Shown here: piece by piece, positions 1-64,000 of the stretch
Layout: the number at the start of each line of letters is the position of its first letter
Position numbering within the stretch: position 1 is the first letter of the stretch
Source of the DNA: Burkholderia sp. SRS-46
GTDB taxonomy: Bacteria; Pseudomonadota; Gammaproteobacteria; Burkholderiales; Burkholderiaceae
Direction: 5' to 3'
Assembly: GCF_004343775.1 (NCBI RefSeq)
Contig: NZ_PTXL01000002.1
Location: 496,001-560,000 of the forward strand
Length of the DNA: 64,000 bases
Position numbers and translations under genes: made by a program
The notes under the pieces: generated by a model
The model's database searches: none
The model's input: only the letters and a program-made list of their open reading frames with translations
What the model was told of the DNA's origin: nothing

Positions 1-1196
1 AGAAACGCAACCACGTCGTCGATATCCCGCTCGGTCCACACTGGCCGATCCCCTGCCCGCCGCGTGAGCGGTTCGTCGGTCGTATCGACGTTGCCGCGCA
101 GCGCCGCCGGCAGATCGTCGAACTTCACGACGCCGTGGCCGCGCTGCGCCGGATACCAGCGCGCCGGATGCGTATCGCGCTGCACGTAGAAGCGCAGCAC
201 GTCGCGCAGCGTATGAAAGCGCCCGTTGTGGAAGAACACCTGCCGCGCCGCCGTGTTGCGCAGCGACGGCGTCTTGAACAGCCCGCAGTTCGCCGGCTCC
301 GGCTGACCGGTGCGCAGCGGCCCGCACAGCCCGAGGTCGAAGTATCGCGGGTCGGCGTTCGCGCGCAGCGCGCGGTTGCGCGGCACGCCGAGCGCCTGGA
401 AGTTGAAGTCGGTCAGCAGCGGATGCGCACCGTCCACGCCCGGCTGGTCGATGTGGCACGACGCGCAGTTGCCGCGCGACGGATCGTCGAACAGCCGCTT
501 GCCGCGCAGCTCGCGCGCGTTCCACTGCGCGCGGCCGTCGAGTACGCGGTCGAACTTGCTCGAATACGGATGAAAGCTCGGGTCGTCGAGCTGGAAGCGT
601 TCGAGCGCCGTCGTCGCGAGCGCGAACGCGCGCGGCGGATCGTCGAACACCCGCGCGCCGAACACCTGCCTGAAGCGCGCCGCATAGGGCGCGCGGGCAA
701 GCTTCGCGGCCACCTCGGCCGGGCTGCGGTTCGCCATCTCGTCGGGGTTCAGCAGCGGAAATGCCGCCTGGTCGCGCAGCCGGTCGAACCGCCCGTCCCA
801 GCCGAAGCCGCCGGACGGCGCGTTGTCCGCGTCGGCGAGCCGCTCCGCCGCGCTCGCGGCCTGCACGTGCGTCCACACCGGCGTGCGGTTCAGCACGTAG
901 CGCAGGCTCGGCACCGCCCGCGTGCCCTGCCGGCGCAGGTCGGCGCCGCCATACTGCGCGGCGAGCCCGTTCGGCGGGCCGTACGCGTGCGCCGGACTGT
1001 GGCAGCTCGCGCACGACATGCGGCCCGACGCCGACAGCGACGGATCGAAGAAGATCAGCCGACCGAGTTCGGCGACCTCGCGCGCCGCCGGCGGGCTGTC
1101 CGCGCGCACCGGCTGCGGCGGCGCGGCCGGCGCCAGCGACGCGGCAGCCGACACGGCGAGCACCGCCGCGCACCACGTGACACGCACGCGCGTCAC
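1..1196 (-). CDS. di-haem cytochrome c peroxidase (MauG/CCP family), 3' end outside window
   Basis: This is probably a periplasmic di-haem c-type peroxidase that reduces H2O2 with electrons from a cytochrome; MauG-like oxidation of another substrate is the alternative. The minus-strand frame starts at a GTG (1196-1194) and has an Ala-rich N-terminal export signal. The first haem site is MSCASCH, encoded around 1020-1003. The second is NCASCH, encoded around 470-455 and followed by IDQPGVDG. The spacing and the motifs PYAARF and FKTPSLRN are typical of the family. The start GTG overlaps the stop of the upstream phosphoesterase (GTGA), so the two are likely translated together. The C-terminus runs off the left edge of the window. 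Family assignment is firm; the substrate is not. Confidence 0.85.
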   Translation of the reverse strand, partial: MTRVRVTWCAAVLAVSAAASLAPAAPPQPVRADSPPAAREVAELGRLIFFDPSLSASGRMSCASCHSPAHAYGPPNGLAAQYGGADLRRQGTRAVPSLRYVLNRTPVWTHVQAASAAERLADADNAPSGGFGWDGRFDRLRDQAAFPLLNPDEMANRSPAEVAAKLARAPYAARFRQVFGARVFDDPPRAFALATTALERFQLDDPSFHPYSSKFDRVLDGRAQWNARELRGKRLFDDPSRGNCASCHIDQPGVDGAHPLLTDFNFQALGVPRNRALRANADPRYFDLGLCGPLRTGQPEPANCGLFKTPSLRNTAARQVFFHNGRFHTLRDVLRFYVQRDTHPARWYPAQRGHGVVKFDDLPAALRGNVDTTDEPLTRRAGDRPVWTERDIDDVVAF

Positions 1197-2416
1197 AGGT
1201 TGGTGAAGATGTCGTTGCCGAACGGCGTCAGGCCGGCCTGCGCCGCGTAGCCGAGATGATCGAGCCCGAAGATGTCCTCGACGCTGCGCAGCATCGAATA
1301 ATGGTTGTACGGCACCGTCGACACCGTTCCCGGCTTGATGAACTTCGAGACCAGCACCGCGCCCGTGCGATCGCCGCCGAAGCCCTGCTTGGTCATCGTG
1401 ATCGTCGTGCCTTTGTACGGATACGACGTGCTTTGCGGAAACGGCGCGAGATTCGGGCCCGGCTGCTGGCTGCAGCAGGCCGTGCCCGCGAACGTCACGT
1501 CGACGCCCGACGCGCCCTGCGTGACCGACGCGTAGCTGCTCTCGTCGAAGTTGACGATCAGCAGGCCGTCCTGCTGGAACGCCGGCGACGCGGTGATCAC
1601 CGGCACCCACTTCTTCAGGAACGCATCGGCGCTGACGAGCCCGCCCGGCTCGCCGTTCGCGCACGGCGCATCGTGGCCGTCGTGGCACAGGTTGGGCGTG
1701 ATCAGGTTGAAGTTCGCGGTGGTCGCGACCGACTGCAGGTCGCGCTCGAGACGCGCGAGGTTCACGACGTTCGTCGCGCAGTCCGGCGAATCGACGATCG
1801 AGTGGAAATACACGAACGGGTTGTGCCGCGTTGCGTACTGGTCGCCGTTCGGCACCGCCGCGCTCGGCGCCTGCGCGACCTGCGTCAGGTCCGCGGTGTC
1901 GAGCGTCGGGTGGCCGCAGGTCGCGGCCTCGCGGGACGGATCGTTGCCCATGTCCTCCTCGTAGCCCTTCCACGTGAGGCCGGCCGCCTTCAGCTGATCG
2001 GGGAGCGTCTTCACGCTCGCCGGATACACGCAGCCGGACCCGATCGCCTGCCCGTCCGGCGTCATGCCCGTGAGCTTGAAATCCTGGTAGACCGGGCAAT
2101 CGTTGCCGGTCTCCTGCGTGGGCGCCTGGCCGCTGATCATCGAGATGTAGTTGTCGAGGCTCACGTGGCCGGTGCCGTGGTACTGCTGCGCGAGCGCACC
2201 CTGCGCGACGAGCGTGGTCGCGAGATAAGGCGCTTTCGTGTTCGCGCCGAAGGTGGTCGCGTAGTTCTCGTTTTCGAGCGTGATGACGAACACGTGACGG
2301 ATCTGCCGCTGCCCCGACACGCTCGGCGAAGACGATCCGCAGGCGACGATCAGGGTGGCGGTGACGACAAGCGACAGGGCGGCGAGCGATGCGCGCATCC
2401 ACGTGCGTCGGGACAT
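1193..2416 (-). CDS. phosphoesterase family lipoprotein (acid phosphatase / phospholipase C-like)
   Basis: This 407-residue protein belongs to the phosphoesterase family that includes acid phosphatases (AcpA) and non-specific phospholipases C (PF04185-type). It starts with a lipoprotein signal whose lipobox is LIVAC with Cys at about 26, so it should be anchored outside the inner membrane. The metal-binding opening VITLENENY sits near residues 45-53. TGHVSLDNYISMISGQ follows, and IVNFDES and NHYSMLRSVEDIFGL lie further on; these are the usual landmarks of the fold. The stop overlaps the start of the di-haem peroxidase gene. It probably cleaves phosphate esters in the periplasm, but the substrate cannot be told from sequence. 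Confidence 0.85.
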   Translation of the reverse strand: MSRRTWMRASLAALSLVVTATLIVACGSSSPSVSGQRQIRHVFVITLENENYATTFGANTKAPYLATTLVAQGALAQQYHGTGHVSLDNYISMISGQAPTQETGNDCPVYQDFKLTGMTPDGQAIGSGCVYPASVKTLPDQLKAAGLTWKGYEEDMGNDPSREAATCGHPTLDTADLTQVAQAPSAAVPNGDQYATRHNPFVYFHSIVDSPDCATNVVNLARLERDLQSVATTANFNLITPNLCHDGHDAPCANGEPGGLVSADAFLKKWVPVITASPAFQQDGLLIVNFDESSYASVTQGASGVDVTFAGTACCSQQPGPNLAPFPQSTSYPYKGTTITMTKQGFGGDRTGAVLVSKFIKPGTVSTVPYNHYSMLRSVEDIFGLDHLGYAAQAGLTPFGNDIFTNL

Positions 2417-2565
2417 GGGGGCTCCAGGAGGTTCGATGTCGGAATGGGAAGGCGATGCGCACCGGCACGGCCGGGCCGGTGCCGCATCGCCCCGCGCAAT
2501 CTAGCATCGGCGCCGGAGGCCGCGATCGTCCGTTTGGATGAGGGGGACGTGCGACGCGATCGCAC

Positions 2566-4146
2566 TCATTGCGCCATCTGCGCCGACAACGGCCGCGCCA
2601 GCAACTTGCCGATGACCACCGCGCCGACCAGCGCCAGCCCGCCGCTCACCAGCAGCGCATCCGCGAACCCGCTCGCGAATGCCGCCGGCGCGGCGTCGCC
2701 GAGCACGCGCGCCGCATGCGGCGGCACGCGGCCCAGCGCCCGCGCGAGATCGCCGGCCAGCAGGCTCGACATGAACGGCGCGTCGACGCTTGCGCGCAAG
2801 TCCGGCGCCGCCGCGAGCAGCCGGTCGAGCTGCGCGTGCGTGCGCGCGGCCAGCACCGCGCCGAGCACACCCACCGCCGTCACGATCGCGGAAAATCGCG
2901 TCGTCGTGCTGATCCCCGACGCCATGCCCGTGCGGTGCGGCGGCACGCACGCCATGATCGCCTTCTGCGTGTCGCCGTTCATGATGCCGGCGCCGCACCC
3001 CGTCACGAACATCCCGAGCGCGACCAGCCGATAGTCGCCGCTCGCCGTGAGCGCCGCGGTCAGCAGGTTGCCCGCGCCGATCAACGCGAGCCCGCCCGCC
3101 AGCACGCCGCCGGACGACACGCGCGCCGCCAGCGCCGCGCCCAGCGACGGCCCGACGATCATCGCGAACGCGAACGGCAGCATGCCGAGCCCCGCGTCGA
3201 TCGCCGACATGCCGAATGCGTTCTGCAGATAGAGCGGCAGGAACGTCATCATCACCTGCGCGCACGCCGCATAGCCGAACATCGCGAGCACCGCGCCGAC
3301 GAAGCGCGGCTCGCGGAACAGCGTGAGGTCGATCATCGGCCGCGCCTGCCAGCGCTCCGCGCCAACGAAGCCCGCGAACAGCGCGGCGCCCAGCACGAAA
3401 CGGCCGAGCGTCGCCGCCGACAGCCAGCCGTGCGCCGGCGCGCCGATCAGCGCGGCGATGCCGCAGGCGAGCGCCGCGCCGAACAGCAGGCTGCCGACGG
3501 CGTCGACGCGCTTCGCGTGCGGGTCGCGCGATTCGTCGATCGCGACGCGCGCGCCCACGCCGAGCAGCACGCACACCGGCAGGTTGAGCAGGAACACCCA
3601 GCGCCAGCCGATCCATTGCGTGATCGCGCCGCCGACGAGCGGCGCGATCGCGGTCGCGACGCCCATGCACATCCCCCAGATCGCCCACGCGCGGGTGCGC
3701 GCGCGCCCTTCCGGAAAGCGGTTCGCGATCACCGCGAGCGCCGCCGTGAGCAGCAGCGCCGCGCCGCCGCCCTTCACCGCGCGCGCGGCGATCAGCCAGC
3801 CGGCGGACGGCGCGAGCCCGCAGCCGAGCGACGCGACGAAGAAGATCGCGAGGCCCGCCGCCAGCATCCGCTTGCGCCCGAAGCGATCGGCGAGCCCGCC
3901 GGCCGGCAGCAGGCACGCGGCGAACGCGGTCATGTACGCACTCACGACCCACTCGATGTCGGCAAAGCTCGCATGGAAGCTGCGCGCGATGCTCGGCAGC
4001 GACACGGCCACGACGTTGGTGTCGAGCACGATCAGCGAACAGGTGGCGGACGCGACGGCGAGCGTCGCGGCGGCCGGCATGCGGGCGCGGGCGGACGGCG
4101 CGGCGGCGGGCTCGCCCGCGCGCGGCGCGGGGGAAGACTGGGACAT
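2566..4146 (-). CDS. MFS drug/metabolite exporter, DHA2 (14-TM) family
   Basis: This 526-residue inner-membrane protein has a hydrophobicity pattern compatible with 14 transmembrane helices. The first helix carries LDTNVVAVSLP (residues 41-51), the motif typical of DHA2 proton antiporters of the EmrB/QacA type. The loop between helices 2 and 3 has GGLADRFGRKR (about 83-93), the MFS motif A. GGAITQWIGWRWVFLLNLP is also typical of the DHA2 group. There is no adjacent membrane-fusion gene. It is divergent from the LysR gene that starts at 4247, about 100 bases away, which makes that LysR protein its most likely regulator. The substrate is unknown. Confidence 0.88.
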   Translation of the reverse strand: MSQSSPAPRAGEPAAAPSARARMPAAATLAVASATCSLIVLDTNVVAVSLPSIARSFHASFADIEWVVSAYMTAFAACLLPAGGLADRFGRKRMLAAGLAIFFVASLGCGLAPSAGWLIAARAVKGGGAALLLTAALAVIANRFPEGRARTRAWAIWGMCMGVATAIAPLVGGAITQWIGWRWVFLLNLPVCVLLGVGARVAIDESRDPHAKRVDAVGSLLFGAALACGIAALIGAPAHGWLSAATLGRFVLGAALFAGFVGAERWQARPMIDLTLFREPRFVGAVLAMFGYAACAQVMMTFLPLYLQNAFGMSAIDAGLGMLPFAFAMIVGPSLGAALAARVSSGGVLAGGLALIGAGNLLTAALTASGDYRLVALGMFVTGCGAGIMNGDTQKAIMACVPPHRTGMASGISTTTRFSAIVTAVGVLGAVLAARTHAQLDRLLAAAPDLRASVDAPFMSSLLAGDLARALGRVPPHAARVLGDAAPAAFASGFADALLVSGGLALVGAVVIGKLLARPLSAQMAQ

Positions 4147-4246
4147 CGACGACTCCGGGGCAGGATGAACGAACCGTATGCTAGGCTTGCCCGGTATTGC
4201 CTGTCATTGCACCCTCAACGCTGTTTTATTGACGATTTTTGCAATC

Positions 4247-5116
4247 ATGGATCGGCTCGAATTCCGCCACGTGCGTGCGTTCCTCAGCGTCGCGCGCCAT
4301 CTCCACTTCGCCCGCGCGGCCGACGAACTCGACATGGCGCCGCCCGCACTCACGCGGCAGATCCAGGAGGCCGAGCGGCTGCTCGGCGTGCGGCTGTTTC
4401 ACCGGTCGCGCCGCGCGGTCACGCTGAGCGCCGCGGGCGAGGCCTACCTCGGCGAGGCGAGCGCCGCGTTCGAGCACCTGCAGCGCGGCCGCGAACTCGC
4501 CGCGCTGGCCGAGCGCGGCGAGCTGGGCCGGATCGCGATCGGCTACGTGTCGTCGGCCCTCTATTCGGGCACGCTGCAGCGCACGGTCGGCGCGTTTCGC
4601 GCCGCGCATCCGCGCATCGAGCTCAACCTGCGCGAGGTGCCGATGGACGACGTCGCGAAGCAGATCGACGCGGGCCGGCTCGACATCGCGTACGTCCGGC
4701 CGCCGCTGCCGCTGCCCGGCGAACTGCGCATCGTCACGCTGCAGCGCGACGTGTTCATCGCGGCCGTCCCGGCCGACTCGCCGTTCGCCGCGCGGGACAC
4801 CGTGAAAGCCGCCGATCTCGCCGGTGCCCGCTTCGCGGTGCCCGAACAGGAACTCGGCACGCTCGAAGTCGCGCGGCGCGGCCGTTTCGCGCCGGTGGTC
4901 GCCGCGCGGCCGGGCGGGCTGCTCGCGGTGCTGGCCTGCGTGTCGGTGAACGGCTGCGTGGCCGTGATTCCGGATGCGCTCGCGCAGTGCGTGTCGCTGC
5001 CCGGCGTCGTCTACCGGCCGCTCGCGGGCAAGCCGATCACGTCCGAGCTGGCGCTCGCGTGCCGCCGCTTCGAAAAGGCGCCCGCGGTGCGCGCGTTCCT
5101 GCGCGCCGTGTCATAG
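4247..5116 (+). CDS. LysR-family transcriptional regulator
   Basis: This 289-residue LysR-type regulator has an N-terminal winged helix-turn-helix over about residues 1-60. The landmarks are LEFRHVRAFLSVARHLHFARAA and then LTRQIQEAERLLGVRLFHRS. The C-terminal effector-binding domain runs from about residue 90 to the end. I chose the ATG at 4247 because the family always begins with this short lead into the first helix; an in-frame codon at 4178 would add 23 residues unlike the family. It is divergent from the MFS exporter gene, the usual arrangement for a LysR protein and its target. The inducer is unknown. Confidence 0.88.
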   Translation: MDRLEFRHVRAFLSVARHLHFARAADELDMAPPALTRQIQEAERLLGVRLFHRSRRAVTLSAAGEAYLGEASAAFEHLQRGRELAALAERGELGRIAIGYVSSALYSGTLQRTVGAFRAAHPRIELNLREVPMDDVAKQIDAGRLDIAYVRPPLPLPGELRIVTLQRDVFIAAVPADSPFAARDTVKAADLAGARFAVPEQELGTLEVARRGRFAPVVAARPGGLLAVLACVSVNGCVAVIPDALAQCVSLPGVVYRPLAGKPITSELALACRRFEKAPAVRAFLRAVS

Positions 5117-5182
5117 GCCGGGTGATGCGCGGAACCGGTTTCGTCGTCGGGACGCGCCATGAACGCGCTCGTGCCGACGCGT

Positions 5183-5557
5183 TCAACGCGCCTTCGTCAT
5201 GTCGAGATCCGGCACGTCGTCGCCGAACGCCGCCGCCACCAGCGTGCGCATCGCGGCGACCAGGAGCGTCGGGCCCGACTGGTTGAACGTGCAGCGCTCG
5301 CCCGCGGACGGCACGGCGCGATGCAGCACCGCCCGCCACGCGCCGCGCCCGCCGTCGCGCTCGAACGCGGCGAACGGCCGGCGTTCGACGAGCGGGCCGC
5401 CGTCCGTCCATGACGACGACGGCGCGAACGGCACGGGCGCGCCGCCCGCGTCGCGGATCGCCAGACATGCGCCGTCGGCGACACGCGGCGCGCCGAGCCC
5501 TTCGGCCATCGCCACCCAATAGTCCAGCGGTGCACCGGTCAGGTCCTGAACCTGCAT
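5183..5557 (-). CDS. DUF2591 (NinX-like) small protein
   Basis: This is a 124-residue soluble protein starting at the ATG at 5557, which is preceded by a strong ribosome-binding site (GAAGGAGG). The opening [18 protein letters not shown] is the signature of the DUF2591/phage NinX family. The end has [24 protein letters not shown], also usual for the family. Its biochemical role is not known. A longer frame to 5662 exists but lacks a good ribosome-binding site. It faces the LysR gene convergently, 66 bases apart. No other phage gene is nearby, so it looks like a domesticated single gene. Confidence 0.75.
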
Positions 5558-5677
5558 CGCCCCCTCCTTCGCCGTCCAAAACGCCATCCTAATACCCGCC
5601 GCCCGGGGCGCGCCGGCCGCCGGCGAACAACGCTTCCACGGGTGAAACACTCCTCCTCGCAAACCCTTGCATCCATG

Positions 5678-5705
5678 TTACGAATCGTCGATTCCTGCGT
5701 ACAAT
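5678..5705 (+). promoter_or_regulatory. candidate sigma-70 promoter for the glycosyltransferase pair
   Basis: TTACGA at 5678-5683 and TACAAT at 5700-5705 are separated by 16 bases. They lie about 140 bases upstream of the GT2 start at 5845 in an otherwise gene-free stretch (5558-5844). The match is by eye; no start site is known. Confidence 0.35.
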
Positions 5706-5844
5706 GGCCGCAACGCCTGTCGTCGCGGCCTGCCGCGGCCGCCGGGCCAGAACCAGAATTCGCGCCGGACCGGGTCGGGCCCGTCCGGCGGACGACCACC
5801 GGATTCACACGATGCAGCGCAAGCCGGATCTCTCGGGGGGACGC

Positions 5845-6954
5845 ATGTCCACGCACGCCAGAAAACCGCTGGTATCGCTCGTCGTGCCGTTTCACGACGA
5901 AGAGGCCGCGATCGACGCGTTCTTTGCGGAGACGCTGCCCATTCTCGAATCGATCGACGCGGTGCGTTTCGAAATCGTCTGCATCAACGACGGCAGCCGC
6001 GATCGCACGCTCGACCGGCTGATCGCGGTCGCGGCCGGCGACCCGCGCATGCGCGTGATCGATCTCACGCGCCGCTTCGGCAAGGAAGCCGCGCTCACCG
6101 CCGGCCTCGACGAAGCGGCCGGCGCCGCGGTGATCCTGATCGATGCCGACCTGCAGGACCCGCCCGCGCTGATCCCCGCGATGATCGAACACTGGCGCGC
6201 CGGCGCCGAGGTGGTCGCCGCGAAGCGCACCGACCGGATGTGCGATCCGTTCATGCAGCGTGCCGCGGCCGCGCTCTACTATCGCGTGCACAACGCGCTG
6301 TCCGAAGTGGAGATGCCGGAGAACGTCGGCGACTTCCGCCTGATGGACCGCGAGGTCGTCGACGCGCTGCGCGCGCTGCCCGAGCGGCGACGCTTCATGA
6401 AGGGGCTGTTCGCGTGGGTCGGCTTTCGCACCGCGATCGTCGAATACACGCGCGCGCCGCGCAGCGGCGGCCACTCGAAATTCTCTGGCTGGCGGCGCTG
6501 GAACTTCGCGCTCGAAGGCATCACGAGCTTCAGCACGGTGCCGCTGCGGGTGTGGACCTATGTCGGCCTCGCGTTCGCGGTGCTGGCGCTCGTATACGGC
6601 GCGTTCGTCGTCGTGCGCACGCTGCTGTTCGGCAACCCGGTGCACGGCTACGCGTCGCTGATTTCCGTCGTGCTGTTCACGGGCGGCATCCAGCTGATCG
6701 GCATCGGCGTGATCGGCGAATACCTCGGCCGCATCTATCACGAATCGAAGCAGCGCCCCGTCTACCTGGTGCGGCGCCGCTACCGCGCCGAGCGGTCCGC
6801 CGCCGCGCAGCCCGCGCAAGCTGTGCGTCAGGCGCCCGTGCATCCGACCTCGAAGCTGCTGCCATTCCCGGTCAAGCGGGCGAGCGTCGCGCGCCGCCGG
6901 CCCGCGATGCCGGCGGCGGCCGGCCAAGGCGTCAGGAAGGTCTCGATCAAGTAA
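5845..6954 (+). CDS. GT2 glycosyltransferase, GtrB/DPM1-like, membrane-bound
   Basis: This 369-residue family 2 glycosyltransferase resembles bactoprenol (undecaprenyl-phosphate) glycosyltransferases such as GtrB. It would transfer a sugar from a nucleotide donor to the lipid carrier on the cytoplasmic side. The N-terminal domain has SLVVPFHDEE (about 11-20), INDGSRDRT (about 47-55) and the nucleotide/metal motif DADLQDPP starting near residue 100. Two C-terminal helices span roughly residues 225-300, and GVIGEYLGRIYHESKQRPVY closes the family domain. I chose ATG 5845, which has a GGGGGG-rich ribosome-binding site; ATG 5812 would add 11 residues. It is followed closely by a GT87 gene, and the pair probably hands a lipid-linked sugar to a second transferase. 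Confidence 0.87.
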   Translation: MSTHARKPLVSLVVPFHDEEAAIDAFFAETLPILESIDAVRFEIVCINDGSRDRTLDRLIAVAAGDPRMRVIDLTRRFGKEAALTAGLDEAAGAAVILIDADLQDPPALIPAMIEHWRAGAEVVAAKRTDRMCDPFMQRAAAALYYRVHNALSEVEMPENVGDFRLMDREVVDALRALPERRRFMKGLFAWVGFRTAIVEYTRAPRSGGHSKFSGWRRWNFALEGITSFSTVPLRVWTYVGLAFAVLALVYGAFVVVRTLLFGNPVHGYASLISVVLFTGGIQLIGIGVIGEYLGRIYHESKQRPVYLVRRRYRAERSAAAQPAQAVRQAPVHPTSKLLPFPVKRASVARRRPAMPAAAGQGVRKVSIK

Positions 6955-6969
6955 CCCGGCAAGCGGCGC

Positions 6970-8235
6970 ATGGAAATTCCCCGGCAATCGATGCAAACGG
7001 CAAACCGCCCCGTGCGCGCGTGGCTGACGCCCGGGCGGGTCGTCGTGTACAGCGCGTTCGTGCTCGTGTTCTGCCTGCAGTTCGTCGCGATCTGGGCGTG
7101 GGTGATCCACAGCGCGCCCGGCCCCGTCACGTCGCGCCCGGGCGCCGACTACTCGGTGTTCTGGTCGGCGTCGTACGTGATGCTGCACGGCGCGCCGTGG
7201 CAGGCCTACGATTACCCGACCTTCTCGCGGCTGTCGGCCGACCTGTTCCCGCATTTCCATCGCGAGGGCTTCCTCGCGTGGCTGTACCCGCCCACCTACC
7301 TCGTGATGATCACGCCGCTGGCGCTGCTGCCGTATGCAGTCAGCTATCCGTTGTTCGTCGCGTTCGGCATCGTCGTGCTCGGTTTCACCGCATGGCGTGT
7401 GTCGGGCCTCGCCGGGATCCCGGGCGCGGGGCGCTGCTGTGCGTTCGCGCTGGTCGCCGCGCCGTGCGTGTTCGTCACCGCGACGCTCGGGCAGAACGCG
7501 TTCCTCACGGCGTCGTGCGCGGCGCTGGCGGTCTACTGGGCCGACCGGCGGCCGCTGTGGGCCGGCCTGTGCATCGGCCTGTTGTCGGTCAAGCCGCAGA
7601 TGGCGCTGCTGTTCCCGTTCGTGCTGGTCGCCGCGCGCGCATGGCGCACGATCGCGTGGGCCGCGCTGGCGACCACCGCGTTCGTCGCGCTGAGCGTGCT
7701 GGTCTGCGGCGTCGCGTCGCTGCGCCTGTTCGCCGCCAGCGCGGGGCTCGCGCGCTCGCTCATCCTCGAGCACGGCGTCGTGTTCTGGTTCGCGTCGCCC
7801 ACGCCGTTCGCCGCGTTCCGCCTCGCGGGCCTGCCGCTCGGGGCCGTGTATGCCGCGCAAGCGTGCATCGCGGCGATCGCGATCGCGGCCGCGTGCATCG
7901 TGTGGGCCCGGTCGCGCGACACCCGCTTGCGCGCGGCGGTGCTCGCGGTCGCGACACTCGCCGCGAACCCGTACGTGTGGCACTACGAGCTCATCTGGCT
8001 CGGCATCGCGGTCGCCTGCATGCTGGGGATCGGCTGGCGCGACGGCTGGCTGCGCGGCGAGCAGGCCACCATCGCGCTCATGTGGCTGCTGCCGCTCGTC
8101 GAATACCTGAACCCGTGGCTGAGGCTGCCGCAGATCGGCCCGGCCGTGACGCTGCTGGCGCTCCTGATGCTGCTGCGCCGCGCGCGCGCCGGCGCTCACA
8201 TCGCGGCGAGCCGCGGCGGCACGTACACGCCGTAG
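6970..8235 (+). CDS. GT87 (DUF2029) polytopic glycosyltransferase
   Basis: This 421-residue integral membrane protein has about ten predicted transmembrane helices. It matches the GT87/DUF2029 family of polyprenyl-phosphate-dependent sugar transferases. Seen features are the first helix at about 22-46, the periplasmic loop with DYSVFWSASYVMLHG (the acidic residue region used for catalysis in GT-C enzymes), then WLYPPTYLVMITPLALLPY and SVKPQMALLFPF, which are family hallmarks. It follows the GT2 gene after 15 bases, so the two likely form an operon. The last 40 bases overlap the 3' end of tadG on the other strand. The sugar and acceptor are unknown. Confidence 0.82.
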   Translation: MEIPRQSMQTANRPVRAWLTPGRVVVYSAFVLVFCLQFVAIWAWVIHSAPGPVTSRPGADYSVFWSASYVMLHGAPWQAYDYPTFSRLSADLFPHFHREGFLAWLYPPTYLVMITPLALLPYAVSYPLFVAFGIVVLGFTAWRVSGLAGIPGAGRCCAFALVAAPCVFVTATLGQNAFLTASCAALAVYWADRRPLWAGLCIGLLSVKPQMALLFPFVLVAARAWRTIAWAALATTAFVALSVLVCGVASLRLFAASAGLARSLILEHGVVFWFASPTPFAAFRLAGLPLGAVYAAQACIAAIAIAAACIVWARSRDTRLRAAVLAVATLAANPYVWHYELIWLGIAVACMLGIGWRDGWLRGEQATIALMWLLPLVEYLNPWLRLPQIGPAVTLLALLMLLRRARAGAHIAASRGGTYTP

Positions 8236-9239
8236 TACGGCCCGACCCCGGTCGCGACGCCGGGCATCTTCACGCCGGCCACGAAATGGCCCTGGATGTA
8301 CTTGTACGTGCCGCCGAGCGACACGTCGATGTGGAACGCCGCGAACGCGACGATCGGCACGGTGGTGCTGCTCGACGTCTGCGTGACCACCGGCAGGATC
8401 ACGGTCGCGCCGACCGGCACCGACGTGTAGAGCGTCGCCTTCACGCCGGTCGCGAGGTTGATGCTGTCGCCGATGCTCAGCGTGGTCGGGTTGCCGCTCG
8501 TCATCAGGACCGACATCGTCGTCGTGTCGGTCGCGGTCGACTGGAACGACGTCCATTGCCCGCCCATGCACAACGTGCCGTAGGTCTGGCCGTTCGTGAT
8601 CGAGAACTCGTACGGCAGGTTCGTCAACGGGTTGATCAGCGGCTGGTTGGTCGCCGCGTTCCAGTACTGGTTGTACACGCACTGGTCGATCGCGACCGGA
8701 AACAGCCCACCTGCCGCCACCCCGCCCGGCGCGGCCAGCACCGCCACCGCGGTCGCGCTGCCGGACGCGCCGGGAATCCCCAGCAGCCCGCCGAGCAGCA
8801 GCGGGATCGAGCCGCCGTTCACGCCCGGCGCGCGCGACACGGTGACCTGCACCGCCGGCACGTCGTAGGTGCCGGGCGTGATGGTGATCGCCTGCATCCC
8901 CGCCGGGCTGCGCGTCATGTTCCAGTACCCCGCGGATACCGTGCCGGTCGACAGCGCGGCGCCGGCCGCCGAGTTCTGCGCGATCACGCCGTTCGCGGCC
9001 GATGCGGCCTGGGCCCAGTTCAGCGCGCCGCCGGTCGGCGCCATCATCGCGTCGGCCCCCGCGAGCGCGGCCGCGTCGGCGGCGTTCTGCAACTGGTTGC
9101 GCACGGTGGCCACCCACGCAATGTCGATCGCGAGCGCGCCGAACGACAGCAGCGGGATCAGGAACAGCAGGAAGAACAGCGCGACCGAGCCGCGCTGCCG
9201 CGCGGGAGCGACCCGCCGCGCGCCGCCCGCGTCATTCAT
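8196..9239 (-). CDS. tadG: TadG-like pseudopilin/pilus assembly protein
   Basis: This 347-residue protein is the last gene of the tad operon. It begins with a basic stretch and RGSVALFFLLFLIPLLSFGALAIDIAWV, a single N-terminal transmembrane segment (about 17-43). RNQLQNAADAAALAGA follows, the hallmark of TadG/DUF2134 proteins. The rest is a large beta-rich, Thr/Val-rich exported domain. Its start overlaps the stop of tadE by 8 bases. It lacks the clear von Willebrand A domain of larger TadG proteins. Its 3' end overlaps the GT87 gene on the opposite strand by 40 bases. Confidence 0.83.
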   Translation of the reverse strand: MNDAGGARRVAPARQRGSVALFFLLFLIPLLSFGALAIDIAWVATVRNQLQNAADAAALAGADAMMAPTGGALNWAQAASAANGVIAQNSAAGAALSTGTVSAGYWNMTRSPAGMQAITITPGTYDVPAVQVTVSRAPGVNGGSIPLLLGGLLGIPGASGSATAVAVLAAPGGVAAGGLFPVAIDQCVYNQYWNAATNQPLINPLTNLPYEFSITNGQTYGTLCMGGQWTSFQSTATDTTTMSVLMTSGNPTTLSIGDSINLATGVKATLYTSVPVGATVILPVVTQTSSSTTVPIVAFAAFHIDVSLGGTYKYIQGHFVAGVKMPGVATGVGPYYGVYVPPRLAAM

Positions 9240-9660
9240 AGAGCATCACCGAGGTGGCCGAGATCGTCACGGGGCCGGTCAGCGCGCTGAACGCCGAGCC
9301 CAGCACCATCCCCGAATACGTGTAGGTCACCGTCACCGTCAGCGCGGTGCCCGACGTCGTGCCGTTCGCCTGGGTCACGGTCACGGTGGGCGTGGTCGCG
9401 GTGCCGCCGGTGATCAGGCTGTTCTGCGTGTAGCCGAGCGCGACGTTGGCGACCTGCGTGGTGGTCAGCATCGGCACGCGCAGCGCCACGCCGGCGCGCG
9501 CGCCCTCGCGGCTCGCGTTCGTGATGACGGCCTTGTCGCACAGGATCAGGCTCGTGTCGATGATGCCGATCAGCACCATCAGCAGGAACGGCAGCATCAG
9601 CACGAACTCGAGGGACACGACGCCGCGCGCGCGGCGGGCGCCCATCGCCCCGCGTGTCAT
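9232..9660 (-). CDS. tadE: TadE-like minor pseudopilin
   Basis: This 142-residue protein has RGVVSLEFVLMLPFLLMVLIGIID (about residues 12-35), the TadE-type N-terminal helix with its conserved Glu. The region after it ([10 protein letters not shown]) is the TadE family signature. I chose ATG 9660 because it overlaps the tadD stop (ATGA) and gives the short N-terminus typical of TadE. The longer open frame reaching 9891 is only the shadow of tadD. It is expected to be cleaved by the TadV prepilin peptidase and to act in Flp pilus assembly in the inner membrane and periplasm. Confidence 0.85.
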   Translation of the reverse strand: MTRGAMGARRARGVVSLEFVLMLPFLLMVLIGIIDTSLILCDKAVITNASREGARAGVALRVPMLTTTQVANVALGYTQNSLITGGTATTPTVTVTQANGTTSGTALTVTVTYTYSGMVLGSAFSALTGPVTISATSVMLYE

Positions 9661-10517
9661 TTTGCGGCCCCCGCGCCCGGCGGCGCGACGCCCGGCTCCA
9701 GCGCGCCGGACAGCGCGGGCGCACCGCCGCGCCCCGCCCCGCGCGACGCGAGCCGCGCGCGCACCGCCTGGTAGAAGCGCAGGTTGTCGGCCACCGCCGA
9801 CGCGGGCAGGTCCGCCGACAGCAGCTTCTTCGCCGAATCGGTATTGCCGAGCACGCCATACGCGAACGCGAGGTTCTGGCGCGCCTGCCACGGTGCATCG
9901 GGCAGCCCGGCGACGTCGAGCAGCACGTTCACGCCCTCGCGCGGCCGGTTGCTCAGCACCAGCGACAGCCCGAGATCGACGCGCAGCCCCTGCGCGTCCG
10001 GATGCGCGCGCAGCGCGTCGCGATACACGGCCTGCGCGTCCGCATGGCGACCCTGCAGGTCGAGCACGGTGCCGAGCCCTTCGGCGGCGAGCGGATGGTT
10101 CGGCTGCGCGGCCAGCAGGTCGCGATAGCGCTGCGCGGCTTCGTCGAGCCGGCGCTGCCGCAGCGCGACGCGCGCGAGCCCGAGCTGCGGGCCGGGCTCC
10201 GCGGGCGCCTGCCGCTGCGCGTCCTCGTAGAGGATGCGCGCGCGGTCCAGGTTGCCGGTGCGGTAGTTGACGTCGCCGAGCCCCAGGCGCGCGGCGAGCG
10301 AATCGGGGTGCGCCGTCAGCACCTTCTCGTACAGCGTCGTCGCGAGATCGACGTTGCCGCCGGCCAGCGCGCTGTCGGCGATGCGCAGTTCGGCCTGCGG
10401 ATCGTCGCGCTTGTGCGACAGCACCGGCCGCGTCTGGACGCCCGGCGCGCCGCAGCCGCCGGCCAGCACCGGCAGCGCGGCCGCGAGCACCAGCGCGCGT
10501 ACGACGGATCGAGTCAT
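9657..10517 (-). CDS. tadD: TadD-like TPR lipoprotein
   Basis: This 286-residue protein has a lipoprotein signal (VLAGGC, Cys at about 22), followed by several tetratricopeptide repeats from about residue 45 to 230. Clear repeats include NVDLATTLYEKVLTAHPDSL, RLDEAAQRYRDLLAAQPNHP and RHADAQAVYRDALRAHPDAQ. In Tad systems this protein is thought to help the secretin assemble. The start ATG overlaps the tadC stop and its stop overlaps the tadE start, both as ATGA. The Ala/Gly/Pro-rich tail is low-complexity. Confidence 0.87.
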   Translation of the reverse strand: MTRSVVRALVLAAALPVLAGGCGAPGVQTRPVLSHKRDDPQAELRIADSALAGGNVDLATTLYEKVLTAHPDSLAARLGLGDVNYRTGNLDRARILYEDAQRQAPAEPGPQLGLARVALRQRRLDEAAQRYRDLLAAQPNHPLAAEGLGTVLDLQGRHADAQAVYRDALRAHPDAQGLRVDLGLSLVLSNRPREGVNVLLDVAGLPDAPWQARQNLAFAYGVLGNTDSAKKLLSADLPASAVADNLRFYQAVRARLASRGAGRGGAPALSGALEPGVAPPGAGAAK

Positions 10518-11458
10518 TTGAACACCTCGAGCAGGCGAATCGCCGCCGGGCCCGCCGCGATCAGGCCGACCGTCGGCAGGATGAACAGCATCATCGGCAG
10601 CGTGATCTTCGGTGCGAGCTTCGCGGCCTTTTCCTCGAGCGCGACGATCTGCTCGGTGCGCTCGGTGCGCGACAGCGTGCGCAGCGCCTGCGTGATCGGC
10701 GTGCCGAACCGCTGCGACTGCGTGAGCGTCGTCGCGAGCGAGCGCGCGGACGTGAAATCGACGCGCGTCGCGAAATGCGTGAGCGTCGCGGACACGTCGC
10801 CGCTCAGCGTCAGCTCGTCCGCGCACACCGTCAGCTCGTCGGCGAGCGGCGGGCAGATGCGCGCCAGTTCGTGCGCGACGCGCCGGATGCCCGACGCGAG
10901 GCTGTTGCCGGCCATCGTGCAGATCACGAGCAGGTCGAGCGCATCCGGAAAGCACGCGGTGATGGCGCGCCGCCGCCGCCGGATCATCGCGCCGAGCACG
11001 TACTCGGGCACGATCACGCCGATCACGAACGCGGCGACCATCGCCAGCGCGCGGATCACGAAGTATTCGCCGAAGCGCGGGATGTACGGGCTGAACACGA
11101 TCGCGACGGCCGCGAACAGCACCCCGCCGCTCAGCTTGATGCCGATCATCGACGACACCGCGCGGCGGTCGCGAAAGCCCGCGCGCGTCAGCTGCAGGCC
11201 GAGCTTCACGCGCTGCATCGGGTCGAGCACCGGCAGCCGCTCGCCGAGCTGCGCGAGCCGCCGCGTCAGGCCCTGCCGCACGTCGCCCGGCTGCAGCCGC
11301 CCCGCTGTCAGCGCCGGCGCGCGCTGCCCGGCCGCCTGCTGCACGCGCGCGGCGATGCGCCGGCGCGTGCCGCCGCCGGGCGTGACGAGCGCAAACCCGA
11401 CGCACGCGAGCAACAGCAGCAGTTCGAGGCCGCGGGCGGCCAGCATCGACATCGTCAT
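10514..11458 (-). CDS. tadC: TadC inner-membrane platform protein
   Basis: This 314-residue polytopic protein is homologous to GspF/TadC. It has N-terminal helices (about 7-25 and 105-150), a cytoplasmic T2SSF domain with ITACFPDALDLLVICTMAGNSLASG (about 165-190), and the C-terminal helix ITLPMMLFILPTVGLIAAGP. The start is the ATG at 11458, which overlaps the tadB stop. It should work with TadB as the membrane platform of the Flp pilus machine, driven by TadA. The longer open frame upstream is a tadB shadow. Confidence 0.9.
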   Translation of the reverse strand: MTMSMLAARGLELLLLLACVGFALVTPGGGTRRRIAARVQQAAGQRAPALTAGRLQPGDVRQGLTRRLAQLGERLPVLDPMQRVKLGLQLTRAGFRDRRAVSSMIGIKLSGGVLFAAVAIVFSPYIPRFGEYFVIRALAMVAAFVIGVIVPEYVLGAMIRRRRRAITACFPDALDLLVICTMAGNSLASGIRRVAHELARICPPLADELTVCADELTLSGDVSATLTHFATRVDFTSARSLATTLTQSQRFGTPITQALRTLSRTERTEQIVALEEKAAKLAPKITLPMMLFILPTVGLIAAGPAAIRLLEVFK

Positions 11459-12432
11459 CGTGCGGTATCCAGTCGCGAAATCTTGCGGATCGTCAGCAGT
11501 CCGACCGTCAGCAGCCCGGCGGCGATCGTCAGCATCATGTGGCCGGCGTGGGTCGTGAACAGCAGCATCACGTACGCGCGGTTCACGAGGAACAGCGCGC
11601 CGATCATCACGAACGGCACCGCCGAAATGATGTTGGTCGTGATGCGCCCTTCGGCGGTCAGCGCGCGGGTCTTCAGGCGAATGTCGCGGCGCGTGCGGAT
11701 GATGCTCGACAGCTCGTCGAGCGTCTCGCCGAGGCTGCCGCCGGTCTCGCGCTGCAGCAGCAGGTAGACCGTGAAGAACGAGAAATCCGCGATCATCAGC
11801 CGGTCCGCCGCGTGCGTGAGCACGTCCTTGAGATCCGCGCCCACCCGCAGGCTGTCGCCCATCGTGCGGAACGTCGAGCGCACCGGCTCGGCCGCGCCGT
11901 CGCCGACCGTGCTGATCGCCTGCGTGACCGGAATGCCCGCGCGCACGGCCCGCACGATCAGGTCGATCGCGTCCGGGAACGCTTCGAGAAAACGGATCCG
12001 GAAGCGCTCGACCAGCGCGCGGTAGCTGGCGCGCATCGCGGCGAGCGGCAGCCCGACGTAGATCAGCGGACGCAGGACGTCCGGCGGCCCGATCAGCTTC
12101 ACCGCGACGATCGCCGCGATCGCGCCGGCCAGCGTGCTGGCAACCACGATCCGCATGCCGCCTTCGCCGCCGACCGCGCGCACGCGCGTCACGTAGCGCT
12201 GCAGCCAGGTGCGCACGCGGCTTTGCCGGCGTTCGAGGTTGAACAGCGCGACGCCGGACCCGTCGGCCGCGCCCGCGTCGCGGCCCGCGAGCGACGGCGA
12301 CAGGCGCCGCATCCGCTCGCGAATGCGCTGCGCGGGCGTGTGGCGCGCGCGATCGAGCCACGACGACAGCGCGAACCCGATCCCGAGGATCACGACGAAC
12401 GCGCACACCGCGAACAGGTCGGCGGCCCTCAT
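11455..12432 (-). CDS. tadB: TadB inner-membrane platform protein
   Basis: This 325-residue protein has an N-terminal transmembrane helix (about 6-24), a second helix pair near 105-145, and a T2SSF domain with RFLEAFPDAIDLIVRAVRAGIPVTQAI (about 170-197). FSFFTVYLLLQRETGGSLGETLDELS is the family signature. The C-terminal helices end in LLTIRKISRLDTAR. Its ATG overlaps the tadA stop (ATGA). It is the partner of TadC in the pilus assembly platform. Confidence 0.9.
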   Translation of the reverse strand: MRAADLFAVCAFVVILGIGFALSSWLDRARHTPAQRIRERMRRLSPSLAGRDAGAADGSGVALFNLERRQSRVRTWLQRYVTRVRAVGGEGGMRIVVASTLAGAIAAIVAVKLIGPPDVLRPLIYVGLPLAAMRASYRALVERFRIRFLEAFPDAIDLIVRAVRAGIPVTQAISTVGDGAAEPVRSTFRTMGDSLRVGADLKDVLTHAADRLMIADFSFFTVYLLLQRETGGSLGETLDELSSIIRTRRDIRLKTRALTAEGRITTNIISAVPFVMIGALFLVNRAYVMLLFTTHAGHMMLTIAAGLLTVGLLTIRKISRLDTAR

Positions 12433-13835
12433 TGCCGGAACACCTCGGCGAGCGAATCCTCGACGCCGTAGTACGCGGCGCGCGCCGCGAACGCCGGCCG
12501 CAGCGACGACGCGTCGAACACGCCCTTCACCGCGTCGCGCGTCGTGTCGCCCTCCTGGCGGAATGCGAACAGATCCTGCGTGATGACCACCTCGCCCTCC
12601 ATCCCGACGATCTCGGTGATCCGCGTGACGCGGCGCACGCCGTCGCGCATCCGCTCGACCTGCACGAACAGGTGCACGGCGCTCGCGATCTGGCGCCGGA
12701 TCGACAGCAGCTGCAGGTTCGCGTTCGCCATCATCACCATGCTCTCGAGCCGGCTGATCGCGTCACGCGGCGAGTTCGCGTGGATCGTCGTCATCGAGCC
12801 GTCGTGGCCCGTGTTCATCGCCTGCAGCACGTCGAACGCCTCGGGGCCGCGGATCTCGCCGAGGACGATGCGGTCGGGCCGCATCCGCAGCGCGTTGCGC
12901 ACGAGGTCGCGCTGCGAGATGCCGCCGAGCCCCTCGGTGTTCTCCGGCCGCGTTTCGAGGCTGACGACGTGCGGCTGCAGCAGCTGCAGCTCGGCCGCGT
13001 CCTCGATCGTCACGATCCGTTCGTGCTCCTCGATGTGCTGCGACAGCGCGTTGAGCAGCGTCGTCTTGCCCGAGCCGGTGCCGCCCGAGATCACGATGTT
13101 CAGCCGGCACGTGCAGGCGATCTTCAGCGCCTGCAGCATCGCGTGCGAGATGTTGCCCTGCTGCGCCATCCGCGCGAGCGTGATGTCGCGCTTCGCGAAC
13201 TTGCGGATCGAGATCGACGGGCCGCGCATCGCGATCGGCGGCAGCACGACGTTCACGCGGCTGCCGTCGGCGAGGCGCGCGTCGACCATCGGGCTGCTCT
13301 CGTCGACGCGGCGGCCCACCGCCGCCGCGATCCGCTGCGCGACGCTCGTCACGTGCGCGTCGTCGCGGAACTTCAGCGCCGTGAGTTCGAGCCGCCCCGC
13401 GCGCTCGACGTACACCTGGTCGGGCCCGTTGACGAGGATGTCGGTCACCGAGTCGTCGGCGAGCAGCGGCTCGATCGGCCCGACGCCGAACATGTCGTTC
13501 AGGATCGCGTCGACGATCAGCACCTGCTCGCCGGCCGTGATCTTCAGCTGCTCGCGCTCGACCGTGTGCGCGGCCACCTGCTCGATGCCCGAGCGCACTT
13601 CGTCGCGCGTCTTCATCAGCGCCGCCGACATGTTCATCGACGCGAACACCGCGGTGCGGATCGCATCGAACTTGCCGGAGCGGATCAGCGACTCGTGGGT
13701 GTCGGCAGCCACCGGCGCGCGGGTCGGCAGCGGCATCGGCATCGGCGCCGGCGCCGGTGCGGGCGCGCGCGTCGCGGCCGGCGATGCCGCCGGCGCGGGG
13801 TCGGCCGGCGGCCGGTTGCGGGTACCGAACGTCAC
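12429..13835 (-). CDS. tadA: TadA/CpaF secretion ATPase
   Basis: This 468-residue ATPase powers Flp pilus assembly. It has a Pro/Ala-rich N-terminus (about 8-45) and then the CpaF-type N-terminal domain with GVGPIEPLLADDSVTDILVNG. The Walker A motif GGTGSGKTT lies at residues 251-259. An Asp box (TIEDAAELQL), Walker B (RIVLGEIRGPE) and the His box (TGHDGSMTTIHANSPRDA) follow. I chose GTG 13835 because it overlaps the tadZ stop (GTGA) and has GGAGGAAAGG just upstream. The open frame continuing to 14780 is a shadow of tadZ. Confidence 0.93.
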   Translation of the reverse strand: MTFGTRNRPPADPAPAASPAATRAPAPAPAPMPMPLPTRAPVAADTHESLIRSGKFDAIRTAVFASMNMSAALMKTRDEVRSGIEQVAAHTVEREQLKITAGEQVLIVDAILNDMFGVGPIEPLLADDSVTDILVNGPDQVYVERAGRLELTALKFRDDAHVTSVAQRIAAAVGRRVDESSPMVDARLADGSRVNVVLPPIAMRGPSISIRKFAKRDITLARMAQQGNISHAMLQALKIACTCRLNIVISGGTGSGKTTLLNALSQHIEEHERIVTIEDAAELQLLQPHVVSLETRPENTEGLGGISQRDLVRNALRMRPDRIVLGEIRGPEAFDVLQAMNTGHDGSMTTIHANSPRDAISRLESMVMMANANLQLLSIRRQIASAVHLFVQVERMRDGVRRVTRITEIVGMEGEVVITQDLFAFRQEGDTTRDAVKGVFDASSLRPAFAARAAYYGVEDSLAEVFRQ

Positions 13836-15055
13836 GATCCTTTCCTCCACTTGACGAACCGCGCGTACCACGGCTCGGCCACCGCCATCGATTCGCCGGT
13901 GATGCCGTTCGCGAGCTGCCGGATCTCGTCGACGAAACCGCGGCGCTTCGCGCCGTCGAGCGGCTCGCCGAGGTTCTCCGCGACCGCGAGCGTCTGCGGC
14001 TCGTGCGGCAGCTCGCGCAGCCGCACGCCGCCGAACGCCTCCTCGAAATCGGCCTGCGCGACGCGGCCTTCGACCGGCGCGAGCGGATTGTTCAGCACCA
14101 TCGACAGCAGCCGCTCGCCCGGCAGCTCCCGCGCGAAGCGCGCGAGCCGCGCGGCTTCGTACGCGGCGTGCACCGAGCGGTCGGCAACGACGTAGACGAG
14201 ATCGGACGCCTCCAGCGCGCCCTCGAACAGCTTGCCGGCGCCGCCGCCGACGTCGAACAGCACGTAGTGGAAGCGGTCCTTCAGCATGTCGACGAGGCGC
14301 GCGATCGCGCCGTCGTGCAGCGGCGCGTCGGCGCCGTAGGCAAGCTCGGCCGACAGCACGTGCAGCCGGTCGCCCTTGGTGACGAACATGCGGTCGAACA
14401 GCGCGTCGTCGGGGCGCTGCTCCATGTTCAGCAACTCGACCAGCCCGTTGTTGCTGGACAGCCCGAGCATCGAGTTCGCGCCGCCGCCATGCAGGTTCAG
14501 GTCGATGTACGCGACGCGGCGGCGCTTCTCGCCCGCGAGGCAGCGCGCGAGGCTCACCGCGATCGTCGTCGCGCCGACGCCGCCGCGCGCGCCGACGAAG
14601 CTCACGGTCTTGCCGGTGCGCACCTGCACGACCGATTCCGTCGCCGTCAGCGCGCGCCGCATCAGCTCGACGGTCAGCGGCTTGACGATGTAGTCCTGCA
14701 CGCCGATGCCGAGCAGGTTGCGGAACAGCCCGACGTCGTTCTGCGTGCCGATCGCGATGACCCGCACCGACGGATCGCACACGTCGGCGAGCCGCATCAG
14801 GTCCGACACCGGCAGCACCGAATCCGACACGTCGACGACGAGCTGGCGCGGCGAGCGCTCGTGCTGCTGCAGCAGCCGGATCGCGTCGTCGCAGGTGCCC
14901 ATCTGCAGGTGCGCGCGCGTGATCGACAGATCCTGCGCGACGCGGCGGATCACGTCCTCGCTGCCGGCGTCGGACACGACCGCGACGAGATCCGCCGCTC
15001 CGGCGGAGGCGGCGCGCTTGGCGTTCTGGCGGGCGAGGACGTTCATGGGCGGCAT
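13832..15055 (-). CDS. tadZ: TadZ/CpaE pilus-localisation ATPase
   Basis: This 407-residue protein has an atypical receiver-like domain at about 22-140 and then a MinD/ParA-type ATPase domain. The deviant Walker A GARGGVGATT is at 155-164. The rest of the P-loop fold is clear (IDLNLHGGGANSMLG, YVLFDVGGGAGKLFEGAL, VLNN). In Tad systems TadZ places the assembly machine, often at a cell pole. It lies 22 bases after the cpaD-like gene, and its stop overlaps the tadA start. The receiver portion looks degenerate, so phosphorylation is doubtful. Confidence 0.9.
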   Translation of the reverse strand: MPPMNVLARQNAKRAASAGAADLVAVVSDAGSEDVIRRVAQDLSITRAHLQMGTCDDAIRLLQQHERSPRQLVVDVSDSVLPVSDLMRLADVCDPSVRVIAIGTQNDVGLFRNLLGIGVQDYIVKPLTVELMRRALTATESVVQVRTGKTVSFVGARGGVGATTIAVSLARCLAGEKRRRVAYIDLNLHGGGANSMLGLSSNNGLVELLNMEQRPDDALFDRMFVTKGDRLHVLSAELAYGADAPLHDGAIARLVDMLKDRFHYVLFDVGGGAGKLFEGALEASDLVYVVADRSVHAAYEAARLARFARELPGERLLSMVLNNPLAPVEGRVAQADFEEAFGGVRLRELPHEPQTLAVAENLGEPLDGAKRRGFVDEIRQLANGITGESMAVAEPWYARFVKWRKGS

Positions 15056-15077
15056 CGCGATGGCATCCGGTATCGGT

Positions 15078-15461
15078 TCAGTGGCCGGGCGAGCCGGTCG
15101 TCGTCAGCGTCTTGCCGGGCACCGGCTGCTTCACGCGATCCTCGACGTAGCGGCGCACCGCTTCGGACGCCACGGTCGCGTCGGCGCCGCCGTACGGTAC
15201 GGGCGCGACCAGATCCTGCGGCCGCGCGAGCATCGTCGCGAGGTTCGTGTAGGTCGCGCAGCCGAACGGCACGCCCGGCCGGCCGAACCCCGCGTCGACC
15301 AGGTGCGACGGCTGCATCAGCTTCGCGCAGTCGGGCGGCACCGCGTGTGTGCCGTCGAAGCCGATCGCCCGCGCGTCGGGCAGGTTCATCGGCGGCGGCG
15401 CCGACAGGCAGCCCGCCAGCGCCAGCGGCAGCACTGCGGAGACGGTGGTTCGAACTCGCAT
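15078..15461 (-). CDS. CpaD-like pilus lipoprotein
   Basis: This 127-residue lipoprotein has the lipobox ALAGC (Cys18). It has a short conserved region around GVPFGCATYTNLATMLARPQDL, where the Cys and the NLA..ARPQDL stretch are the signature of the CpaD pilus-biogenesis family. The family is usually about 200 residues, so this is a short version. It sits between the secretin gene and tadZ, where cpaD is found in tad operons. It is likely an outer-membrane accessory protein of the secretin. Confidence 0.78.
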   Translation of the reverse strand: MRVRTTVSAVLPLALAGCLSAPPPMNLPDARAIGFDGTHAVPPDCAKLMQPSHLVDAGFGRPGVPFGCATYTNLATMLARPQDLVAPVPYGGADATVASEAVRRYVEDRVKQPVPGKTLTTTGSPGH

Positions 15462-15476
15462 GCGCGCTCCCCCGGT

Positions 15477-16850
15477 TCAGTACACGAAGCCCGCGGCGCC
15501 GACCAGACGCGGCGTGTCGCCCGACAGCAGGTCGAGCCCGAGGTTGCGCTGCACCGCGAACTCCAGGTCGCTGCTCGGCCGCGCGACGGTGTCGATCGCC
15601 TGCTCGAGCTGGCCGGGCCCGGCCGGCTGGACGATGTACGGCGTGACGATCACCACCACCTCGGTCTTGCTGTCCTGGAAGTTCTTCGACGAAAACAGCC
15701 GGCCGATGATCGGCAGCCGGCCGAGCCCCGGGATCTGCGACACGGTGTCGGCCGTCTGGCTCTGCAGCAGCCCGCCGATCGCGAAGCTCTGCCCGCTCGA
15801 CAGCTCGACCGTCGTCTCGACGCGCCGCACGCTCAGCCCCGGCACCTTGACGCCGCCGGTCGTCACGCTGTTGCTCGGGTCCACCTCGCTCACCTCCGGC
15901 CGCACCTTCAGGCTGATCCGGTTGTCGGCGAGCACGGTCGGCGTGAAGTCGAGCGACACGCCGAACGGCTTGAACTCGACCGTGATCGCGCCGGTGTTGC
16001 CGCTCTGCGCGACCGGAATCGGAATCTCGCCGCCCGCGAGGAAGCTCGCGGTCTCGCCGGACATCGCGGTGAGGTTCGGTTCGGCAAGCAGCGTGATCAG
16101 GCCTTCCTGATCCAGCGCGTCGAGCACCACGTCGATCGACCAGCGCCCCGCGCGGAACCCGCCGAGCACCGAGTACGCGCCGGTCGGCGACAGGTTGAAC
16201 AGGCCGTTCGTCGGATCGAACAGCGTGCGCCCGTTGAACAGCCCGCCGACGAAGTTGCCGGCGCCGCCGAGCGCGCTCCAGTTGATGCCGAGCTGCTGCG
16301 TGATGTTGCGGCTCACCTCGGTCACCCGCACGCGCAGGTTCACCTGGATCGGCCGCGACATCGTGAGCCGGTTGACGATCTTTTCCTTGTCGTGCAGGTA
16401 CGGCGTGAGCGATTGCATCACGGCATCGGCATCGGCCGCGCTCGGCACCTTGCCCGACACCATCAGCGAGCCCGGCGCGCCGGACACCGACAGCTTCAGC
16501 TGCGGGAACCGGCTGTCGAGCACGCGCTGCAGCGACGCCGTGTCGACCTGCACGATCACCGTCCTGCGCAGGATCGGCCGATGGTTCGCGCCGAGCGCGA
16601 TCAGCGTGGTGGTGCCGGCCTTCTTGCCGAACACGAACACGGTGCGCGGCGACGGCACCTGGACGTCGGCGATGGTCGGATCGGCGACGAACATCGCGAT
16701 CGCGGGTTCGGGCAGCGACAGCATCTCGCCCTTGCCGGTCGCGATCGACAGCGCCGCGCCGGCGTCCTGCGCGCCCTGCGCGAACGCGACGCCGGGGGCC
16801 GCGACGCAGGCCAGGCACCAGAGAGCGATCCAACGAACCATGCGCACCAT
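15477..16850 (-). CDS. rcpA: RcpA/CpaC outer-membrane secretin
   Basis: This protein of about 457 residues has a cleavable signal (…APGVAFAQG, about residues 1-25) and an N-terminal pilus-formation/STN-like domain with GEMLSLPEPAIAMFVADPTI. A BON-like segment and the secretin domain follow (PIQVNLRVRVTEVSRNITQQL through VVVIVTPYIVQP). It should form the outer-membrane channel for the Flp pilus. I chose ATG 16850, which has AGGA seven bases upstream. A GTG at 16865 would add five residues. It is part of the tad operon, followed 15 bases later by the cpaD-like gene. Confidence 0.9.
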   Translation of the reverse strand: MVRMVRWIALWCLACVAAPGVAFAQGAQDAGAALSIATGKGEMLSLPEPAIAMFVADPTIADVQVPSPRTVFVFGKKAGTTTLIALGANHRPILRRTVIVQVDTASLQRVLDSRFPQLKLSVSGAPGSLMVSGKVPSAADADAVMQSLTPYLHDKEKIVNRLTMSRPIQVNLRVRVTEVSRNITQQLGINWSALGGAGNFVGGLFNGRTLFDPTNGLFNLSPTGAYSVLGGFRAGRWSIDVVLDALDQEGLITLLAEPNLTAMSGETASFLAGGEIPIPVAQSGNTGAITVEFKPFGVSLDFTPTVLADNRISLKVRPEVSEVDPSNSVTTGGVKVPGLSVRRVETTVELSSGQSFAIGGLLQSQTADTVSQIPGLGRLPIIGRLFSSKNFQDSKTEVVVIVTPYIVQPAGPGQLEQAIDTVARPSSDLEFAVQRNLGLDLLSGDTPRLVGAAGFVY

Positions 16851-16901
16851 GCGTAGTCCTGTCACGTCAAATACCGGCCGCCGGGCGGCCGGCCCGATCC
16901 G

Positions 16902-17927
16902 TCACTGCGGCGCTGCCGCCCTCGCCTGCGCCGTCGCATCCGCGGCGAGATTGCCGCCGCCCGACATCGCCGGCAAGCCCGGCATCCCCGGCATGCCGGA
17001 AGGCAGCGGCGGCAGGCCCGGCACGCCGATGCCACCGCCGCCACCACGCGAGCCGTCGTCGACCGACGAGCCGCGATAGATCACGACCGTGTTGCCCTGC
17101 CAGGCCGGCCGCGCGCCGCCGTCCGGCCCGGCGGACGGCGCGCGCGCCGCGTCGCGGGCCGCGCGCGACACGTCGCCGGCCCACACCGGCGCCGTATCCG
17201 GCTCCTGCTCGTCGCCGCCCGCCGGCTGCCGGCGGTCGCTCGTCGCGAAGCTGCGCAGCGCGAGCGACAGCGAACCGAGGCGCGTCGCCACCAGCACCAC
17301 CTGCGCGGTGCGCGGCGCGACCTCGAGCGTGACCGTGCGCGCGCGGGCGGTCGCATCCGGCGCGCTCGCGGGCGCCTTCGCGCGCTGGAATTCCGAGCCG
17401 ACCGCAAGCACGCGCGCGCGGCGCACGACCGTCTCCGCTTCGAAGGTGCCGGGCGTCGTCGCCGTGCCGCCGATCTGCTGCGTGAGCACCACGTCGACGA
17501 AGTCGCCGGGCTGGATCAGCCCCGCGTTGCCCGACACGTCGTCGACCGGCACCGAGATTGCGCGCATGCCGGGCTGCAGCGCGGCCGCGAGGAAATCCGG
17601 CGCGCCGGCCGGGATCACGTTCTCCGCGCGGATCGGCGTGCCGGCGCCGACGCGGTTGCGCAGCAGCGCGCCTTTCAGGTCCGCGCCGGGCTGCGCTTCG
17701 ACGAACGCGCCGGGCGGCACCTGCGCGCGCGGCAGGCGTTTCCAGGTGAGATCGTTGTCGCGCAGCAGCAGCCCTTCCGGCAGGTCGGCGGCCGCGACGC
17801 GCACGCGCGCGTCCGCCGCTTCGCCGGACACTTTCGGCGTCGACGCGGCGACGTACACTTCGCGCAGGATGAACGCGCCGATGCCGGCGGCGACGATCAG
17901 CACGGCCATTCTCAGGGCTTTGGGCAT
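16902..17927 (-). CDS. rcpC: RcpC/CpaB pilus assembly protein
   Basis: This 341-residue protein has an N-terminal transmembrane segment (about 6-28), an SAF-type domain (VAAADLPEGLLLRDNDLTWKR, about 43-65) and the RcpC/CpaB core (GMRAISVPVDDVSGNAGLIQ, GDFVDVVLTQQ; about 145-180). Members of the family are periplasmic and thought to link the secretin to peptidoglycan. The C-terminus is odd: from about residue 290 it becomes a Gly/Pro/Met-rich tail with repeated GMPG and GLP units. The gene is followed after about 50 bases by rcpA. Confidence 0.88.
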   Translation of the reverse strand: MPKALRMAVLIVAAGIGAFILREVYVAASTPKVSGEAADARVRVAAADLPEGLLLRDNDLTWKRLPRAQVPPGAFVEAQPGADLKGALLRNRVGAGTPIRAENVIPAGAPDFLAAALQPGMRAISVPVDDVSGNAGLIQPGDFVDVVLTQQIGGTATTPGTFEAETVVRRARVLAVGSEFQRAKAPASAPDATARARTVTLEVAPRTAQVVLVATRLGSLSLALRSFATSDRRQPAGGDEQEPDTAPVWAGDVSRAARDAARAPSAGPDGGARPAWQGNTVVIYRGSSVDDGSRGGGGGIGVPGLPPLPSGMPGMPGLPAMSGGGNLAADATAQARAAAPQ

Positions 17928-17945
17928 GGCGGCGTGCGTCCCCGG

Positions 17946-18413
17946 CTAGGTTGGCGAAACCGCGTGAGGAAACGGCGCCCAGACGGCCAGCGCGCCGCCG
18001 AGCGCGAGCGCGACGCCGTACGGCACGCCGCGCGCGGCAGCCGCGCGGGCCGGCGCCATGCGCCGGGCCGCGAGCGCGGCGATACCGCACAGCGTGCCGC
18101 ATGCGCCGATGATCACGAGCACCGGAAACGCCAGCGCCGGGCCGGCCCACAGGAACACCGCCGCCGCCAGCTTGACGTCGCCGCCGCCCAACCAGCCGGC
18201 ATGACGAAAAGCGCCGAACAGCAGCAGCATCGCCGCGGCGAGCGCGACGTGGCCGGCAAGCGTCGCGGCGCCTTCGCGCGCGAGCCCCGCCGCGACGAAA
18301 TACAGCATCGCGAGCGCCAGCACCGCGCGATTGGACAGGCGCCGGTCGCGCAGATCCTGCGCCGCGAGCGACGCGAGCACGACCGTTGCCACTGTCTGCA
18401 CGAGAGTGAGCAT
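17946..18413 (-). CDS. tadV: TadV/CpaA prepilin peptidase
   Basis: This 155-residue aspartic protease of the inner membrane cleaves Flp and TadE/TadG leader peptides. It has several transmembrane helices. The two catalytic aspartates are seen in AAQDLRDRRLSN (about 18-29) and in GGGDVKLAAA (about 76-85), the GxGD motif. It is short, as expected for the TadV type, which lacks the N-terminal methylase domain of PilD. It lies between flp (89 bases upstream) and rcpC. Confidence 0.88.
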   Translation of the reverse strand: MLTLVQTVATVVLASLAAQDLRDRRLSNRAVLALAMLYFVAAGLAREGAATLAGHVALAAAMLLLFGAFRHAGWLGGGDVKLAAAVFLWAGPALAFPVLVIIGACGTLCGIAALAARRMAPARAAAARGVPYGVALALGGALAVWAPFPHAVSPT

Positions 18414-18502
18414 GGGAGAGCCGTCCGTCGGCGCGCCCCCGGCAGGATTCGTGCTGCCGCTGCGGATCCGTGTCAGCGTCGGTGGCGCGCAGGTTCAGGG
18501 GA

Positions 18503-18685
18503 TCAGATCAGGCCGGTCACCTTCGTGATCAGCGTCGAGAACACGCTCGGCAAGCCGCCGGAAGTGCTGCTGAGGATGGCGCCGACCGCCGCCAGCGCGA
18601 CCACGACGATACCGGCCAGAACCGCATATTCGAGCGAGCTGACGCCACGTTCGTCGCGCAGCAGGGACTTGACGTATTGCAGCAT
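18503..18685 (-). CDS. flp: Flp-type major pilin
   Basis: This 60-residue prepilin starts at ATG 18685 with GGAGG upstream. The leader ends in DERG, and cleavage is expected between that Gly and VSSLEYAVLAGIVVVALA. This is the Flp motif (G-x4-EY) followed by a hydrophobic helix. The tail GGLPSVFSTLITKVTGLI is typical. It is the first gene of the tad operon, and the gap to tadV suggests it may be made in excess over the downstream genes. A longer frame (to 18883) lacks any pilin-like extension and is rejected. Confidence 0.92.
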   Translation of the reverse strand: MLQYVKSLLRDERGVSSLEYAVLAGIVVVALAAVGAILSSTSGGLPSVFSTLITKVTGLI

Positions 18686-19571
18686 GACAACCTCCGAGTG
18701 ACGGGGTCGGTAATCGACCGTTGAACGTAAAAAAGCTGCGTTGCTCCGGCTGCTGCGCATGGCACGAGCCAAGTCGCGACCCATGCGGATGACCCGGCCA
18801 CGGCCGCCCGCATCCCCCGGAGTCCTTTCGATCGCTGCGACGCGCTGAACGTAACGACGGCACGAGTCGTTGCATTCGCGCACCTGCTGCGCAACCGTGC
18901 TCGGACGATGCCGGTCGCGTCGATTCGTCTAGGGTATAGACAATTTTTTCGGCGATTTCAAATAATTTAGCGTCGGAGTGTATTTATGGTCAGTTCCCCG
19001 CAACGATGAATTCCATACCGTTGGCATACCGCAATTGTTTGCCACGATACCTCATCCGGATCGCGTGTCAGAGAAAGATTGTTAACTGTCGTGATACGGC
19101 ATTCTCCGGGCCGGCGAATAACCCATTTCCATTCTATTTATCGGTATGCCGGACCGTGGCATGGTCGCGATTTCACGCAGCGGCATGCTTACGTCGGCCG
19201 GTAATTCATTCGTGTCCCGCACAAGCAACCCGGCAAATTTGACAGGCGCGAATCGCCTTTTTTGATCGCCTGCGATCAGTCTCGCCGCGCGGATTCACCG
19301 GCCGATCGGCGTGCGAATCCGGCATCGTCATTGCCGGGCATTTCCATTCGGCGATCGCCCGATTCGACATGCGATGTCTGCTGAGATGATCGGAATCCTG
19401 ATTGAATTGCCGATTCGCACCGACGGCGTGTCGCGCACTTCCCCCGCCCCGGCAATCCGCAAAGCGGCGATAAGCATAGTTCAAATCGTTGCTTGTCCCG
19501 CGCCGGCGGCGTCCACCAGAATGACTCGACGCCACCCGGCCCGACTTCGTTCCCTCGCTACCCGACGCGCC
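18686..19571. other. 886-base gene-free region between flp and the sulfonate cluster
   Basis: I see no convincing gene here. The stretch at about 18940-19160 is markedly richer in A and T than its surroundings (for example the run of T at 18943-18949). It should carry the flp promoter on the minus strand and the promoter of the sulfonate operon on the plus strand. A 78-codon frame at 19006-19242 has no family resemblance and atypical composition for this genome. No clear sigma-54 site was found. Confidence 0.5.
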
Positions 19572-20669
19572 ATGACCGATCGATTCCCGTCCCCCCTGCG
19601 CCTGCTGCGATCGCTGCTTGCCGCCACCCTGATGACGCTGGCGGCCACCGCCGCGCATGCCGACAAACCCGCCGTGATCCGGATCGGCGTCGCCCAGCAG
19701 GGCGCGGGCGATCCGCCGACGTTCGGCGGCTCGACGGCCGCGACGGTGCAGATTCAACAACTGCTCGAAAAGGAATTCGCGGCCGACGGCATCAAGGTGC
19801 AATGGCTGTTCTTCAAGGGCGCGGGGCCGGCCGTCAACGAGGCGATCGCCGACAAGTCGCTCGACTTCGCGTACCAGGGCGACCTGCCGTCGGTGCTCGC
19901 GCGCGCGAACGGCCTGAAGACCCGGCTGCTGGCGGCCGCCAGCGTGCGCAGCGGCGTCAAGATCGCGGTGCCGCCCGATTCCGACATCCGCTCGCTGAAG
20001 GACCTGAAGGGGCGGCGCGTGTCGATCTTCCGCGGCACCAACCTGCAGCTCGTCGCCGACAACGCACTCGCGAAGCACCAGCTCGACGAGCGCGACCTGC
20101 GCGTGATCAACCTCGACACCGCGAGCTCGCTCGCCGCGCTCGCGTCGAAAGGCATCGACGCGTCGGTCAACGACTATCACGTGTACAAGCTGCGCGACGC
20201 GGGGCTCGCGCGGATCGTCTACGAATCGCAGCAGGACGGCCCGCAACTGACGCGGCAGACCCACCTGCTGGTACTCGACGATTTCGAGCGCGCGCATCCG
20301 GACATCGTGCAGCGCGTCGTCACCACTTTCGTGAAGGGCGCGCAATGGTCGTCGGACGAGGCGAACCGCGACGCGCTGTTCAAGCTCTGGGCGAAAAGCG
20401 GCGTGCCGGTCGCATCGTGGCAGGCCGAATACGCGAACCAGCGGCTGAAGGACCGCGTATCGCCGCTGATCGATCCGTTCCTCGTCGCGCGCTACAAGGC
20501 GGTTGCGCAGGATGCGCTGAAGCTGAAGCTGATCCGCCAGCCGGTGGACGTCGACGGCTGGTTCGAGCCGAAGTATCTCGACCAGGCGCTGCGCACGCTG
20601 AAGCTCGAGCAGTACTGGCCGCGCTACGACGCGTCCGGCAAGCCGCTGCCGCCCGCGCAGTCGTCCTGA
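19572..20669 (+). CDS. sulfonate/sulfate-ester ABC transporter binding protein (SsuA/AtsR-like)
   Basis: This 365-residue periplasmic binding protein has a signal peptide ending near TAAHA (residue 30), followed by an SsuA/TauA-type fold. Landmarks are IRIGVAQQGAGDPP, GADxAxNEAIADKSLDFAYQGDLPSVLARANG and LKDLKGRRVSIFRGTNLQLVADNAL. I chose ATG 19572 because it gives a normal signal peptide; the open frame extends back to 19311 without one. It heads a run of two permeases, an ATPase and two dioxygenases, which supports uptake of an organosulfonate or alkyl sulfate. The exact substrate is not deducible. Confidence 0.85.
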   Translation: MTDRFPSPLRLLRSLLAATLMTLAATAAHADKPAVIRIGVAQQGAGDPPTFGGSTAATVQIQQLLEKEFAADGIKVQWLFFKGAGPAVNEAIADKSLDFAYQGDLPSVLARANGLKTRLLAAASVRSGVKIAVPPDSDIRSLKDLKGRRVSIFRGTNLQLVADNALAKHQLDERDLRVINLDTASSLAALASKGIDASVNDYHVYKLRDAGLARIVYESQQDGPQLTRQTHLLVLDDFERAHPDIVQRVVTTFVKGAQWSSDEANRDALFKLWAKSGVPVASWQAEYANQRLKDRVSPLIDPFLVARYKAVAQDALKLKLIRQPVDVDGWFEPKYLDQALRTLKLEQYWPRYDASGKPLPPAQSS

Positions 20670-20684
20670 TTCGGGAGCCGCCGG

Positions 20685-21530
20685 ATGAGCGATACCGCGA
20701 TCACGATATCGTCCGGGCCGCGCGCGGGCGCGGCCGCTCGCCCGCCGCGGGCGGCTGCCGGCCTGCGCCGCTGGCTGTGGCGGCTCGCGCCGTGGGCGCT
20801 GCCGGCGGCGCTGTTCGCGCTGTGGACGATCGGCTGCGCGCGTGGCTGGATCGCGCCGCAGCTCCTGCCGCCGCCCGCACGGGTCTACCAGTCGCTCGTC
20901 GAACTCGCGGCGAGCGGCGACCTCGCGCGCCACACGCTGGTCAGCCTGCAGCGCGTGCTGCTCGGGTTCGCGCTCGGCACGCTGCTCGGCTTCGCGATCG
21001 GCGCCGCGCTCGGCCTGTCGCGCACCGTCGCCGCGTACGTGCTGCCGAGCTTCAACGCGATCGTGCAGATTCCGGTGCTCGGCTGGCTGCCGTTCCTGCT
21101 GCTGCTCGTCGGCGTCGGCGAGCCGCTCAAGTATCTGCTGATCGCGCATGCGGCGCTCGTGCCGGTGACGATGAGCACGCTGCAGGGGTTCCGCCAGGCG
21201 CCCGCCGCGCTCGACGAGGTCGCCCGCGTGTTCGGCTACGGCCGCCGCCAGCGCATCCTGTACGTGGTGCTGCCCGCCGCCGTGCCCACCCTCGCCACCG
21301 GCGTGCGGCTCGCGTTCACGAAGTCGTGGCTCGCGCTCGTGGTCGTCGAGCTCGTCGCGTCGTCGGAAGGGCTCGGCTACCTGATCGTCTATGGCCGGCA
21401 ACTGTTCCAGCTCGATCTCGTGATGGCGGCGGTGGTCGTGGTCGGCGCGATCGGCTTCGCGATCAACCGGCTGCTCGATGCGCTCGAAGCGCGCCTGCGG
21501 CGCGGCCTGCCGTCGGCGTTTCGCGGCTGA
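20685..21530 (+). CDS. ABC transporter permease, SsuC/TauC-like (first of two)
   Basis: This 281-residue inner-membrane permease has about six helices. The binding-protein-dependent transport signature is seen as EVARVFGYGRRQRILYVVLPAAVPTLATGVR (about 185-215), the EAA loop that contacts the ATPase. It starts 15 bases after the binding-protein gene. A second permease follows, so the transporter may have a heterodimeric membrane part, unlike the usual SsuC homodimer. Confidence 0.87.
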   Translation: MSDTAITISSGPRAGAAARPPRAAAGLRRWLWRLAPWALPAALFALWTIGCARGWIAPQLLPPPARVYQSLVELAASGDLARHTLVSLQRVLLGFALGTLLGFAIGAALGLSRTVAAYVLPSFNAIVQIPVLGWLPFLLLLVGVGEPLKYLLIAHAALVPVTMSTLQGFRQAPAALDEVARVFGYGRRQRILYVVLPAAVPTLATGVRLAFTKSWLALVVVELVASSEGLGYLIVYGRQLFQLDLVMAAVVVVGAIGFAINRLLDALEARLRRGLPSAFRG

Positions 21531-21560
21531 CCCCGCGCCCTTTCCGGAGGCAACCCGCCC

Positions 21561-22361
21561 GTGTCACGCGCGTCTTCCCTCGCCGCCACGCCCCACCGTC
21601 ACCGCGCGGCCGACTGGCGCGGCATCGTGCTGCCGCTCGCCGCGTTGGCGATCTGGTGGGCGCTCGCCGCGTCCCACGTCGTGAAGAGCGGCCTGCTCGT
21701 CAGCCCGGACGCCGTGCTGCGCACCGCGTGGGCGCAGCTGACGAGCGGCGCCCTCGCCCGCGCGCTGTCGGCGTCGCTCGCGCGCGAGGCGTGCGGCTTC
21801 GCGATCGGCGCGGCCGGCGGGCTGCTGCTCGGCGGCGCACTGGGCCTGTCGCGCATCGCGGCGCGCACGCTCGGCCCGAGTTTCGACACCTTCAAGCAGA
21901 TCTCGCTGTTCGCATGGATTCCGCTGATCTCCGTGTGGTTCGGCCTCGGCGACGCCGCGAAAGTCGTGTTCCTGTCGCTCGCCGCGCTGCTGCCGGTCGC
22001 CGCGCACACCTGCGACGGCATCCACGCGGTGCCGCGCGCGTACGTCGACGTCGCGCGGGCGCTGCGCTATTCGCGGCTCCAGCTCGTGCGGCACGTGATC
22101 CTGCCCGCCGCGTTGCCGTCGATCTTCACCGGGCTGTACCTCGGCCTCATCTACTCCTGGCTCGCGACGCTCGGCGCCGAGTACCTGCTGGTCGCCGGCA
22201 GCGGCATCGGCAACACGCTGATCGACGGCAGCGAGCAGTTCCGGATGGATCTCGTGCTGTTCGGCATCGTCGTGGTCGGCGTGACCGGCTGGGCCCTCAA
22301 TGCGCTGGCGCGCGCGCTTGAACGCAAGGTGCTTGCACGGCGCGGCGATCTGCGCGCATGA
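21561..22361 (+). CDS. ABC transporter permease, SsuC/TauC-like (second of two)
   Basis: This 266-residue permease is paralogous to the one just upstream. It has about six helices, and the EAA loop reads VDVARALRYSRLQLVRHVILPAALPSIFTGL (about 160-190). It starts at GTG 21561, preceded by GGAGG about ten bases away. Its stop overlaps the first possible start of the ATPase gene (ATGA). It probably pairs with the upstream permease in one transporter for sulfonates or sulfate esters. Confidence 0.87.
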   Translation: MSRASSLAATPHRHRAADWRGIVLPLAALAIWWALAASHVVKSGLLVSPDAVLRTAWAQLTSGALARALSASLAREACGFAIGAAGGLLLGGALGLSRIAARTLGPSFDTFKQISLFAWIPLISVWFGLGDAAKVVFLSLAALLPVAAHTCDGIHAVPRAYVDVARALRYSRLQLVRHVILPAALPSIFTGLYLGLIYSWLATLGAEYLLVAGSGIGNTLIDGSEQFRMDLVLFGIVVVGVTGWALNALARALERKVLARRGDLRA

Positions 22362-23254
22362 CGCGCGTGCCGCATCCTTATTTCGCTTCGCCTCCACCGG
22401 ACAGCCTCATGACGACCATCGCCCCCGATTCGATCGACATCCGCCACGTCGGCAAACGCTACGCGCAGCGCGACGCCGCCCTCGTCGTGCTCGACGACGT
22501 GTCGCTGCACGTACGCGCCGGCGAGTTCGTCACCATCGTCGGCGCGAGCGGCTGCGGCAAGTCGACACTGCTGCGGCTGATCGCGGGCCTCGACGCCGAC
22601 TACGACGGCGAGATCCGCGCCGGCGACGTGCTCGTGCGCGACACGTCGCTGCAACGCGGGATCGTGTTCCAGGACCATCGGCTGTTCCCGTGGCTCACGG
22701 TCGCGCAGAACATCGAGGCGGCGCTGCGCAACGCGCCGCTCGACGCGCCCGCGAAGCGGCGCGCGGTGGCCGACCATATCGCGCTCGTCGGGCTGAACGG
22801 CTTCGAGCACGCGTATCCGCACCAGTTGTCGGGCGGGATGGCGCAACGGGTCGCGATCGCGCGCGGCCTCGTGAACCGGCCGCGCGTGCTGCTGCTCGAC
22901 GAGCCGTTCGGCGCGCTCGATGCGCAGACGCGCGCGCGCATGCAGAACGAACTGCTGCGCATCTGGGAACAGGAGCGCATCACGATGATCCTCGTCACGC
23001 ACGACGTCGACGAAGCGGTGTACCTCGGCGACCGCGTCGTCACGATGGCGCCGCGCCCGGGCCGGATCGAACGCATCGTCAGCGTCGACCTGCCGCGCCC
23101 ACGCCGCCGCGACACACCCGCGTTCGCGCGGCTGCGCGACACGGTGCTCGCCGAATTCGACGATGGCGATCCGCCGGACGGCGGCGGCTCCGGCGGCGTG
23201 CGGACCGACGCGCGCCGCGCGCATCCGATCGGCGCGTGGCGGCTCGCGTGGTAG
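22358..23254 (+). CDS. ABC transporter ATPase, SsuB/TauB-like
   Basis: This protein is 298 residues if it starts at the overlapping ATG 22358; an ATG at 22410 would give a more usual N-terminus (DSIDIRHVGKRYAQRDAAL) and is possible. It has Walker A GASGCGKST, a Q loop (FQDHRLFPWLTV), the signature LSGGMAQRVAIARGL, Walker B VLLLDEPFGALD and the switch His (LVTHDVDEAVYL). It energises import through the two permeases. The C-terminal 40 residues are variable and rich in Gly and Arg. Confidence 0.9.
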   Translation: MTRVPHPYFASPPPDSLMTTIAPDSIDIRHVGKRYAQRDAALVVLDDVSLHVRAGEFVTIVGASGCGKSTLLRLIAGLDADYDGEIRAGDVLVRDTSLQRGIVFQDHRLFPWLTVAQNIEAALRNAPLDAPAKRRAVADHIALVGLNGFEHAYPHQLSGGMAQRVAIARGLVNRPRVLLLDEPFGALDAQTRARMQNELLRIWEQERITMILVTHDVDEAVYLGDRVVTMAPRPGRIERIVSVDLPRPRRRDTPAFARLRDTVLAEFDDGDPPDGGGSGGVRTDARRAHPIGAWRLAW

Positions 23255-23401
23255 CGGCGCACGCCGCGCCGCGCTCAGCAGGGAACCGCATAACGATCGT
23301 GCGTGCCGCGCCGCTAAGGTTGTGAGGATTCGTCGGTTCAGTTTCGGCGCGCGCGCTGCTTGAATGAAGGCTCGATCCCCCCTGCGTACAGGAGATGCCC
23401 G

Positions 23402-24355
23402 ATGTCCGAAGTCCAGCACGCCACCCACCCGTCATTGCATGAACCGCACGCGGAACCCCGCGCGTCGGCCACCCCGCTTCAGCTTCGCCCGGTCGCCGGC
23501 CGGATCGGCGCCGAGATCGCCGGCGTGCGGCTGTCGTCGACGCTGGACGACGCCACGTTCGACGCGATCCAGGCCGCGCTGCTGCGCCACAAGGTGCTGT
23601 TCTTCCGCGGCCAGGCGCATCTCGACGACGCCGCGCAGGAAGCGTTCGCGCGCCGCTTCGGGCGCACCGTCGCGCATCCGACCGTGCCGTCCGTCGACGG
23701 CAGCGCGCACCTGCTCGAACTCGACTCCGCGCACGGCGCGCGCGCGAATTCGTGGCATACCGACGTGACGTTCGTCGACGCGTATCCGAAGATCTCGATC
23801 CTGCGCGCGGTCGTGATCCCGCCGGTCGGCGGCGACACCGTATGGGCCAACACCGCGACCGCCTACGCGAACCTGTCCGAGCCGCTGCGCGCGCTCGCCG
23901 ACACGCTGTGGGCCGTGCACACGAATGCATACGACTACGCGTCGTCGCACGCGAACGCCGACGATGCGCAGCTCAAGCGCTATCGCGAGGTGTTCACGTC
24001 GACCGTCTACGAGACCGAGCACCCGGTGGTGCGCGTGCACCCGGACACCGGCGAGCGCACGCTCGTGCTCGGCCACTTCGTGCAGCGCCTGAAGGGCCTG
24101 TCGTCGCACGATTCCGCGCATCTGCTGCAGGTCTTCCACGAGCACGTGACGCGCCTCGAGAACACCGTGCGCTGGCACTGGCAGGCAGGCGACGTCGCGA
24201 TCTGGGACAACCGCGCGACGCAGCACTACGCGATCAACGACTACGGAGACGCGCGGCGGGTCGTGCGCCGCGCGACCGTGCACGGCGATGTGCCGGTCGG
24301 CATCGACGGCCGGCAGAGCGTCGTGCTCAGGGGGCCCGGCGCGACGCTGCAATGA
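23402..24355 (+). CDS. TauD/AtsK-type Fe(II)/2-oxoglutarate dioxygenase
   Basis: This 317-residue enzyme oxidises a sulfonate or alkyl sulfate carbon, releasing sulfite or sulfate, with 2-oxoglutarate and O2. The facial triad is seen as HTD in SWHTDVTF (about 117-124) and the distal His in DNRATQHYAINDY. The 2-oxoglutarate Arg is in RRVVRRATVHGD. SWHTDVTFVDAYPKISILRAVVIPPVGGDTVWAN resembles alkylsulfatase AtsK as well as TauD. I chose ATG 23402; an in-frame codon at 23360 adds 14 unrelated residues. It follows the transporter genes, and the next dioxygenase starts within about 50 bases. Confidence 0.85.
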   Translation: MSEVQHATHPSLHEPHAEPRASATPLQLRPVAGRIGAEIAGVRLSSTLDDATFDAIQAALLRHKVLFFRGQAHLDDAAQEAFARRFGRTVAHPTVPSVDGSAHLLELDSAHGARANSWHTDVTFVDAYPKISILRAVVIPPVGGDTVWANTATAYANLSEPLRALADTLWAVHTNAYDYASSHANADDAQLKRYREVFTSTVYETEHPVVRVHPDTGERTLVLGHFVQRLKGLSSHDSAHLLQVFHEHVTRLENTVRWHWQAGDVAIWDNRATQHYAINDYGDARRVVRRATVHGDVPVGIDGRQSVVLRGPGATLQ

Positions 24356-24405
24356 CGCCCGCGATGCCGCCCCGCCCGTTCGTCCCTTTCCGCCAGGAGC
24401 CTCCC

Positions 24406-25353
24406 ATGAGCGCCGTACCCGAATCCGCCATCCGGTCGATCGACGTCATTCCGCTGTCCACGCACATCGGCGCGGAAATTCGCGGCGTCGACCTCACGCA
24501 GCCGCTGTCGGCCGCGCAAATCGTCGCGATCCGCACCGCGCTGCTGCGCTGGCGCGTCGTGTTCTTCCGCGAGCAGTTCCTCACGCATGCGCAGCACGTC
24601 GCGTTCTCCGCGCAGTTCGGCGAGCCGACCGTCGGCCATCCGGTGTTCGGGCACGTCGACGGCCATCCGGAAATCTATTCGGTCGCGAAGTTCCGCAAGG
24701 CGATCCGCTTCGACGGCGAGCCGATCCGCCGGCCGTGGACCGGCTGGCACACCGACGTCACGGCGGCCGTCAATCCGCCGTGGGCGTCGATCCTGCGCGG
24801 CGTGACGATTCCGCCGTACGGCGGCGACACGCAATGGACCAATCTCGTGCGCGCGTACGACACGCTGTCCGCGCCGCTGCGCGGCTTCGTCGACGGCCTG
24901 CGCGGCATCCATCGCTTCACGCCGCCGCCGGGCGCCCAGGCCACCGGCGCGTTCGACGATGCGGTTGCGCAGCGCCCGCTCGTGACCGAACATCCGCTCG
25001 TGCGCGTCCATCCAGAAACCGGCGAGCGAGCGCTGTACGTGAGCCCGGGCTTCCTGAAGTCGATCGTCGGCCTGACGCCGCGCGAGAGCCAGGCGCTGCT
25101 CGAGCTGCTGTGGGAACACGTGACGCGGCCGGAATTCACGGTCCGCTTCAAGTGGGAACCGCGCAGCATCGCGTTCTGGGACAACCGCGCGACCGCACAC
25201 CTCGCGCCCGTCGACATCTTCGATCTCGACGCCGATCGCCAGCTCTATCGCACCACGCTCATCGGCGACGTGCCGGTCGGGCCGGACGGCACGCCGTCGG
25301 TGGCGCACGAAGGCACGCCGGTTGGCGCGGCGGCCGCCGTCGCGCTCAACTGA
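24406..25353 (+). CDS. second TauD/TfdA-family dioxygenase
   Basis: This protein of about 315 residues is the same type of Fe(II)/2-oxoglutarate enzyme as its neighbour but not closely similar throughout. The triad is visible as HTD in TGWHTDVTAAV, the distal His in DNRATAHLAPVD, and the co-substrate Arg in RQLYRTTLIGDVPVG. I chose ATG 24406, which has AGGAG seven bases upstream. The ATG at 24352, overlapping the previous stop, would add 18 residues. Two such enzymes in one operon suggest two substrates of different chain length or type. A stem-loop at 25370-25392 follows the gene. Confidence 0.84.
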   Translation: MSAVPESAIRSIDVIPLSTHIGAEIRGVDLTQPLSAAQIVAIRTALLRWRVVFFREQFLTHAQHVAFSAQFGEPTVGHPVFGHVDGHPEIYSVAKFRKAIRFDGEPIRRPWTGWHTDVTAAVNPPWASILRGVTIPPYGGDTQWTNLVRAYDTLSAPLRGFVDGLRGIHRFTPPPGAQATGAFDDAVAQRPLVTEHPLVRVHPETGERALYVSPGFLKSIVGLTPRESQALLELLWEHVTRPEFTVRFKWEPRSIAFWDNRATAHLAPVDIFDLDADRQLYRTTLIGDVPVGPDGTPSVAHEGTPVGAAAAVALN

Positions 25354-25369
25354 GCGCCGCGGCGCCAGC

Positions 25370-25392
25370 GCGCGCCGCCTTGCGCGGCGCGC
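25370..25392 (+). terminator. stem-loop terminator candidate after the dioxygenase operon
   Basis: A perfect 9-bp GC stem (25370-25378 with 25384-25392) encloses a 5-base loop and is followed by TTTCCC. It sits in the 52-base gap between two convergent genes, where a terminator is expected. The T run is short. Confidence 0.5.
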
Positions 25393-25405
25393 TTTCCCTG
25401 CCCCG

Positions 25406-27070
25406 TCAGTCCAGCCACACGCCGTCGAACCGGTGCCCGCCGAGCGGCGAGTACGCGAGGCCGCGCACGCGCTTCGACACCGGCAGCGACACGATCGACG
25501 TCGCGATCGGCGTGAACGGCACCTGGTCCTTGAACACCACCTGCGCCTGCTCGTACAGCGCGGTGCGCTTCGCGACGTCGGCATTCGCGCGCGCCCGGTC
25601 GACCAGCTGCTCGAAATCCGCGTTGCACCACTTCGACAGGTTGCTGCCGCGCACCGCGCTGCAGCCGAGCAATGCGCCGAGCCAGTTGTCCGGGTCGCCG
25701 TTGTCGCCGGACCAGCCGTACAGGATCGCGTCGTGCTGCCCGTCGAGCTTCGAGCGGCGGTTGTACTCGCCCCATTCGTAGCTGACGATCTTCGCGCGCA
25801 CGCCGATCTTCGCCCAGTCGTGCTGGATCAGTTCCGCCATCAGCCGCGCGTTCGGGTTGTACGGACGCTGCACGGGCATCGCCCACAGCGTCAGCTCGAA
25901 GCCGTTCGGAAAGCCCGCGCGCGCGAGCAGCGCCTTCGCCGCCGCGAGGTCGCGCGGCGCATCCTTCAGGCGCTGGTTGTACGACCATTGCGCGGGCGGC
26001 ATCGGGTTCGTCGCGATCGTCGCGTCGCCGTTGAACACCATCTTCAGGATCGCGGCCTTGTCGATCGCGATGTCGAGCGCACGCCGCACGTCGACGCGGT
26101 CGAGCGGCGCATGCTGCGTGTTGTACGCGACGAAGCCGACGTTGAAGCCCGTTCCCGAGAACAGCGTGAGCTTCGGGTCGCGCCGCACCGTGTCGAGATC
26201 GGCGGGGCGCGGGAACACCGACATCTGGCATTCGCCGCCGACGAGCTTTTGCAGGCGCGTGGCCGGATCCGGCGTGATCGCGAACACCAGATGCGCGAGC
26301 TTCACGTCGTCCGGCTTCCAGTAGTCGGGGTTCGCGTCGTAGCGGATCAGCGCGTCCTTCTGGTACGCGCGCAGCTGGAACGGCCCGGTGCCGACCGGCA
26401 ACTGGTTGATGTCGGCCTCGCGATGCTGCGCGGCGAGCTGCGCCGCGTATTCCGCCGACAGGATCGACGCGAACGCCATCGCCAGGTTGCGCACGAACAC
26501 CACGTCCGGCGTCTTCAGCACGAAGCGCACGGTGCCGTCGTCGACCTTCTCGATGCGCTCGACGTTGCGGTCGAAGCCGAGATCGCTGAAGTACGGAAAG
26601 CTCGTCGGGTACGCCTTGCGGAACGGATCGTCGCGGTCGAGCATCCGGCGGAACGTGAACACGACGTCGTCGGCCTGGAGCGTGCGCGTCGGCTTGAACC
26701 ACGCCGTGGTCTGGAACTTCACGCCGCGCCGCAGGTGGAACGTGTAGACGCGCTGGTCGGGCGACACGTCCCAGTGCGTCGCGAGCCCGGGCTCGAGATC
26801 GAGCGTGCCGCGCTTGAACTGGACGAGCCCGTTGTAGATCGTGAACGTGCTCGCATCGAAATCGGTGCTCGTCGTGTGCTGGCCCGGATCGAAACCGGCC
26901 GGGCTGCCTTCGGTGCAGAACACCAGCGTCTTGCCGGAGGACGGCGCCGCGAGTGCGGGCGCCGCTGCGCCGGCGAGCAGCAGCGACGCGGCGATACAGC
27001 GCAGCGCCGTCGCGGCACGCGGCGCCTGGCGCGCACGGCGCGCGGCTGACGAAACGAAAGAGATTTTCAT
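25406..27070 (-). CDS. DppA-like peptide/solute ABC transporter binding protein (orphan)
   Basis: This 554-residue family 5 extracellular solute-binding protein resembles DppA/GsiB. The signal peptide ends near PALA (about 41). TLVFCTEGSPAGFDPG, LATHWDVSPDQRVYTFHLRRGVKFQTT and DDVVFTFRRMLD are family landmarks, and DAILYGWSGDNGDPDNWLG is close to the dipeptide-binding proteins. I chose ATG 27070; the frame runs on to 27274 without a signal. No permease or ATPase of the Dpp type lies in the window, so it must serve a transporter elsewhere. Its place inside the sulfur cluster suggests a sulfur-containing peptide such as glutathione; that is inference. Confidence 0.85.
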   Translation of the reverse strand: MKISFVSSAARRARQAPRAATALRCIAASLLLAGAAAPALAAPSSGKTLVFCTEGSPAGFDPGQHTTSTDFDASTFTIYNGLVQFKRGTLDLEPGLATHWDVSPDQRVYTFHLRRGVKFQTTAWFKPTRTLQADDVVFTFRRMLDRDDPFRKAYPTSFPYFSDLGFDRNVERIEKVDDGTVRFVLKTPDVVFVRNLAMAFASILSAEYAAQLAAQHREADINQLPVGTGPFQLRAYQKDALIRYDANPDYWKPDDVKLAHLVFAITPDPATRLQKLVGGECQMSVFPRPADLDTVRRDPKLTLFSGTGFNVGFVAYNTQHAPLDRVDVRRALDIAIDKAAILKMVFNGDATIATNPMPPAQWSYNQRLKDAPRDLAAAKALLARAGFPNGFELTLWAMPVQRPYNPNARLMAELIQHDWAKIGVRAKIVSYEWGEYNRRSKLDGQHDAILYGWSGDNGDPDNWLGALLGCSAVRGSNLSKWCNADFEQLVDRARANADVAKRTALYEQAQVVFKDQVPFTPIATSIVSLPVSKRVRGLAYSPLGGHRFDGVWLD

Positions 27071-27336
27071 GATGGCGGAACGGATGGCTGTCATGCGAAT
27101 GACGACGGTCGATCTTCGCGCGCCGCCCGCCGATCGCTTACCAATTAATTCCGCGTTGCTTATCGCTGGGCCTGCATCCCGCCGCCGCTGCACGGAGATG
27201 GCCGCGCGAGCGTCGCCGGGGGCCGGCGGCCCGCCGCCTTCCGGCCCCCTGCACGTTTTCCGGAATCGGCGCATCGTATCGGCTGGCCCACGCCGGCGCG
27301 CCTGCCGCAGCGCCGCCGATTCCCGGAGGACACACG

Positions 27337-27744
27337 ATGCCCGTCAGCCCCGATACGCCCGCTCGCCCGGTCAAGACGCCGGGCCCCGATCACCCGATCG
27401 CGGTCGAACCGCACCCGTTTCGCGTCGTGGTCAAGGTGGCCGGCAGGGTCGTCGCCGATACGCGCCGCGCGCTGGCGCTGCGCGAGTCCACCTACCCCGC
27501 CGTGCTCTACATCCCGCGCGAAGACGCCGACATGACGCTGCTGCAACGCACCGACCATGCGACGTACTGCCCGTACAAAGGCGACTGCGCGTACTACTCG
27601 ATTCCGGCCGGCGGCGCGCGCGCGGTCAATGCCGTGTGGACCTACGAGCATCCGTACCCGGCCGTCGACGCGATTCGCGGGCACCTCGCGTTCTACCCGG
27701 ATCGCGTCGACTCGATCGAGGAAAGCCCGGCCGGCACCGATTGA
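27337..27744 (+). CDS. DUF427 domain protein
   Basis: This 135-residue soluble protein is of the DUF427 family. The domain covers about residues 22-125, with VVVKVAGRVVADTRRALALRES, YPAVLYIPREDADM and TYCPYKGDCAYYSI, the family signature. It starts at ATG 27337, with GGAGGA eight bases upstream. Its function is unknown. It is divergent from the DppA-like gene. Confidence 0.85.
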   Translation: MPVSPDTPARPVKTPGPDHPIAVEPHPFRVVVKVAGRVVADTRRALALRESTYPAVLYIPREDADMTLLQRTDHATYCPYKGDCAYYSIPAGGARAVNAVWTYEHPYPAVDAIRGHLAFYPDRVDSIEESPAGTD

Positions 27745-28119
27745 ACGCCACGGCAATCGCACGCCGAACGTCGTGCCGCCTTGCGCGCGAAGCCGCCATG
27801 CCGCCAACGTCGCCCGGCTCGCCGGCGCCGGCTGTTCCGGCGTCGTGCCGATCTCCGGACATGGCTTACGACCTGATCGACGCGACGATGAAACCGTAGC
27901 GGGATCGGCGTCCGCGGCACATTGCCGATTCATCGTCCAGGCATCGCGCGCGCCGCTGATTTGCATATGCGCATTCGTTGGTTGGCGCGCGGCGCGCACG
28001 GCCGTATCGTCGTGCCTCAGCCGCGTGTCGGCCGGTTGCGCGGAGGGTCCGCGCGCGGCCATCGCTGCGCATCCGCCGCTCCGCGCGGCAGGCCCGCCCT
28101 CCATCCGCAGGACGTTTCC
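27745..28119. other. gene-free region before the second SsuA-like gene
   Basis: These 375 bases hold no supported gene. An A/T-richer patch around 27950-27980, containing the dyad GCATATGC, may be the promoter region of the sulfonate-binding protein gene that begins at 28120. No terminator with a clear T run was seen after the DUF427 gene. Confidence 0.4.
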
Positions 28120-29109
28120 ATGCAGACATCGCCTCCCGACCTCGACACCGCCCCGGCCGACCCGCGCCGCCGCCGGCTGCTGCACGGCGCGGCCGCCGGG
28201 CTCGCGGGCCTCGCACTCGCGCCGTTCGCCGGCCCGCCCGCCTACGCGCAAGGCAACGGCACGCGGCTGCGCATCGGTTTCCAGAAATACGGCAACTTCG
28301 TCGTGCTCAAGGCGCGCGGCACGCTGGAGAAGCGGCTCGCGAGCCAGGGCGTGTCGGTGCAATGGCTCGAGTTTCCCGCCGGGCCGCAATTGCTCGAGGG
28401 ACTGAACGCCGGCGCGATCGACGTCGGCACGGTCGGCGAGACGCCACCGATCTTCGCGCAGGCCGGCGGCGTCGACTTCGTCTACATCGGCAACGAGCCG
28501 CCCGCGCCGCACGGCGAGGCGATCGTCGTGCTGCCCGATTCGCCGATCCGCACCGTCGCGCAGCTGCGCGGCAAGAAGGTCGCGTTCAACCGCGGCTCGA
28601 ACGTCCACTACCTGCTCGTGAAGGCGCTCGAACATGCGGGTCTCGCGTACACCGACATCCAGCCGATCTACCTGACACCCGCGGATGCGCGCGCGGCCTT
28701 CGTGCAGCGCAGCGTCGACGCATGGGTGATCTGGGATCCGTACCTGGCCGCCGCGGAACGGCAGCTGAACGCGCGCGTGATCGCGAACGGCGAAGGGCTC
28801 GTGCGCAACACGCAGTACTACCTCGCGGCGCGCAAGTACGCGGCCGCGCAGCCGCAGGTGCTGCGCACGCTGCTCGACGAAGTGGACGCGGTCGACCGCT
28901 GGGCGCGCGACCACGTTCAGGAGGTCGCGGCGCAGTTGTCGCCGCTCGTCGGGCTCGATGGGCCGACCCTGGAAATCGCACTGAAGCGCGCGGGGTACGG
29001 CGTCCAGCCGATCACGGACGCGACGCTCGCCTACCAGCAGAACATCGCCGACACGTTCAGCACGCTGAAGCTGATCCCCGGCAAGGTGACGGTCGCGAGC
29101 GCGCGATAG
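28120..29109 (+). CDS. aliphatic sulfonate binding protein, SsuA-like, Tat-exported
   Basis: This 329-residue periplasmic binding protein has a twin-arginine type signal (RRRRLLHGAAAGLAGLALA, about 16-36) and a mature start after AYAQG. RIGFQKYGNFVVLKARGTLEKRLASQ, EGLNAGAIDVGTVGETPPIFAQA and KKVAFNRGSNVHYLLVKALE are classic SsuA landmarks. It is monocistronic here and lies about 6 kb from the permease and ATPase genes, so it may share that transporter with the first binding protein and broaden its range. I chose ATG 28120, the only start that gives this signal. Confidence 0.87.
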   Translation: MQTSPPDLDTAPADPRRRRLLHGAAAGLAGLALAPFAGPPAYAQGNGTRLRIGFQKYGNFVVLKARGTLEKRLASQGVSVQWLEFPAGPQLLEGLNAGAIDVGTVGETPPIFAQAGGVDFVYIGNEPPAPHGEAIVVLPDSPIRTVAQLRGKKVAFNRGSNVHYLLVKALEHAGLAYTDIQPIYLTPADARAAFVQRSVDAWVIWDPYLAAAERQLNARVIANGEGLVRNTQYYLAARKYAAAQPQVLRTLLDEVDAVDRWARDHVQEVAAQLSPLVGLDGPTLEIALKRAGYGVQPITDATLAYQQNIADTFSTLKLIPGKVTVASAR

Positions 29110-29174
29110 GCGGCCAGCGATGGGCGATGCGTACCCACCGCGCGGATCGCGCTTCGTGTACGCTACCGCCCATC

Positions 29175-29714
29175 ATGACGATCCCTCCCCTCCGCACATT
29201 CCTGTTCGCTTCGGCGCTCGCCGTTTCCGTGACTTCGCACGCGCAGCAGGTCGGCGTCGTGACGGACCGCGTCTACTACACGCCGAACCCGCATCTCGCG
29301 GCCGGCACGCCGCTGCAGATCCTGCCCGACGACGGCAAGGGCGTCGCCCGCTGTTGCGCGACCATCACCGGTCCGGCCAGGAAGCCCCCTCGGCAGGTTC
29401 TCGACAGCCTGCGCGACCGCACGATGGCCGCGTACGCGCTGACGATGCCGCCGTCGATTCCGTCCGATACTTCGGGGTTCGGCGTGGTCGGGCCGGCGCG
29501 CTTCGTGCGCGAAGGCGCGCATCCGGAAGCCGTGCTCGACGACAACCTGCGGCTCGCCTTTTCGACCTGCATGTCGACGGAAGGCGAACATTACCTCGGC
29601 AGGAAGCCCGGCAACCGCAAGCTGCTGGTGCACCTGTACCTGTACTTCGACGCCGAGTTCGAGTCGAACTGCAAGGACAGCGACCTCGCAGACAGCGGCG
29701 CGTCCGGCAAGTAA
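29175..29714 (+). CDS. small exported protein of unknown function
   Basis: This 179-residue protein has a signal peptide (LFASALAVSVTSHAQ, cleavage near residue 21). The mature part has four Cys (CC near 60, one in STCMSTEGE, one in SNCKDSD), which could form disulphides in the periplasm. I do not recognise a family. It lies between the SsuA-like gene and the convergent alcohol dehydrogenase gene. The composition fits the genome, and a signal peptide of this quality is unlikely by chance, so the gene is probably real. Confidence 0.7.
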   Translation: MTIPPLRTFLFASALAVSVTSHAQQVGVVTDRVYYTPNPHLAAGTPLQILPDDGKGVARCCATITGPARKPPRQVLDSLRDRTMAAYALTMPPSIPSDTSGFGVVGPARFVREGAHPEAVLDDNLRLAFSTCMSTEGEHYLGRKPGNRKLLVHLYLYFDAEFESNCKDSDLADSGASGK

Positions 29715-29729
29715 CGCCGGCAAGCAGCG

Positions 29730-30887
29730 TCACCACGCCTGCCGGTATATCTCCAGCGCGTCCGCCTCGGTCACCTCGCGCGGATTGTTCACGAGCAGGC
29801 GGGTCTGCAGCATCGCCTCGGCCGCCATCCGCGGCAGGTCGCCCTCGGTCACGCCCACTTCACGCAGCGTGCGCGGAATCCCGGTCGCCGCGATCAGCCG
29901 ATCGATCTCGTCGATCAGCGCCCGGGTTTTCGCGTCGTCGCCGCCCGTCGCGGCCGGCACGACGATCGCCGCGAGTTCCGCATAGCGTGACGCGGCCGCC
30001 GGCGCGTTGAAGCGCAGCACGTGCGGCAGCACCAGCGCGTTCGACAGGCCGTGCGGCACGTGGAAGATCCCGCCGACCGGATACGCGAGCGCGTGCACGG
30101 CCGCGACGGGCGCATTCGCGAACGCCTGCCCCGCGAACATTGCGCCGACCAGCATCGCTTCGCGCGCGTGGCGATCCTGGCCGTCGTCACAGGCCGCCAG
30201 CAGGTTGCGCGACAGCAGCGCCAGCGCCTGTTCCGCGAGCAGATCGGACACCGGGTTCTTCAGGCGCGCGGACGTATAGGCCTCGATCGCGTGAACCATC
30301 GCGTCGATGCCGGTCGCCGCGGTGGCCGCGCGCGGCAGGCCGAGCGTCAGCTCGGCGTCGAGGATCGCGACGTCGGCGAACAGATGCGGCGACACGACGC
30401 CCATCTTGCGCGCTTCGCCGACCGTGACGATCGATACCGCCGTCACTTCCGAGCCGGTGCCGGCCGTGGTCGGCATCTGCACGAGCGGCAGGCGCGCGCT
30501 CGCGACCTTGTCGACGCCGTACATTTCCGCGAGCGGCTGCTGCCCGGGCGCGAGCGCCGCGATCAGTTTCGCGACATCCATCGACGAGCCGCCGCCGAGG
30601 CCCAGCACGAGTTGCGCATCGGCGGCAACCGCGCGGGCAGTCGCGTCGAGCACCACGTGCTCGGGTGGATCGGCGATCACGTCGTCGATCACCGTCACCT
30701 GCCAGCCGTGCGCGGCAAGACTCTCGAGCGCCGGCGCGAGCACGCCGCTGCGATGCAGGAACGCATCGGTGACGACGCATAGCCGTGCCAGCGCGGGGAA
30801 GCGTTCGCGCAACACGGCGCCGAGTTTGCGCGCGGCACCGAACTCCACGATCAGCGTCGGCACGGTGCGGAATTGAAACGGGGTCAT
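29730..30887 (-). CDS. iron-containing alcohol dehydrogenase
   Basis: This 385-residue group III (Fe-type) alcohol dehydrogenase is NAD(P)-dependent. The nucleotide-binding part has GLGGGSSMDVAKLIA (about 94-108), followed by MPTTAGTGSEVTAVSIVT. The metal site has Asp/His residues in GIDAMVHAIEAYTS, HALAYPVGGIFHVPHG and downstream. I chose ATG 30887, with GGAGA nine bases upstream; the frame to 31169 has no family similarity. It stands alone, so its substrate (an alcohol or aldehyde) is unknown. Confidence 0.88.
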   Translation of the reverse strand: MTPFQFRTVPTLIVEFGAARKLGAVLRERFPALARLCVVTDAFLHRSGVLAPALESLAAHGWQVTVIDDVIADPPEHVVLDATARAVAADAQLVLGLGGGSSMDVAKLIAALAPGQQPLAEMYGVDKVASARLPLVQMPTTAGTGSEVTAVSIVTVGEARKMGVVSPHLFADVAILDAELTLGLPRAATAATGIDAMVHAIEAYTSARLKNPVSDLLAEQALALLSRNLLAACDDGQDRHAREAMLVGAMFAGQAFANAPVAAVHALAYPVGGIFHVPHGLSNALVLPHVLRFNAPAAASRYAELAAIVVPAATGGDDAKTRALIDEIDRLIAATGIPRTLREVGVTEGDLPRMAAEAMLQTRLLVNNPREVTEADALEIYRQAW

Positions 30888-31103
30888 CAGGCGTCTCCGG
30901 GGTTGGCGCCGCACGCATCTCGGGCAGCGCGCCGTGGCTGCGTGCGGGTCGGCGATCGGGTGAGGTTTCTTGGGGGTGTTGGCCGATTCGTCGAACATGC
31001 GGCGTTTCACGGTGCGCGTCAAGTCCGACGGACACGGCACCGTGACGCATTCCGCACCGCGCATCGTTCGCGGCCTTGAAACGCTGCCCTCTCCCCGCGA
31101 TTC

Positions 31104-31117
31104 TGACGAAATTGTCA
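31104..31117. promoter_or_regulatory. metal response-regulator box upstream of czcC
   Basis: TGACGAAATTGTCA is a near-palindrome of the form TGAC-N6-GTCA, like the CopR/CusR/CzcR boxes. It lies 70 bases before czcC. TAGCAT at 31151-31156 could be the -10 element, 33 bases downstream of the box. The same spacing is found at 39832-39884. Confidence 0.6.
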
Positions 31118-31186
31118 TCTTCGCCTCATGTTTGCATTGCACCCCGCCCTTAGCATCGACTGCGCTCAATTCCGCTCCAGTCGTCC

Positions 31187-32500
31187 ATGCTCAAACGTAG
31201 AATCGCCGCCTTGCTGCTCGTCCCGTTCGCGGGCGCCGCGCTGGCACAGTCCCCTGCGCCGCCCGGCGAACCGGCGCGCGCCACGCTGAATCCTTCATCC
31301 GCCCCCGCCACGCCCCCCGCCGCACAAGACCCGCTGTCGCTCGACGCCGCGCTCGCGATGGCCGGCGAACGCAACCCGGCGCTGCGCGGCGCGCGCTCGG
31401 AAGCCGACGCGTCCGCCGGCGCGCTGATGCAGGCCGGCGCCCGCCCGAACCCCACGCTGTCGTTCCTGCAGGAAGGCTTCGCGTCGCAGGAGCGCACCAC
31501 CACCGGGCAGCTCTCGCACACGCTCGAACTCGGCGGTAAACGGCGCGCCCGGCTCGACGTCGCGTCGTACGGGCGCGAAGCGACGCTCGCATCGCTCGAC
31601 GAGCGCGCCGCCACGCTGCGCGCCGACGTCGTCCGCGCGTTCTACGGCCTGCTCGCCGCGCAGCGGCAACTGAAGGTCGCGCAGCATTCGACCGCCATCG
31701 CCGCCCGCTCGGCCGACATGGCGGACAAGCGCGCCCGCGCCGGCAAGGTGTCGCCGGTCGAGGCCACCAAGGCGCGCGTCGCCGAAAGCGGCGCGCGGAT
31801 CGAACTCGCGAACGCGGCGGCGCAGGTCGCGACCGCCGCCGAACAGCTCGCGAACGTCACGGGCAACCCGGCCGTGGCCGGCCGCGCCGCAACCGGCGAC
31901 CTGGACACGATTCCGGGCGTCGAGCCGCTCGCGCAGCTTCGCCAGCGGCTCGACGACGCGCCGCAGTCGCGCACCGCCCGCGCCGACATGCTGCGCGCCA
32001 ACGCGCAGATCGCGCTGGAAAAAGCCCGCCGTATCCCCGATCTCACCGTCACCGCCGGAATGAAGCACGTCGTCGCGGGCGGCAGCCCCGACAACCAGGC
32101 CGTGGTCGGCGTGTCGATCCCGCTGCCGCTGTTCGACACCAACCGCGGCGCGATCCTCGAGGCGAGCCACAAGGCCGAGGCGGCGCGCGCGAGCTTCGAC
32201 AGCGAACGCGCGCGCGTCGAACTCGACCTGTCCCAGGCGTTCACGCGCTATCAGCGCGCCGCCGACGAAGCGCGGCAACTGAAGTCCGACGTGCTGCCGG
32301 CCGCGCGGCAGTCGCTCGACGCGATGGCGCGCGGCTACGAGCTCGGCAAGTTCGCGCTGCTCGACGTCATCGACGCGCAGCGCACGCTGTACCAGGCCGA
32401 ATCCCGCTACGTGCAGGTGCTCGCCGACACCCACCAGGCCTACGCGGACATCGGCCGCCTCGTCGGCGAGCCGCTCGGCCCCGCCGCCCCTCTCCGTTGA
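31187..32500 (+). CDS. czcC: CzcC-like outer-membrane efflux factor
   Basis: This 437-residue TolC-family protein has a signal peptide (…GAALA, about 21 residues) and two repeated outer-membrane efflux domains rich in Ala coiled-coil helices (about 50-235 and 250-430). DPLSLDAALAMAGERNPALRGAR and QLSHTLELGGKRRARLDVA are typical of CzcC. It would form the outer-membrane channel of a tripartite divalent-metal exporter with the two genes that follow. It is first in the operon, preceded by the box at 31104-31117. Confidence 0.88.
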   Translation: MLKRRIAALLLVPFAGAALAQSPAPPGEPARATLNPSSAPATPPAAQDPLSLDAALAMAGERNPALRGARSEADASAGALMQAGARPNPTLSFLQEGFASQERTTTGQLSHTLELGGKRRARLDVASYGREATLASLDERAATLRADVVRAFYGLLAAQRQLKVAQHSTAIAARSADMADKRARAGKVSPVEATKARVAESGARIELANAAAQVATAAEQLANVTGNPAVAGRAATGDLDTIPGVEPLAQLRQRLDDAPQSRTARADMLRANAQIALEKARRIPDLTVTAGMKHVVAGGSPDNQAVVGVSIPLPLFDTNRGAILEASHKAEAARASFDSERARVELDLSQAFTRYQRAADEARQLKSDVLPAARQSLDAMARGYELGKFALLDVIDAQRTLYQAESRYVQVLADTHQAYADIGRLVGEPLGPAAPLR

Positions 32501-32510
32501 AGGTTCCGTC

Positions 32511-33968
32511 ATGCAGCGCAAGAAACTGATCCTCGTCGCCGTCGCCACGCTCGGCGCGCTCTCCGTCGCGGTGGGCGCGCTCGCGCTCTCGCGCGGCCCG
32601 TCCACCGCCGCGCCGTCCGCAGCCCAGGCCGCCGACGGCGCAGGCCCGCACGGCGGGCAGATCGTCGCCGACGGCCCGCTGTCGGTCGAAATCGTGCTGT
32701 CGGAAAAGCCCGGCGACGCGCGGCTGATCGTCTATCCGTCGCTCGACGGCAAACCGGCGCCGAAAGGCGTGCACGTGACCGGCGTGCTGACCCGCTACGA
32801 CGGCGCGCGCGTGCCGCTCGCGTTCAACGACGCCGGCGGGGCCTTCACGACGGCCCAGCCGGTCGCCGCGCCGCACGTGTTCGACAGCACGATCACGGTG
32901 AAGGCCGGCAGCCGCACCGCGACGTTTCCGTTCTCGCGCGCGGACGGCGCGATCGCGCTCAATGCGCAGCAGACCGCCGGTGCCGGCATCGAGACCGCGC
33001 GCGCGGGCCCGGCGTCGATCGCGACGAGCTTCCAGCTGCCGGGCGAGATCAAGTTCAACGAGGACCGCACGGCCCACGTCGTGCCGCGCGTCGCGGGCAT
33101 CGTCGAACGGGTGGCCGTGTCGATCGGCCAGCGGGTCGAGCAAGGCCAGCTGCTGGCCGTGATCGCAAGCACGGATCTCGCGGACCGGCGCAGCGAGCTG
33201 CTGAGCGCGGAACGCCGGCTCCAGGCCGCCCGCACGTCCTATGCGCGCGAGCGCACGCTGTGGGAGGAGCGCATCTCCGCCGAGCAGGACTACCTGCAGG
33301 CGCAGGTGCAGCTGCGCGAGGCGGAAATCGCCGCGCAGAACGCGCGGCAGAAGCTGTCCGCGCTGAATGCGCCCGCGTCCGCGTCGGCGCTGAACCGCTT
33401 CGAGCTGCGCGCGCCGTTCGCCGGCACGATCGTCGAGAAGCACCTCGCGCCCGGCGAGGCGGTCGCCGCCGACGCGAACGTGTTCGTCGTGTCCGACCTG
33501 TCCACCGTGTGGGCCGAGCTGGCCGTCCCCGCGCAGCGCCTGAACGACGTGCGCGTCGGGCGGGACGCGATGGTCAGCGCCGCGGCCTTCGAATCGAAGG
33601 CCGGCGGCCGCATCGCGTACGTCGGCGCGCTGCTCGGCGAGCAGACCCGCACCGCCGCCGCGCGCATCGTGCTGCCGAACCCCGACGGCGCATGGCGGCC
33701 CGGGATGTTCGTCAACGTGTCGGTCGACGCGGGCAAGCAGGACGCGCCCGTCGCGATCGCGAACGATGCGTTGCAGGAGATCGACGGCGCATCGTCGGTG
33801 TTCGTCCGCTCGTCGAAGGGCTTCGTCGCGCAGCCGGTCGAAACAGGCCGGCGCGACGGCCAGGTGGTGGAAATCCTGGTCGGCCTCAAGCCGGGCCAGG
33901 AATACGTGACCACGAACAGCTTCGTGTTGAAGGCGGAGCTGGGCAAAGGCAGCGCGGACGAGCACTGA
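32511..33968 (+). CDS. czcB: CzcB-like membrane-fusion protein
   Basis: This 485-residue periplasmic adaptor has an uncleaved or cleaved N-terminal hydrophobic segment (about 5-25) and an N-terminal extra domain (about 40-140) typical of heavy-metal adaptors. The lipoyl/barrel-sandwich region (VVPRVAGIVERVAVSIGQRVEQGQLLAVI, about 190-218) follows. The alpha-hairpin spans roughly 225-285 and the beta-barrel includes FELRAPFAGTIVEKHLAPGEAV. It joins CzcA to CzcC. It starts ten bases after czcC. Confidence 0.88.
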   Translation: MQRKKLILVAVATLGALSVAVGALALSRGPSTAAPSAAQAADGAGPHGGQIVADGPLSVEIVLSEKPGDARLIVYPSLDGKPAPKGVHVTGVLTRYDGARVPLAFNDAGGAFTTAQPVAAPHVFDSTITVKAGSRTATFPFSRADGAIALNAQQTAGAGIETARAGPASIATSFQLPGEIKFNEDRTAHVVPRVAGIVERVAVSIGQRVEQGQLLAVIASTDLADRRSELLSAERRLQAARTSYARERTLWEERISAEQDYLQAQVQLREAEIAAQNARQKLSALNAPASASALNRFELRAPFAGTIVEKHLAPGEAVAADANVFVVSDLSTVWAELAVPAQRLNDVRVGRDAMVSAAAFESKAGGRIAYVGALLGEQTRTAAARIVLPNPDGAWRPGMFVNVSVDAGKQDAPVAIANDALQEIDGASSVFVRSSKGFVAQPVETGRRDGQVVEILVGLKPGQEYVTTNSFVLKAELGKGSADEH

Positions 33969-34038
33969 GCTCGCCCGCTGCCGCGCGCCGCCCGCGGGCG
34001 GCGCTTCTCCTTTTCGCATTCCCGAGGATTCCCGTTCC

Positions 34039-37000
34039 ATGTTCGAGCGCTTGATTCGCTTCGCGATCGCCCATCGCTGGCTCGTGATGCTGGCGATCGC
34101 CGCCGCGGCCGCACTTGGCGTGTTCAGCTACCAGAAGCTGCCGATCGACGCCGTGCCCGACATCACCAACGTCCAGGTGCAGATCAACACGTCCGCGCCC
34201 GGCTATTCGCCGCTCGAGGCCGAGCAGCGCATCACCTACCCCGTCGAGACCGCGATGGCCGGGCTGCCGAACCTCGAGCAGACGCGCTCGATCTCGCGCT
34301 ACGGCCTGTCGCAGGTCACGGTGATCTTCAAGGACGGCACCGACATCTACTTCGCGCGCCAGCTCGTCAACGAGCGGATCCAGGAGGCGAAGGACAAGCT
34401 GCCGCAGGGCGTGTCGCCGGCGATGGGGCCGACGTCGACCGGGCTCGGCGAAATCTACCTGTGGACCGTCGAGGCCGACTCGGCCGCGCGCAAGCCGGAC
34501 GGCACGCGCTACACGCCGGCCGACCTGCGCGAGCTGCAGGACTGGGTGATCAAGCCGCAGCTGCGCAACGTGCCGGGCGTGACCGAGGTCAACTCGATCG
34601 GCGGCTACGTGAAGGAGTTCCGGGTTGCGCCGAACCCCGCGAAGCTGATGTCGTACGGGCTGACGCTCGCCGACGTCGTGCGCGCGCTCGAGCGCAACAA
34701 CGACAACGTCGGCGCCGGCTACATCGAGAAGCGCGGCGAGCAATACCTGGTGCGCGTGCCGGGCCAGGCGCGCACGGTCGACGACATCGCGAACGTCGTG
34801 CTCACCAACGTCGGCGGCGTGCCGGTCCGGATGAAGGATCTCGGCGAGGTCGACGTCGGCCGCGAGCTGCGCACCGGCGCCGCCACCGCGAACGGCGAGG
34901 AAGTCGTGCTCGGCACGGTGTTCATGCTGATGGGCGAGAACAGCCGCACCGTCGCGAAGGCCGTTGCCGCGCGGATGGACGACGTGAACCGCACGCTGCC
35001 GGCCGGCGTGCGCGCGGTGCCCGTGTACGACCGCACCGTGCTCGTCGAGAAGGCCGTCGCGACGGTCAAGAAGAACCTGCTCGAAGGCGCGATCCTCGTG
35101 ATCGCGATCCTGTTCCTGTTCCTCGGCAACATCCGCGCGGCGCTGATCACCGCGCTCGTGATCCCCCTGTCGATGCTGATCACGTTCACCGGCATGGTCA
35201 ACGCGAAGGTCAGCGCGAACCTGATGAGCCTCGGCGCGCTCGATTTCGGGATCATCGTGGACGGCGCCGTCGTGATCGTCGAGAACTGCATCCGGCGCCT
35301 CGCGCACGCGCAGGCCGCAGCCGGCCGCCCGCTCACGCGCGACGAACGCTTCGCCGAGGTATTCGCCGCGTCGCAGGAAGCACGCCGCGCGCTGATCTTC
35401 GGCCAGCTGATCATCATGGTGGTGTACCTGCCGATCTTCGCGCTGACGGGCGTCGAAGGAAAGATGTTCCACCCGATGGCGATCACGGTCGTGATGGCGC
35501 TCGCCGCCGCGATGGTGCTGACCGTCACCTTCATCCCGGCCGCCGTCGCGCTGTTCATCGGCCGCCGCGTGCAGGAAAAGGAAAACCGCCTGATGGGCTG
35601 GGCGAAACGGCTGTACGCGCCCGTGCTCGACCGCTTCATGACGCGCCCCGCGCGCGTGCTCGCCGGCGCGGTCGCGATCGTCGCGGCGACGCTGCTGCTC
35701 GGCACGCGGCTCGGCAGCGAGTTCATCCCGAGCCTGAACGAAGGCGACCTCGCGGTGGCCGCGCTGCGGATTCCCGGCACGAGCCTGTCGCAATCCGTCG
35801 CGATGCAGCAGGCGATCGAAAAAACGCTGAAGCAGCGCTTCCCCGAGATCGACCGCGTGTTCGCGCGCACCGGCACCGCCGAGATCGCCGCCGACCCGAT
35901 GCCGCCCAACCTGTCGGACGGCTACATCATGCTGAAGCCGGCCGACCAGTGGCCGGACCCGAAGAAATCGCGCGACACGCTGAAGGAGGAAATCGAAGCC
36001 GCGCTCGCCGACCTGCCCGGCAACGCGTACGAGTTCTCGCAGCCGATCCAGCTGCGCTTCAACGAGCTGATCTCGGGCGTGCGCAGCGACGTCGCGGTGA
36101 AGCTCTTCGGCGACGACATGGCGCAGCTGAACGATACCGGCACGCGGATCGCGGCCGCGCTGCAGAAGGTGCCGGGCGCATCCGAGGTGAAGGTCGAGCA
36201 GACCAGCGGCCTGCCCGTGCTGACCATCCAGCTCGACCGCGAGAAGCTCGCGCGCTACGGCGTCAGCGTCGGCGACGTGCAGGACGCGGTCGCGGCGGCG
36301 GTCGGCGGGCAAAAAGCCGGCACGCTGTTCCAGGGCGATCGGCGCTTCGACATCGTCGTGCGGCTGCCCGACGAACTGCGCTCGGACGTCGAGGCGATCA
36401 AGCGCCTGCCGATCGCGCTGCCGTTCCAGGCCGCCGGCGGGGCGAGCGGCGCAATCGGCGCGAGCGGCCCGCTGGTGCAGGCGCCCTACGTGCCGCTCGC
36501 CGAGCTTGCGACGGTCGACGTCGCGCCGGGCCCGAACCAGATCAGCCGCGAGGACGGCAAGCGCCGCGTGGTGGTCAGCGCGAACGTGCGCGGCCGCGAC
36601 ATCGGCTCGTTCGTCGCCGACGCGAAGGCGCAGATCGGCCAGGACGTGCAGGTGCCGGCCGGCTACTGGCTGTCCTGGGGCGGGCAGTTCGAGCAGCTGC
36701 AAAGCGCGAGCGAGCGGCTCAAGATCGTCGTGCCGGTCGCGCTGCTGATGGTGTTCGTGCTGCTGTTCGTGATGTTCAACAACGTCAAGGACGGCCTGCT
36801 GGTGTTCACCGGCATCCCGTTCGCGCTGAGCGGCGGCGTCGTGTCGCTGTGGCTGCGCGGCATCCCGCTGTCGATCACCGCCGCGGTCGGCTTCATCGCG
36901 CTGTCGGGCGTCGCGGTGCTGAACGGCCTCGTGATGATCTCGTTCATCCGCAACCTGCGCGACGAAGGCGTCGAGCTCGGCGCGGCCGTCCGCGAAGGCG

Positions 37001-37299
37001 CGCTGACGCGCCTGCGGCCGGTGCTGATGACCGCGCTCGTCGCGTCGCTGGGCTTCCTGCCGATGGCCTTCGCAACCGGTACCGGCGCCGAAGTGCAGCG
37101 GCCGCTTGCAACCGTCGTGATTGGTGGCATCCTGTCGTCCACGGCGCTGACGCTGCTCGTCCTGCCCGTCCTGTACCGCGTCGCGTACTCGGTATCGATC
37201 CGGACGGCGCTCGGCGGCTGGCTGGCGCAATTGAGACGCGGCGCCGCCGCACCCTCCGGGCAACCCAAGGCAACTCCCGATGCGAATCCTGATCGTTGA
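34039..37299 (+). CDS. czcA: CzcA-like heavy-metal RND pump
   Basis: This 1086-residue RND transporter has the usual twelve helices and two large periplasmic loops. Helix 4 has [15 protein letters not shown] starting at residue 402. Asp402, Asp408 and Glu415 therefore fall at the same numbers as the proton-relay residues known in CzcA of Cupriavidus metallidurans. This sequence marks the Zn/Co/Cd (or related divalent) groups of HME-RND pumps, not the Cu/Ag group. It exports metal from periplasm or cytoplasm with CzcB and CzcC. Its last 20 bases overlap the response-regulator gene. Confidence 0.92.
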
Positions 37300-37963
37300 A
37301 GACGAACCCAAGACCGGCACCTATCTGCGCAAGGGCCTGACCGAAGCCGGCTTCGTCGCCGACTGGGTCGAAGACGGCATTACCGGCCTGCACCAGGCCA
37401 CCACCGAGGACTACGACCTCGTGATCCTCGACGTGATGCTGCCCGGCAAGGACGGCTGGACCGTGCTCGAACACCTGCGCCGCACGCGCGAGACGCCCGT
37501 GCTGTTCCTCACCGCGCGCGACGACGTCGGCGATCGCGTGAAGGGGCTCGAGCTGGGCGCGGACGACTATCTCGCGAAGCCGTTCGATTTCGTCGAGCTG
37601 GTCGCGCGCGTGCGCTCGATCCTGCGGCGCGGGCAGCCGCGCGAATCGACGGTGCTGAAGGTCGCCGACCTCGAGCTCGATCTCACGCGGCGCAAGGCGA
37701 CCCGCCAGGGCGACACGATCCTGCTGACCGCGAAGGAGTTCTCGCTGCTGTGGCTGCTGATGCGACGCGAAGGCGAGATCCTGCCGCGCGCGACGATCGC
37801 GTCGCAGGTGTGGGACATGAATTTCAACAGCGACACCAACGTGGTGGACGCGGCGATCCGGCGGCTGCGCGTGAAGGTGGACGATCCGTACGAACCCAAG
37901 CTGATCCATACGGTGCGCGGCATGGGCTACGTGCTCGAACTGCGCGGCGCCGGCGGCCGATGA
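37280..37963 (+). CDS. czcR: OmpR-family response regulator, CzcR/CopR-like
   Basis: This 227-residue protein has a receiver domain (residues 1-115) with acidic pocket EDE at 7-9, phospho-acceptor Asp51 ([13 protein letters not shown]) and Lys101 in [10 protein letters not shown] winged-helix DNA-binding domain (about 130-225) follows, with [20 protein letters not shown] and [15 protein letters not shown]. It overlaps czcA at its start and the kinase gene at its stop (ATGA), so it is co-transcribed with the pump. It most likely binds the three TGAC-N6-GTCA boxes in the window; that is inference. Confidence 0.9.
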
Positions 37964-39354
37964 TCGCCCGCGCCCTGCCCCGCACGCTGCGCGCGCGCCT
38001 GACGCTGCTGATCGTGCTGTCGACGTCGGCGGTGCTCGCGCTGAGCGGGTTCGCGCTGTACCGTGCGCTGTACAACCGGATCGAAAGTTCGTCCGCGCAG
38101 GAAATGGCCGTCACGATGGCCGCGCTGCAGGCGCACCTGACGGACCTCCGCTCCGCCGACGAGGTGCCGCGCCACGCCGGCATCTGGATCGACCAGTTGC
38201 ACGGCCACCAGAACATGGATCTCGCGATGTACGACGCGGCCGGCACGCTGCTGCTGGCCACGTCCGGCTACGTGCCCGGCACGCGCGCGCAAGGCGAGCC
38301 GGCCTCGCAGACGCCCGTTGCGATCGTGCTGCCGGATTCGACGCTGCACTACCTGGTCGCGATCGCGCCGCTCAACGGGCCCGGCGGCCCGTACGTGCGC
38401 GTCGTGATCCAGCGCGACGCGAAAAGCGATCGCGCGTTGCTGCAGGCGTACGCGTCGACGATCATCGTGATCCAGGTGTTCGGCGTGCTGCTCGCCGCCG
38501 CGCTCGCATACGGCATCGCGATGCTGGGGCTGAGCCCGCTGCGGCGGCTCGTGCGGCGCGCGGAGGAGATGTCGACGAGCCGCCTCGCGCAACCGCTGCA
38601 AGGCCTCGATACGGCCGGCGAACTGAAGGAGCTGGAGCATGCGTTCAACGGCATGCTCGCGCGGCTCGACGAGTCGTTTACGCGGCTGAGCCAGTTCTCG
38701 TCGAATCTCGCGCACGACATGCGCACCCCGCTCACGAACCTGATTGCCGAGGCGCAGGTGGCGCTGTCCCGGCCGCGCAGCGCCGACGAATATCGCGAAG
38801 TGATCGAGTCCGCGATCGACGAATACCGGCGGCTGTCGCGCATGATCGAGGACATGCTGTTCCTCGCGCGCGCGGACAACGCGGAAAGCCATCTGGCGAT
38901 CCGCACGCTCGACGCGTTCGACGAAGCCGAACGCGTCGCCGGCTACTACGAGCCGATGGCGGACGATGCGGGGGTCACGATCCGGGTCGACGGCACGGGC
39001 ACCGTACGCGCCGACGTGCTGCTGTTCCAGCGCGCGCTCAGCAACCTGCTCAGCAATGCGATCGCGCATGCGCCGCGCGACACCACGATCCGCATCGATT
39101 GCACGCAGACGGACGATGCGACCACGATCACCGTATCGGACGCGGGGCCCGGCATCGCCGAATCGCACCGCGAACGGATCTTCGAGCGCTTCTACCGGGT
39201 CGATCCGGCGCGGCACAACTCGGCGTCGGGCACCGGCCTCGGCCTCGCGATCGTCAGGTCGATCATGCAGAGCCACGGCGGCGACTGCGGCGTCGACAGC
39301 GAGCCGCACGTGCGCACCGCGTTCTGGCTGCGGTTTCCGGCAGGCGCCCGCTGA
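37960..39354 (+). CDS. czcS: heavy-metal sensor histidine kinase, CzcS/CusS-like
   Basis: This 464-residue kinase has helix 1 at about 15-35, a periplasmic sensor domain at about 36-165, helix 2 at about 168-190, a HAMP linker and the HisKA domain with His252 ([15 protein letters not shown]). The ATPase domain has N ([10 protein letters not shown]), G1 (DAGPGI) and G2 (GTGLGLAIV) boxes. [15 protein letters not shown] is typical of the heavy-metal sensor group. Its ATG overlaps the response-regulator stop. It should sense periplasmic metal and phosphorylate the regulator. Confidence 0.9.
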
Positions 39355-39384
39355 GCGGGCGGGCCGCCGCGCGGCAACGACGTC

Positions 39385-39413
39385 GCGGCGGAGCGCTCGA
39401 GCGCATCCGCCGC
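39385..39413. terminator. stem-loop between convergent genes
   Basis: An 8-bp arm (39385-39392 with 39406-39413) plus an inner GCGCT/AGCGC stem with one bulged base lies between the kinase stop and the DUF4148 gene stop. There is no T run, so a two-way terminator is likely but unproven. Confidence 0.4.
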
Positions 39414-39427
39414 GCGTGGCACCGGGC

Positions 39428-39703
39428 TCAGCGTGTCGCGAGACGGTTGTCGTGCGTGTCCATGCCCGGCGCTTTCTCGTTCCCGTGGACGGATACCCCG
39501 TGCAGCACCTTGTTGCGGTCGACCTGCTGCGGGCCGGGCGGATAGTCGTGCTTGTTGGCCGGGATCGTGCCGTCGTGCTGCGCCTGCACGAGTTCCTGGC
39601 GCACGTCGGCGCGCGACTTGCCCTGCGCGAATGCGCTCGGTGCGAGGCCACCCGCGGCGAGGATCGCGACGGCGAGACAGGTCGACAGTTTTGCAACGTT
39701 CAT
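39428..39703 (-). CDS. DUF4148 small exported protein
   Basis: This 91-residue protein has a signal peptide cleaved near SAFAQ (about 27) and a mature part KSRADVRQELVQAQHDGTIP that matches DUF4148, a family abundant in Burkholderia and Ralstonia. It starts at ATG 39703 with AAGGAG upstream. Its function is unknown. It follows the metal two-component system convergently, and its promoter side carries the TGAC-N6-GTCA box at 39788-39801, so it may be metal-induced. Confidence 0.82.
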   Translation of the reverse strand: MNVAKLSTCLAVAILAAGGLAPSAFAQGKSRADVRQELVQAQHDGTIPANKHDYPPGPQQVDRNKVLHGVSVHGNEKAPGMDTHDNRLATR

Positions 39704-39787
39704 CGTGAGAGCTCCTTGTGTAGTGACTGCCGGTCGGCAGGAGCTTCCAGTCTCGGTCAACGGCGGTGCGCTGCCGTGAGCACGGGA

Positions 39788-39801
39788 TGACAAATCCGTC
39801 A
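39788..39801. promoter_or_regulatory. metal response-regulator box, DUF4148 side
   Basis: TGACAAATCCGTCA has the same TGAC-N6-GTCA form as the box before czcC. It lies 85 bases upstream of the DUF4148 start on the minus strand. A matching -10 element is not obvious at the spacing seen for the other two boxes. Confidence 0.5.
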
Positions 39802-39831
39802 TCGACGGCACGCGGCCGCCATGCGCGCACA

Positions 39832-39884
39832 TGACGGAATTGTCATGCGTCGATCACGGTGGCAATGCGGCCGCTGCCTATGAT
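39832..39884 (+). promoter_or_regulatory. metal response-regulator box and -10 element, lipoprotein side
   Basis: TGACGGAATTGTCA at 39832-39845 differs from the czcC box by a single base. It is followed after 33 bases by TATGAT (39879-39884). The same box-to-(-10) distance occurs upstream of czcC, which supports a shared activator acting at both promoters. Confidence 0.6.
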
Positions 39885-39960
39885 CGCTGCCTGAGTGGCC
39901 CGCTTCGGGCCCTCGACCACGCGACGCGCACGGGCGGCGAGTAGCCCGGCAGCGCCTTGT

Positions 39961-39992
39961 CCCGGACACCTTGGGTGTCCGGGGCTCTTTTC
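39961..39992 (+). terminator. intrinsic-terminator-like hairpin in a leader region
   Basis: CCCGGACACC (39961-39970) pairs perfectly with GGTGTCCGGG (39974-39983) around a 3-base loop and is followed by GCTCTTTTCCC. It lies downstream of the promoter candidate at 39879 and 30 bases before the small lipoprotein gene. It could end a short RNA of about 100 bases or act as an attenuator. Confidence 0.55.
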
Positions 39993-40021
39993 CCTTCCAT
40001 GCCGAACGGACCACCCGGACC

Positions 40022-40222
40022 TTGAAAGCACGCCTCGTCACCTTCGCCCTTCCGTTCCTGCTCGCCGGCTGCGCGCTGGGCAATGCAGACCCGGCCGCAT
40101 CGCCGGACCCGCCGCGCGTCACGCGCCCGTCGAGCAGCGAGCTGGTCGACTATGCGGGGCATCCGTGCGGCAACCCGAACCTGTACGTCAAGACGCATCC
40201 TTGCGTTTTTCCGAAGCGATAG
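40022..40222 (+). CDS. small lipoprotein of unknown function
   Basis: This gene encodes about 66 residues if translation starts at TTG 40022, giving a short basic start and a clear lipobox (FLLAGC, Cys about 17). An in-frame start further upstream at 39971 lies inside the terminator-like hairpin and is less likely. The mature part is Pro/Ser-rich and ends HPCGNPNLYVKTHPCVFPKR, with two Cys that could bond or bind metal. I do not recognise the family. Position after the metal-box promoter suggests a role in metal stress. The start is uncertain. Confidence 0.6.
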   Translation: MKARLVTFALPFLLAGCALGNADPAASPDPPRVTRPSSSELVDYAGHPCGNPNLYVKTHPCVFPKR

Positions 40223-40294
40223 GGGGAACACGGCACGCGGTCCGCCTACAATCGACGTGGTGCGAATTGCCCACGCGACCTCGAGGAGCCGCCC

Positions 40295-40762
40295 ATGCCC
40301 AGGATCGACATCGCCCACGTCCCCGCGCGCAAAGGCACGGGTTATCCGTCGCCGTTCGCTGCGCCCTGCGCCGAGCGCATCCGCCAGCGGCTCGGCGATG
40401 CCGGCGGGCTCGCCGACTTCGGCGTCAACCTGATGCGCCTGCCGCCCGGCAACTGGTCGAGCCAGCGCCACTGGCATTCGGCCGAAGATGAATTCGTCTT
40501 TGTCGTCGAAGGCGAACTGACGCTGATCGAAGACGGCGGCGAAACGGTGCTGCGCGCCGGCGACTGCGCGGCCTTCCCGAAAAACAGCGGCAACGGCCAT
40601 CATCTGGTCAACCGGTCGGCGGCGACGGCCGTCTATCTCGAAGTCGGCTCGCGCTCGCCCGCCGACGTCATCACCTGCTCCGACATCGACATGATGAGCC
40701 CCAGCGCCGACGGCCGCTTCCTGCACAAGGACGGCACGCCGTATCCGGCGTCCGGCGCGTGA
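40295..40762 (+). CDS. cupin-domain protein
   Basis: This 155-residue protein has a single cupin fold at about 40-120. The first motif reads SSQRHWHSAEDEFVFVVEGELTL (His, His, Glu metal ligands) and the second LRAGDCAAFPKNSGNGHHLVN (His ligand). The flanking sequences resemble Burkholderia cupins of unknown substrate. It starts at ATG 40295 with GAGGAG upstream and seems to be a single-gene unit. Confidence 0.85.
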   Translation: MPRIDIAHVPARKGTGYPSPFAAPCAERIRQRLGDAGGLADFGVNLMRLPPGNWSSQRHWHSAEDEFVFVVEGELTLIEDGGETVLRAGDCAAFPKNSGNGHHLVNRSAATAVYLEVGSRSPADVITCSDIDMMSPSADGRFLHKDGTPYPASGA

Positions 40763-40869
40763 CGGAGCGCACCCGGAGCAGGTGCGCCGCACCGGGTGCC
40801 GATGTGCGTGTCGTCCCCCGTCGGGCCCCGATTTCGACGCTCCGGCGGGGTGTCGGCGGCGTCTTCCCG

Positions 40870-40875
40870 TAAAAT
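40870..40875 (+). promoter_or_regulatory. -10 element candidate for the NCS2 permease
   Basis: TAAAAT lies 34 bases before the permease start in a GC-rich gap. No clear -35 sequence is visible at 17 bases upstream. The call is tentative. Confidence 0.3.
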
Positions 40876-40908
40876 TCCGCACTTTCCATCTCCAGCGGCC
40901 CTTTCGCC

Positions 40909-42297
40909 ATGCAACCCGCCTCCGCCACCCAACCCGCCGCCCACGGCGCCGACGACGCTGAAACCGCCCGCGACCTCGTCTACGGCCCCGACGACCGGCC
41001 CGCGCCGATGGTCGCCTTCGTCGCGGCCCTGCAGCACCTGCTGGCGATCCTGGTGCCGATCGTCACGCCCGGCCTGCTGATCTGCCAGGCGCTGGGCGTG
41101 CCCAGCCGCGATACCACGCTGATCGTGTCGATGTCGCTGGTGATCTCCGGCATTGCCACGTTCGTCCAGTGCCGCCGCTTCGGCCCGCTGGGCGCAGGCC
41201 TGCTGATCGTCCAGGGCACCAGCTTCAACTTCGTCGGCCCGCTGATCGCCGGCGGCAGCCTGATGGTCAAGCAGGGCACCCCGGTCGAGACCGTGATGGC
41301 CGCGATCTTCGGCGTCGTGATCGCCGGCTCGTTCGTCGAGATGGGCGTGTCCCGCGTCCTGCCGTTCGTCAAGCGGCTCATCACCCCGCTCGTCACCGGC
41401 ATCGTGGTGCTGCTGATCGGCCTCACCCTCATCAAGGTCGGCCTCGTCAGCATGGGCGGCGGATACGGTGCGATGGCCAAGGGCAACTTCGCGAGCGTCG
41501 AGAACCTCACGCTGTCCGGCCTGGTGCTCGGCACGATCATCCTGCTGAACCGCGTGCCGATCGTGTGGGTGCGCAGCACCGCGCTCGTCATCGCGCTGGC
41601 GATCGGCTACCTCGCGGCCGCTTTCCTGGGCCGCCTGGATTTCACCGGCGCGCGCGAAGCCGCGCTGTTCCAGATCCCGACGCCGCTGCACTTCGGCATC
41701 GGCTTCTCGTGGTCGCTGTTCGTGCCGATGCTGATCATCTACCTGGTCACGTCACTGGAGGCGATCGGCGACGTCACCGCGACCAGCAAGATCTCGAAGC
41801 AGCCGGTCGAGGGGCCGCTGTGGATGCAGCGCATCAAGGGCGGCGTGCTGGTCAACGGCGCCAACTCGCTGCTGGCCGGCGTGTTCAACACTTTCCCGAG
41901 CTCCGTGTTCGCGCAGAACAACGGCGTGATCCAGCTCACCGGCATCGCGAGCCGCCACGTCGGCCTCTGGATCGCGGGCATGCTCGTCGTGCTGGGCCTG
42001 TTCCCGCCGGTCGCCGGCGTGCTGCAGGCCGTGCCCGAGCCCGTGCTGGGCGGCGCCGCGATGGTGATGTTCGGCGCGGTGGCCGCGTCCGGTATCAACA
42101 TCCTCGCCGGCATCCGGCTGGATCGCCGCGCGCTGCTGATCATCGCCGTTTCGCTGGCGCTGGGCCTCGGCGTGTCGCAGGTGCCGGACATCCTCACCCA
42201 CCTGCCGCACGCACTCAAGAACGTGCTGGAATCGGGCGTCGCGACGGGCGGCATCTGCGCGCTGGTGATGAACTGGTTCCTGCCGGAAAAGCATTGA
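40909..42297 (+). CDS. NCS2-family xanthine/uracil permease
   Basis: This 462-residue inner-membrane nucleobase:cation symporter has about 12-14 helices. Landmarks are VAFVAALQHLLAILVPIVTPGLL (about 35-57), IQGTSFNFVGPLIAGG, TSLEAIGDVTATSKIS (about 280-295) and VFNTFPSSVFAQNNGVIQLTGIASR (the NAT signature region). These resemble the XanP/xanthine branch more than UraA. It probably imports xanthine or a related purine with protons. It has no purine genes beside it. Confidence 0.85.
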   Translation: MQPASATQPAAHGADDAETARDLVYGPDDRPAPMVAFVAALQHLLAILVPIVTPGLLICQALGVPSRDTTLIVSMSLVISGIATFVQCRRFGPLGAGLLIVQGTSFNFVGPLIAGGSLMVKQGTPVETVMAAIFGVVIAGSFVEMGVSRVLPFVKRLITPLVTGIVVLLIGLTLIKVGLVSMGGGYGAMAKGNFASVENLTLSGLVLGTIILLNRVPIVWVRSTALVIALAIGYLAAAFLGRLDFTGAREAALFQIPTPLHFGIGFSWSLFVPMLIIYLVTSLEAIGDVTATSKISKQPVEGPLWMQRIKGGVLVNGANSLLAGVFNTFPSSVFAQNNGVIQLTGIASRHVGLWIAGMLVVLGLFPPVAGVLQAVPEPVLGGAAMVMFGAVAASGINILAGIRLDRRALLIIAVSLALGLGVSQVPDILTHLPHALKNVLESGVATGGICALVMNWFLPEKH

Positions 42298-42333
42298 GGC
42301 AGTCGCGGCGCGGCATCGGCGCGGAGAATCAGG

Positions 42334-42798
42334 TCAGATCGTGATCCGCAGGATCGGAAAGAACCTTCCGGGGATGACGGCCGATTCCTTCTCGCCGATC
42401 TTTTCTGCGCCGAGCGCCAGATAGAACGGCATCGCATGGGGATCGGCCTCAATCACGAAATGCCGGATGCCCCGTTCGGCAGCTTCTTTCCGGAGCGCCG
42501 TCCAGAGCGCGCGGGCGACGCCCCGTCCCATATGATCGGGATCCACGAATAGCCAGCCCGGCGTCGGTCGATCCGACTCCACGGCCGCCCTGACCCAGAA
42601 CCCGATGATGGCCCCGTCGGCTTCTGCAACGCAGCCCATCGCGCTTTCGAGCCTCTCGGGCGTGATCGTCAGGTCGGCTCGCCACAGGTCCAGCCAATCC
42701 TTCGGGTAGCCCCAGTGGGATTTCGAGAGAAATGCCAGCTTCGAAAGCTGATCCGCGTCAGAAGGATCGGCAGCGCGGATGATGAAGGGGTTATGCAT
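42334..42798 (-). CDS. GNAT-family N-acetyltransferase
   Basis: This 154-residue acetyltransferase takes acetyl-CoA; its acceptor is unknown. The fold is seen from IRAADPSDADQLSKLAF to LGAEKIGEKESAVIPGR. The acetyl-CoA-binding motif A is LFVDPDHMGRGVARALWTAL (about 85-104), and FVIEADPHAMPFYLALGAEKIG follows. I chose ATG 42798; the frame running to 43002 is non-coding in style. It lies downstream of the GH92 genes on the same strand but is separated from them by a strong stem-loop. Confidence 0.85.
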   Translation of the reverse strand: MHNPFIIRAADPSDADQLSKLAFLSKSHWGYPKDWLDLWRADLTITPERLESAMGCVAEADGAIIGFWVRAAVESDRPTPGWLFVDPDHMGRGVARALWTALRKEAAERGIRHFVIEADPHAMPFYLALGAEKIGEKESAVIPGRFFPILRITI

Positions 42799-42897
42799 GG
42801 CGTCTTCTTTCTCCGTCGCGGCCTTCGCAAGATGACGGTGCCGCCCCGAACCCATTTCCGGACCGCCCGCATGTCCGAACGCACCGGGACAACACGA

Positions 42898-42929
42898 GGC
42901 GACCGGGAGACCACTGCCTCCCGGTCGCC
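42898..42929 (-). terminator. strong stem-loop after the GH92 gene pair
   Basis: A perfect 12-bp arm (42898-42909 with 42918-42929) encloses an 8-base loop, 50 bases beyond the stop of the downstream GH92 gene. On the minus strand it is followed by TCGTGTTGT, only weakly T-rich. It is the likely end of the GH92 transcript. Confidence 0.6.
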
Positions 42930-42979
42930 CCGTTTCAGTCCGGATGAACCGCCGCGACGCGCAAATCGCAACGTCGCGG

Positions 42980-45976
42980 TCAGCCGCCCACGGCCATCGC
43001 AAACACGTGCTGACGCCCGCTGCTGACCTGATACGGGAACGTGACGCTCTTCACGGCCCGGGCCGGATCGATCGCCTGCGTCCACTGGAACACCTTGGCC
43101 GAGACGTTGTCCGCGCTGCCATCCATCTGCACGCGCGTCGGCGTCGACAGCGCAACCGTGTTGTAGGCGCCCGGCTGCCTGCTGCCGCCGTTCAGCGTCC
43201 AGTCGTCGAAGGTCAGATCGACTGCCGCCTGCGTACCGTCGACATAGGTGACGATCAGCTTGCCGGTGGACGGGCCATTCGTCGCGCTGCCGAGCAGCGA
43301 CAGCGACCTGCCGCGCAGCGGTGTCGAAAACGTGATCGTCTGCCCCTGGACGACCATGTTGTCCAGCCCCATCCTGCCGTCCGGCCAGGCGAACGTCAGA
43401 CCGTTGAACGCGAGTTGCGCGCCCGGCGCCGCGCCGGCTGCGGCGAGCGCCTCCCGCGAATATCGCCATCCCGATCCGTCGAACGTATAGCCTTCGGCGG
43501 CGAGGTCCGGCCTCGAACCGTTCGCGCCGACGCCGGTGTTGTTGAGCGCATCGGCGATGCCGGCGAATCCGTCGAGGCCATAGGACGGCAATTTCCCGGC
43601 GGCGGACGCGCCCCATTTCGACGGTTCGCCGCCCATCGCGAGATCGAGTCTCGCCACCGTGCGAAGATCGTCCTGCAGCCATACCCACGGCGCGTCGAGC
43701 GCGGCGCCGTTGAGCGAAGCGCTCTGGATATAGCGCGAGTCGGGGCCGTTTCCGGTCGCGCTGATGACCAGTTGCTTCGTGCCGTCCGCCCATCGAACGA
43801 CGGCCTTTGGAAACACCGGCGCGTGCAATGCGAGCCCGCCGACGGACGGAATGGCCGGGTACGCGCCGAGCGCGGCCCACACGTACCACGACGAGACCGC
43901 GCCGAGATCGTCGTTGCCGGGCAGCCCGCCGGGGCCATCGCTGAATACGGCGGCGATGTTCTCGCCCGGATTGCCGTTGACGATGTCGCGCACCACCTTC
44001 TGCGTGCGCCACGGCGCGCCGGCCCAGTTGTAGTGCCACGGCGACGCGAAGCTTGGCTCGTTGCCGATGTAGAAATTCGGCGGCGACATGCCGGCGTTCA
44101 GGTTGGAAAAATACGCGTCCAGCCGCTTCACGACGGCGTCGTTGCCACCCATCAGCGCGTACAGTTCGCGCGTGTCGTGCAGCGTCATCCACGTATATTG
44201 CTCGGCGTTGCCCTCGACCATGTCCTGGTTCGCAATCGGCGCAAGCTTCCAGCTGCCGTCGTCGAAGCGCGGCAGGATCTGCTTCTGCTGCGCATTGAAC
44301 ATGTTCTTCCACTGCGCGGCGCGCGCGAGGAACTGACGATAGGCCGGTTCGTTGCCGAGCGATTTCGCGAACGACGCGATCGCAAAGTCGACGGCGCTGA
44401 ATTCGGGCGTCAGCGAGCCGGCCCACCACCCTCGGCTGAGCGACACGAAACCGCGCGTCAGGTGATCGCTCATCCGGTCGTCGCCGTCGCGCGGAATCGT
44501 GTTGCCGCAGCGAACCACGCGCTTGTTGCCGGCCAGCCGCATGTACTTCAGTGCGCCCGCGGTATCGAAGGCCGTGGCGCCGAACGCATAGCCGCCGACG
44601 ATGACGGGCACGCCGGAGTCGCCCGGCATGATGCCCTGGTCGACGTTGATCGGCGACCAGCGCGGAATCGCGCCGCACTGGTCGGCGTCGGTCACGAGCG
44701 ACTGCAGCATGTCGCTGGTCTCGTGCGGGAACAGCATGCCGAGCAGCGGCATCAGGCTTCGATAGGTGTCCCAGTTCGAATAGTTCACGTATTGCGTGCG
44801 GCCGCTCTCGACCCGGTGAACCTTCCTGTCGAAGCCGATGTAGTCGCCGGTGACGTCGCTGTTGACGTTCGGCGACAGCATCGAGTGATACAGCGCCGTA
44901 TAGAACTTGCGCTTGTCGACGAGCGATCCGCCGTCCACCTGGATCGTATTCAGCCGATCGTTCCATGTGTCGTCGGCGGCCTTGCGCACGGCGTCGAAAT
45001 CCCAGTGGGTCGCGGGGTTCTCCGCATCCAGGTTCCGCTTCGCGTTGTCGATGCTGACATACGACAACGCCACCTTCATCTGGATCGGCGCGTTTGTCGC
45101 GGCAAAGCGCACTTTCGCGTTGCCGTTGCCGAGGTCGGTCGCCGTCTTGTCGATGTTGCGGTCGAACCGAATGTAGAAATAGACCGTGTAGTTCGGCGCG
45201 CCGCAGAAGCCGCCTCCCACCGTCGAGCCCTGCAGCGCATCGTTGGCCGCATAGCCGATGCTGCCCGCCGTCGACGCCTTGGTGTTCGTGCGCGTGGCGT
45301 CGATCACGAGCGCAGGCGCCCGCGCGCTGTCGGGAAAGGTGAAGCGCGCGAAGCCGGTGCGTGTCGTCGCGGTCAGTTCCACCTTGATGCCGTCGTTCAG
45401 CGCGACGCGGTAGTAGCCCGGCGTCGCGGTTTCGTTCTCGTGCCTGAAGTTCGGCACCGGCTTGACGAGGTTCGATGCGACGGTGGCCGGATCGAGCGCC
45501 GGCATCACCGGGAGTTCGCCGGAATTGCCGTCGCAGCCCGCGCCGCTCATCTGCGTGAGCGGGAAGCCGATGATCGTGTTCTCCGTATAGACATAGCCGA
45601 CCGGCGTGTCCTTCCCGCCGCCGGGCTTGATGCTGGGCGTCATCGGCGTCCACTGCACCATGCCGAACGGCGTGGTGGCGCCGGGGAACGTGCCGCCACG
45701 CTCGCCGGCCGGCACCGGGTCGGTCGCGCGGACACTGGCGTTGGCCGTGCCGACGAACGGATTGACGTACTGGGTCAGCGACGCCCGCGTGTACGATTCC
45801 TCGGGGACGGCGGTCGTGTCGGCCGACTGGCCGATCGGGCTGCCCGTCGCGGGCCGCGCGGCATCCACGGCCGACGACGAGACCCTGGACGACGACATGC
45901 CGTCATCCCCATTGCAGCCGACGAGCAGCACACTCGCCAGGAGTGCAGTCAATACGGCGTTGTATCGTCTTTTCAT
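42980..45976 (-). CDS. GH92 alpha-mannosidase-type lipoprotein with extra C-terminal module
   Basis: This 998-residue protein has a lipoprotein signal (VLLVGC, Cys about 21) and then the glycoside hydrolase family 92 fold. Family landmarks include YVNPFVGTAN, GGTFPGATTPFGMVQWTP, HRVESGRTQYVNYSNWDTYRS and GLPGNDDLGAVSSWYVWAALGAYP. GNDDxG holds the catalytic Asp of this Ca-dependent exo-alpha-mannosidase family. The last 150-180 residues form a separate beta-rich module, absent from the tandem paralogue, that may bind carbohydrate. It starts at ATG 45976 with AAGGAGG upstream, 69 bases after the other GH92 gene. It acts outside the inner membrane on mannose-containing glycans. Confidence 0.87.
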   Translation of the reverse strand: MKRRYNAVLTALLASVLLVGCNGDDGMSSSRVSSSAVDAARPATGSPIGQSADTTAVPEESYTRASLTQYVNPFVGTANASVRATDPVPAGERGGTFPGATTPFGMVQWTPMTPSIKPGGGKDTPVGYVYTENTIIGFPLTQMSGAGCDGNSGELPVMPALDPATVASNLVKPVPNFRHENETATPGYYRVALNDGIKVELTATTRTGFARFTFPDSARAPALVIDATRTNTKASTAGSIGYAANDALQGSTVGGGFCGAPNYTVYFYIRFDRNIDKTATDLGNGNAKVRFAATNAPIQMKVALSYVSIDNAKRNLDAENPATHWDFDAVRKAADDTWNDRLNTIQVDGGSLVDKRKFYTALYHSMLSPNVNSDVTGDYIGFDRKVHRVESGRTQYVNYSNWDTYRSLMPLLGMLFPHETSDMLQSLVTDADQCGAIPRWSPINVDQGIMPGDSGVPVIVGGYAFGATAFDTAGALKYMRLAGNKRVVRCGNTIPRDGDDRMSDHLTRGFVSLSRGWWAGSLTPEFSAVDFAIASFAKSLGNEPAYRQFLARAAQWKNMFNAQQKQILPRFDDGSWKLAPIANQDMVEGNAEQYTWMTLHDTRELYALMGGNDAVVKRLDAYFSNLNAGMSPPNFYIGNEPSFASPWHYNWAGAPWRTQKVVRDIVNGNPGENIAAVFSDGPGGLPGNDDLGAVSSWYVWAALGAYPAIPSVGGLALHAPVFPKAVVRWADGTKQLVISATGNGPDSRYIQSASLNGAALDAPWVWLQDDLRTVARLDLAMGGEPSKWGASAAGKLPSYGLDGFAGIADALNNTGVGANGSRPDLAAEGYTFDGSGWRYSREALAAAGAAPGAQLAFNGLTFAWPDGRMGLDNMVVQGQTITFSTPLRGRSLSLLGSATNGPSTGKLIVTYVDGTQAAVDLTFDDWTLNGGSRQPGAYNTVALSTPTRVQMDGSADNVSAKVFQWTQAIDPARAVKSVTFPYQVSSGRQHVFAMAVGG

Positions 45977-46045
45977 GCCCCCTCCTTTGGTTTTGCAGTG
46001 GCGGAACCCGACCGCGTCGCACGGCAATCTCGACTTGCGACAGGA

Positions 46046-48658
46046 TCAAGGCGCCGGTTTCGCGACGGCCTTCGTGTAGTCCGCGCCCGGGCCGGACGGC
46101 GGCGCCAGCGCTGCACCCGTTGCCCAGTCGGTCGGCGCGGACGACAACGTGTAGGTCAGCGTGCCGCCGTTGGCAATGGCCGCGAGCGGCAGCCACGATC
46201 CCTGGTAGGCCTTGCCGTTGAGCTGCACGGACTTGATGTACGGCTTGCCGTTCAGCAGCGCCTCGTCGTCGGACTCGATGCGCAGCTTCTTCGTGCCGTC
46301 GGCGAGCCAGATCGTCATGCCCTTGAACTGCGGCGTCGACATCGCCAGGCCGGGCGCCGACGGCACGACCGGATAGAGGCCGAGGCTCGCCCACAGGTAG
46401 AAGCCGGACGTCGCGCCGAAGTCGTCGTTGCCGGGCAGGCCGCCGGGTGCGTTGAAGAAGGTCTTCGTCATCACGATCGGGATCACGCGCTGCGCGAGCT
46501 GCGGCCTGCCGGTCCAGTTGTACGCCCACGGCGTCTGCAACGACGGCTCGTTGCCGATGTACAGCGTGCTGCCCGATTCGCCGCTGTTGAGCGTCGACGC
46601 GCTCGGCAACGGGCCGTTGAACGGATCGGCCTGGCCGAGGCCGAACAACGTGTTCAGTCGCGCGATGGCTGCGGCGTTGCCGCCCAGTTGGCTGATCAGC
46701 TCCGTGTAGTCATGGCCGATCGTCCAGATGTAGTTCGGCTCGGTCGATTCATGGAAGCCGCGATTGTTGTCGAGACTGAAGTCCCATCGTCCGCTCGAGT
46801 TCTTCGTGACGAGCCCCTTCGTTTCACCGTAGTAGTCGTTTCCGGGCGGAATGTTCGCGTTGAAGATATTGATCCAGTTGCGGCCGCGCTTGCGCAGCGC
46901 AGCGACGGTGCTTGCGTCGTCGCTGCGGCCGAGCGCGGCGAGGAAGTTGCCGATCGACGTGTCCGTCGCGGTCAGTTCCAGCGTCATCGAGCCCGCGTGA
47001 TGGTTCCCGGCAACATCGGTCGACACGTAGCCGTTCTTCAGATAGAAGTCGCCGACCGTGTTCACGCCTGCGCCGTCGTCGACGCTGCCCATGTTGTTGC
47101 ATGCACCCTCGACGAACGGGCTGCCCGGTCCGCCCGTGCCGAACGCGGATTGCAGCATGTACTTGCGCGCGGTGTCGATGTCGAAGCCGCGTGCGCCGAA
47201 CGCATAGGCACCCGCGATCACGTTCGGGGCGTGGTCGCCTTCCATCGGCTTGGTGTCGTCGCTGCCGTCCACCCAGTGCGGAAACGCGCCGCACTGCCTC
47301 GCATCGGCCACGAGCGACTGCATCATGTCGCCCGTCTCGCCCGGGAACATCAGCGCCTGCAATTGCGTCAGCGAGCGGTACGTATCCCACAGCGAGAATC
47401 CCGAATAATGCGTACGGTACGCATTCGGATGGCCGGGCACCGGATACTGCGACACGTTGGCCGTGTCGCGCCGGGGCGCCGTGTTCGGGGGATCGGCGAG
47501 ATTGGCCTGGCGCATGCCGCGATAGTCGCCGTTGACATCGCTGTAGACCGTCGGGCCCGCCATCGCGTGATAAAGCGCGGTATAGAACTGCGTGACGTAA
47601 TCCTTCGCAGTCCTGGCTTGCGCATCCCCAAGGCGGCCCATCGCACCCGGTTGGGCGAGATCGAGCTGGATCGTGTTGAGCCGGCTGTTCCAGGCCGCAT
47701 CCAGCCTGCCCCTGACCTTGTCGAACGACCAGCCGGGGTTTTCCGTCGTCAGATTCAGCTTGGCATTCGCCACGCTGACCGACGAAATGCCGGCCTTCAG
47801 CTGCACGGTCGTCTTGCCGCCATCGGCCTTGGGCACGAACACGAGCGTTGCGACGCCGTTGGCGACCTTGGTTGCCTTCGGATCGAGCGGGGTATCGAAC
47901 GTGATGTAGAAGTTCACCGGCTTGTACCAGGTGCCGCCACAGAACGCGCCGACCACCGTCGTGCCGGACACGACGCCCGTCCGGGCATCGACGGCGATGT
48001 TGACCGAGTCCGGTATCAGCGTCGTCGGAACGCCCGACTTCATGCCGTTGCTGCGCAGTGCATTGATCACGAGAGTCGGCGCCGAACCGGACGGATAGGT
48101 GAGGCGCGCCATCCCGGTGCGCGTCGTTGCCGTGAATTCGCTGAGAATGCCGTTGCTGGTCGTCACGCCGTAATAACCGGGCGACGCCGCCTCGTCGTCG
48201 TGCGAGAACGACAGCGCACCGCCGCCCGGAATCATCGCGACGGCGCCCTGCCCGCGGCAGCCGGGGCCCGCCAGATGCGTCAGGCTGAAGAAGTCGATGG
48301 TCGTATCGGCGTAGTAGTAGCCGCCGGAACCGTTCCCCCATGGCGCCCTGCTGCCGGGCGTATCGGGACCGAAGCTGACCATGCCGAACGGCGCCTGCGC
48401 CGCCGGGTTCAGATTGCCGGGGAACAGGCCGCCGGCCTTGGGCGCGCCCGTGCCGATGAATACGTTGACGAACTTCGTCAAACCGGCGATATCGGTTCGC
48501 TTCGCGACGGCCGGCTCGCCGTTTCCTGGAGGACTGGCCACGGCTTCCGAAACGGCAGGCGTGGCGGGTGCGGACTCGACCGAATCGCCGCCGCATCCCG
48601 ATGTCATCAGCGCGGCCGTCATGGCGGTGGCCGCCGCCCAATGCGCCCTTCTATTCAT
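46046..48658 (-). CDS. GH92 alpha-mannosidase-type lipoprotein
   Basis: This 870-residue lipoprotein has the lipobox LMTSGC (Cys about 22). The GH92 fold starts near residue 60 with KFVNVFIGTGAPKAGGLFPGN and includes RTHYSGFSLWDTYRSLTQLQALMFP and GLPGNDDFGATSGFYLWASLGLYPVVP with the catalytic GNDDxG. It lacks the extra C-terminal module of its neighbour. The two genes form a tandem pair on one strand and probably attack different linkages or lengths of alpha-mannan or mannosylated glycoprotein. Confidence 0.87.
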   Translation of the reverse strand: MNRRAHWAAATAMTAALMTSGCGGDSVESAPATPAVSEAVASPPGNGEPAVAKRTDIAGLTKFVNVFIGTGAPKAGGLFPGNLNPAAQAPFGMVSFGPDTPGSRAPWGNGSGGYYYADTTIDFFSLTHLAGPGCRGQGAVAMIPGGGALSFSHDDEAASPGYYGVTTSNGILSEFTATTRTGMARLTYPSGSAPTLVINALRSNGMKSGVPTTLIPDSVNIAVDARTGVVSGTTVVGAFCGGTWYKPVNFYITFDTPLDPKATKVANGVATLVFVPKADGGKTTVQLKAGISSVSVANAKLNLTTENPGWSFDKVRGRLDAAWNSRLNTIQLDLAQPGAMGRLGDAQARTAKDYVTQFYTALYHAMAGPTVYSDVNGDYRGMRQANLADPPNTAPRRDTANVSQYPVPGHPNAYRTHYSGFSLWDTYRSLTQLQALMFPGETGDMMQSLVADARQCGAFPHWVDGSDDTKPMEGDHAPNVIAGAYAFGARGFDIDTARKYMLQSAFGTGGPGSPFVEGACNNMGSVDDGAGVNTVGDFYLKNGYVSTDVAGNHHAGSMTLELTATDTSIGNFLAALGRSDDASTVAALRKRGRNWINIFNANIPPGNDYYGETKGLVTKNSSGRWDFSLDNNRGFHESTEPNYIWTIGHDYTELISQLGGNAAAIARLNTLFGLGQADPFNGPLPSASTLNSGESGSTLYIGNEPSLQTPWAYNWTGRPQLAQRVIPIVMTKTFFNAPGGLPGNDDFGATSGFYLWASLGLYPVVPSAPGLAMSTPQFKGMTIWLADGTKKLRIESDDEALLNGKPYIKSVQLNGKAYQGSWLPLAAIANGGTLTYTLSSAPTDWATGAALAPPSGPGADYTKAVAKPAP

Positions 48659-49418
48659 TCAGCTCTCCGTATCATGGATTTCGCGAACATGGCACGTCAT
48701 TGTCCACGTCAGTTTGCCTTGAAGAAACGCATGTCTGCCATCAGGAAGTTTCCCTCATTTTTATTGATTTTATCTAAACAGGCCGCATTAAAAGCAACTT
48801 CTTGTTCCGTTCACGACAGTGGCACATTCGTCGCGACTGAACGATTTTTGTCAACGTATACCTGACCTGCGAGAGAGAACCGGCAGGATTCTGTTGCGAT
48901 AATGATGCGCGATTATCGAATAAGGCAGACATAAAATGGATCGTCATCGACACGGCGTCGGCGGACACCCCAAGGTTTACTGAGTGCGTGCTGTGCGGCC
49001 GACACGCGCCGACCAATGATCGTGGACATGCCCGCACTGGCAAGCGCAGCGCGGCGGCGCTTGCCTTTCGGACAAGTACGTGGGCACGGGAACGAAGCTG
49101 ACCCGGTAGTAACATCGTGGCCACGTGTGAGCAGGCGTCCCCGGGAAGTTGCCGGTTTGAGTCAATACGCAACCTTGAAAGTGCGTGAATCCTCACGCAG
49201 CCTGGCATTCGCACCGGCCGTGGCGTAACCTGTGGCCCATCGAGATGCTCGCGCTAAAATGCGCCCGACCTGCCGCGAGCAGCGTGTTTTTGCTGCTGCC
49301 GGCGAGGGAATTGCAGCACGCGAGCATATTTTGCAATGCCTAAATTCTTCATGTTTCGACGAGGAACAAATGGGGGCTGAAGGTGTATCAGAAAAACGAA
49401 TATTGAGAGAGAACGAAT
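48659..49418. other. gene-free region at the left edge of the quorum-sensing locus
   Basis: These 760 bases contain no frame I can support. The stretch 48700-48960 and the last 100 bases are rich in A/T compared with the GH92 genes. The region must contain the promoters of the GH92 pair (minus strand) and of the sensor kinase (plus strand). The frames at 48774-49214 and 49016-49228 show no family resemblance. Confidence 0.5.
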
Positions 49419-50741
49419 ATGCATGTTCAGCGCCGAAGCCGTTCGCTGCAGCGCAGCATCCGTAAAGCGTTTGCACCGGCATCGCGCAATATGCAATACG
49501 TCGAGGGACGCCTGCGTCCGTTCGCGATCGTCGCCATTATCGGCTTTCCTCTCTATTACTACATCTGGCACGAAGTCTTTCCGCAACGCTACGAGAATCT
49601 ATCGTTGCGGATCATCGGATCGATGCTCTTTCTGCCCATCTTGTTTCATCACCACTGGCCGGCTGCCGTGCGCCGGCTTATGCCCTACTATTGGCACGCC
49701 ATTATTCTTTATGCGCTACCGTTTTTCTTCACATTCATGTTGTTGAAAAATGAGGGCTCGCAGGTTTGGGTCGAGAGCACCTTGATCGCCGCGTTCGTGA
49801 CGGTGCTGCTGCTTGATTGGCTCATGCTGCTACTTAGCTTTGTCGCGGGCGTCAGCTTGGCCGTCGTTGCCTATTGCTTGACTACGACACCCGTTCATTT
49901 CGGCACGCCTTATTTCGCGCATCTCGCTATCCTCGCGTTCGCGATCGTGATCGGTGCCGTCGCCAACTACGACACGGCGCGCATTCGGTTCGAGCAAGAG
50001 CGAGCGATGGTCGCCACCGCAGGCAGCGTCGCGCATGAGCTTCGCACGCCGCTCCTGGCCATCCGTGCCGGCGCAGCGGGACTAAGCCGCTTCCTGCCTC
50101 AGCTTCTCGACAGCTATGACCTCGCGCAGCGCAGCGGCCTTCACATTCCGAAGATCCGCTTCGCGCATCTGTCGTCGATGCACGGCGTGCTTGAGCGGAT
50201 CGAACAAGAGGCTTTGCTGTCGAATTCGGTGATCGACATGTTACTCGTCAATGCGCGTTTTACCGGCGGCTTCAGTCAAAGGCCCGAGCGCTGCTCGATC
50301 GCGCGCTGCGTTGAAACGACCCTGCATCGCTACCCGTTCCGTGGAGCCGAGCGCGACCATATCCGCTGTGATCTCACTGACGACTTCGAGTTTCAAGGCT
50401 CGGAGACACTTGTAGTGCACGTGCTGTTCAATCTCATCAAGAATGCCCTGCGCTCGCTGAGCAGCGTCGACAGTGGCGACATTTCGATTCATCTCTACTC
50501 CTCGGAACGAGCGAACCGGCTCGTGTTCCGCGATAACGGGCCAGGAATCGAACCCGACGCGCTGCCTCACATCTTTACGCGTTTTCACACCTCTTCGGTG
50601 ATCAACGACGATGTCTCGCTCGGGGCCGGAATCGGCTTGGCGTTCTGTCGCGATGTGATGCGGGCGATCGGTGGAGCGATCGAGTGCACGTCGACAAAGA
50701 ACGCGCACACACAGTTTGTACTAACCTTTCCGTTGCCATAA
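49419..50741 (+). CDS. CqsS-like alpha-hydroxyketone sensor histidine kinase
   Basis: This 440-residue kinase has an N-terminal six-helix membrane sensor (about 28-180) resembling Vibrio CqsS. FPQRYENLSLRIIGSMLFLPI, YYWHAIILYALPFFFTFMLL and the order of helices match that receptor of CAI-1-type alpha-hydroxyketones. The HisKA domain has His206 (AHELRTPLLAIRAG), and the ATPase domain has N (LFNLIKNALRSL), G1 (DNGPGI) and G2 (GAGIGLAF) boxes. Unlike Vibrio CqsS it has no C-terminal receiver; a separate regulator gene follows five bases after its stop. Start ATG 49419 has GAGAGA upstream. GC content is lower than in most of the window, suggesting transfer. Confidence 0.85.
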   Translation: MHVQRRSRSLQRSIRKAFAPASRNMQYVEGRLRPFAIVAIIGFPLYYYIWHEVFPQRYENLSLRIIGSMLFLPILFHHHWPAAVRRLMPYYWHAIILYALPFFFTFMLLKNEGSQVWVESTLIAAFVTVLLLDWLMLLLSFVAGVSLAVVAYCLTTTPVHFGTPYFAHLAILAFAIVIGAVANYDTARIRFEQERAMVATAGSVAHELRTPLLAIRAGAAGLSRFLPQLLDSYDLAQRSGLHIPKIRFAHLSSMHGVLERIEQEALLSNSVIDMLLVNARFTGGFSQRPERCSIARCVETTLHRYPFRGAERDHIRCDLTDDFEFQGSETLVVHVLFNLIKNALRSLSSVDSGDISIHLYSSERANRLVFRDNGPGIEPDALPHIFTRFHTSSVINDDVSLGAGIGLAFCRDVMRAIGGAIECTSTKNAHTQFVLTFPLP

Positions 50742-50746
50742 TAATC

Positions 50747-51766
50747 ATGATCGAACCCTTCGCATTTCCGACCACGGTCGGCTTCATTGACGACAGTGCA
50801 TCCTTTCTCGCCAATCTGAGCTTGCAGCTCGACACGCAATTGGCATTTCGCTTCTTCCATTCGCCAGAGCGCGCGATCAGTGTTATCAACGACGAAGCGA
50901 TCCAACCACTCGCCGCAGAAGACTTTCTCTGCCGCTATCACGATCGATCGGAACAGAGTGACGCCCACGAGGTGATCGCGATTCGGATCGACGCGATCCG
51001 ACGTCAAATGCACAACGCTCGGCGATTCGAGCGGACTTCGGTCGTCGTCGTCGACTACGACATGCCGGGCATGAACGGCCTGGAAGTCTGCCGACGCATC
51101 GCCAATCCGGCCGTCAAGAAGATCATGCTGACCGGGAAGGCCGATGAACAGGTGGCCGTCAAGAGCTTCAACCACGGCCTCATCGACCGGTTCATTCGCA
51201 AGCAGGATGTTCACGCCATGTCCGCGCTCAATGAAGCGATCGACGAGATGAAGCGCGCGTATCTGCGACAGACGCAACGCACGGTCATCGAAGCGCTCGG
51301 CTTGTCGGAGTACCGGTTTCTAGTCGATCCGGCATTCGTGGCGAAGGCGTCGGAAATCTTTTGCGAACTCGGCATTGTCGAGCACTATCTGTCGACGCGC
51401 CCAACGGGGCTCGTGATGCTCGATAGCGCTGGCACGCCCTATCTGCTACTCGTGCATACCGAGGATGCGCTGCGCGCGACCCGCGAAATCGCCGTCGAGC
51501 GTGGCGCGCCCGCCGCGTTTCTCGCCGAACTCGACAATGGCCATCGCGTACCTTACTTTCCCGATTCGGAGGGGTACTATCCGCTCGGGTGCACGTTGTG
51601 GCAGCCGTACATGCATTCCGCGACGGTCGTTCGAGGCGAGCATGTCTACACGTGCAGCGTCATCAAGAATCCGCCTGGCCTTGATCTGGGTTCCATCGTT
51701 TCCTACGACGCCTATCTCGAGCGCCTTGATCACGAGATGGATGCAAGAGGGGATTCACGAGCATGA
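50747..51766 (+). CDS. response regulator with inserted receiver and unknown C-terminal domain
   Basis: This 339-residue protein has an atypical receiver. The acidic pair D15-D16 (GFIDDSAS) is separated from the phospho-acceptor D103 (VVVDYDMPGMNG) by far more than the usual ~40 residues, so there is an insertion of roughly 45 residues. The downstream landmarks (MLTGK, IDRFIRKQD) are normal. From about residue 185 to the end there is a domain I cannot assign, with no helix-turn-helix, GGDEF, EAL or HD motif visible. It follows the CqsS-like kinase after five bases and is almost certainly its partner. The output is unknown; LqsR of Legionella is the nearest concept, but similarity was not tested. 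Confidence 0.8.
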   Translation: MIEPFAFPTTVGFIDDSASFLANLSLQLDTQLAFRFFHSPERAISVINDEAIQPLAAEDFLCRYHDRSEQSDAHEVIAIRIDAIRRQMHNARRFERTSVVVVDYDMPGMNGLEVCRRIANPAVKKIMLTGKADEQVAVKSFNHGLIDRFIRKQDVHAMSALNEAIDEMKRAYLRQTQRTVIEALGLSEYRFLVDPAFVAKASEIFCELGIVEHYLSTRPTGLVMLDSAGTPYLLLVHTEDALRATREIAVERGAPAAFLAELDNGHRVPYFPDSEGYYPLGCTLWQPYMHSATVVRGEHVYTCSVIKNPPGLDLGSIVSYDAYLERLDHEMDARGDSRA

Positions 51767-51802
51767 ATCCCCATGGGGTTGACGCTCAGGCGCTTCCGTT
51801 GC

Positions 51803-53080
51803 TTACACTGCTTGCCTGATGTCCGCTATCCGGTCGATCGCGCGTGCGCTGGCGTGCATCCGCTGCGTTGACGGCCAGTCATCGAGCTCAACCTCATCGC
51901 GAATCGCTTCGCAGACGCGGACGATTCGCCGCAACTCGTCGCGTGTGAGTCCGGCATGCACGGACAACCGAATGAGCGCGCGGTTTTTCGCCGTGGCAGG
52001 CGCGCAGAAGACCGAGCCGAAAATACCATTCGACTCGAGCGCGTCGCGTAGCTTGATCGTCCGTTGCTCCGTGCCGGACTCGAGTGCGATGATTTGAGAT
52101 TCGCTCCCGTTAAGGTTATAACCGAGGCGCGTGAGTTGTTCACGCAGGTACCGTGCATTTGCGGCGACCTGCGTGCGCCGCCATGCTTCCTTTTCGATCA
52201 CGAGGATCGTGGCCTCCAAAGCGGCGGCTTCATGCGGTAGCAAGGTCGAACTAAAGATCGCCGGACGCGATTCGAACTTGAAGTACTCCTGGAATCGACT
52301 CGAGCAACTGATCACACCCGCGCGGCCGGCAAACGCCTTTGCGAGGCTCGCCGTACGAAAGTGCACACGGTCAGTCAGTCCCAACTCGACGACGAGCCCT
52401 GCACCATCCGGCCCATGCGTACCGAGCGAATGTGATTCGTCGACGACGAGCACGCAGCCGGCCGTTGTTGCCACGTCGACGACGTCGGCCAACGCACAGA
52501 CGCTGCCGTTCGTGCTGTAAATCGAGTCGACGACTACGATGCCAGGTCCGTGCCGTCGAATTTGCCGCACGAGATGGTCGACATCGTTATGGGCAAAGGC
52601 GACTGCTTTCGCACCTGCGCTTTGCACACCTTCCCATAGCGACATATGGGCCATCATGTCGAGGTATACGGGCGTTTTAGCGGAAGCGATCGACTGAAGC
52701 AAGCCGGTATTCGCCGCATAGCCGGATTGACAGAGAATCGCTGATTCCGAGCCCATGAAGCGGGCGAACCTGTCTTCGAGATCAAGCAACGGACATGCCC
52801 CGTGCAGAAATATGCCGGACATCAGCATCCCATTGCCCTCCGACTTGATGCTTGCGCACATCGATTCGAGGATATCGGGGTGTCGGGCGATCGACAGATA
52901 ATCGTTGCTCGACAAATGCAACGCGTCGGGGCCGGGCATACGCCCTCGCATAATATGGCCACCGTTCCAGTTCCCTTGAACGCGCTCGTTATAGTAGCGT
53001 GCGATTCGTTCAGCAACGAATGCCGGAAGCGGGACTCCGCCGACGTTCGACTTGGTTTTCACTTCGTAGTTTTCAAGCAC
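51803..53080 (-). CDS. CqsA/LqsA-like alpha-hydroxyketone autoinducer synthase
   Basis: This 425-residue pyridoxal-phosphate enzyme belongs to the alpha-oxoamine synthase group and most resembles CqsA/LqsA. These enzymes condense an acyl-CoA with an amino-acid substrate to make CAI-1/LAI-1-type signals. SSNDYLSIARHPD (about 58-70), GSESAILCQSGYAANTGLL, the cofactor Asp214 in VVDESHSLGTHG and Lys248 in TASLAKAFAGRAG are seen. I chose GTG 53080 because AAGGAG lies six bases upstream; the frame opens as far as 53161. It faces the sensor/regulator pair convergently, 36 bases apart. A 16-bp dyad sits just upstream. Confidence 0.87.
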   Translation of the reverse strand: MLENYEVKTKSNVGGVPLPAFVAERIARYYNERVQGNWNGGHIMRGRMPGPDALHLSSNDYLSIARHPDILESMCASIKSEGNGMLMSGIFLHGACPLLDLEDRFARFMGSESAILCQSGYAANTGLLQSIASAKTPVYLDMMAHMSLWEGVQSAGAKAVAFAHNDVDHLVRQIRRHGPGIVVVDSIYSTNGSVCALADVVDVATTAGCVLVVDESHSLGTHGPDGAGLVVELGLTDRVHFRTASLAKAFAGRAGVISCSSRFQEYFKFESRPAIFSSTLLPHEAAALEATILVIEKEAWRRTQVAANARYLREQLTRLGYNLNGSESQIIALESGTEQRTIKLRDALESNGIFGSVFCAPATAKNRALIRLSVHAGLTRDELRRIVRVCEAIRDEVELDDWPSTQRMHASARAIDRIADIRQAV

Positions 53081-53405
53081 TTTAAGCTCCTTATGGTCAT
53101 CTGCACGGTTGTGCAGCGCTGCATAATGAGCCACCCGCTTGGTATAAAGAATTCGCGACACGCTTAACCGCGTGACACCCCGAGCCTTTCTATATCGTAA
53201 TATTCATGCCATTTGAAAAGTTCTTCATCCTTTACATGAAAAAGTGATGAACCAGGAAATATCGTTCGACGAGTATCTGGAATAACTTCGTGAGGCAGCA
53301 AGGCCCGGAAGGTGGAGAGGAACATGGCGCGCTTGAGCACCTTGTTGCCGCGCGTGGATAGAAGTTGGAAGTTCGCCTCGGATAGACGAGCCACTCGGAG
53401 AACAA
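53081..53405. other. intergenic control region between the synthase and luxR-type genes
   Basis: This 325-base divergent region should hold the promoters of the autoinducer synthase (leftward) and the LuxR-type regulator (rightward). It contains the dyad at 53101-53116. An A/T-rich stretch lies at 53185-53285. A minus-strand frame from 53394 to 53164 (76 codons) has no recognisable family and no good start, so I do not call it a gene. Confidence 0.5.
53101..53116. promoter_or_regulatory. lux-box-like 16-bp dyad upstream of the cqsA-like gene
   Basis: CTGCACGGTTGTGCAG is a perfect inverted repeat (6-bp arms, 4-base centre) of the CT-N12-AG form bound by LuxR-type proteins. It ends 20 bases before the synthase start and just before its ribosome-binding site. 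So close to the start it would fit repression or an RNA hairpin better than activation. Confidence 0.5.
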
Positions 53406-54125
53406 ATGGAACTGCGCTGGCAGGACGCCTACCATCAATTCAGCGCCGCGGAGAACGAGCAGCAACTCTTTCAGCGAATCGCCGTCTATTCGAAGTGCCT
53501 GGGCTTCGAGTACTGCTGTTACGGGATCCGGGTGCCGCTGCCCGTATCGAAGCCGTCCGTCGCGATCTTCGACACCTATCCGGACGGCTGGATGGCGCAC
53601 TACCAGGCGAACAACTACATCGAGATCGATTCGACGGTCCGCGACGGCGCGCTCAGCACCAACATGATCGTCTGGCCGGACGTCGACAAGATCGGGCCGT
53701 CGCCGTTGTGGCAGGACGCGCGCGACTACGGCCTGTCGGTCGGCGTCGCGCAGTCGAGCTGGGCCGCGCGCGGCGCGTTCGGCCTGTTGAGCCTCGCGCG
53801 CCATGCCGACCGGCTCACACCCGCCGAAATCAACATGCTGACGCTGCAGACCAACTGGCTCGCGAACCTGTCACATTCGCTGATGAGCGGCCTCATGGTG
53901 CCGAAGCTCGCGCCAGCGGCAAGCGTCGCGCTGACGGCACGCGAACGCGAAGTGCTGTGCTGGACCGCCGAAGGCAAGACGGCGTGCGAGATCGGTCAGA
54001 TCCTCGGCATCTCCGAGCGGACGGTGAATTTTCACGTCACCAACGTCCTCGAGAAGCTTGGCGCGACCAACAAGGTGCAGGCGGTCGTCAAGGCGGTCTC
54101 GGCGGGGCTCATCGATACGCCCTGA
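53406..54125 (+). CDS. LuxR-type acyl-homoserine-lactone receptor, CepR-like
   Basis: This 239-residue regulator has an autoinducer-binding domain at about 20-165 and a LuxR helix-turn-helix at about 175-235. The ligand pocket shows W and Y in PDGWMAHYQANNY, D in EIDSTV and W in MIVWPDV. The HTH has LTAREREVLCWTAEGKTACEI and ISERTVNFHVTNVLEKL. The whole sequence is very close to CepR/BtaR1 of Burkholderia as remembered. No luxI (cepI) gene is in the window, whereas cepR is normally near cepI, so it is an orphan here or a second copy. ATG 53406 has CGGAG upstream. Confidence 0.85.
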   Translation: MELRWQDAYHQFSAAENEQQLFQRIAVYSKCLGFEYCCYGIRVPLPVSKPSVAIFDTYPDGWMAHYQANNYIEIDSTVRDGALSTNMIVWPDVDKIGPSPLWQDARDYGLSVGVAQSSWAARGAFGLLSLARHADRLTPAEINMLTLQTNWLANLSHSLMSGLMVPKLAPAASVALTAREREVLCWTAEGKTACEIGQILGISERTVNFHVTNVLEKLGATNKVQAVVKAVSAGLIDTP

Positions 54126-54204
54126 CGGCGGCGAGGCAACTGGGCGCCGAGCAGCGATCTACGTGACATTCACGGAAGCCGTCGGAATAGCCGGGAAGCT
54201 TGAC

Positions 54205-54300
54205 TGGCGGAAGGCAGCCGGAGTCGAACCGACCAGGGAGCGTCTGACGCCCCCTACTGGATTTGAAGTCCAGCCGCACCACCGGATACGGATGCCTTCC
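54205..54300 (-). tRNA. selC: selenocysteine tRNA (anticodon UCA)
   Basis: This 96-base gene, including an encoded CCA end (54205-54207), matches tRNA-Sec. The 8-bp acceptor stem pairs GGAAGGCA with TGCCTTCC. The anticodon stem-loop contains CTTCAAA with UCA at 54266-54264, a long variable arm follows, and GGTTCGACTCC forms the T arm. Length and the GCTGGACTTCAAATCCAG segment closely match the E. coli gene. It lies 18 bases after selB on the same strand, so it may be transcribed with selAB. Confidence 0.95.
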
Positions 54301-54318
54301 TTCGAAAAAAACGCGGAC

Positions 54319-56244
54319 CTACGCCGTCATACCGAGCCAGTCGCTATCAGGGCGCACAAGGTGTAAATCGCGGTGGAAGCGAGTATACCCAACACGATCG
54401 AAGAATTCGAGGATCTGAATCGCGCGCTTGCGGCCGAGCCCCGTCGCGTCGCGAAACGTCGCGGCATCGAGCCCGCCCTCTCTCGCGCGCACGAGCTGCG
54501 CGACCAGCATCGCGAGTTCCTGCATCACGTCCGCGTGATAGAACAGGTCGCGCACGACCTGATGCACGTCGCCGCGCCGCGCGAGCTTGCGCAGCAGCGC
54601 ACGCACCGCCTCCTCGGCCGCCCCCGTTTCGCCCGCGAGATCGCGCACCCACGGCGGATCGAAACGCCCCGCCCGAATCAGCGGCAGCAGCGTCCGCGCC
54701 AGCGCCTCCTCGCGCGCGTCGAGATTCACCGTATGCGACGGCAGATGCAGCCACGGGCCGCTTCGCGCGGCTTCACCGCCGTCGACCAACGCCTCCACCA
54801 GCGCGCGCCACAGCGCATCGCCGACGAGCGGCGCCGCCATCCGGCGCAGGCGCGCCGCGTCGATCCCCTGCTCGTCCGGCATGCGCTCGTGATACGCACG
54901 CAGCGTATCGACCGTCTTCGCCTGCAGCGCGCGCCAGTGCGCATGGGCAATCACCCAGCCGTCGTTCGCCGCGCCGCCGTGCTGACCGATCGCCAGCGCG
55001 TCGTCGGGCAACGTCAGCGCGTCCGGCGCGAAACCGGTCAGATGCGTGAGCATCGCGCGCGGGATGCCGAGCGGCGCCTCGCCGAGCAGTGCATCGAGCC
55101 GCCCTTCATCGAGCCACACGGCCAGCGCGTCGAGCCATGCGCGGCGTGCCGGTGTACGCCGCTTGCGCGCGGGCCCGAACGGATCGAGCACGCGCCCGCC
55201 ACCGACGGTGCGCGTCGCCTGCGGATTGCGCACGATGAAGCGGTCGCCCGGCAGCGCGAACATGGGCTCGTCGAACACCAGTTGCACGCGCATCCGTTGG
55301 CCCGCCGCGAGCGATTCGCCGTCGAGCAGCGCAACGTGCGCGACGCGATGCAGCGTGCCGAGATGCACGTGCAGCGGCGCCCAGTGCGCGAGCGTCAGCC
55401 CCGCATCCGCGAGCAGCGTCAGCTCGACGTCGATGCGCGGCGACGTCGCGACGAGCCGCGCATCCGCGACCGTATCGCCGCGCTCGACGTCGGCCTTGTC
55501 GACACCAGCCAGGTTCAGCGCGCATCGCTCGCCCGCATGCCCGACGTCGACCGGCCGGTTCTGCGCATGGATGCTGCGCACGCGCGTCGCGCCGCCCGTC
55601 CGCACGATCGCGAGCGTCTCGCCGGCCTTCGCCTGGCCGGCGAACGCGGTACCGGTCACGACCGTGCCCTGCCCCGCCAGCGTAAATACGCGGTCGACCG
55701 CGAGCCGGAACAGCCCGTCGTCGCGGCGCGCGCGCCACGCGATCGCCGCGTCGCCCAGATGACGCTTGAGCGCCGCGACGCCGGCATCGTCCGCGTCGGT
55801 CGCACGCGTCTCGAACACCGGCGCATCGGCCAGCGTCGAATCGTGCAGCCATGCGGCGATCTCGTCGCGCACCTGCGCGCGCCGCGCGGTGTCGACACGA
55901 TCGCATTTCGTCAGCGCGATCGCGCCGTGCGTGACGCCGAGCAGTTGCAGGATCGCGAGATGCTCGCGGGTCTGCGGCATCACGCCGTCGTCGGCGGCGA
56001 TCACGAGCAGCGCGAAGTCGATGCCGCATGCGCCGGCCGCCATCGTGTGAATCAGCTTCTCATGGCCGGGCACGTCGATCAGGCCGAGCACGTCGCCATT
56101 GTCGAGTGGCGTGTATGCATACCCGAGCTCGATCGAGATGCCGCGCGCCTTCTCTTCCTTCAGGCGATCGGTGTCGACGCCCGTCAACGCGCGCACGAGC
56201 GTCGTCTTGCCGTGATCGATGTGTCCCGCGGTACCAACGATCAT
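54319..56244 (-). CDS. selB: selenocysteine-specific elongation factor SelB
   Basis: This 641-residue GTPase delivers Sec-tRNA to UGA codons next to a SECIS loop. The GTPase domain has G1 GHIDHGKTT (7-15), the switch region [17 protein letters not shown] and TKCD. Translation-factor domains 2 and 3 follow, and then winged-helix repeats that bind the SECIS RNA occupy the C-terminal 250 residues (for example [23 protein letters not shown] and [20 protein letters not shown]). I chose ATG 56244, which overlaps the selA stop (ATGA); the longer frame is a selA shadow. selC follows. Confidence 0.95.
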
Positions 56245-57680
56245 GCGGCCGGCTCCGCGAATCGCGCGCATTGTGCGACGAAGGCCGCCTCGTCCTCGGC
56301 TTCGAGGCAGCGCAGGTCGAGGCGCAGCGCGCCGTCGGCGATGCGCCCGATCACCGGGCGCGGCCAGCCGCGCAGCCGTTTCTCGAGCTGCGCGAGCGCA
56401 CGGCCGCCGCGCTTGCCGTCCGGCGTGCGCACGACGAGCCCGGCGCTCGGCAACTGGTCGACCGGCAGCGCGCCGCTGCCGATCTGGCTGAACATCGGCT
56501 CGACGCTCACGGTATAGCCGCTGCCGAGCGCCGCCTGCAGCACCGGTTGCACGCGCGCAGCCGCGGCGGCGATGTCCGGTTGCGCGCGCGTCAGCAGCCG
56601 CAGCGTGGTCAGCCGCTCGCGCAGGAATTCCGGCGCCTGGTACAGGCGCAGCACCGGTTCGAGCGCGGCAAGCGTGAGCTTGCCGACGCGCAGCGCGCGC
56701 TTGAGCGGGTGTTTCTTGATCTTGCCGATCAGCGCGCGATCGCCGACGATCAGGCCGGCCTGCGGCCCGCCGAGCAATTTGTCGCCGCTGAACGTGACGA
56801 CGTTTGCACCACCGGCTACGGTTTCGCGCACCGTCGTTTCGTGCGGCAGCCCCCATTGCGTGAGATCGGCGAGCGTGCCGCTGCCGAGATCGACGGCCAC
56901 CGGCACGCCATGCTCGCGCGCGAGCGGCGCGAGTTCGGGCAGCGTCACTTCCTTCGTGAAGCCCGAGATCGCGTAGTTGCTGCAATGCACCTTCATCAGC
57001 AGCGCGGTGCGCGGGCCGATCGCGTCCGCATAGTCGCGCAGGTGCGTGCGGTTGGTGGTGCCGACCTCGCGCAGCCGCGCGCCCGCGCGGCTCATGATGT
57101 CGGGAATGCGGAACGCGCCGCCGATCTCGACCAGCTCGCCGCGCGACACGATCACCTCGCGCTTCGGCGCGAGCGCCGACAGCGTCAGCAGCACCGCGGC
57201 CGCGTTGTTGTTGACGACGGTCGCCGCCTCGGCGCCGGTCAGTTCGCACAGCAGATCGTCGATCAGGTCGTCGCGGTCGCCGCGACGGCCGGTCGCGAGG
57301 TCGAATTCGAGATTCACCGGCTGCGTGAGCGCCGCGACCACCGCGCGCACCGCATCGTCCGGCAGCAGCGCGCGGCCGAGATTGGTGTGCAGCACGGTGC
57401 CCGTCAGGTTGAAGACGGTGCGCACCGCGCCGGCGCTTTGCGCGGCCAGCGCGTGGGCGACGGCCGCGGCGATGCGCGTTTCGTCGAGCGGCTCGGCCGC
57501 CGCCGGATCATGCTGCGCCGCAGTGCGCCAGCGTTCGAGTTCCGCGCGCACCGCATTCAGCACGCGCGTGCGGCCGTAGGTGTCGAGCACCGGTTGCAGC
57601 GGCGCCGACGACAGCACGCGCTCGACCGACGGCACGCGCGCGAGCACCGTGTTCAATTCATTCAAAGCAGGTTCAGTCAC
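56241..57680 (-). CDS. selA: L-seryl-tRNA(Sec) selenium transferase SelA
   Basis: This 479-residue pyridoxal-phosphate enzyme converts Ser-tRNA-Sec to Sec-tRNA-Sec using selenophosphate. [41 protein letters not shown] and the cofactor Lys301 in [13 protein letters not shown] are diagnostic. I chose GTG 57680, with AGGAGA upstream; the frame opens to 57722 without a better start. Its stop overlaps the selB start. It is part of the operon fdhE-selA-selB-selC. Confidence 0.94.
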
Positions 57681-57746
57681 GAGTGAGTGGTCTCCTGTAG
57701 ACCGGGGCGCGCGCTTAGGCACGCTCTCCGGCCCCGGGCAATGCGT

Positions 57747-58679
57747 TCATTCTTCCTGCGACACATCCGGCCACAGCAGCGGGTTCGGCGAACTGCGCTG
57801 GTAGCCGGCCTCGTTCATCAACAGGTCGAGAGTGAGGCTGGCGAGATCGTCCGCGAGCGGCTCGAAGTCGTAATCCTTGTTCTGGTAGCCGATCTTGCGA
57901 TACGTCTTGCATTCGTCGCACGATTCGGCCTTCACGGCTTCGCTGCCGCCCTCGATGCCGTGGTACGCGATGCCCTTGGTCGAATCGCAGTGCGAGCACT
58001 TGGTGCGCACCATGTGCCATTCGGTCGCGCACAGCCCGCATTGCAGGAACCGATAGCCTTCGTACTGGCCGCCGACGCGCACCACGCTCGCGACCGGGTG
58101 CGTGCCGCACACCGGACACAGCCCGGGCTGGTCGAGAAACGGCACGTCGACCGGCTGCGTGCGGCTCGCGAGGTCGGTCCAGACCACCTGCAGCGCGGCC
58201 ATCAGGAACGGCGCGGTGGCCGGGTCGACTTCGGCGAAGCGCTGCGCGAGGATCGCGTCGGCCTGCGCGTCGAGCTCGGCCGGCGCCGTCAGGCGGAGCC
58301 GGTCGAGCAGCTTCGCGAGCGACGGATTGACGAGCCCGGCGCCTTCGACGCGGTCGAGCAGTTCATGCAGCACGGCCCGCCACTGCGGATCGCGCTCGCC
58401 GCCGAGCGCCGGCACGAGCGGCATCGAATGCTGCTGCGCACGCGCGATCGCTTCCTGCGACGGCATCTGCGCTGTGAAGTCCTGCAGCACCGCGTGCTGC
58501 GCGTCGGTGACCACGGCCATCAGCCGAAGGTAGCCGCCGATCGGGTTCAGGTCGGCCAGCTGGCGCAGGCGCGCGGCGCGCGCCGAGAAAACCGTTGCGC
58601 GTTCCGGCAGGCGGAAGCGCGGGATAGCCGAATGATCGAGCGCCGAGATGTCATTCGGTTCGAGAATGCGTTGTGTCAC
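57747..58679 (-). CDS. fdhE: formate dehydrogenase accessory protein FdhE
   Basis: This rubredoxin-like protein of about 310 residues is needed to mature membrane formate dehydrogenase. CxxC pairs are seen in CPVCGTHP, QCGLCATEWH, KCSHCDST and SCDECKTYRKI, which bind iron. The tail ends NPLLWPDV as in the family. I chose GTG 58679 with GGAAGA upstream; a TTG at 58694 would add five residues. It lies after the nested palindrome and before selA, so it may be uncoupled from the structural genes by that element. Confidence 0.92.
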   Translation of the reverse strand: MTQRILEPNDISALDHSAIPRFRLPERATVFSARAARLRQLADLNPIGGYLRLMAVVTDAQHAVLQDFTAQMPSQEAIARAQQHSMPLVPALGGERDPQWRAVLHELLDRVEGAGLVNPSLAKLLDRLRLTAPAELDAQADAILAQRFAEVDPATAPFLMAALQVVWTDLASRTQPVDVPFLDQPGLCPVCGTHPVASVVRVGGQYEGYRFLQCGLCATEWHMVRTKCSHCDSTKGIAYHGIEGGSEAVKAESCDECKTYRKIGYQNKDYDFEPLADDLASLTLDLLMNEAGYQRSSPNPLLWPDVSQEE

Positions 58680-59070
58680 GAGTGTGTCTTCCAAGGGGTC
58701 TGCTTGCGCATGGAACGCGCATGCGTTGCCACGAGAAGGGCCGCTCGCGAGGCGCGCGACGCAGCGAATACCGAACGTATTCGCAAGGAGCGCAACGTGG
58801 CGAGCGGCCCTTCTCGCGGCAACCCCAATCTAAGAATACATTCCAGGGGAATGCCCGAAATCGCCCGCATGGCGGCGTCGTTCGTCGCTTGTTTGGCTCG
58901 GCCAAACGGCGCTCCTCACGCCTTGCCCTGCGGGCGATTTCGGGCATTCGCATGCGCGTTCCATGCGCAAGCAGCCCCCAAACAAGCGCCGACGTATCGG
59001 CGCTTCCGGCGATTCCGGCGATGACGCGGAGCAGCCCGCCGCAACCGGCGCGCCGCCCCGTTCTGGTGCG
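58680..59070. other. 391-base region between fdnI and fdhE, mostly palindromic
   Basis: No gene is supported. Nearly all of the stretch 58700-58974 is taken up by one nested palindrome, listed separately. The frames seen in it are by-products of its symmetry. Confidence 0.6.
58700..58974. repeat. nested inverted repeat able to form a three-way junction
   Basis: Outer arms 58700-58725 and 58949-58974 are perfect 26-bp reverse complements. Inside lie two hairpins. The first pairs 58725-58748 with 58800-58823 (24 bp, one G:T-type mismatch) and is topped by an 8-bp stem (58764-58771/58777-58784) with loop CGAAC. The second pairs 58849-58869 with 58929-58949 (21 bp perfect) and is topped by GTTTGGC/GCCAAAC (58891-58907). 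It could be a mobile palindromic repeat, a transcript-processing site or a terminator. Confidence 0.85.
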
Positions 59071-59697
59071 CTACTTCACGCTTTCACGGAACCATTTCGG
59101 GTGGTGCTTGCGCGCCCAGCCGAGGGTTACCGTGCCGCGCACCATCGCCCGGATCGAGCCCTTGATCCACAGCGCCGCATAGATATGCGTGACGATGCCG
59201 ACGATCAGCACGAACGCCGCGACGGCGTGGACGACTGCCGCGATCCGGATCACCCCGATCGGGAAGTAGAACGAGAAATACCGCCGCCAGATGACGATGC
59301 CCGACAGCAGCAACAGCGCGAGACACGCCACCATCGCGAAGAATAGCAGTTTCTGTCCGGCGTTATAGCGCCCGATCTCCGGCAGCTTGTCCTCGCGGTT
59401 CGCGAGCACGTCGTCGATCTGGCGCAGCCACTGCACGTCGTCGCGGTCGAGCACGTTGTGATGCCAGTAGCGCACGGCCATCACCGCGAACGACACGAAC
59501 ATCACGAGGCCGACGAACGGGTGCAGGATCCGCGTCCACTGGCCGCCGCCGAACAGCGCGCTCAGCCAGAACATCGACGGATGGAACAGCGCGAGCCCGG
59601 ACAGCGCGAGCAGCACGAAGGTGATCGCGGTGATCCAGTGGTTCGTGCGCTCGTTCGCCGTGTAGCGGACGATCAGGTTGGGGTCGTCGTGCTTCAT
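59071..59697 (-). CDS. fdnI: formate dehydrogenase gamma subunit (cytochrome b)
   Basis: This 208-residue inner-membrane cytochrome b556 passes electrons from formate to quinone. It has four helices (about 20-40, 57-75, 112-132, 150-172). Histidines that can ligate two b haems are seen in [22 protein letters not shown] and GIVTHIYAA. It starts at ATG 59697, overlapping the beta-subunit stop. It is the last gene of the structural operon before the nested palindrome. The FdnI/FdoI choice is by analogy only. Confidence 0.92.
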
Positions 59698-60608
59698 TTC
59701 GCGTCCTCCTTGATGCGTCGCGCTTCGTCGCGGGCGGCGGATTCCTCCTCGTCGCTCACCTCGTTCGGACCGACCCGGGTGTAGTGGAAGAAGCCGGCCA
59801 GCGCCGTGAGCGCAATGCCCGCGACCGCGAGCGGCTTCGCGATGCCCTTCCACAGCTTCACCATCGGGCTGATCGACGGATTGTCCGGCAGGCCGTGGTA
59901 CAGCGACGGCTTGTCGGCATGGTGCAGCACGTACATCACGTGCGTGCCGCCGACGCCCTGCGGATCGTACAGCCCCGCATGCTCGAAGCCGCGCTCCTTC
60001 AGGTCCTCGATCCGCTCGGCCGCGTGCTGCTTCATGTCCTCCTTGGTGCCGAACACGATCGCGCCCGTCGGGCAGGTCTTCACGCAGGCCGGTTCCTGGC
60101 CGACCGCGACGCGGTCGGAACAGAGCGTGCACTTGTACGCGCGATGATCCTTCTTCGAGATCCGCGGAACGTTGAACGGGCAGCCGGTCACGCAATAGCC
60201 GCAACCGATGCAGTTCTCCTCGTGGAAATCGACGATCCCGTTGTTGTACTGCACGATCGCGCCCGGCGACGGGCAGGCCTTCAGGCAGCCCGGATCCTCG
60301 CAGTGCATGCAGCCGTCCTTGCGGATCAGCCATTCGAGGTCCCCTGCCGGGTTCTCGTACTCGGCGAACCGCATCACCGTCCACGAATGCTCGGACAGGT
60401 CGGACGGGTTGTCGTACACGCCGACATTGGTGCCGACCTCGTCGCGCAGGTCGTTCCACTCCATGCAGGCCGTCTGGCACGCCTTGCAGCCGATGCACTT
60501 CGACACGTCGATCAGTTTCGCGACGCTCCCGGTCACCGGCTCGCGCGCCGTGGGCGGCGGCGTGGTGGTGGCCGAGACGCGCTTGATATCCAGCGATTGC
60601 AATGCCAT
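59694..60608 (-). CDS. fdnH: formate dehydrogenase beta subunit (4 x [4Fe-4S])
   Basis: This 304-residue iron-sulphur subunit carries electrons from the molybdenum/tungsten centre to the cytochrome. Four Cys clusters are seen: [11 protein letters not shown] (about 38-48), [24 protein letters not shown] and CTLCSDRV…CVKTC. A single C-terminal helix (about 260-280) anchors it on the periplasmic side. It starts ten bases after the alpha-subunit stop, and its stop overlaps the gamma start. Confidence 0.94.
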
Positions 60609-60618
60609 CTCTATCCCC

Positions 60619-63600
60619 TTACGCCTTTTCGACCTTCACCAGGAACGACTTGAATTCCGGTGTGTACGAGTTGCCGTCGCCTACGGACGGAGTCAGGGTA
60701 TTCGCGAGATAGCCGGGCTTCGTCAACCCCTTGAAGCCCCAGTGCAACGGGACACCGACCGTCTGGACCTTCTTGCCGTCGACCGTCAGCGGCTTGATCC
60801 GCTTCGTGACGAGCGCCACCGCGACGATATAGCCGCGCTTGGACGACACCTTCACGCGATCGCCGTGCGCGACGCCGAGCTCCTTCGCGAGGTCTTCGCC
60901 GATCTCGACGAATTGCTCGGGCTGGATGATCGCGTTCAGCCGCGCATGCTTGGTCCAGTAGTGGAAATGCTCGGTCAGACGATAGGTCGTCGCGACGTGC
61001 GGGAACTCCGCGACCTTGCCGAACGACGCGCGGTCGTCCGGGAACACGCGGGCGGCCGGGTTGTTCAGCGCCTGCGGGTTGTTCGGGTGCAGCGGGTTCG
61101 CGGCGAGCGGCGTCTCGAACGGCTCGTAATGCTCGGGGAACGGGCCTTCGTTCATCCCGCCGCGCGCGAAGAAGCGCGCGACGCCTTCCGGGTTCATGAT
61201 GAACGGGCCCATGCCGTTCTCGGGCGGCTCGTCGGCCTTGTAGTCGGGCACGTCCGGGCCCGTCCACGCGCTGCCGTTCCAGCCGACCAGTTTCCGGGTC
61301 GGGTCGAACGGCTTGCCGTTGACGTCGCACGATGCGCGGTTGTACAGGATCCGCCGGTTCGCGGGCCACGCCCACGCCCAGCCGAGCGTCTGGCCGATGC
61401 CGGTCGGATCCGAGTTGTCGCGCCGCCCCATCTGGTTGCCGGCCTGCGTCCACGACCCGCAGAAGATCCAGCAGCCGCTCGCCGTCGTGCCGTCGTCCTT
61501 CAGCTGCGCGAAGGCGGCCAGCTGCTCGCCCTTCTTCACGAGCGTCTTGGTCGGATCCTTCGGATCAGGCAGGTCGGCCAGCGCCTTCCCGTTGAACTCC
61601 TTCGCGAGCTCTTCGGGCGTCGGGCTTTCCGGGTCCGCGTACGGCCAGGTCAGGTTGACGATCGGGTCGGGGAACTTGCCGCCGTCCTTCTTGTACGCAT
61701 CGCGCATGCGCTGGAACAGCCCCGACATGATCTCGAGATCGCTGCGCGCCTCGCCCGGCGGCTCCGCGCCCTTCCAGTGCCACTGCAGCACGCGGCTCGA
61801 ACTCACGAGCGAGCCGTTTTCCTCCGCGAAGCACGTGGTCGGCAGGCGGAACACCTCGGTCTGGATCTTCGACGAATCGACGTCGTTGTAGTCGCCGTGA
61901 TGCTTCCAGAACTCGGACGTCTCGGTCGCGAGCGGGTCCATGATCACGAGCCACTTCAGCTTCGCGAGCCCCGCGGCCGTCTTCACCTTCGACGGCGCCG
62001 CCGCGAGCGGATTGAAGCCCTGGCAGATGTAGCCGTTCATCTTGCCGGCATTCATCAGCTCGATCGTCTGCAGCAGGTCGTACTGCTTGTCCAGCTTCGG
62101 CAGGTAGTCGTAGCCCCAGTTGTTCTCGGCGGTCGCGGCATCGCCCCACCACGACTTCATGAAGCTGACGTGGAAGGCCTTGTAGTTCTTCCAGTAGCTC
62201 AACTGGTTCGGCCGCAGCGGCTGCTGCACGCGCTTCTTGATGTAGCCGTCGAAATCCTGCTCGGCCTGCATCGGCAGCGTCATGTAGCCCGGCAGCAGGT
62301 TCGACATCAGCCCGAGGTCGGTCAGCCCCTGGATGTTCGAGTGGCCACGCAGCGCGTTCATCCCGCCGCCGGCGATGCCGATGTTGCCGAGCAGCAGCTG
62401 CACCATCGCGCCGGTGCGGATGATCTGCGCGCCGATCGAGTGGTGCGTCCAGCCGAGCGCGTACAGCACCGTGCCGGCGCGGCCGGGAACGGCCGTCGTC
62501 GCCAGCATCTCGCACACCTTGAGGAACTTCTCCTTCGGCGTGCCGCAGGTCTGCTGGACCATGTCGGGCGTATAGCGCGCGTAGTGCTGCTTCAGCAGGT
62601 TGTACACGCAGCGCGGATGCTGCAGCGTCGGGTCGACCTTCACGAAGCCGTCGTCGCCGCGCTCGTAATCCCAGCTCGATTTGTCCGGGTACGCGTGCTT
62701 CTCCGCGTCGTAGCCGGAATAGATGCCGTCGTTGAACGCGAAATCCTCGCGCACGATGAACGAGAAGTCCGTGTAGTTCTTCACGTACTCATGCTGGATC
62801 TTGTCGTTCGTCAACAGGTAGTTGATGACGCCGCCCAGGAAGACGATGTCGGTACCGGTGCGAATCGGCGCGTAGTAATCGGCCACCGAGGCCGTGCGCG
62901 TAAAGCGCGGGTCGACGACGATCAGCCGCGCCTTGCGGTGCGCCTTCGCTTCCGTCACCCATTTGAAACCGCACGGATGGGCCTCGGCTGCATTGCCGCC
63001 CATCACGAGAATCACGTCCGCGTTCTTGATGTCGACCCAATGGTTCGTCATCGCTCCACGGCCAAACGTCGGGGCAAGACCTGCCACCGTCGGGCCATGT
63101 CAGACACGCGCCTGATTGTCGAACGCGAGCATCCCCGTGCTGCGGATGACCTTGTGCGTCAGGTAGCCGACCTCGTTGCTGCCCGCCGACGCGGCCAGCA
63201 TGCCGGTCGTCAGCCAGCGGTTGACCTTCGCGCCGTCGTCCGTCGTCTCGACGAAGTTCGCGTCGCGGTCGGCCTTCATCAGCTTCGCGATGCGGTCGAG
63301 CGCGTCGTTCCACGAGATGCGCTCCCACTTGTCCGAACCCGGTGCACGGTATTCCGGATGCGTCAGGCGGCTCGGGCTGTGGATGAAGTCGATCAGGCTC
63401 GCGCCCTTCGGGCACAGCGTGCCGCGGTTGACCGGGTGGTCGGGGTCGCCTTCGATGTGAATGATGCTCGGTTGCGCATTCTTCGCGCCGTCGCCGAGGC
63501 TGTACATCAGGATGCCGCAACCGACCGAGCAGTATGGGCAGGTATTGCGCGTTTCGACAGTGCGCGCCAGCTTGTATTGACGGACCTCGGCGAGCGCGTC

Positions 63601-63690
63601 GGATGGCGAGAAGCCCATGAGGGCAAGACTCGATCCGGCGAGCGACGTGGCCGTCACTTTCAGGAACTGGCGCCGGGACATTTGTAGCAT
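60619..63690 (-). CDS. fdnG: formate dehydrogenase alpha subunit, selenocysteine-containing
   Basis: This 1023-residue periplasmic, respiratory formate dehydrogenase is encoded across an in-frame TGA at 63102-63100, read as selenocysteine 197 in NQARV[13 protein letters not shown]. That context matches E. coli FdnG. A twin-arginine signal (SRRQFLKVT, residues 5-13) leads to the [4Fe-4S] motif CPYCSVGC (about 50-57) with the fourth Cys in RGTLCPKG. The molybdopterin domain follows ([24 protein letters not shown]), and the C-terminal dinucleotide-binding domain is complete. A routine annotation would split it at the TGA. The selA, selB and selC genes next to it support read-through. Confidence 0.96.
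63060..63102 (-). promoter_or_regulatory. SECIS element of fdnG
   Basis: Just after the TGA the mRNA can form a stem-loop whose tip is GGCAGGTCTTGCC (63085-63073). It presents the GGUCU loop known to be bound by SelB in E. coli fdnG/fdhF. It lies about 17 bases after the TGA, the expected distance. Confidence 0.85.
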
Positions 63691-63726
63691 GATGGTCTCG
63701 GCTTTATTGTGGGGGGATCGAAAGGA

Positions 63727-63732
63727 ATTATA
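63727..63732 (-). promoter_or_regulatory. -10 element of the formate dehydrogenase operon
   Basis: On the minus strand a perfect TATAAT lies 37 bases before the fdnG start. The -35 region is poor (TCGAAC at 18 bases), which fits an activated promoter. The surrounding 63710-63800 is A/T-rich. Confidence 0.5.
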
Positions 63733-63840
63733 GACAGTTCACGCAACTATGTTCGAATCTTCGTAACAATAGTGAATTGTCCGATCTTCACAAATGTGGC
63801 GTCACTGACGCCTGCCTCCCGCGTCACGACGCGATATGCG

Positions 63841-64000
63841 ATGAAACCATATATTCCCGCCGATGCAACCCGCATTGCAAGACGTCAGGCCAACTGGGCG
63901 CTGACCGCGTTCCGGCGTTTTTCGTCGGACCGCTGCACGACGATGGCCGCGAGCATCGCGTTCTACTCCGCGTTCTCGCTCGCGCCGATGCTCGTGATGG
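63841..64000 (+). CDS. YihY/BrkB-family membrane protein, N-terminal part
   Basis: Only about 53 residues are inside the window. The start MKPYIPADATR is followed by AFRRFSSDRCTTMAASIAFYSAFSLAPMLVM. The AAxIAFYSxFSLAPxL stretch is the first helix signature of the YihY/virulence factor BrkB family (once called ribonuclease BN). ATG 63841 is the first usable start; an ATG four bases earlier meets an immediate stop. It is divergent from fdnG. Function is unknown. Confidence 0.75.
   Translation, partial: MKPYIPADATRIARRQANWALTAFRRFSSDRCTTMAASIAFYSAFSLAPMLVM

Follow-up and report, generated by a model that had tools for sequence, protein, structure and literature searches.

Why does a bacterium of the Burkholderia cepacia complex carry what looks like a complete alpha-hydroxyketone (AHK) signalling system directly beside an AHL receptor, and how did the two come together? 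We examined a 64,000-nucleotide stretch of Burkholderia sp. SRS-46 (hereafter the window), in which four genes (kinase, regulator, synthase and a copy of cepR) occupy an island at approximately 48814–54151. The features concerned are as follows:

48814–54151 (no strand): island, delimited by the lack of a counterpart in B. stagnalis; low in GC
49419–50741 (+): sensor histidine kinase of the LqsS/JqsS/CqsS type, with six membrane helices, DHp (H206) and CA, and no receiver
50747–51766 (+): LqsR-type response regulator, receiver (D103) plus LqsR C-terminal domain
51803–53080 (−): AHK autoinducer synthase of the LqsA/CqsA family, a PLP enzyme with a GTG start
53081–53405 (no strand): divergent intergenic region between the synthase gene and the cepR copy
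53287–53352 (−): probable IS110 (ISBma3-like) transposase remnant, placed by alignment with locus L026
53406–54125 (+): second, unpaired cepR (AHL receptor, LuxR family), AHL domain plus HTH
54205–54300 (−): tRNA-Sec (selC), a landmark at the right edge of the island, outside the module

With a probability of about 0.78, we propose that an LqsA/LqsS/LqsR-type (JQS-like) module was laterally acquired, gained a cepR copy and spread as a four-gene unit.

The three AHK genes

The first-pass annotation had recognized a PLP synthase of the CqsA/LqsA type, and this is borne out. The protein scores 607 bits against the NCBIfam model for AHK synthases (NF005526, curated cut-off 428). In a tree of 44 rows out of 80 extracted, from which Legionella LqsA was left out and in which the outgroup branches are flagged as long, it falls within the AHK-synthase clade, apart from three same-genome paralogs of the enzyme superfamily (split 100/99). 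It is 45% identical to the V. campbellii synthase, and its segments VDESHSLGTHG and TASLAK align with the CqsA structure 3hqt; K236 in TASLAK is presumably the PLP-binding residue. A KBL, BioF, SPT or ALAS identity is rejected on the NCBIfam score and the tree. Among the placements that the first-pass annotation had named as fatal to its proposal, KBL and BioF are contradicted by the tree, and HemA and SPT by the NCBIfam score alone. By its sequence, the gene product is an AHK synthase of the CqsA/LqsA family, for which AHK production is predicted.

The kinase has AF2 helices at 19–53, 61–75, 88–110, 115–131, 134–155 and from 163 onwards, followed by DHp and CA, and its core resembles solved kinases in structure matches. 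An alignment that did not include LqsS reveals a sensor-domain segment, FP..YY..W..FPQ.YENL.LR, common to this kinase and that of V. campbellii, which upholds the suggested relationship to Vibrio CqsS. The window kinase stops at 440 aa, whereas the V. campbellii kinase (L193) runs on into a receiver; a Vibrio-type hybrid CqsS is rejected because this C-terminal receiver is missing. The earlier description of a receiver-free sensor working with a separate regulator (50747–51766) therefore stands, and Legionella LqsS is, we assume, a kinase without a receiver as well. The protein is a six-helix CqsS/LqsS-type kinase, with sensing predicted. The sensor kinase alignment contains 74 invariant columns across 29 sequences, and the invariant kinase and receiver positions are intact in the window's kinase and regulator.

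The regulator matches LqsR over its full length in both sequence and structure, C-terminal domain included; its structure matches are mostly receiver domains and hence carry little information on alternative folds of the C-terminal part. Neither Pfam nor structure matches revealed a DNA-binding part. We classify it, on these predicted features, as a full-length LqsR-type regulator. The synthase gene is convergent with the kinase and regulator genes in all 66 loci that hold all three, among 74 loci examined (70 distinct places and 4 repeats).

Distribution, borders and probable transfer

The synthase (E up to 1e-60) and the sensor domain (E up to 1e-6) were each found in 2 of the 65 Burkholderia genomes, and the synthase is above its cut-off in 56 of the 299 family genomes. 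Burkholderia (now Paraburkholderia) xenovorans is already named for AHK genes in excerpts of PMC3376566. The complete AHK set claimed for this Burkholderia is thus present, but it is not new to the family: the three-gene module is of a known type, with AHK clusters already published in Burkholderiaceae, and is rare in Burkholderia proper. A sensor-domain search of the genus genomes (E 1e-6) found no orphan AHK receptors elsewhere in Burkholderia, a second LqsT-type receptor included.

Two B. stagnalis-type sequences, YJ-2 (L195) and G059 (L152), align with the window at 94–95% on either side of the island, to the left as far as 48813 and to the right starting at 54152; between these points they contain unrelated DNA, and represent the site without the island. 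GC content is 58.6–59.5% in the three 2-kb bins of the island versus 65.5% and 70.3% in the flanking bins. Integration at selC by a tRNA-type integrase is rejected: we saw no integrase, and a search of 40000–60000 for att-like tRNA repeats of at least 12 bases gave none. What selC and the island have in common is only adjacency and a variable site. Promoter and terminator scans gave results equal to shuffles at best.

The second carrier, G034, has the same four genes (89–93% aa, DNA ∼90%) within different flanks. Synonymous divergence (dS) between the two genomes is 0.27 for the kinase, 0.21 for the regulator, 0.31 for the synthase and 0.18 for the cepR copy, all below the backbone genes (native cepR 0.41, cepI 0.55 and selB 0.35), a gap that is modest and drawn from three backbone genes only. 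For the G034 cassette, no clean empty site was found: its right side alone is matched in relatives, and its left side is unmatched in the stretches compared. Lateral acquisition is suggested by the presence in only 2 of 65 genomes, the low GC, the empty B. stagnalis site and the position of Trinickia dinghuensis as the nearest relative of the synthase outside the genus (support 100/99 in the 44-row tree). The AHK system was likely acquired, in a form nearest to that of Trinickia, and then took up the AHL receptor, as far as these sequence comparisons indicate.

Origin and possible role of the cepR copy

The LuxR-family gene, its counterpart at G000:C22:38366-39082 and the LuxI gene adjoining that counterpart are taken here to be cepR, native cepR and cepI. 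Compared with CepR/CepI of the B. cepacia complex, the window protein is a 93% aa copy of native CepR, yet neither a luxI-type gene (tblastn, whole window) nor a cep box lies alongside. Homology between the two genes is limited to 53395–54127, and the flanks of native cepR are absent. In the cepR tree, the two AHK-linked copies form one clade (99/99). The AU test rejects a topology that places the G034 copy with the cepR native to G034 (p-AU 0.0005) but not one that places the window copy alone with the native cepR of its own lineage (p-AU 0.10), and the node bearing on the source lineage has weak support (67/6). Both copies have a common origin, distinct from the second host's own cepR. Because the copy arose once, the two genomes count as one event, not two. 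The anatomy of the hybrid signalling locus suggested at first is thereby strengthened, in that the LuxR neighbour is a second cepR common, with the module, to a second species; this concerns anatomy only.

We propose the following sequence of steps. The PLP synthase would build a hydroxyketone-type signal from an acyl-CoA and either SAM or 2-aminobutyrate, as expected from its family; the six-helix kinase would detect this AHK signal and, through H206, phosphorylate the LqsR-type regulator at D103. Once in Burkholderia, the module probably acquired a host cepR copy, divergent from the synthase gene, and the two would afterwards have spread together as a four-gene unit. The copy would most probably detect host AHL from CepI and act within or near the AHK circuit. 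Such cross-wiring is a tentative proposal at this stage, to which we give rather less than even odds.

The strongest competitor overlaps with our preferred explanation: the module works as proposed, and the cepR copy is a passenger of an IS110-related rearrangement with no role in the circuit. We consider this nearly an even bet. In each of the two genomes a probable IS110 remnant directly precedes the copy; at the same position in G034 it is longer (L026, 17758–17892) and has 64% identity to ISBma3-family transposases (E 3e-8), and Pfam matched neither short piece. The island is without a cep box: with a matrix built from 38 native boxes, its best score is 0.2 versus 37.7–40.5 for ten listed native boxes, and cep box control of the synthase is rejected, as nothing comparable occurs there. 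Genome-wide, the single exact match is beside the LuxI gene, and matches with up to three mismatches (12, versus 21 for a reversed-pattern control) are not in excess. The two AHK-linked copies have a raised mutual dN/dS (0.29) and private changes in the HTH region: N212T in the window copy is absent from all 51 other cepR rows, and S203A and E216V in the G034 copy are absent from other cepR rows (its N208T occurs among natives). These substitutions and the dN/dS point to possible drift or re-targeting of the copy. However, the reading frame is intact in both species, dN/dS against native cepR is 0.10, W62, Y66, D75, W90 and G113 are preserved in the window copy, and copy and module are common to a second species, all of which argue against a mere passenger.

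An eavesdropping or decayed system, in which sensor and regulator are active and the synthase inactive or the reverse, is improbable. It is favoured by the small number of carriers in the genus and by a weak LqsR-like regulator plus kinase elsewhere in the same genome with no synthase nearby, whereas the three genes of the window are full length and under constraint (dN/dS 0.11–0.22 between the window genome and G034), with the invariant positions noted above. Least credible of all is that the synthase yields another alpha-oxoamine (KBL, BioF, SPT-like) beside unrelated two-component genes: the fold family is the same and BioF and KBL models do score it, although under their NCBIfam cut-offs, whereas the AHK cut-off is well exceeded and both tree placement and the conserved association with neighbouring genes of the CqsS/LqsS and LqsR types oppose it.

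Relation to known systems and implications

The first-pass annotation likened the locus to known AHK systems; the AHK type holds, but the module is nearer to LqsA/LqsS/LqsR and JqsA/JqsS/JqsR than to Vibrio CqsA/CqsS, which has the sensor segment in common but, in V. campbellii, a receiver within the kinase instead of a separate LqsR-type regulator. Janthinobacterium JqsA/JqsS/JqsR, compared through excerpts of PMC3566124 and PMC5080296 and not through sequence, likewise places a synthase by a separate kinase and an LqsR-type regulator in a betaproteobacterium. The JAI-1 motif TTGAN6/7TCAA, a mark of the JQS regulon upstream of the synthase, has no occurrence in the window, nor in 74 synthase and 71 kinase upstream regions (4 repeats), a scan without a positive control since no Janthinobacterium locus is among them. 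The HH01 abstract describes that genome as apparently without AHL signalling, unlike the window host, which has LuxI/LuxR-type genes plus a cepR copy within the locus. Legionella pneumophila LqsA/LqsS/LqsR represents the same three protein families (PMC3376566 and PMC10692735, in excerpt), but its hdeD-type gene between kinase and regulator is absent in the window, and the cepR copy is extra. The closest sequences are the Paraburkholderia and Trinickia clusters (P. xenovorans LB400, L081; T. dinghuensis, L058), with the same gene order (synthase 69–75%, kinase 63–71%); at E 1e-5 the cepR query matches nothing in the loci examined. CepR2 of B. cenocepacia, as described in an excerpt of PMC10134790, is a different orphan.

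A LuxR with an AHL domain also adjoins the AHK kinase in nine Rhodocyclales-type loci, and is unrelated to the cepR copy; tblastn found no LuxI in these, in a search of all 74 loci in which positive controls worked. AHK and LuxR genes may therefore have been joined at least twice, on different sides: the cepR copy by the synthase in Burkholderia, and an unrelated LuxR by the kinase in Rhodocyclales. That such joining creates a mobile two-signal unit, in which the state of AHL signalling would control AHK output or the response to it, is a conjecture marginally more doubtful than the cross-wiring proposed above.

AHK signalling has mostly been discussed for Vibrio, Legionella and Oxalobacteraceae, and among the literature matches listed there is no natural test case of its wiring to a resident AHL circuit. 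Here, AHK and AHL systems are combined within ∼5 kb. Island-free sister genomes permit a before/after comparison, the cepI-linked cepR serves as an internal control in the same genome, and the LqsR output step is also approachable in this host.

Genomic setting of the AHK island

The host genome comprises 8.59 Mb in 23 contigs. Its backbone is 94–98% identical to that of Burkholderia stagnalis YJ-2, a species placed within the B. cepacia complex (NCBI). The window contains three intact genes of an alpha-hydroxyketone (AHK) signalling module, followed by a LuxR-type gene and a tRNA gene:

49419–50741, + strand: sensor kinase (LqsS/JqsS/CqsS type), intact
50747–51766, + strand: LqsR-type regulator, intact
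51803–53080, − strand: AHK synthase (LqsA/CqsA family), intact
53406–54125, + strand: LuxR-type gene (cepR copy), next after the synthase
54205–54300, − strand: tRNA-Sec

GC content over the module is 58.6–59.5% (three 2-kb bins), compared with 65.5% and 70.3% in the adjoining bins. Alignments of YJ-2 and of genome G059 (99% identity to YJ-2 across a 12.9-kb comparison) run to 48813 and resume at 54152. Between these edges both genomes hold other DNA of ∼5.5 kb, which identifies a variable site with an island at ∼48814–54151. In the B. stagnalis loci of G059 (L152, 10137–15635) and YJ-2 (L195), unrelated DNA of ∼5.5 kb occupies this interval beside selC; the G059 replacement encodes, by eye, an aldehyde dehydrogenase, an oxidoreductase and a LysR-type regulator. 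Two large tandem proteins at window positions 42980–46027 and 46046–48658 resemble GH92-type mannosidases.

Family membership and distribution of the module

The synthase scores 607 bits against model NF005526 (cut-off 428), compared with 249, 215, 206 and 171 bits against the BioF, KBL, SPT and ALAS models (each under its own cut-off), and CqsA structures are its best solved relatives. In a tree of 44 of the 80 rows extracted, with Legionella LqsA left out, the synthases of the window and of G034 (a second Burkholderia genome with the same four genes) are sister to that of Trinickia dinghuensis (branch support 100/99), and all three are nested in a 16-row Burkholderiaceae group (100/99). Three paralogs from the window's genome are separated from the AHK synthases (100/99, with a tool warning of long outgroup branches). 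Both score and tree agree with the first-pass annotation, which had noted CqsA/LqsA landmarks in the enzyme.

The kinase had been described as a six-helix, CqsS-like sensor without the Vibrio receiver, and this description also stands. A seven-kinase alignment reveals a segment common to the window and V. campbellii kinases (G-F-P-x-Y-Y-x-x-W ... F-P-Q-x-Y-E-N-L-x-L-R) and no Vibrio receiver in the window kinase, next to which the regulator is encoded separately (50747–51766, +). Alignment of 29 sequences, the window's included, has 74 invariant columns (including H206, N338, D372, G374, G404 and G406). In an AF2 model (mean pLDDT 76, pTM 0.44) the kinase core is standard, and the predicted helices are consistent with six membrane spans.

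We compared 74 loci (window, G034, ten family-genome loci and 62 named loci), of which 70 are distinct because four family-genome loci repeat named places. The kinase was found in 71/74 and the regulator in 66/74. The proposed convergence of kinase and regulator on the synthase is confirmed in the window and recurs in all 66 loci holding all three genes; five other loci contain kinase and synthase with no regulator match, codirectional in three of them. AHK clusters in Burkholderiaceae are already published (PMC3376566, which names Ralstonia eutropha and Burkholderia, now Paraburkholderia, xenovorans). Across the family, 56/299 genomes exceed the synthase cut-off; of the 65 genus genomes searched, two carry synthase and sensor domain, namely the window's own and G034.

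One family genome (G317) has two synthase loci (L034, L035), and its weaker match contains one TGA in a locus with no kinase or regulator found. Synthase homologues also occur in Chryseobacterium formosense (L116, a Bacteroidota contig; 46%), with no kinase or regulator match in the locus, and on Tistrella mobilis plasmid pTM3 (L194; 48%), which is typed conjugative and is a possible vehicle for synthase spread. The AHK module of Trinickia terrae (L029, the same place as L059) has a further LqsR-like regulator (28%) and a further kinase (37%) next to it (10165–12544). In the window's genome, L213 (C16:259000–278900) encodes a distant LqsR-like regulator (26%) and a kinase that resembles the module kinase at 35% in its core (17495–18535 and 19289–19891, both −), with no AHK synthase match in that 20-kb stretch; a second LuxI-type gene (2054–2659) is ∼15 kb away and a LuxR gene ∼2 kb away. 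Comparably weak LqsR-like regulators are present in 19 more of the 65 genomes.

Origin of the cepR copy and of the four-gene unit

The AHL receptor claimed beside the module is indeed present: the LuxR gene has 93% identity with C22:38366–39082 of the same genome, which adjoins a LuxI-type gene (C22:39858–40370). Between these two genes sits the box AACTGGTAACTCTTACAGGG, which recurs with ≤5 mismatches in 38/38 such loci scanned. Following the B. cepacia complex system, we take the C22 pair to be cepR/cepI and the box to be a cep box. The gene is matched in 64/65 genus genomes (E up to 1e-30), mostly near 90% identity; in G026 (C2:1271091–1271806) and G061 (C112:64842–65556) the match is in two pieces with a few bases of overlap, a possible sign of a frameshift. 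Homology of the island copy to native cepR is restricted to 53395–54127 (ribosome-binding site and coding sequence), so the copy is without native flanks. A probable IS110 transposase remnant lies between synthase and cepR copy in both the window and G034.

G034 carries all four genes side by side (89–93% amino-acid identity to the window's) in different surroundings, along with a native cepR that adjoins a LuxI gene. The two AHK-linked copies have a common origin: a 53-row codon-alignment tree unites them in one clade (99/99), and a constraint that pairs the G034 copy with that genome's native cepR is rejected (p-AU 0.0005). The clade joins native cepR of the window genome, G059 and three others at 86/86, the next branch being weak (67/6); a tree that places only the window copy with its lineage's native cepR passes the same test (p-AU 0.10). 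Between window and G034, dS is 0.27 (kinase), 0.21 (regulator), 0.31 (synthase) and 0.18 (cepR copy), below the backbone values of 0.41 (native cepR), 0.55 (cepI) and 0.35 (selB). This modest gap, drawn from three backbone genes, favours a transfer of all four genes together once the species had split.

Nine further loci of the 74 (L084, L094, L100, L102–L107), all Rhodocyclales-type by name or tree place, also carry a LuxR-type gene with an AHL domain, a linkage distinct from the cepR one. Autoind_bind and GerE exceed cut-offs in 9/9; these genes share 46–94% mutual identity and 30–35% with the cepR copy, and stand on the kinase side. A tenth Rhodocyclales locus (L109) has no LuxR gene found, and in the remaining loci, which include short contigs, the cepR query has no match at E 1e-5. 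A LuxI query that recovered its controls gave no match across the 74 loci.

Possible role of the captured receptor

By family, the synthase would make an AHK signal, the kinase would sense it and phosphotransfer would pass from kinase to regulator. The cepR copy, reading host AHL, might gate or report on this circuit. Calculated by custom script, dN/dS is 0.10 when the island copy is set against native cepR and 0.29 for the AHK-linked copies against each other (0.04 to 0.22 in the seven native pairs compared). The window copy retains W62, Y66, D75, W90 and G113, presumably the AHL-binding positions. It also has five residues unseen in 51 native rows, including N212T in the HTH, and the G034 copy has ten. 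These HTH changes, the single-origin join and the absence of a cep box in the island and of any detected JAI-1 motif (the JQS-regulon motif of Janthinobacterium) count against such a role.

No AHK locus with a cepR copy is reported among the literature matches listed, a set drawn mostly from outside subscription journals. In brief, as a three-gene module this is an ordinary Lqs/Jqs system, and the new part is the four-gene unit with its captured AHL receptor.
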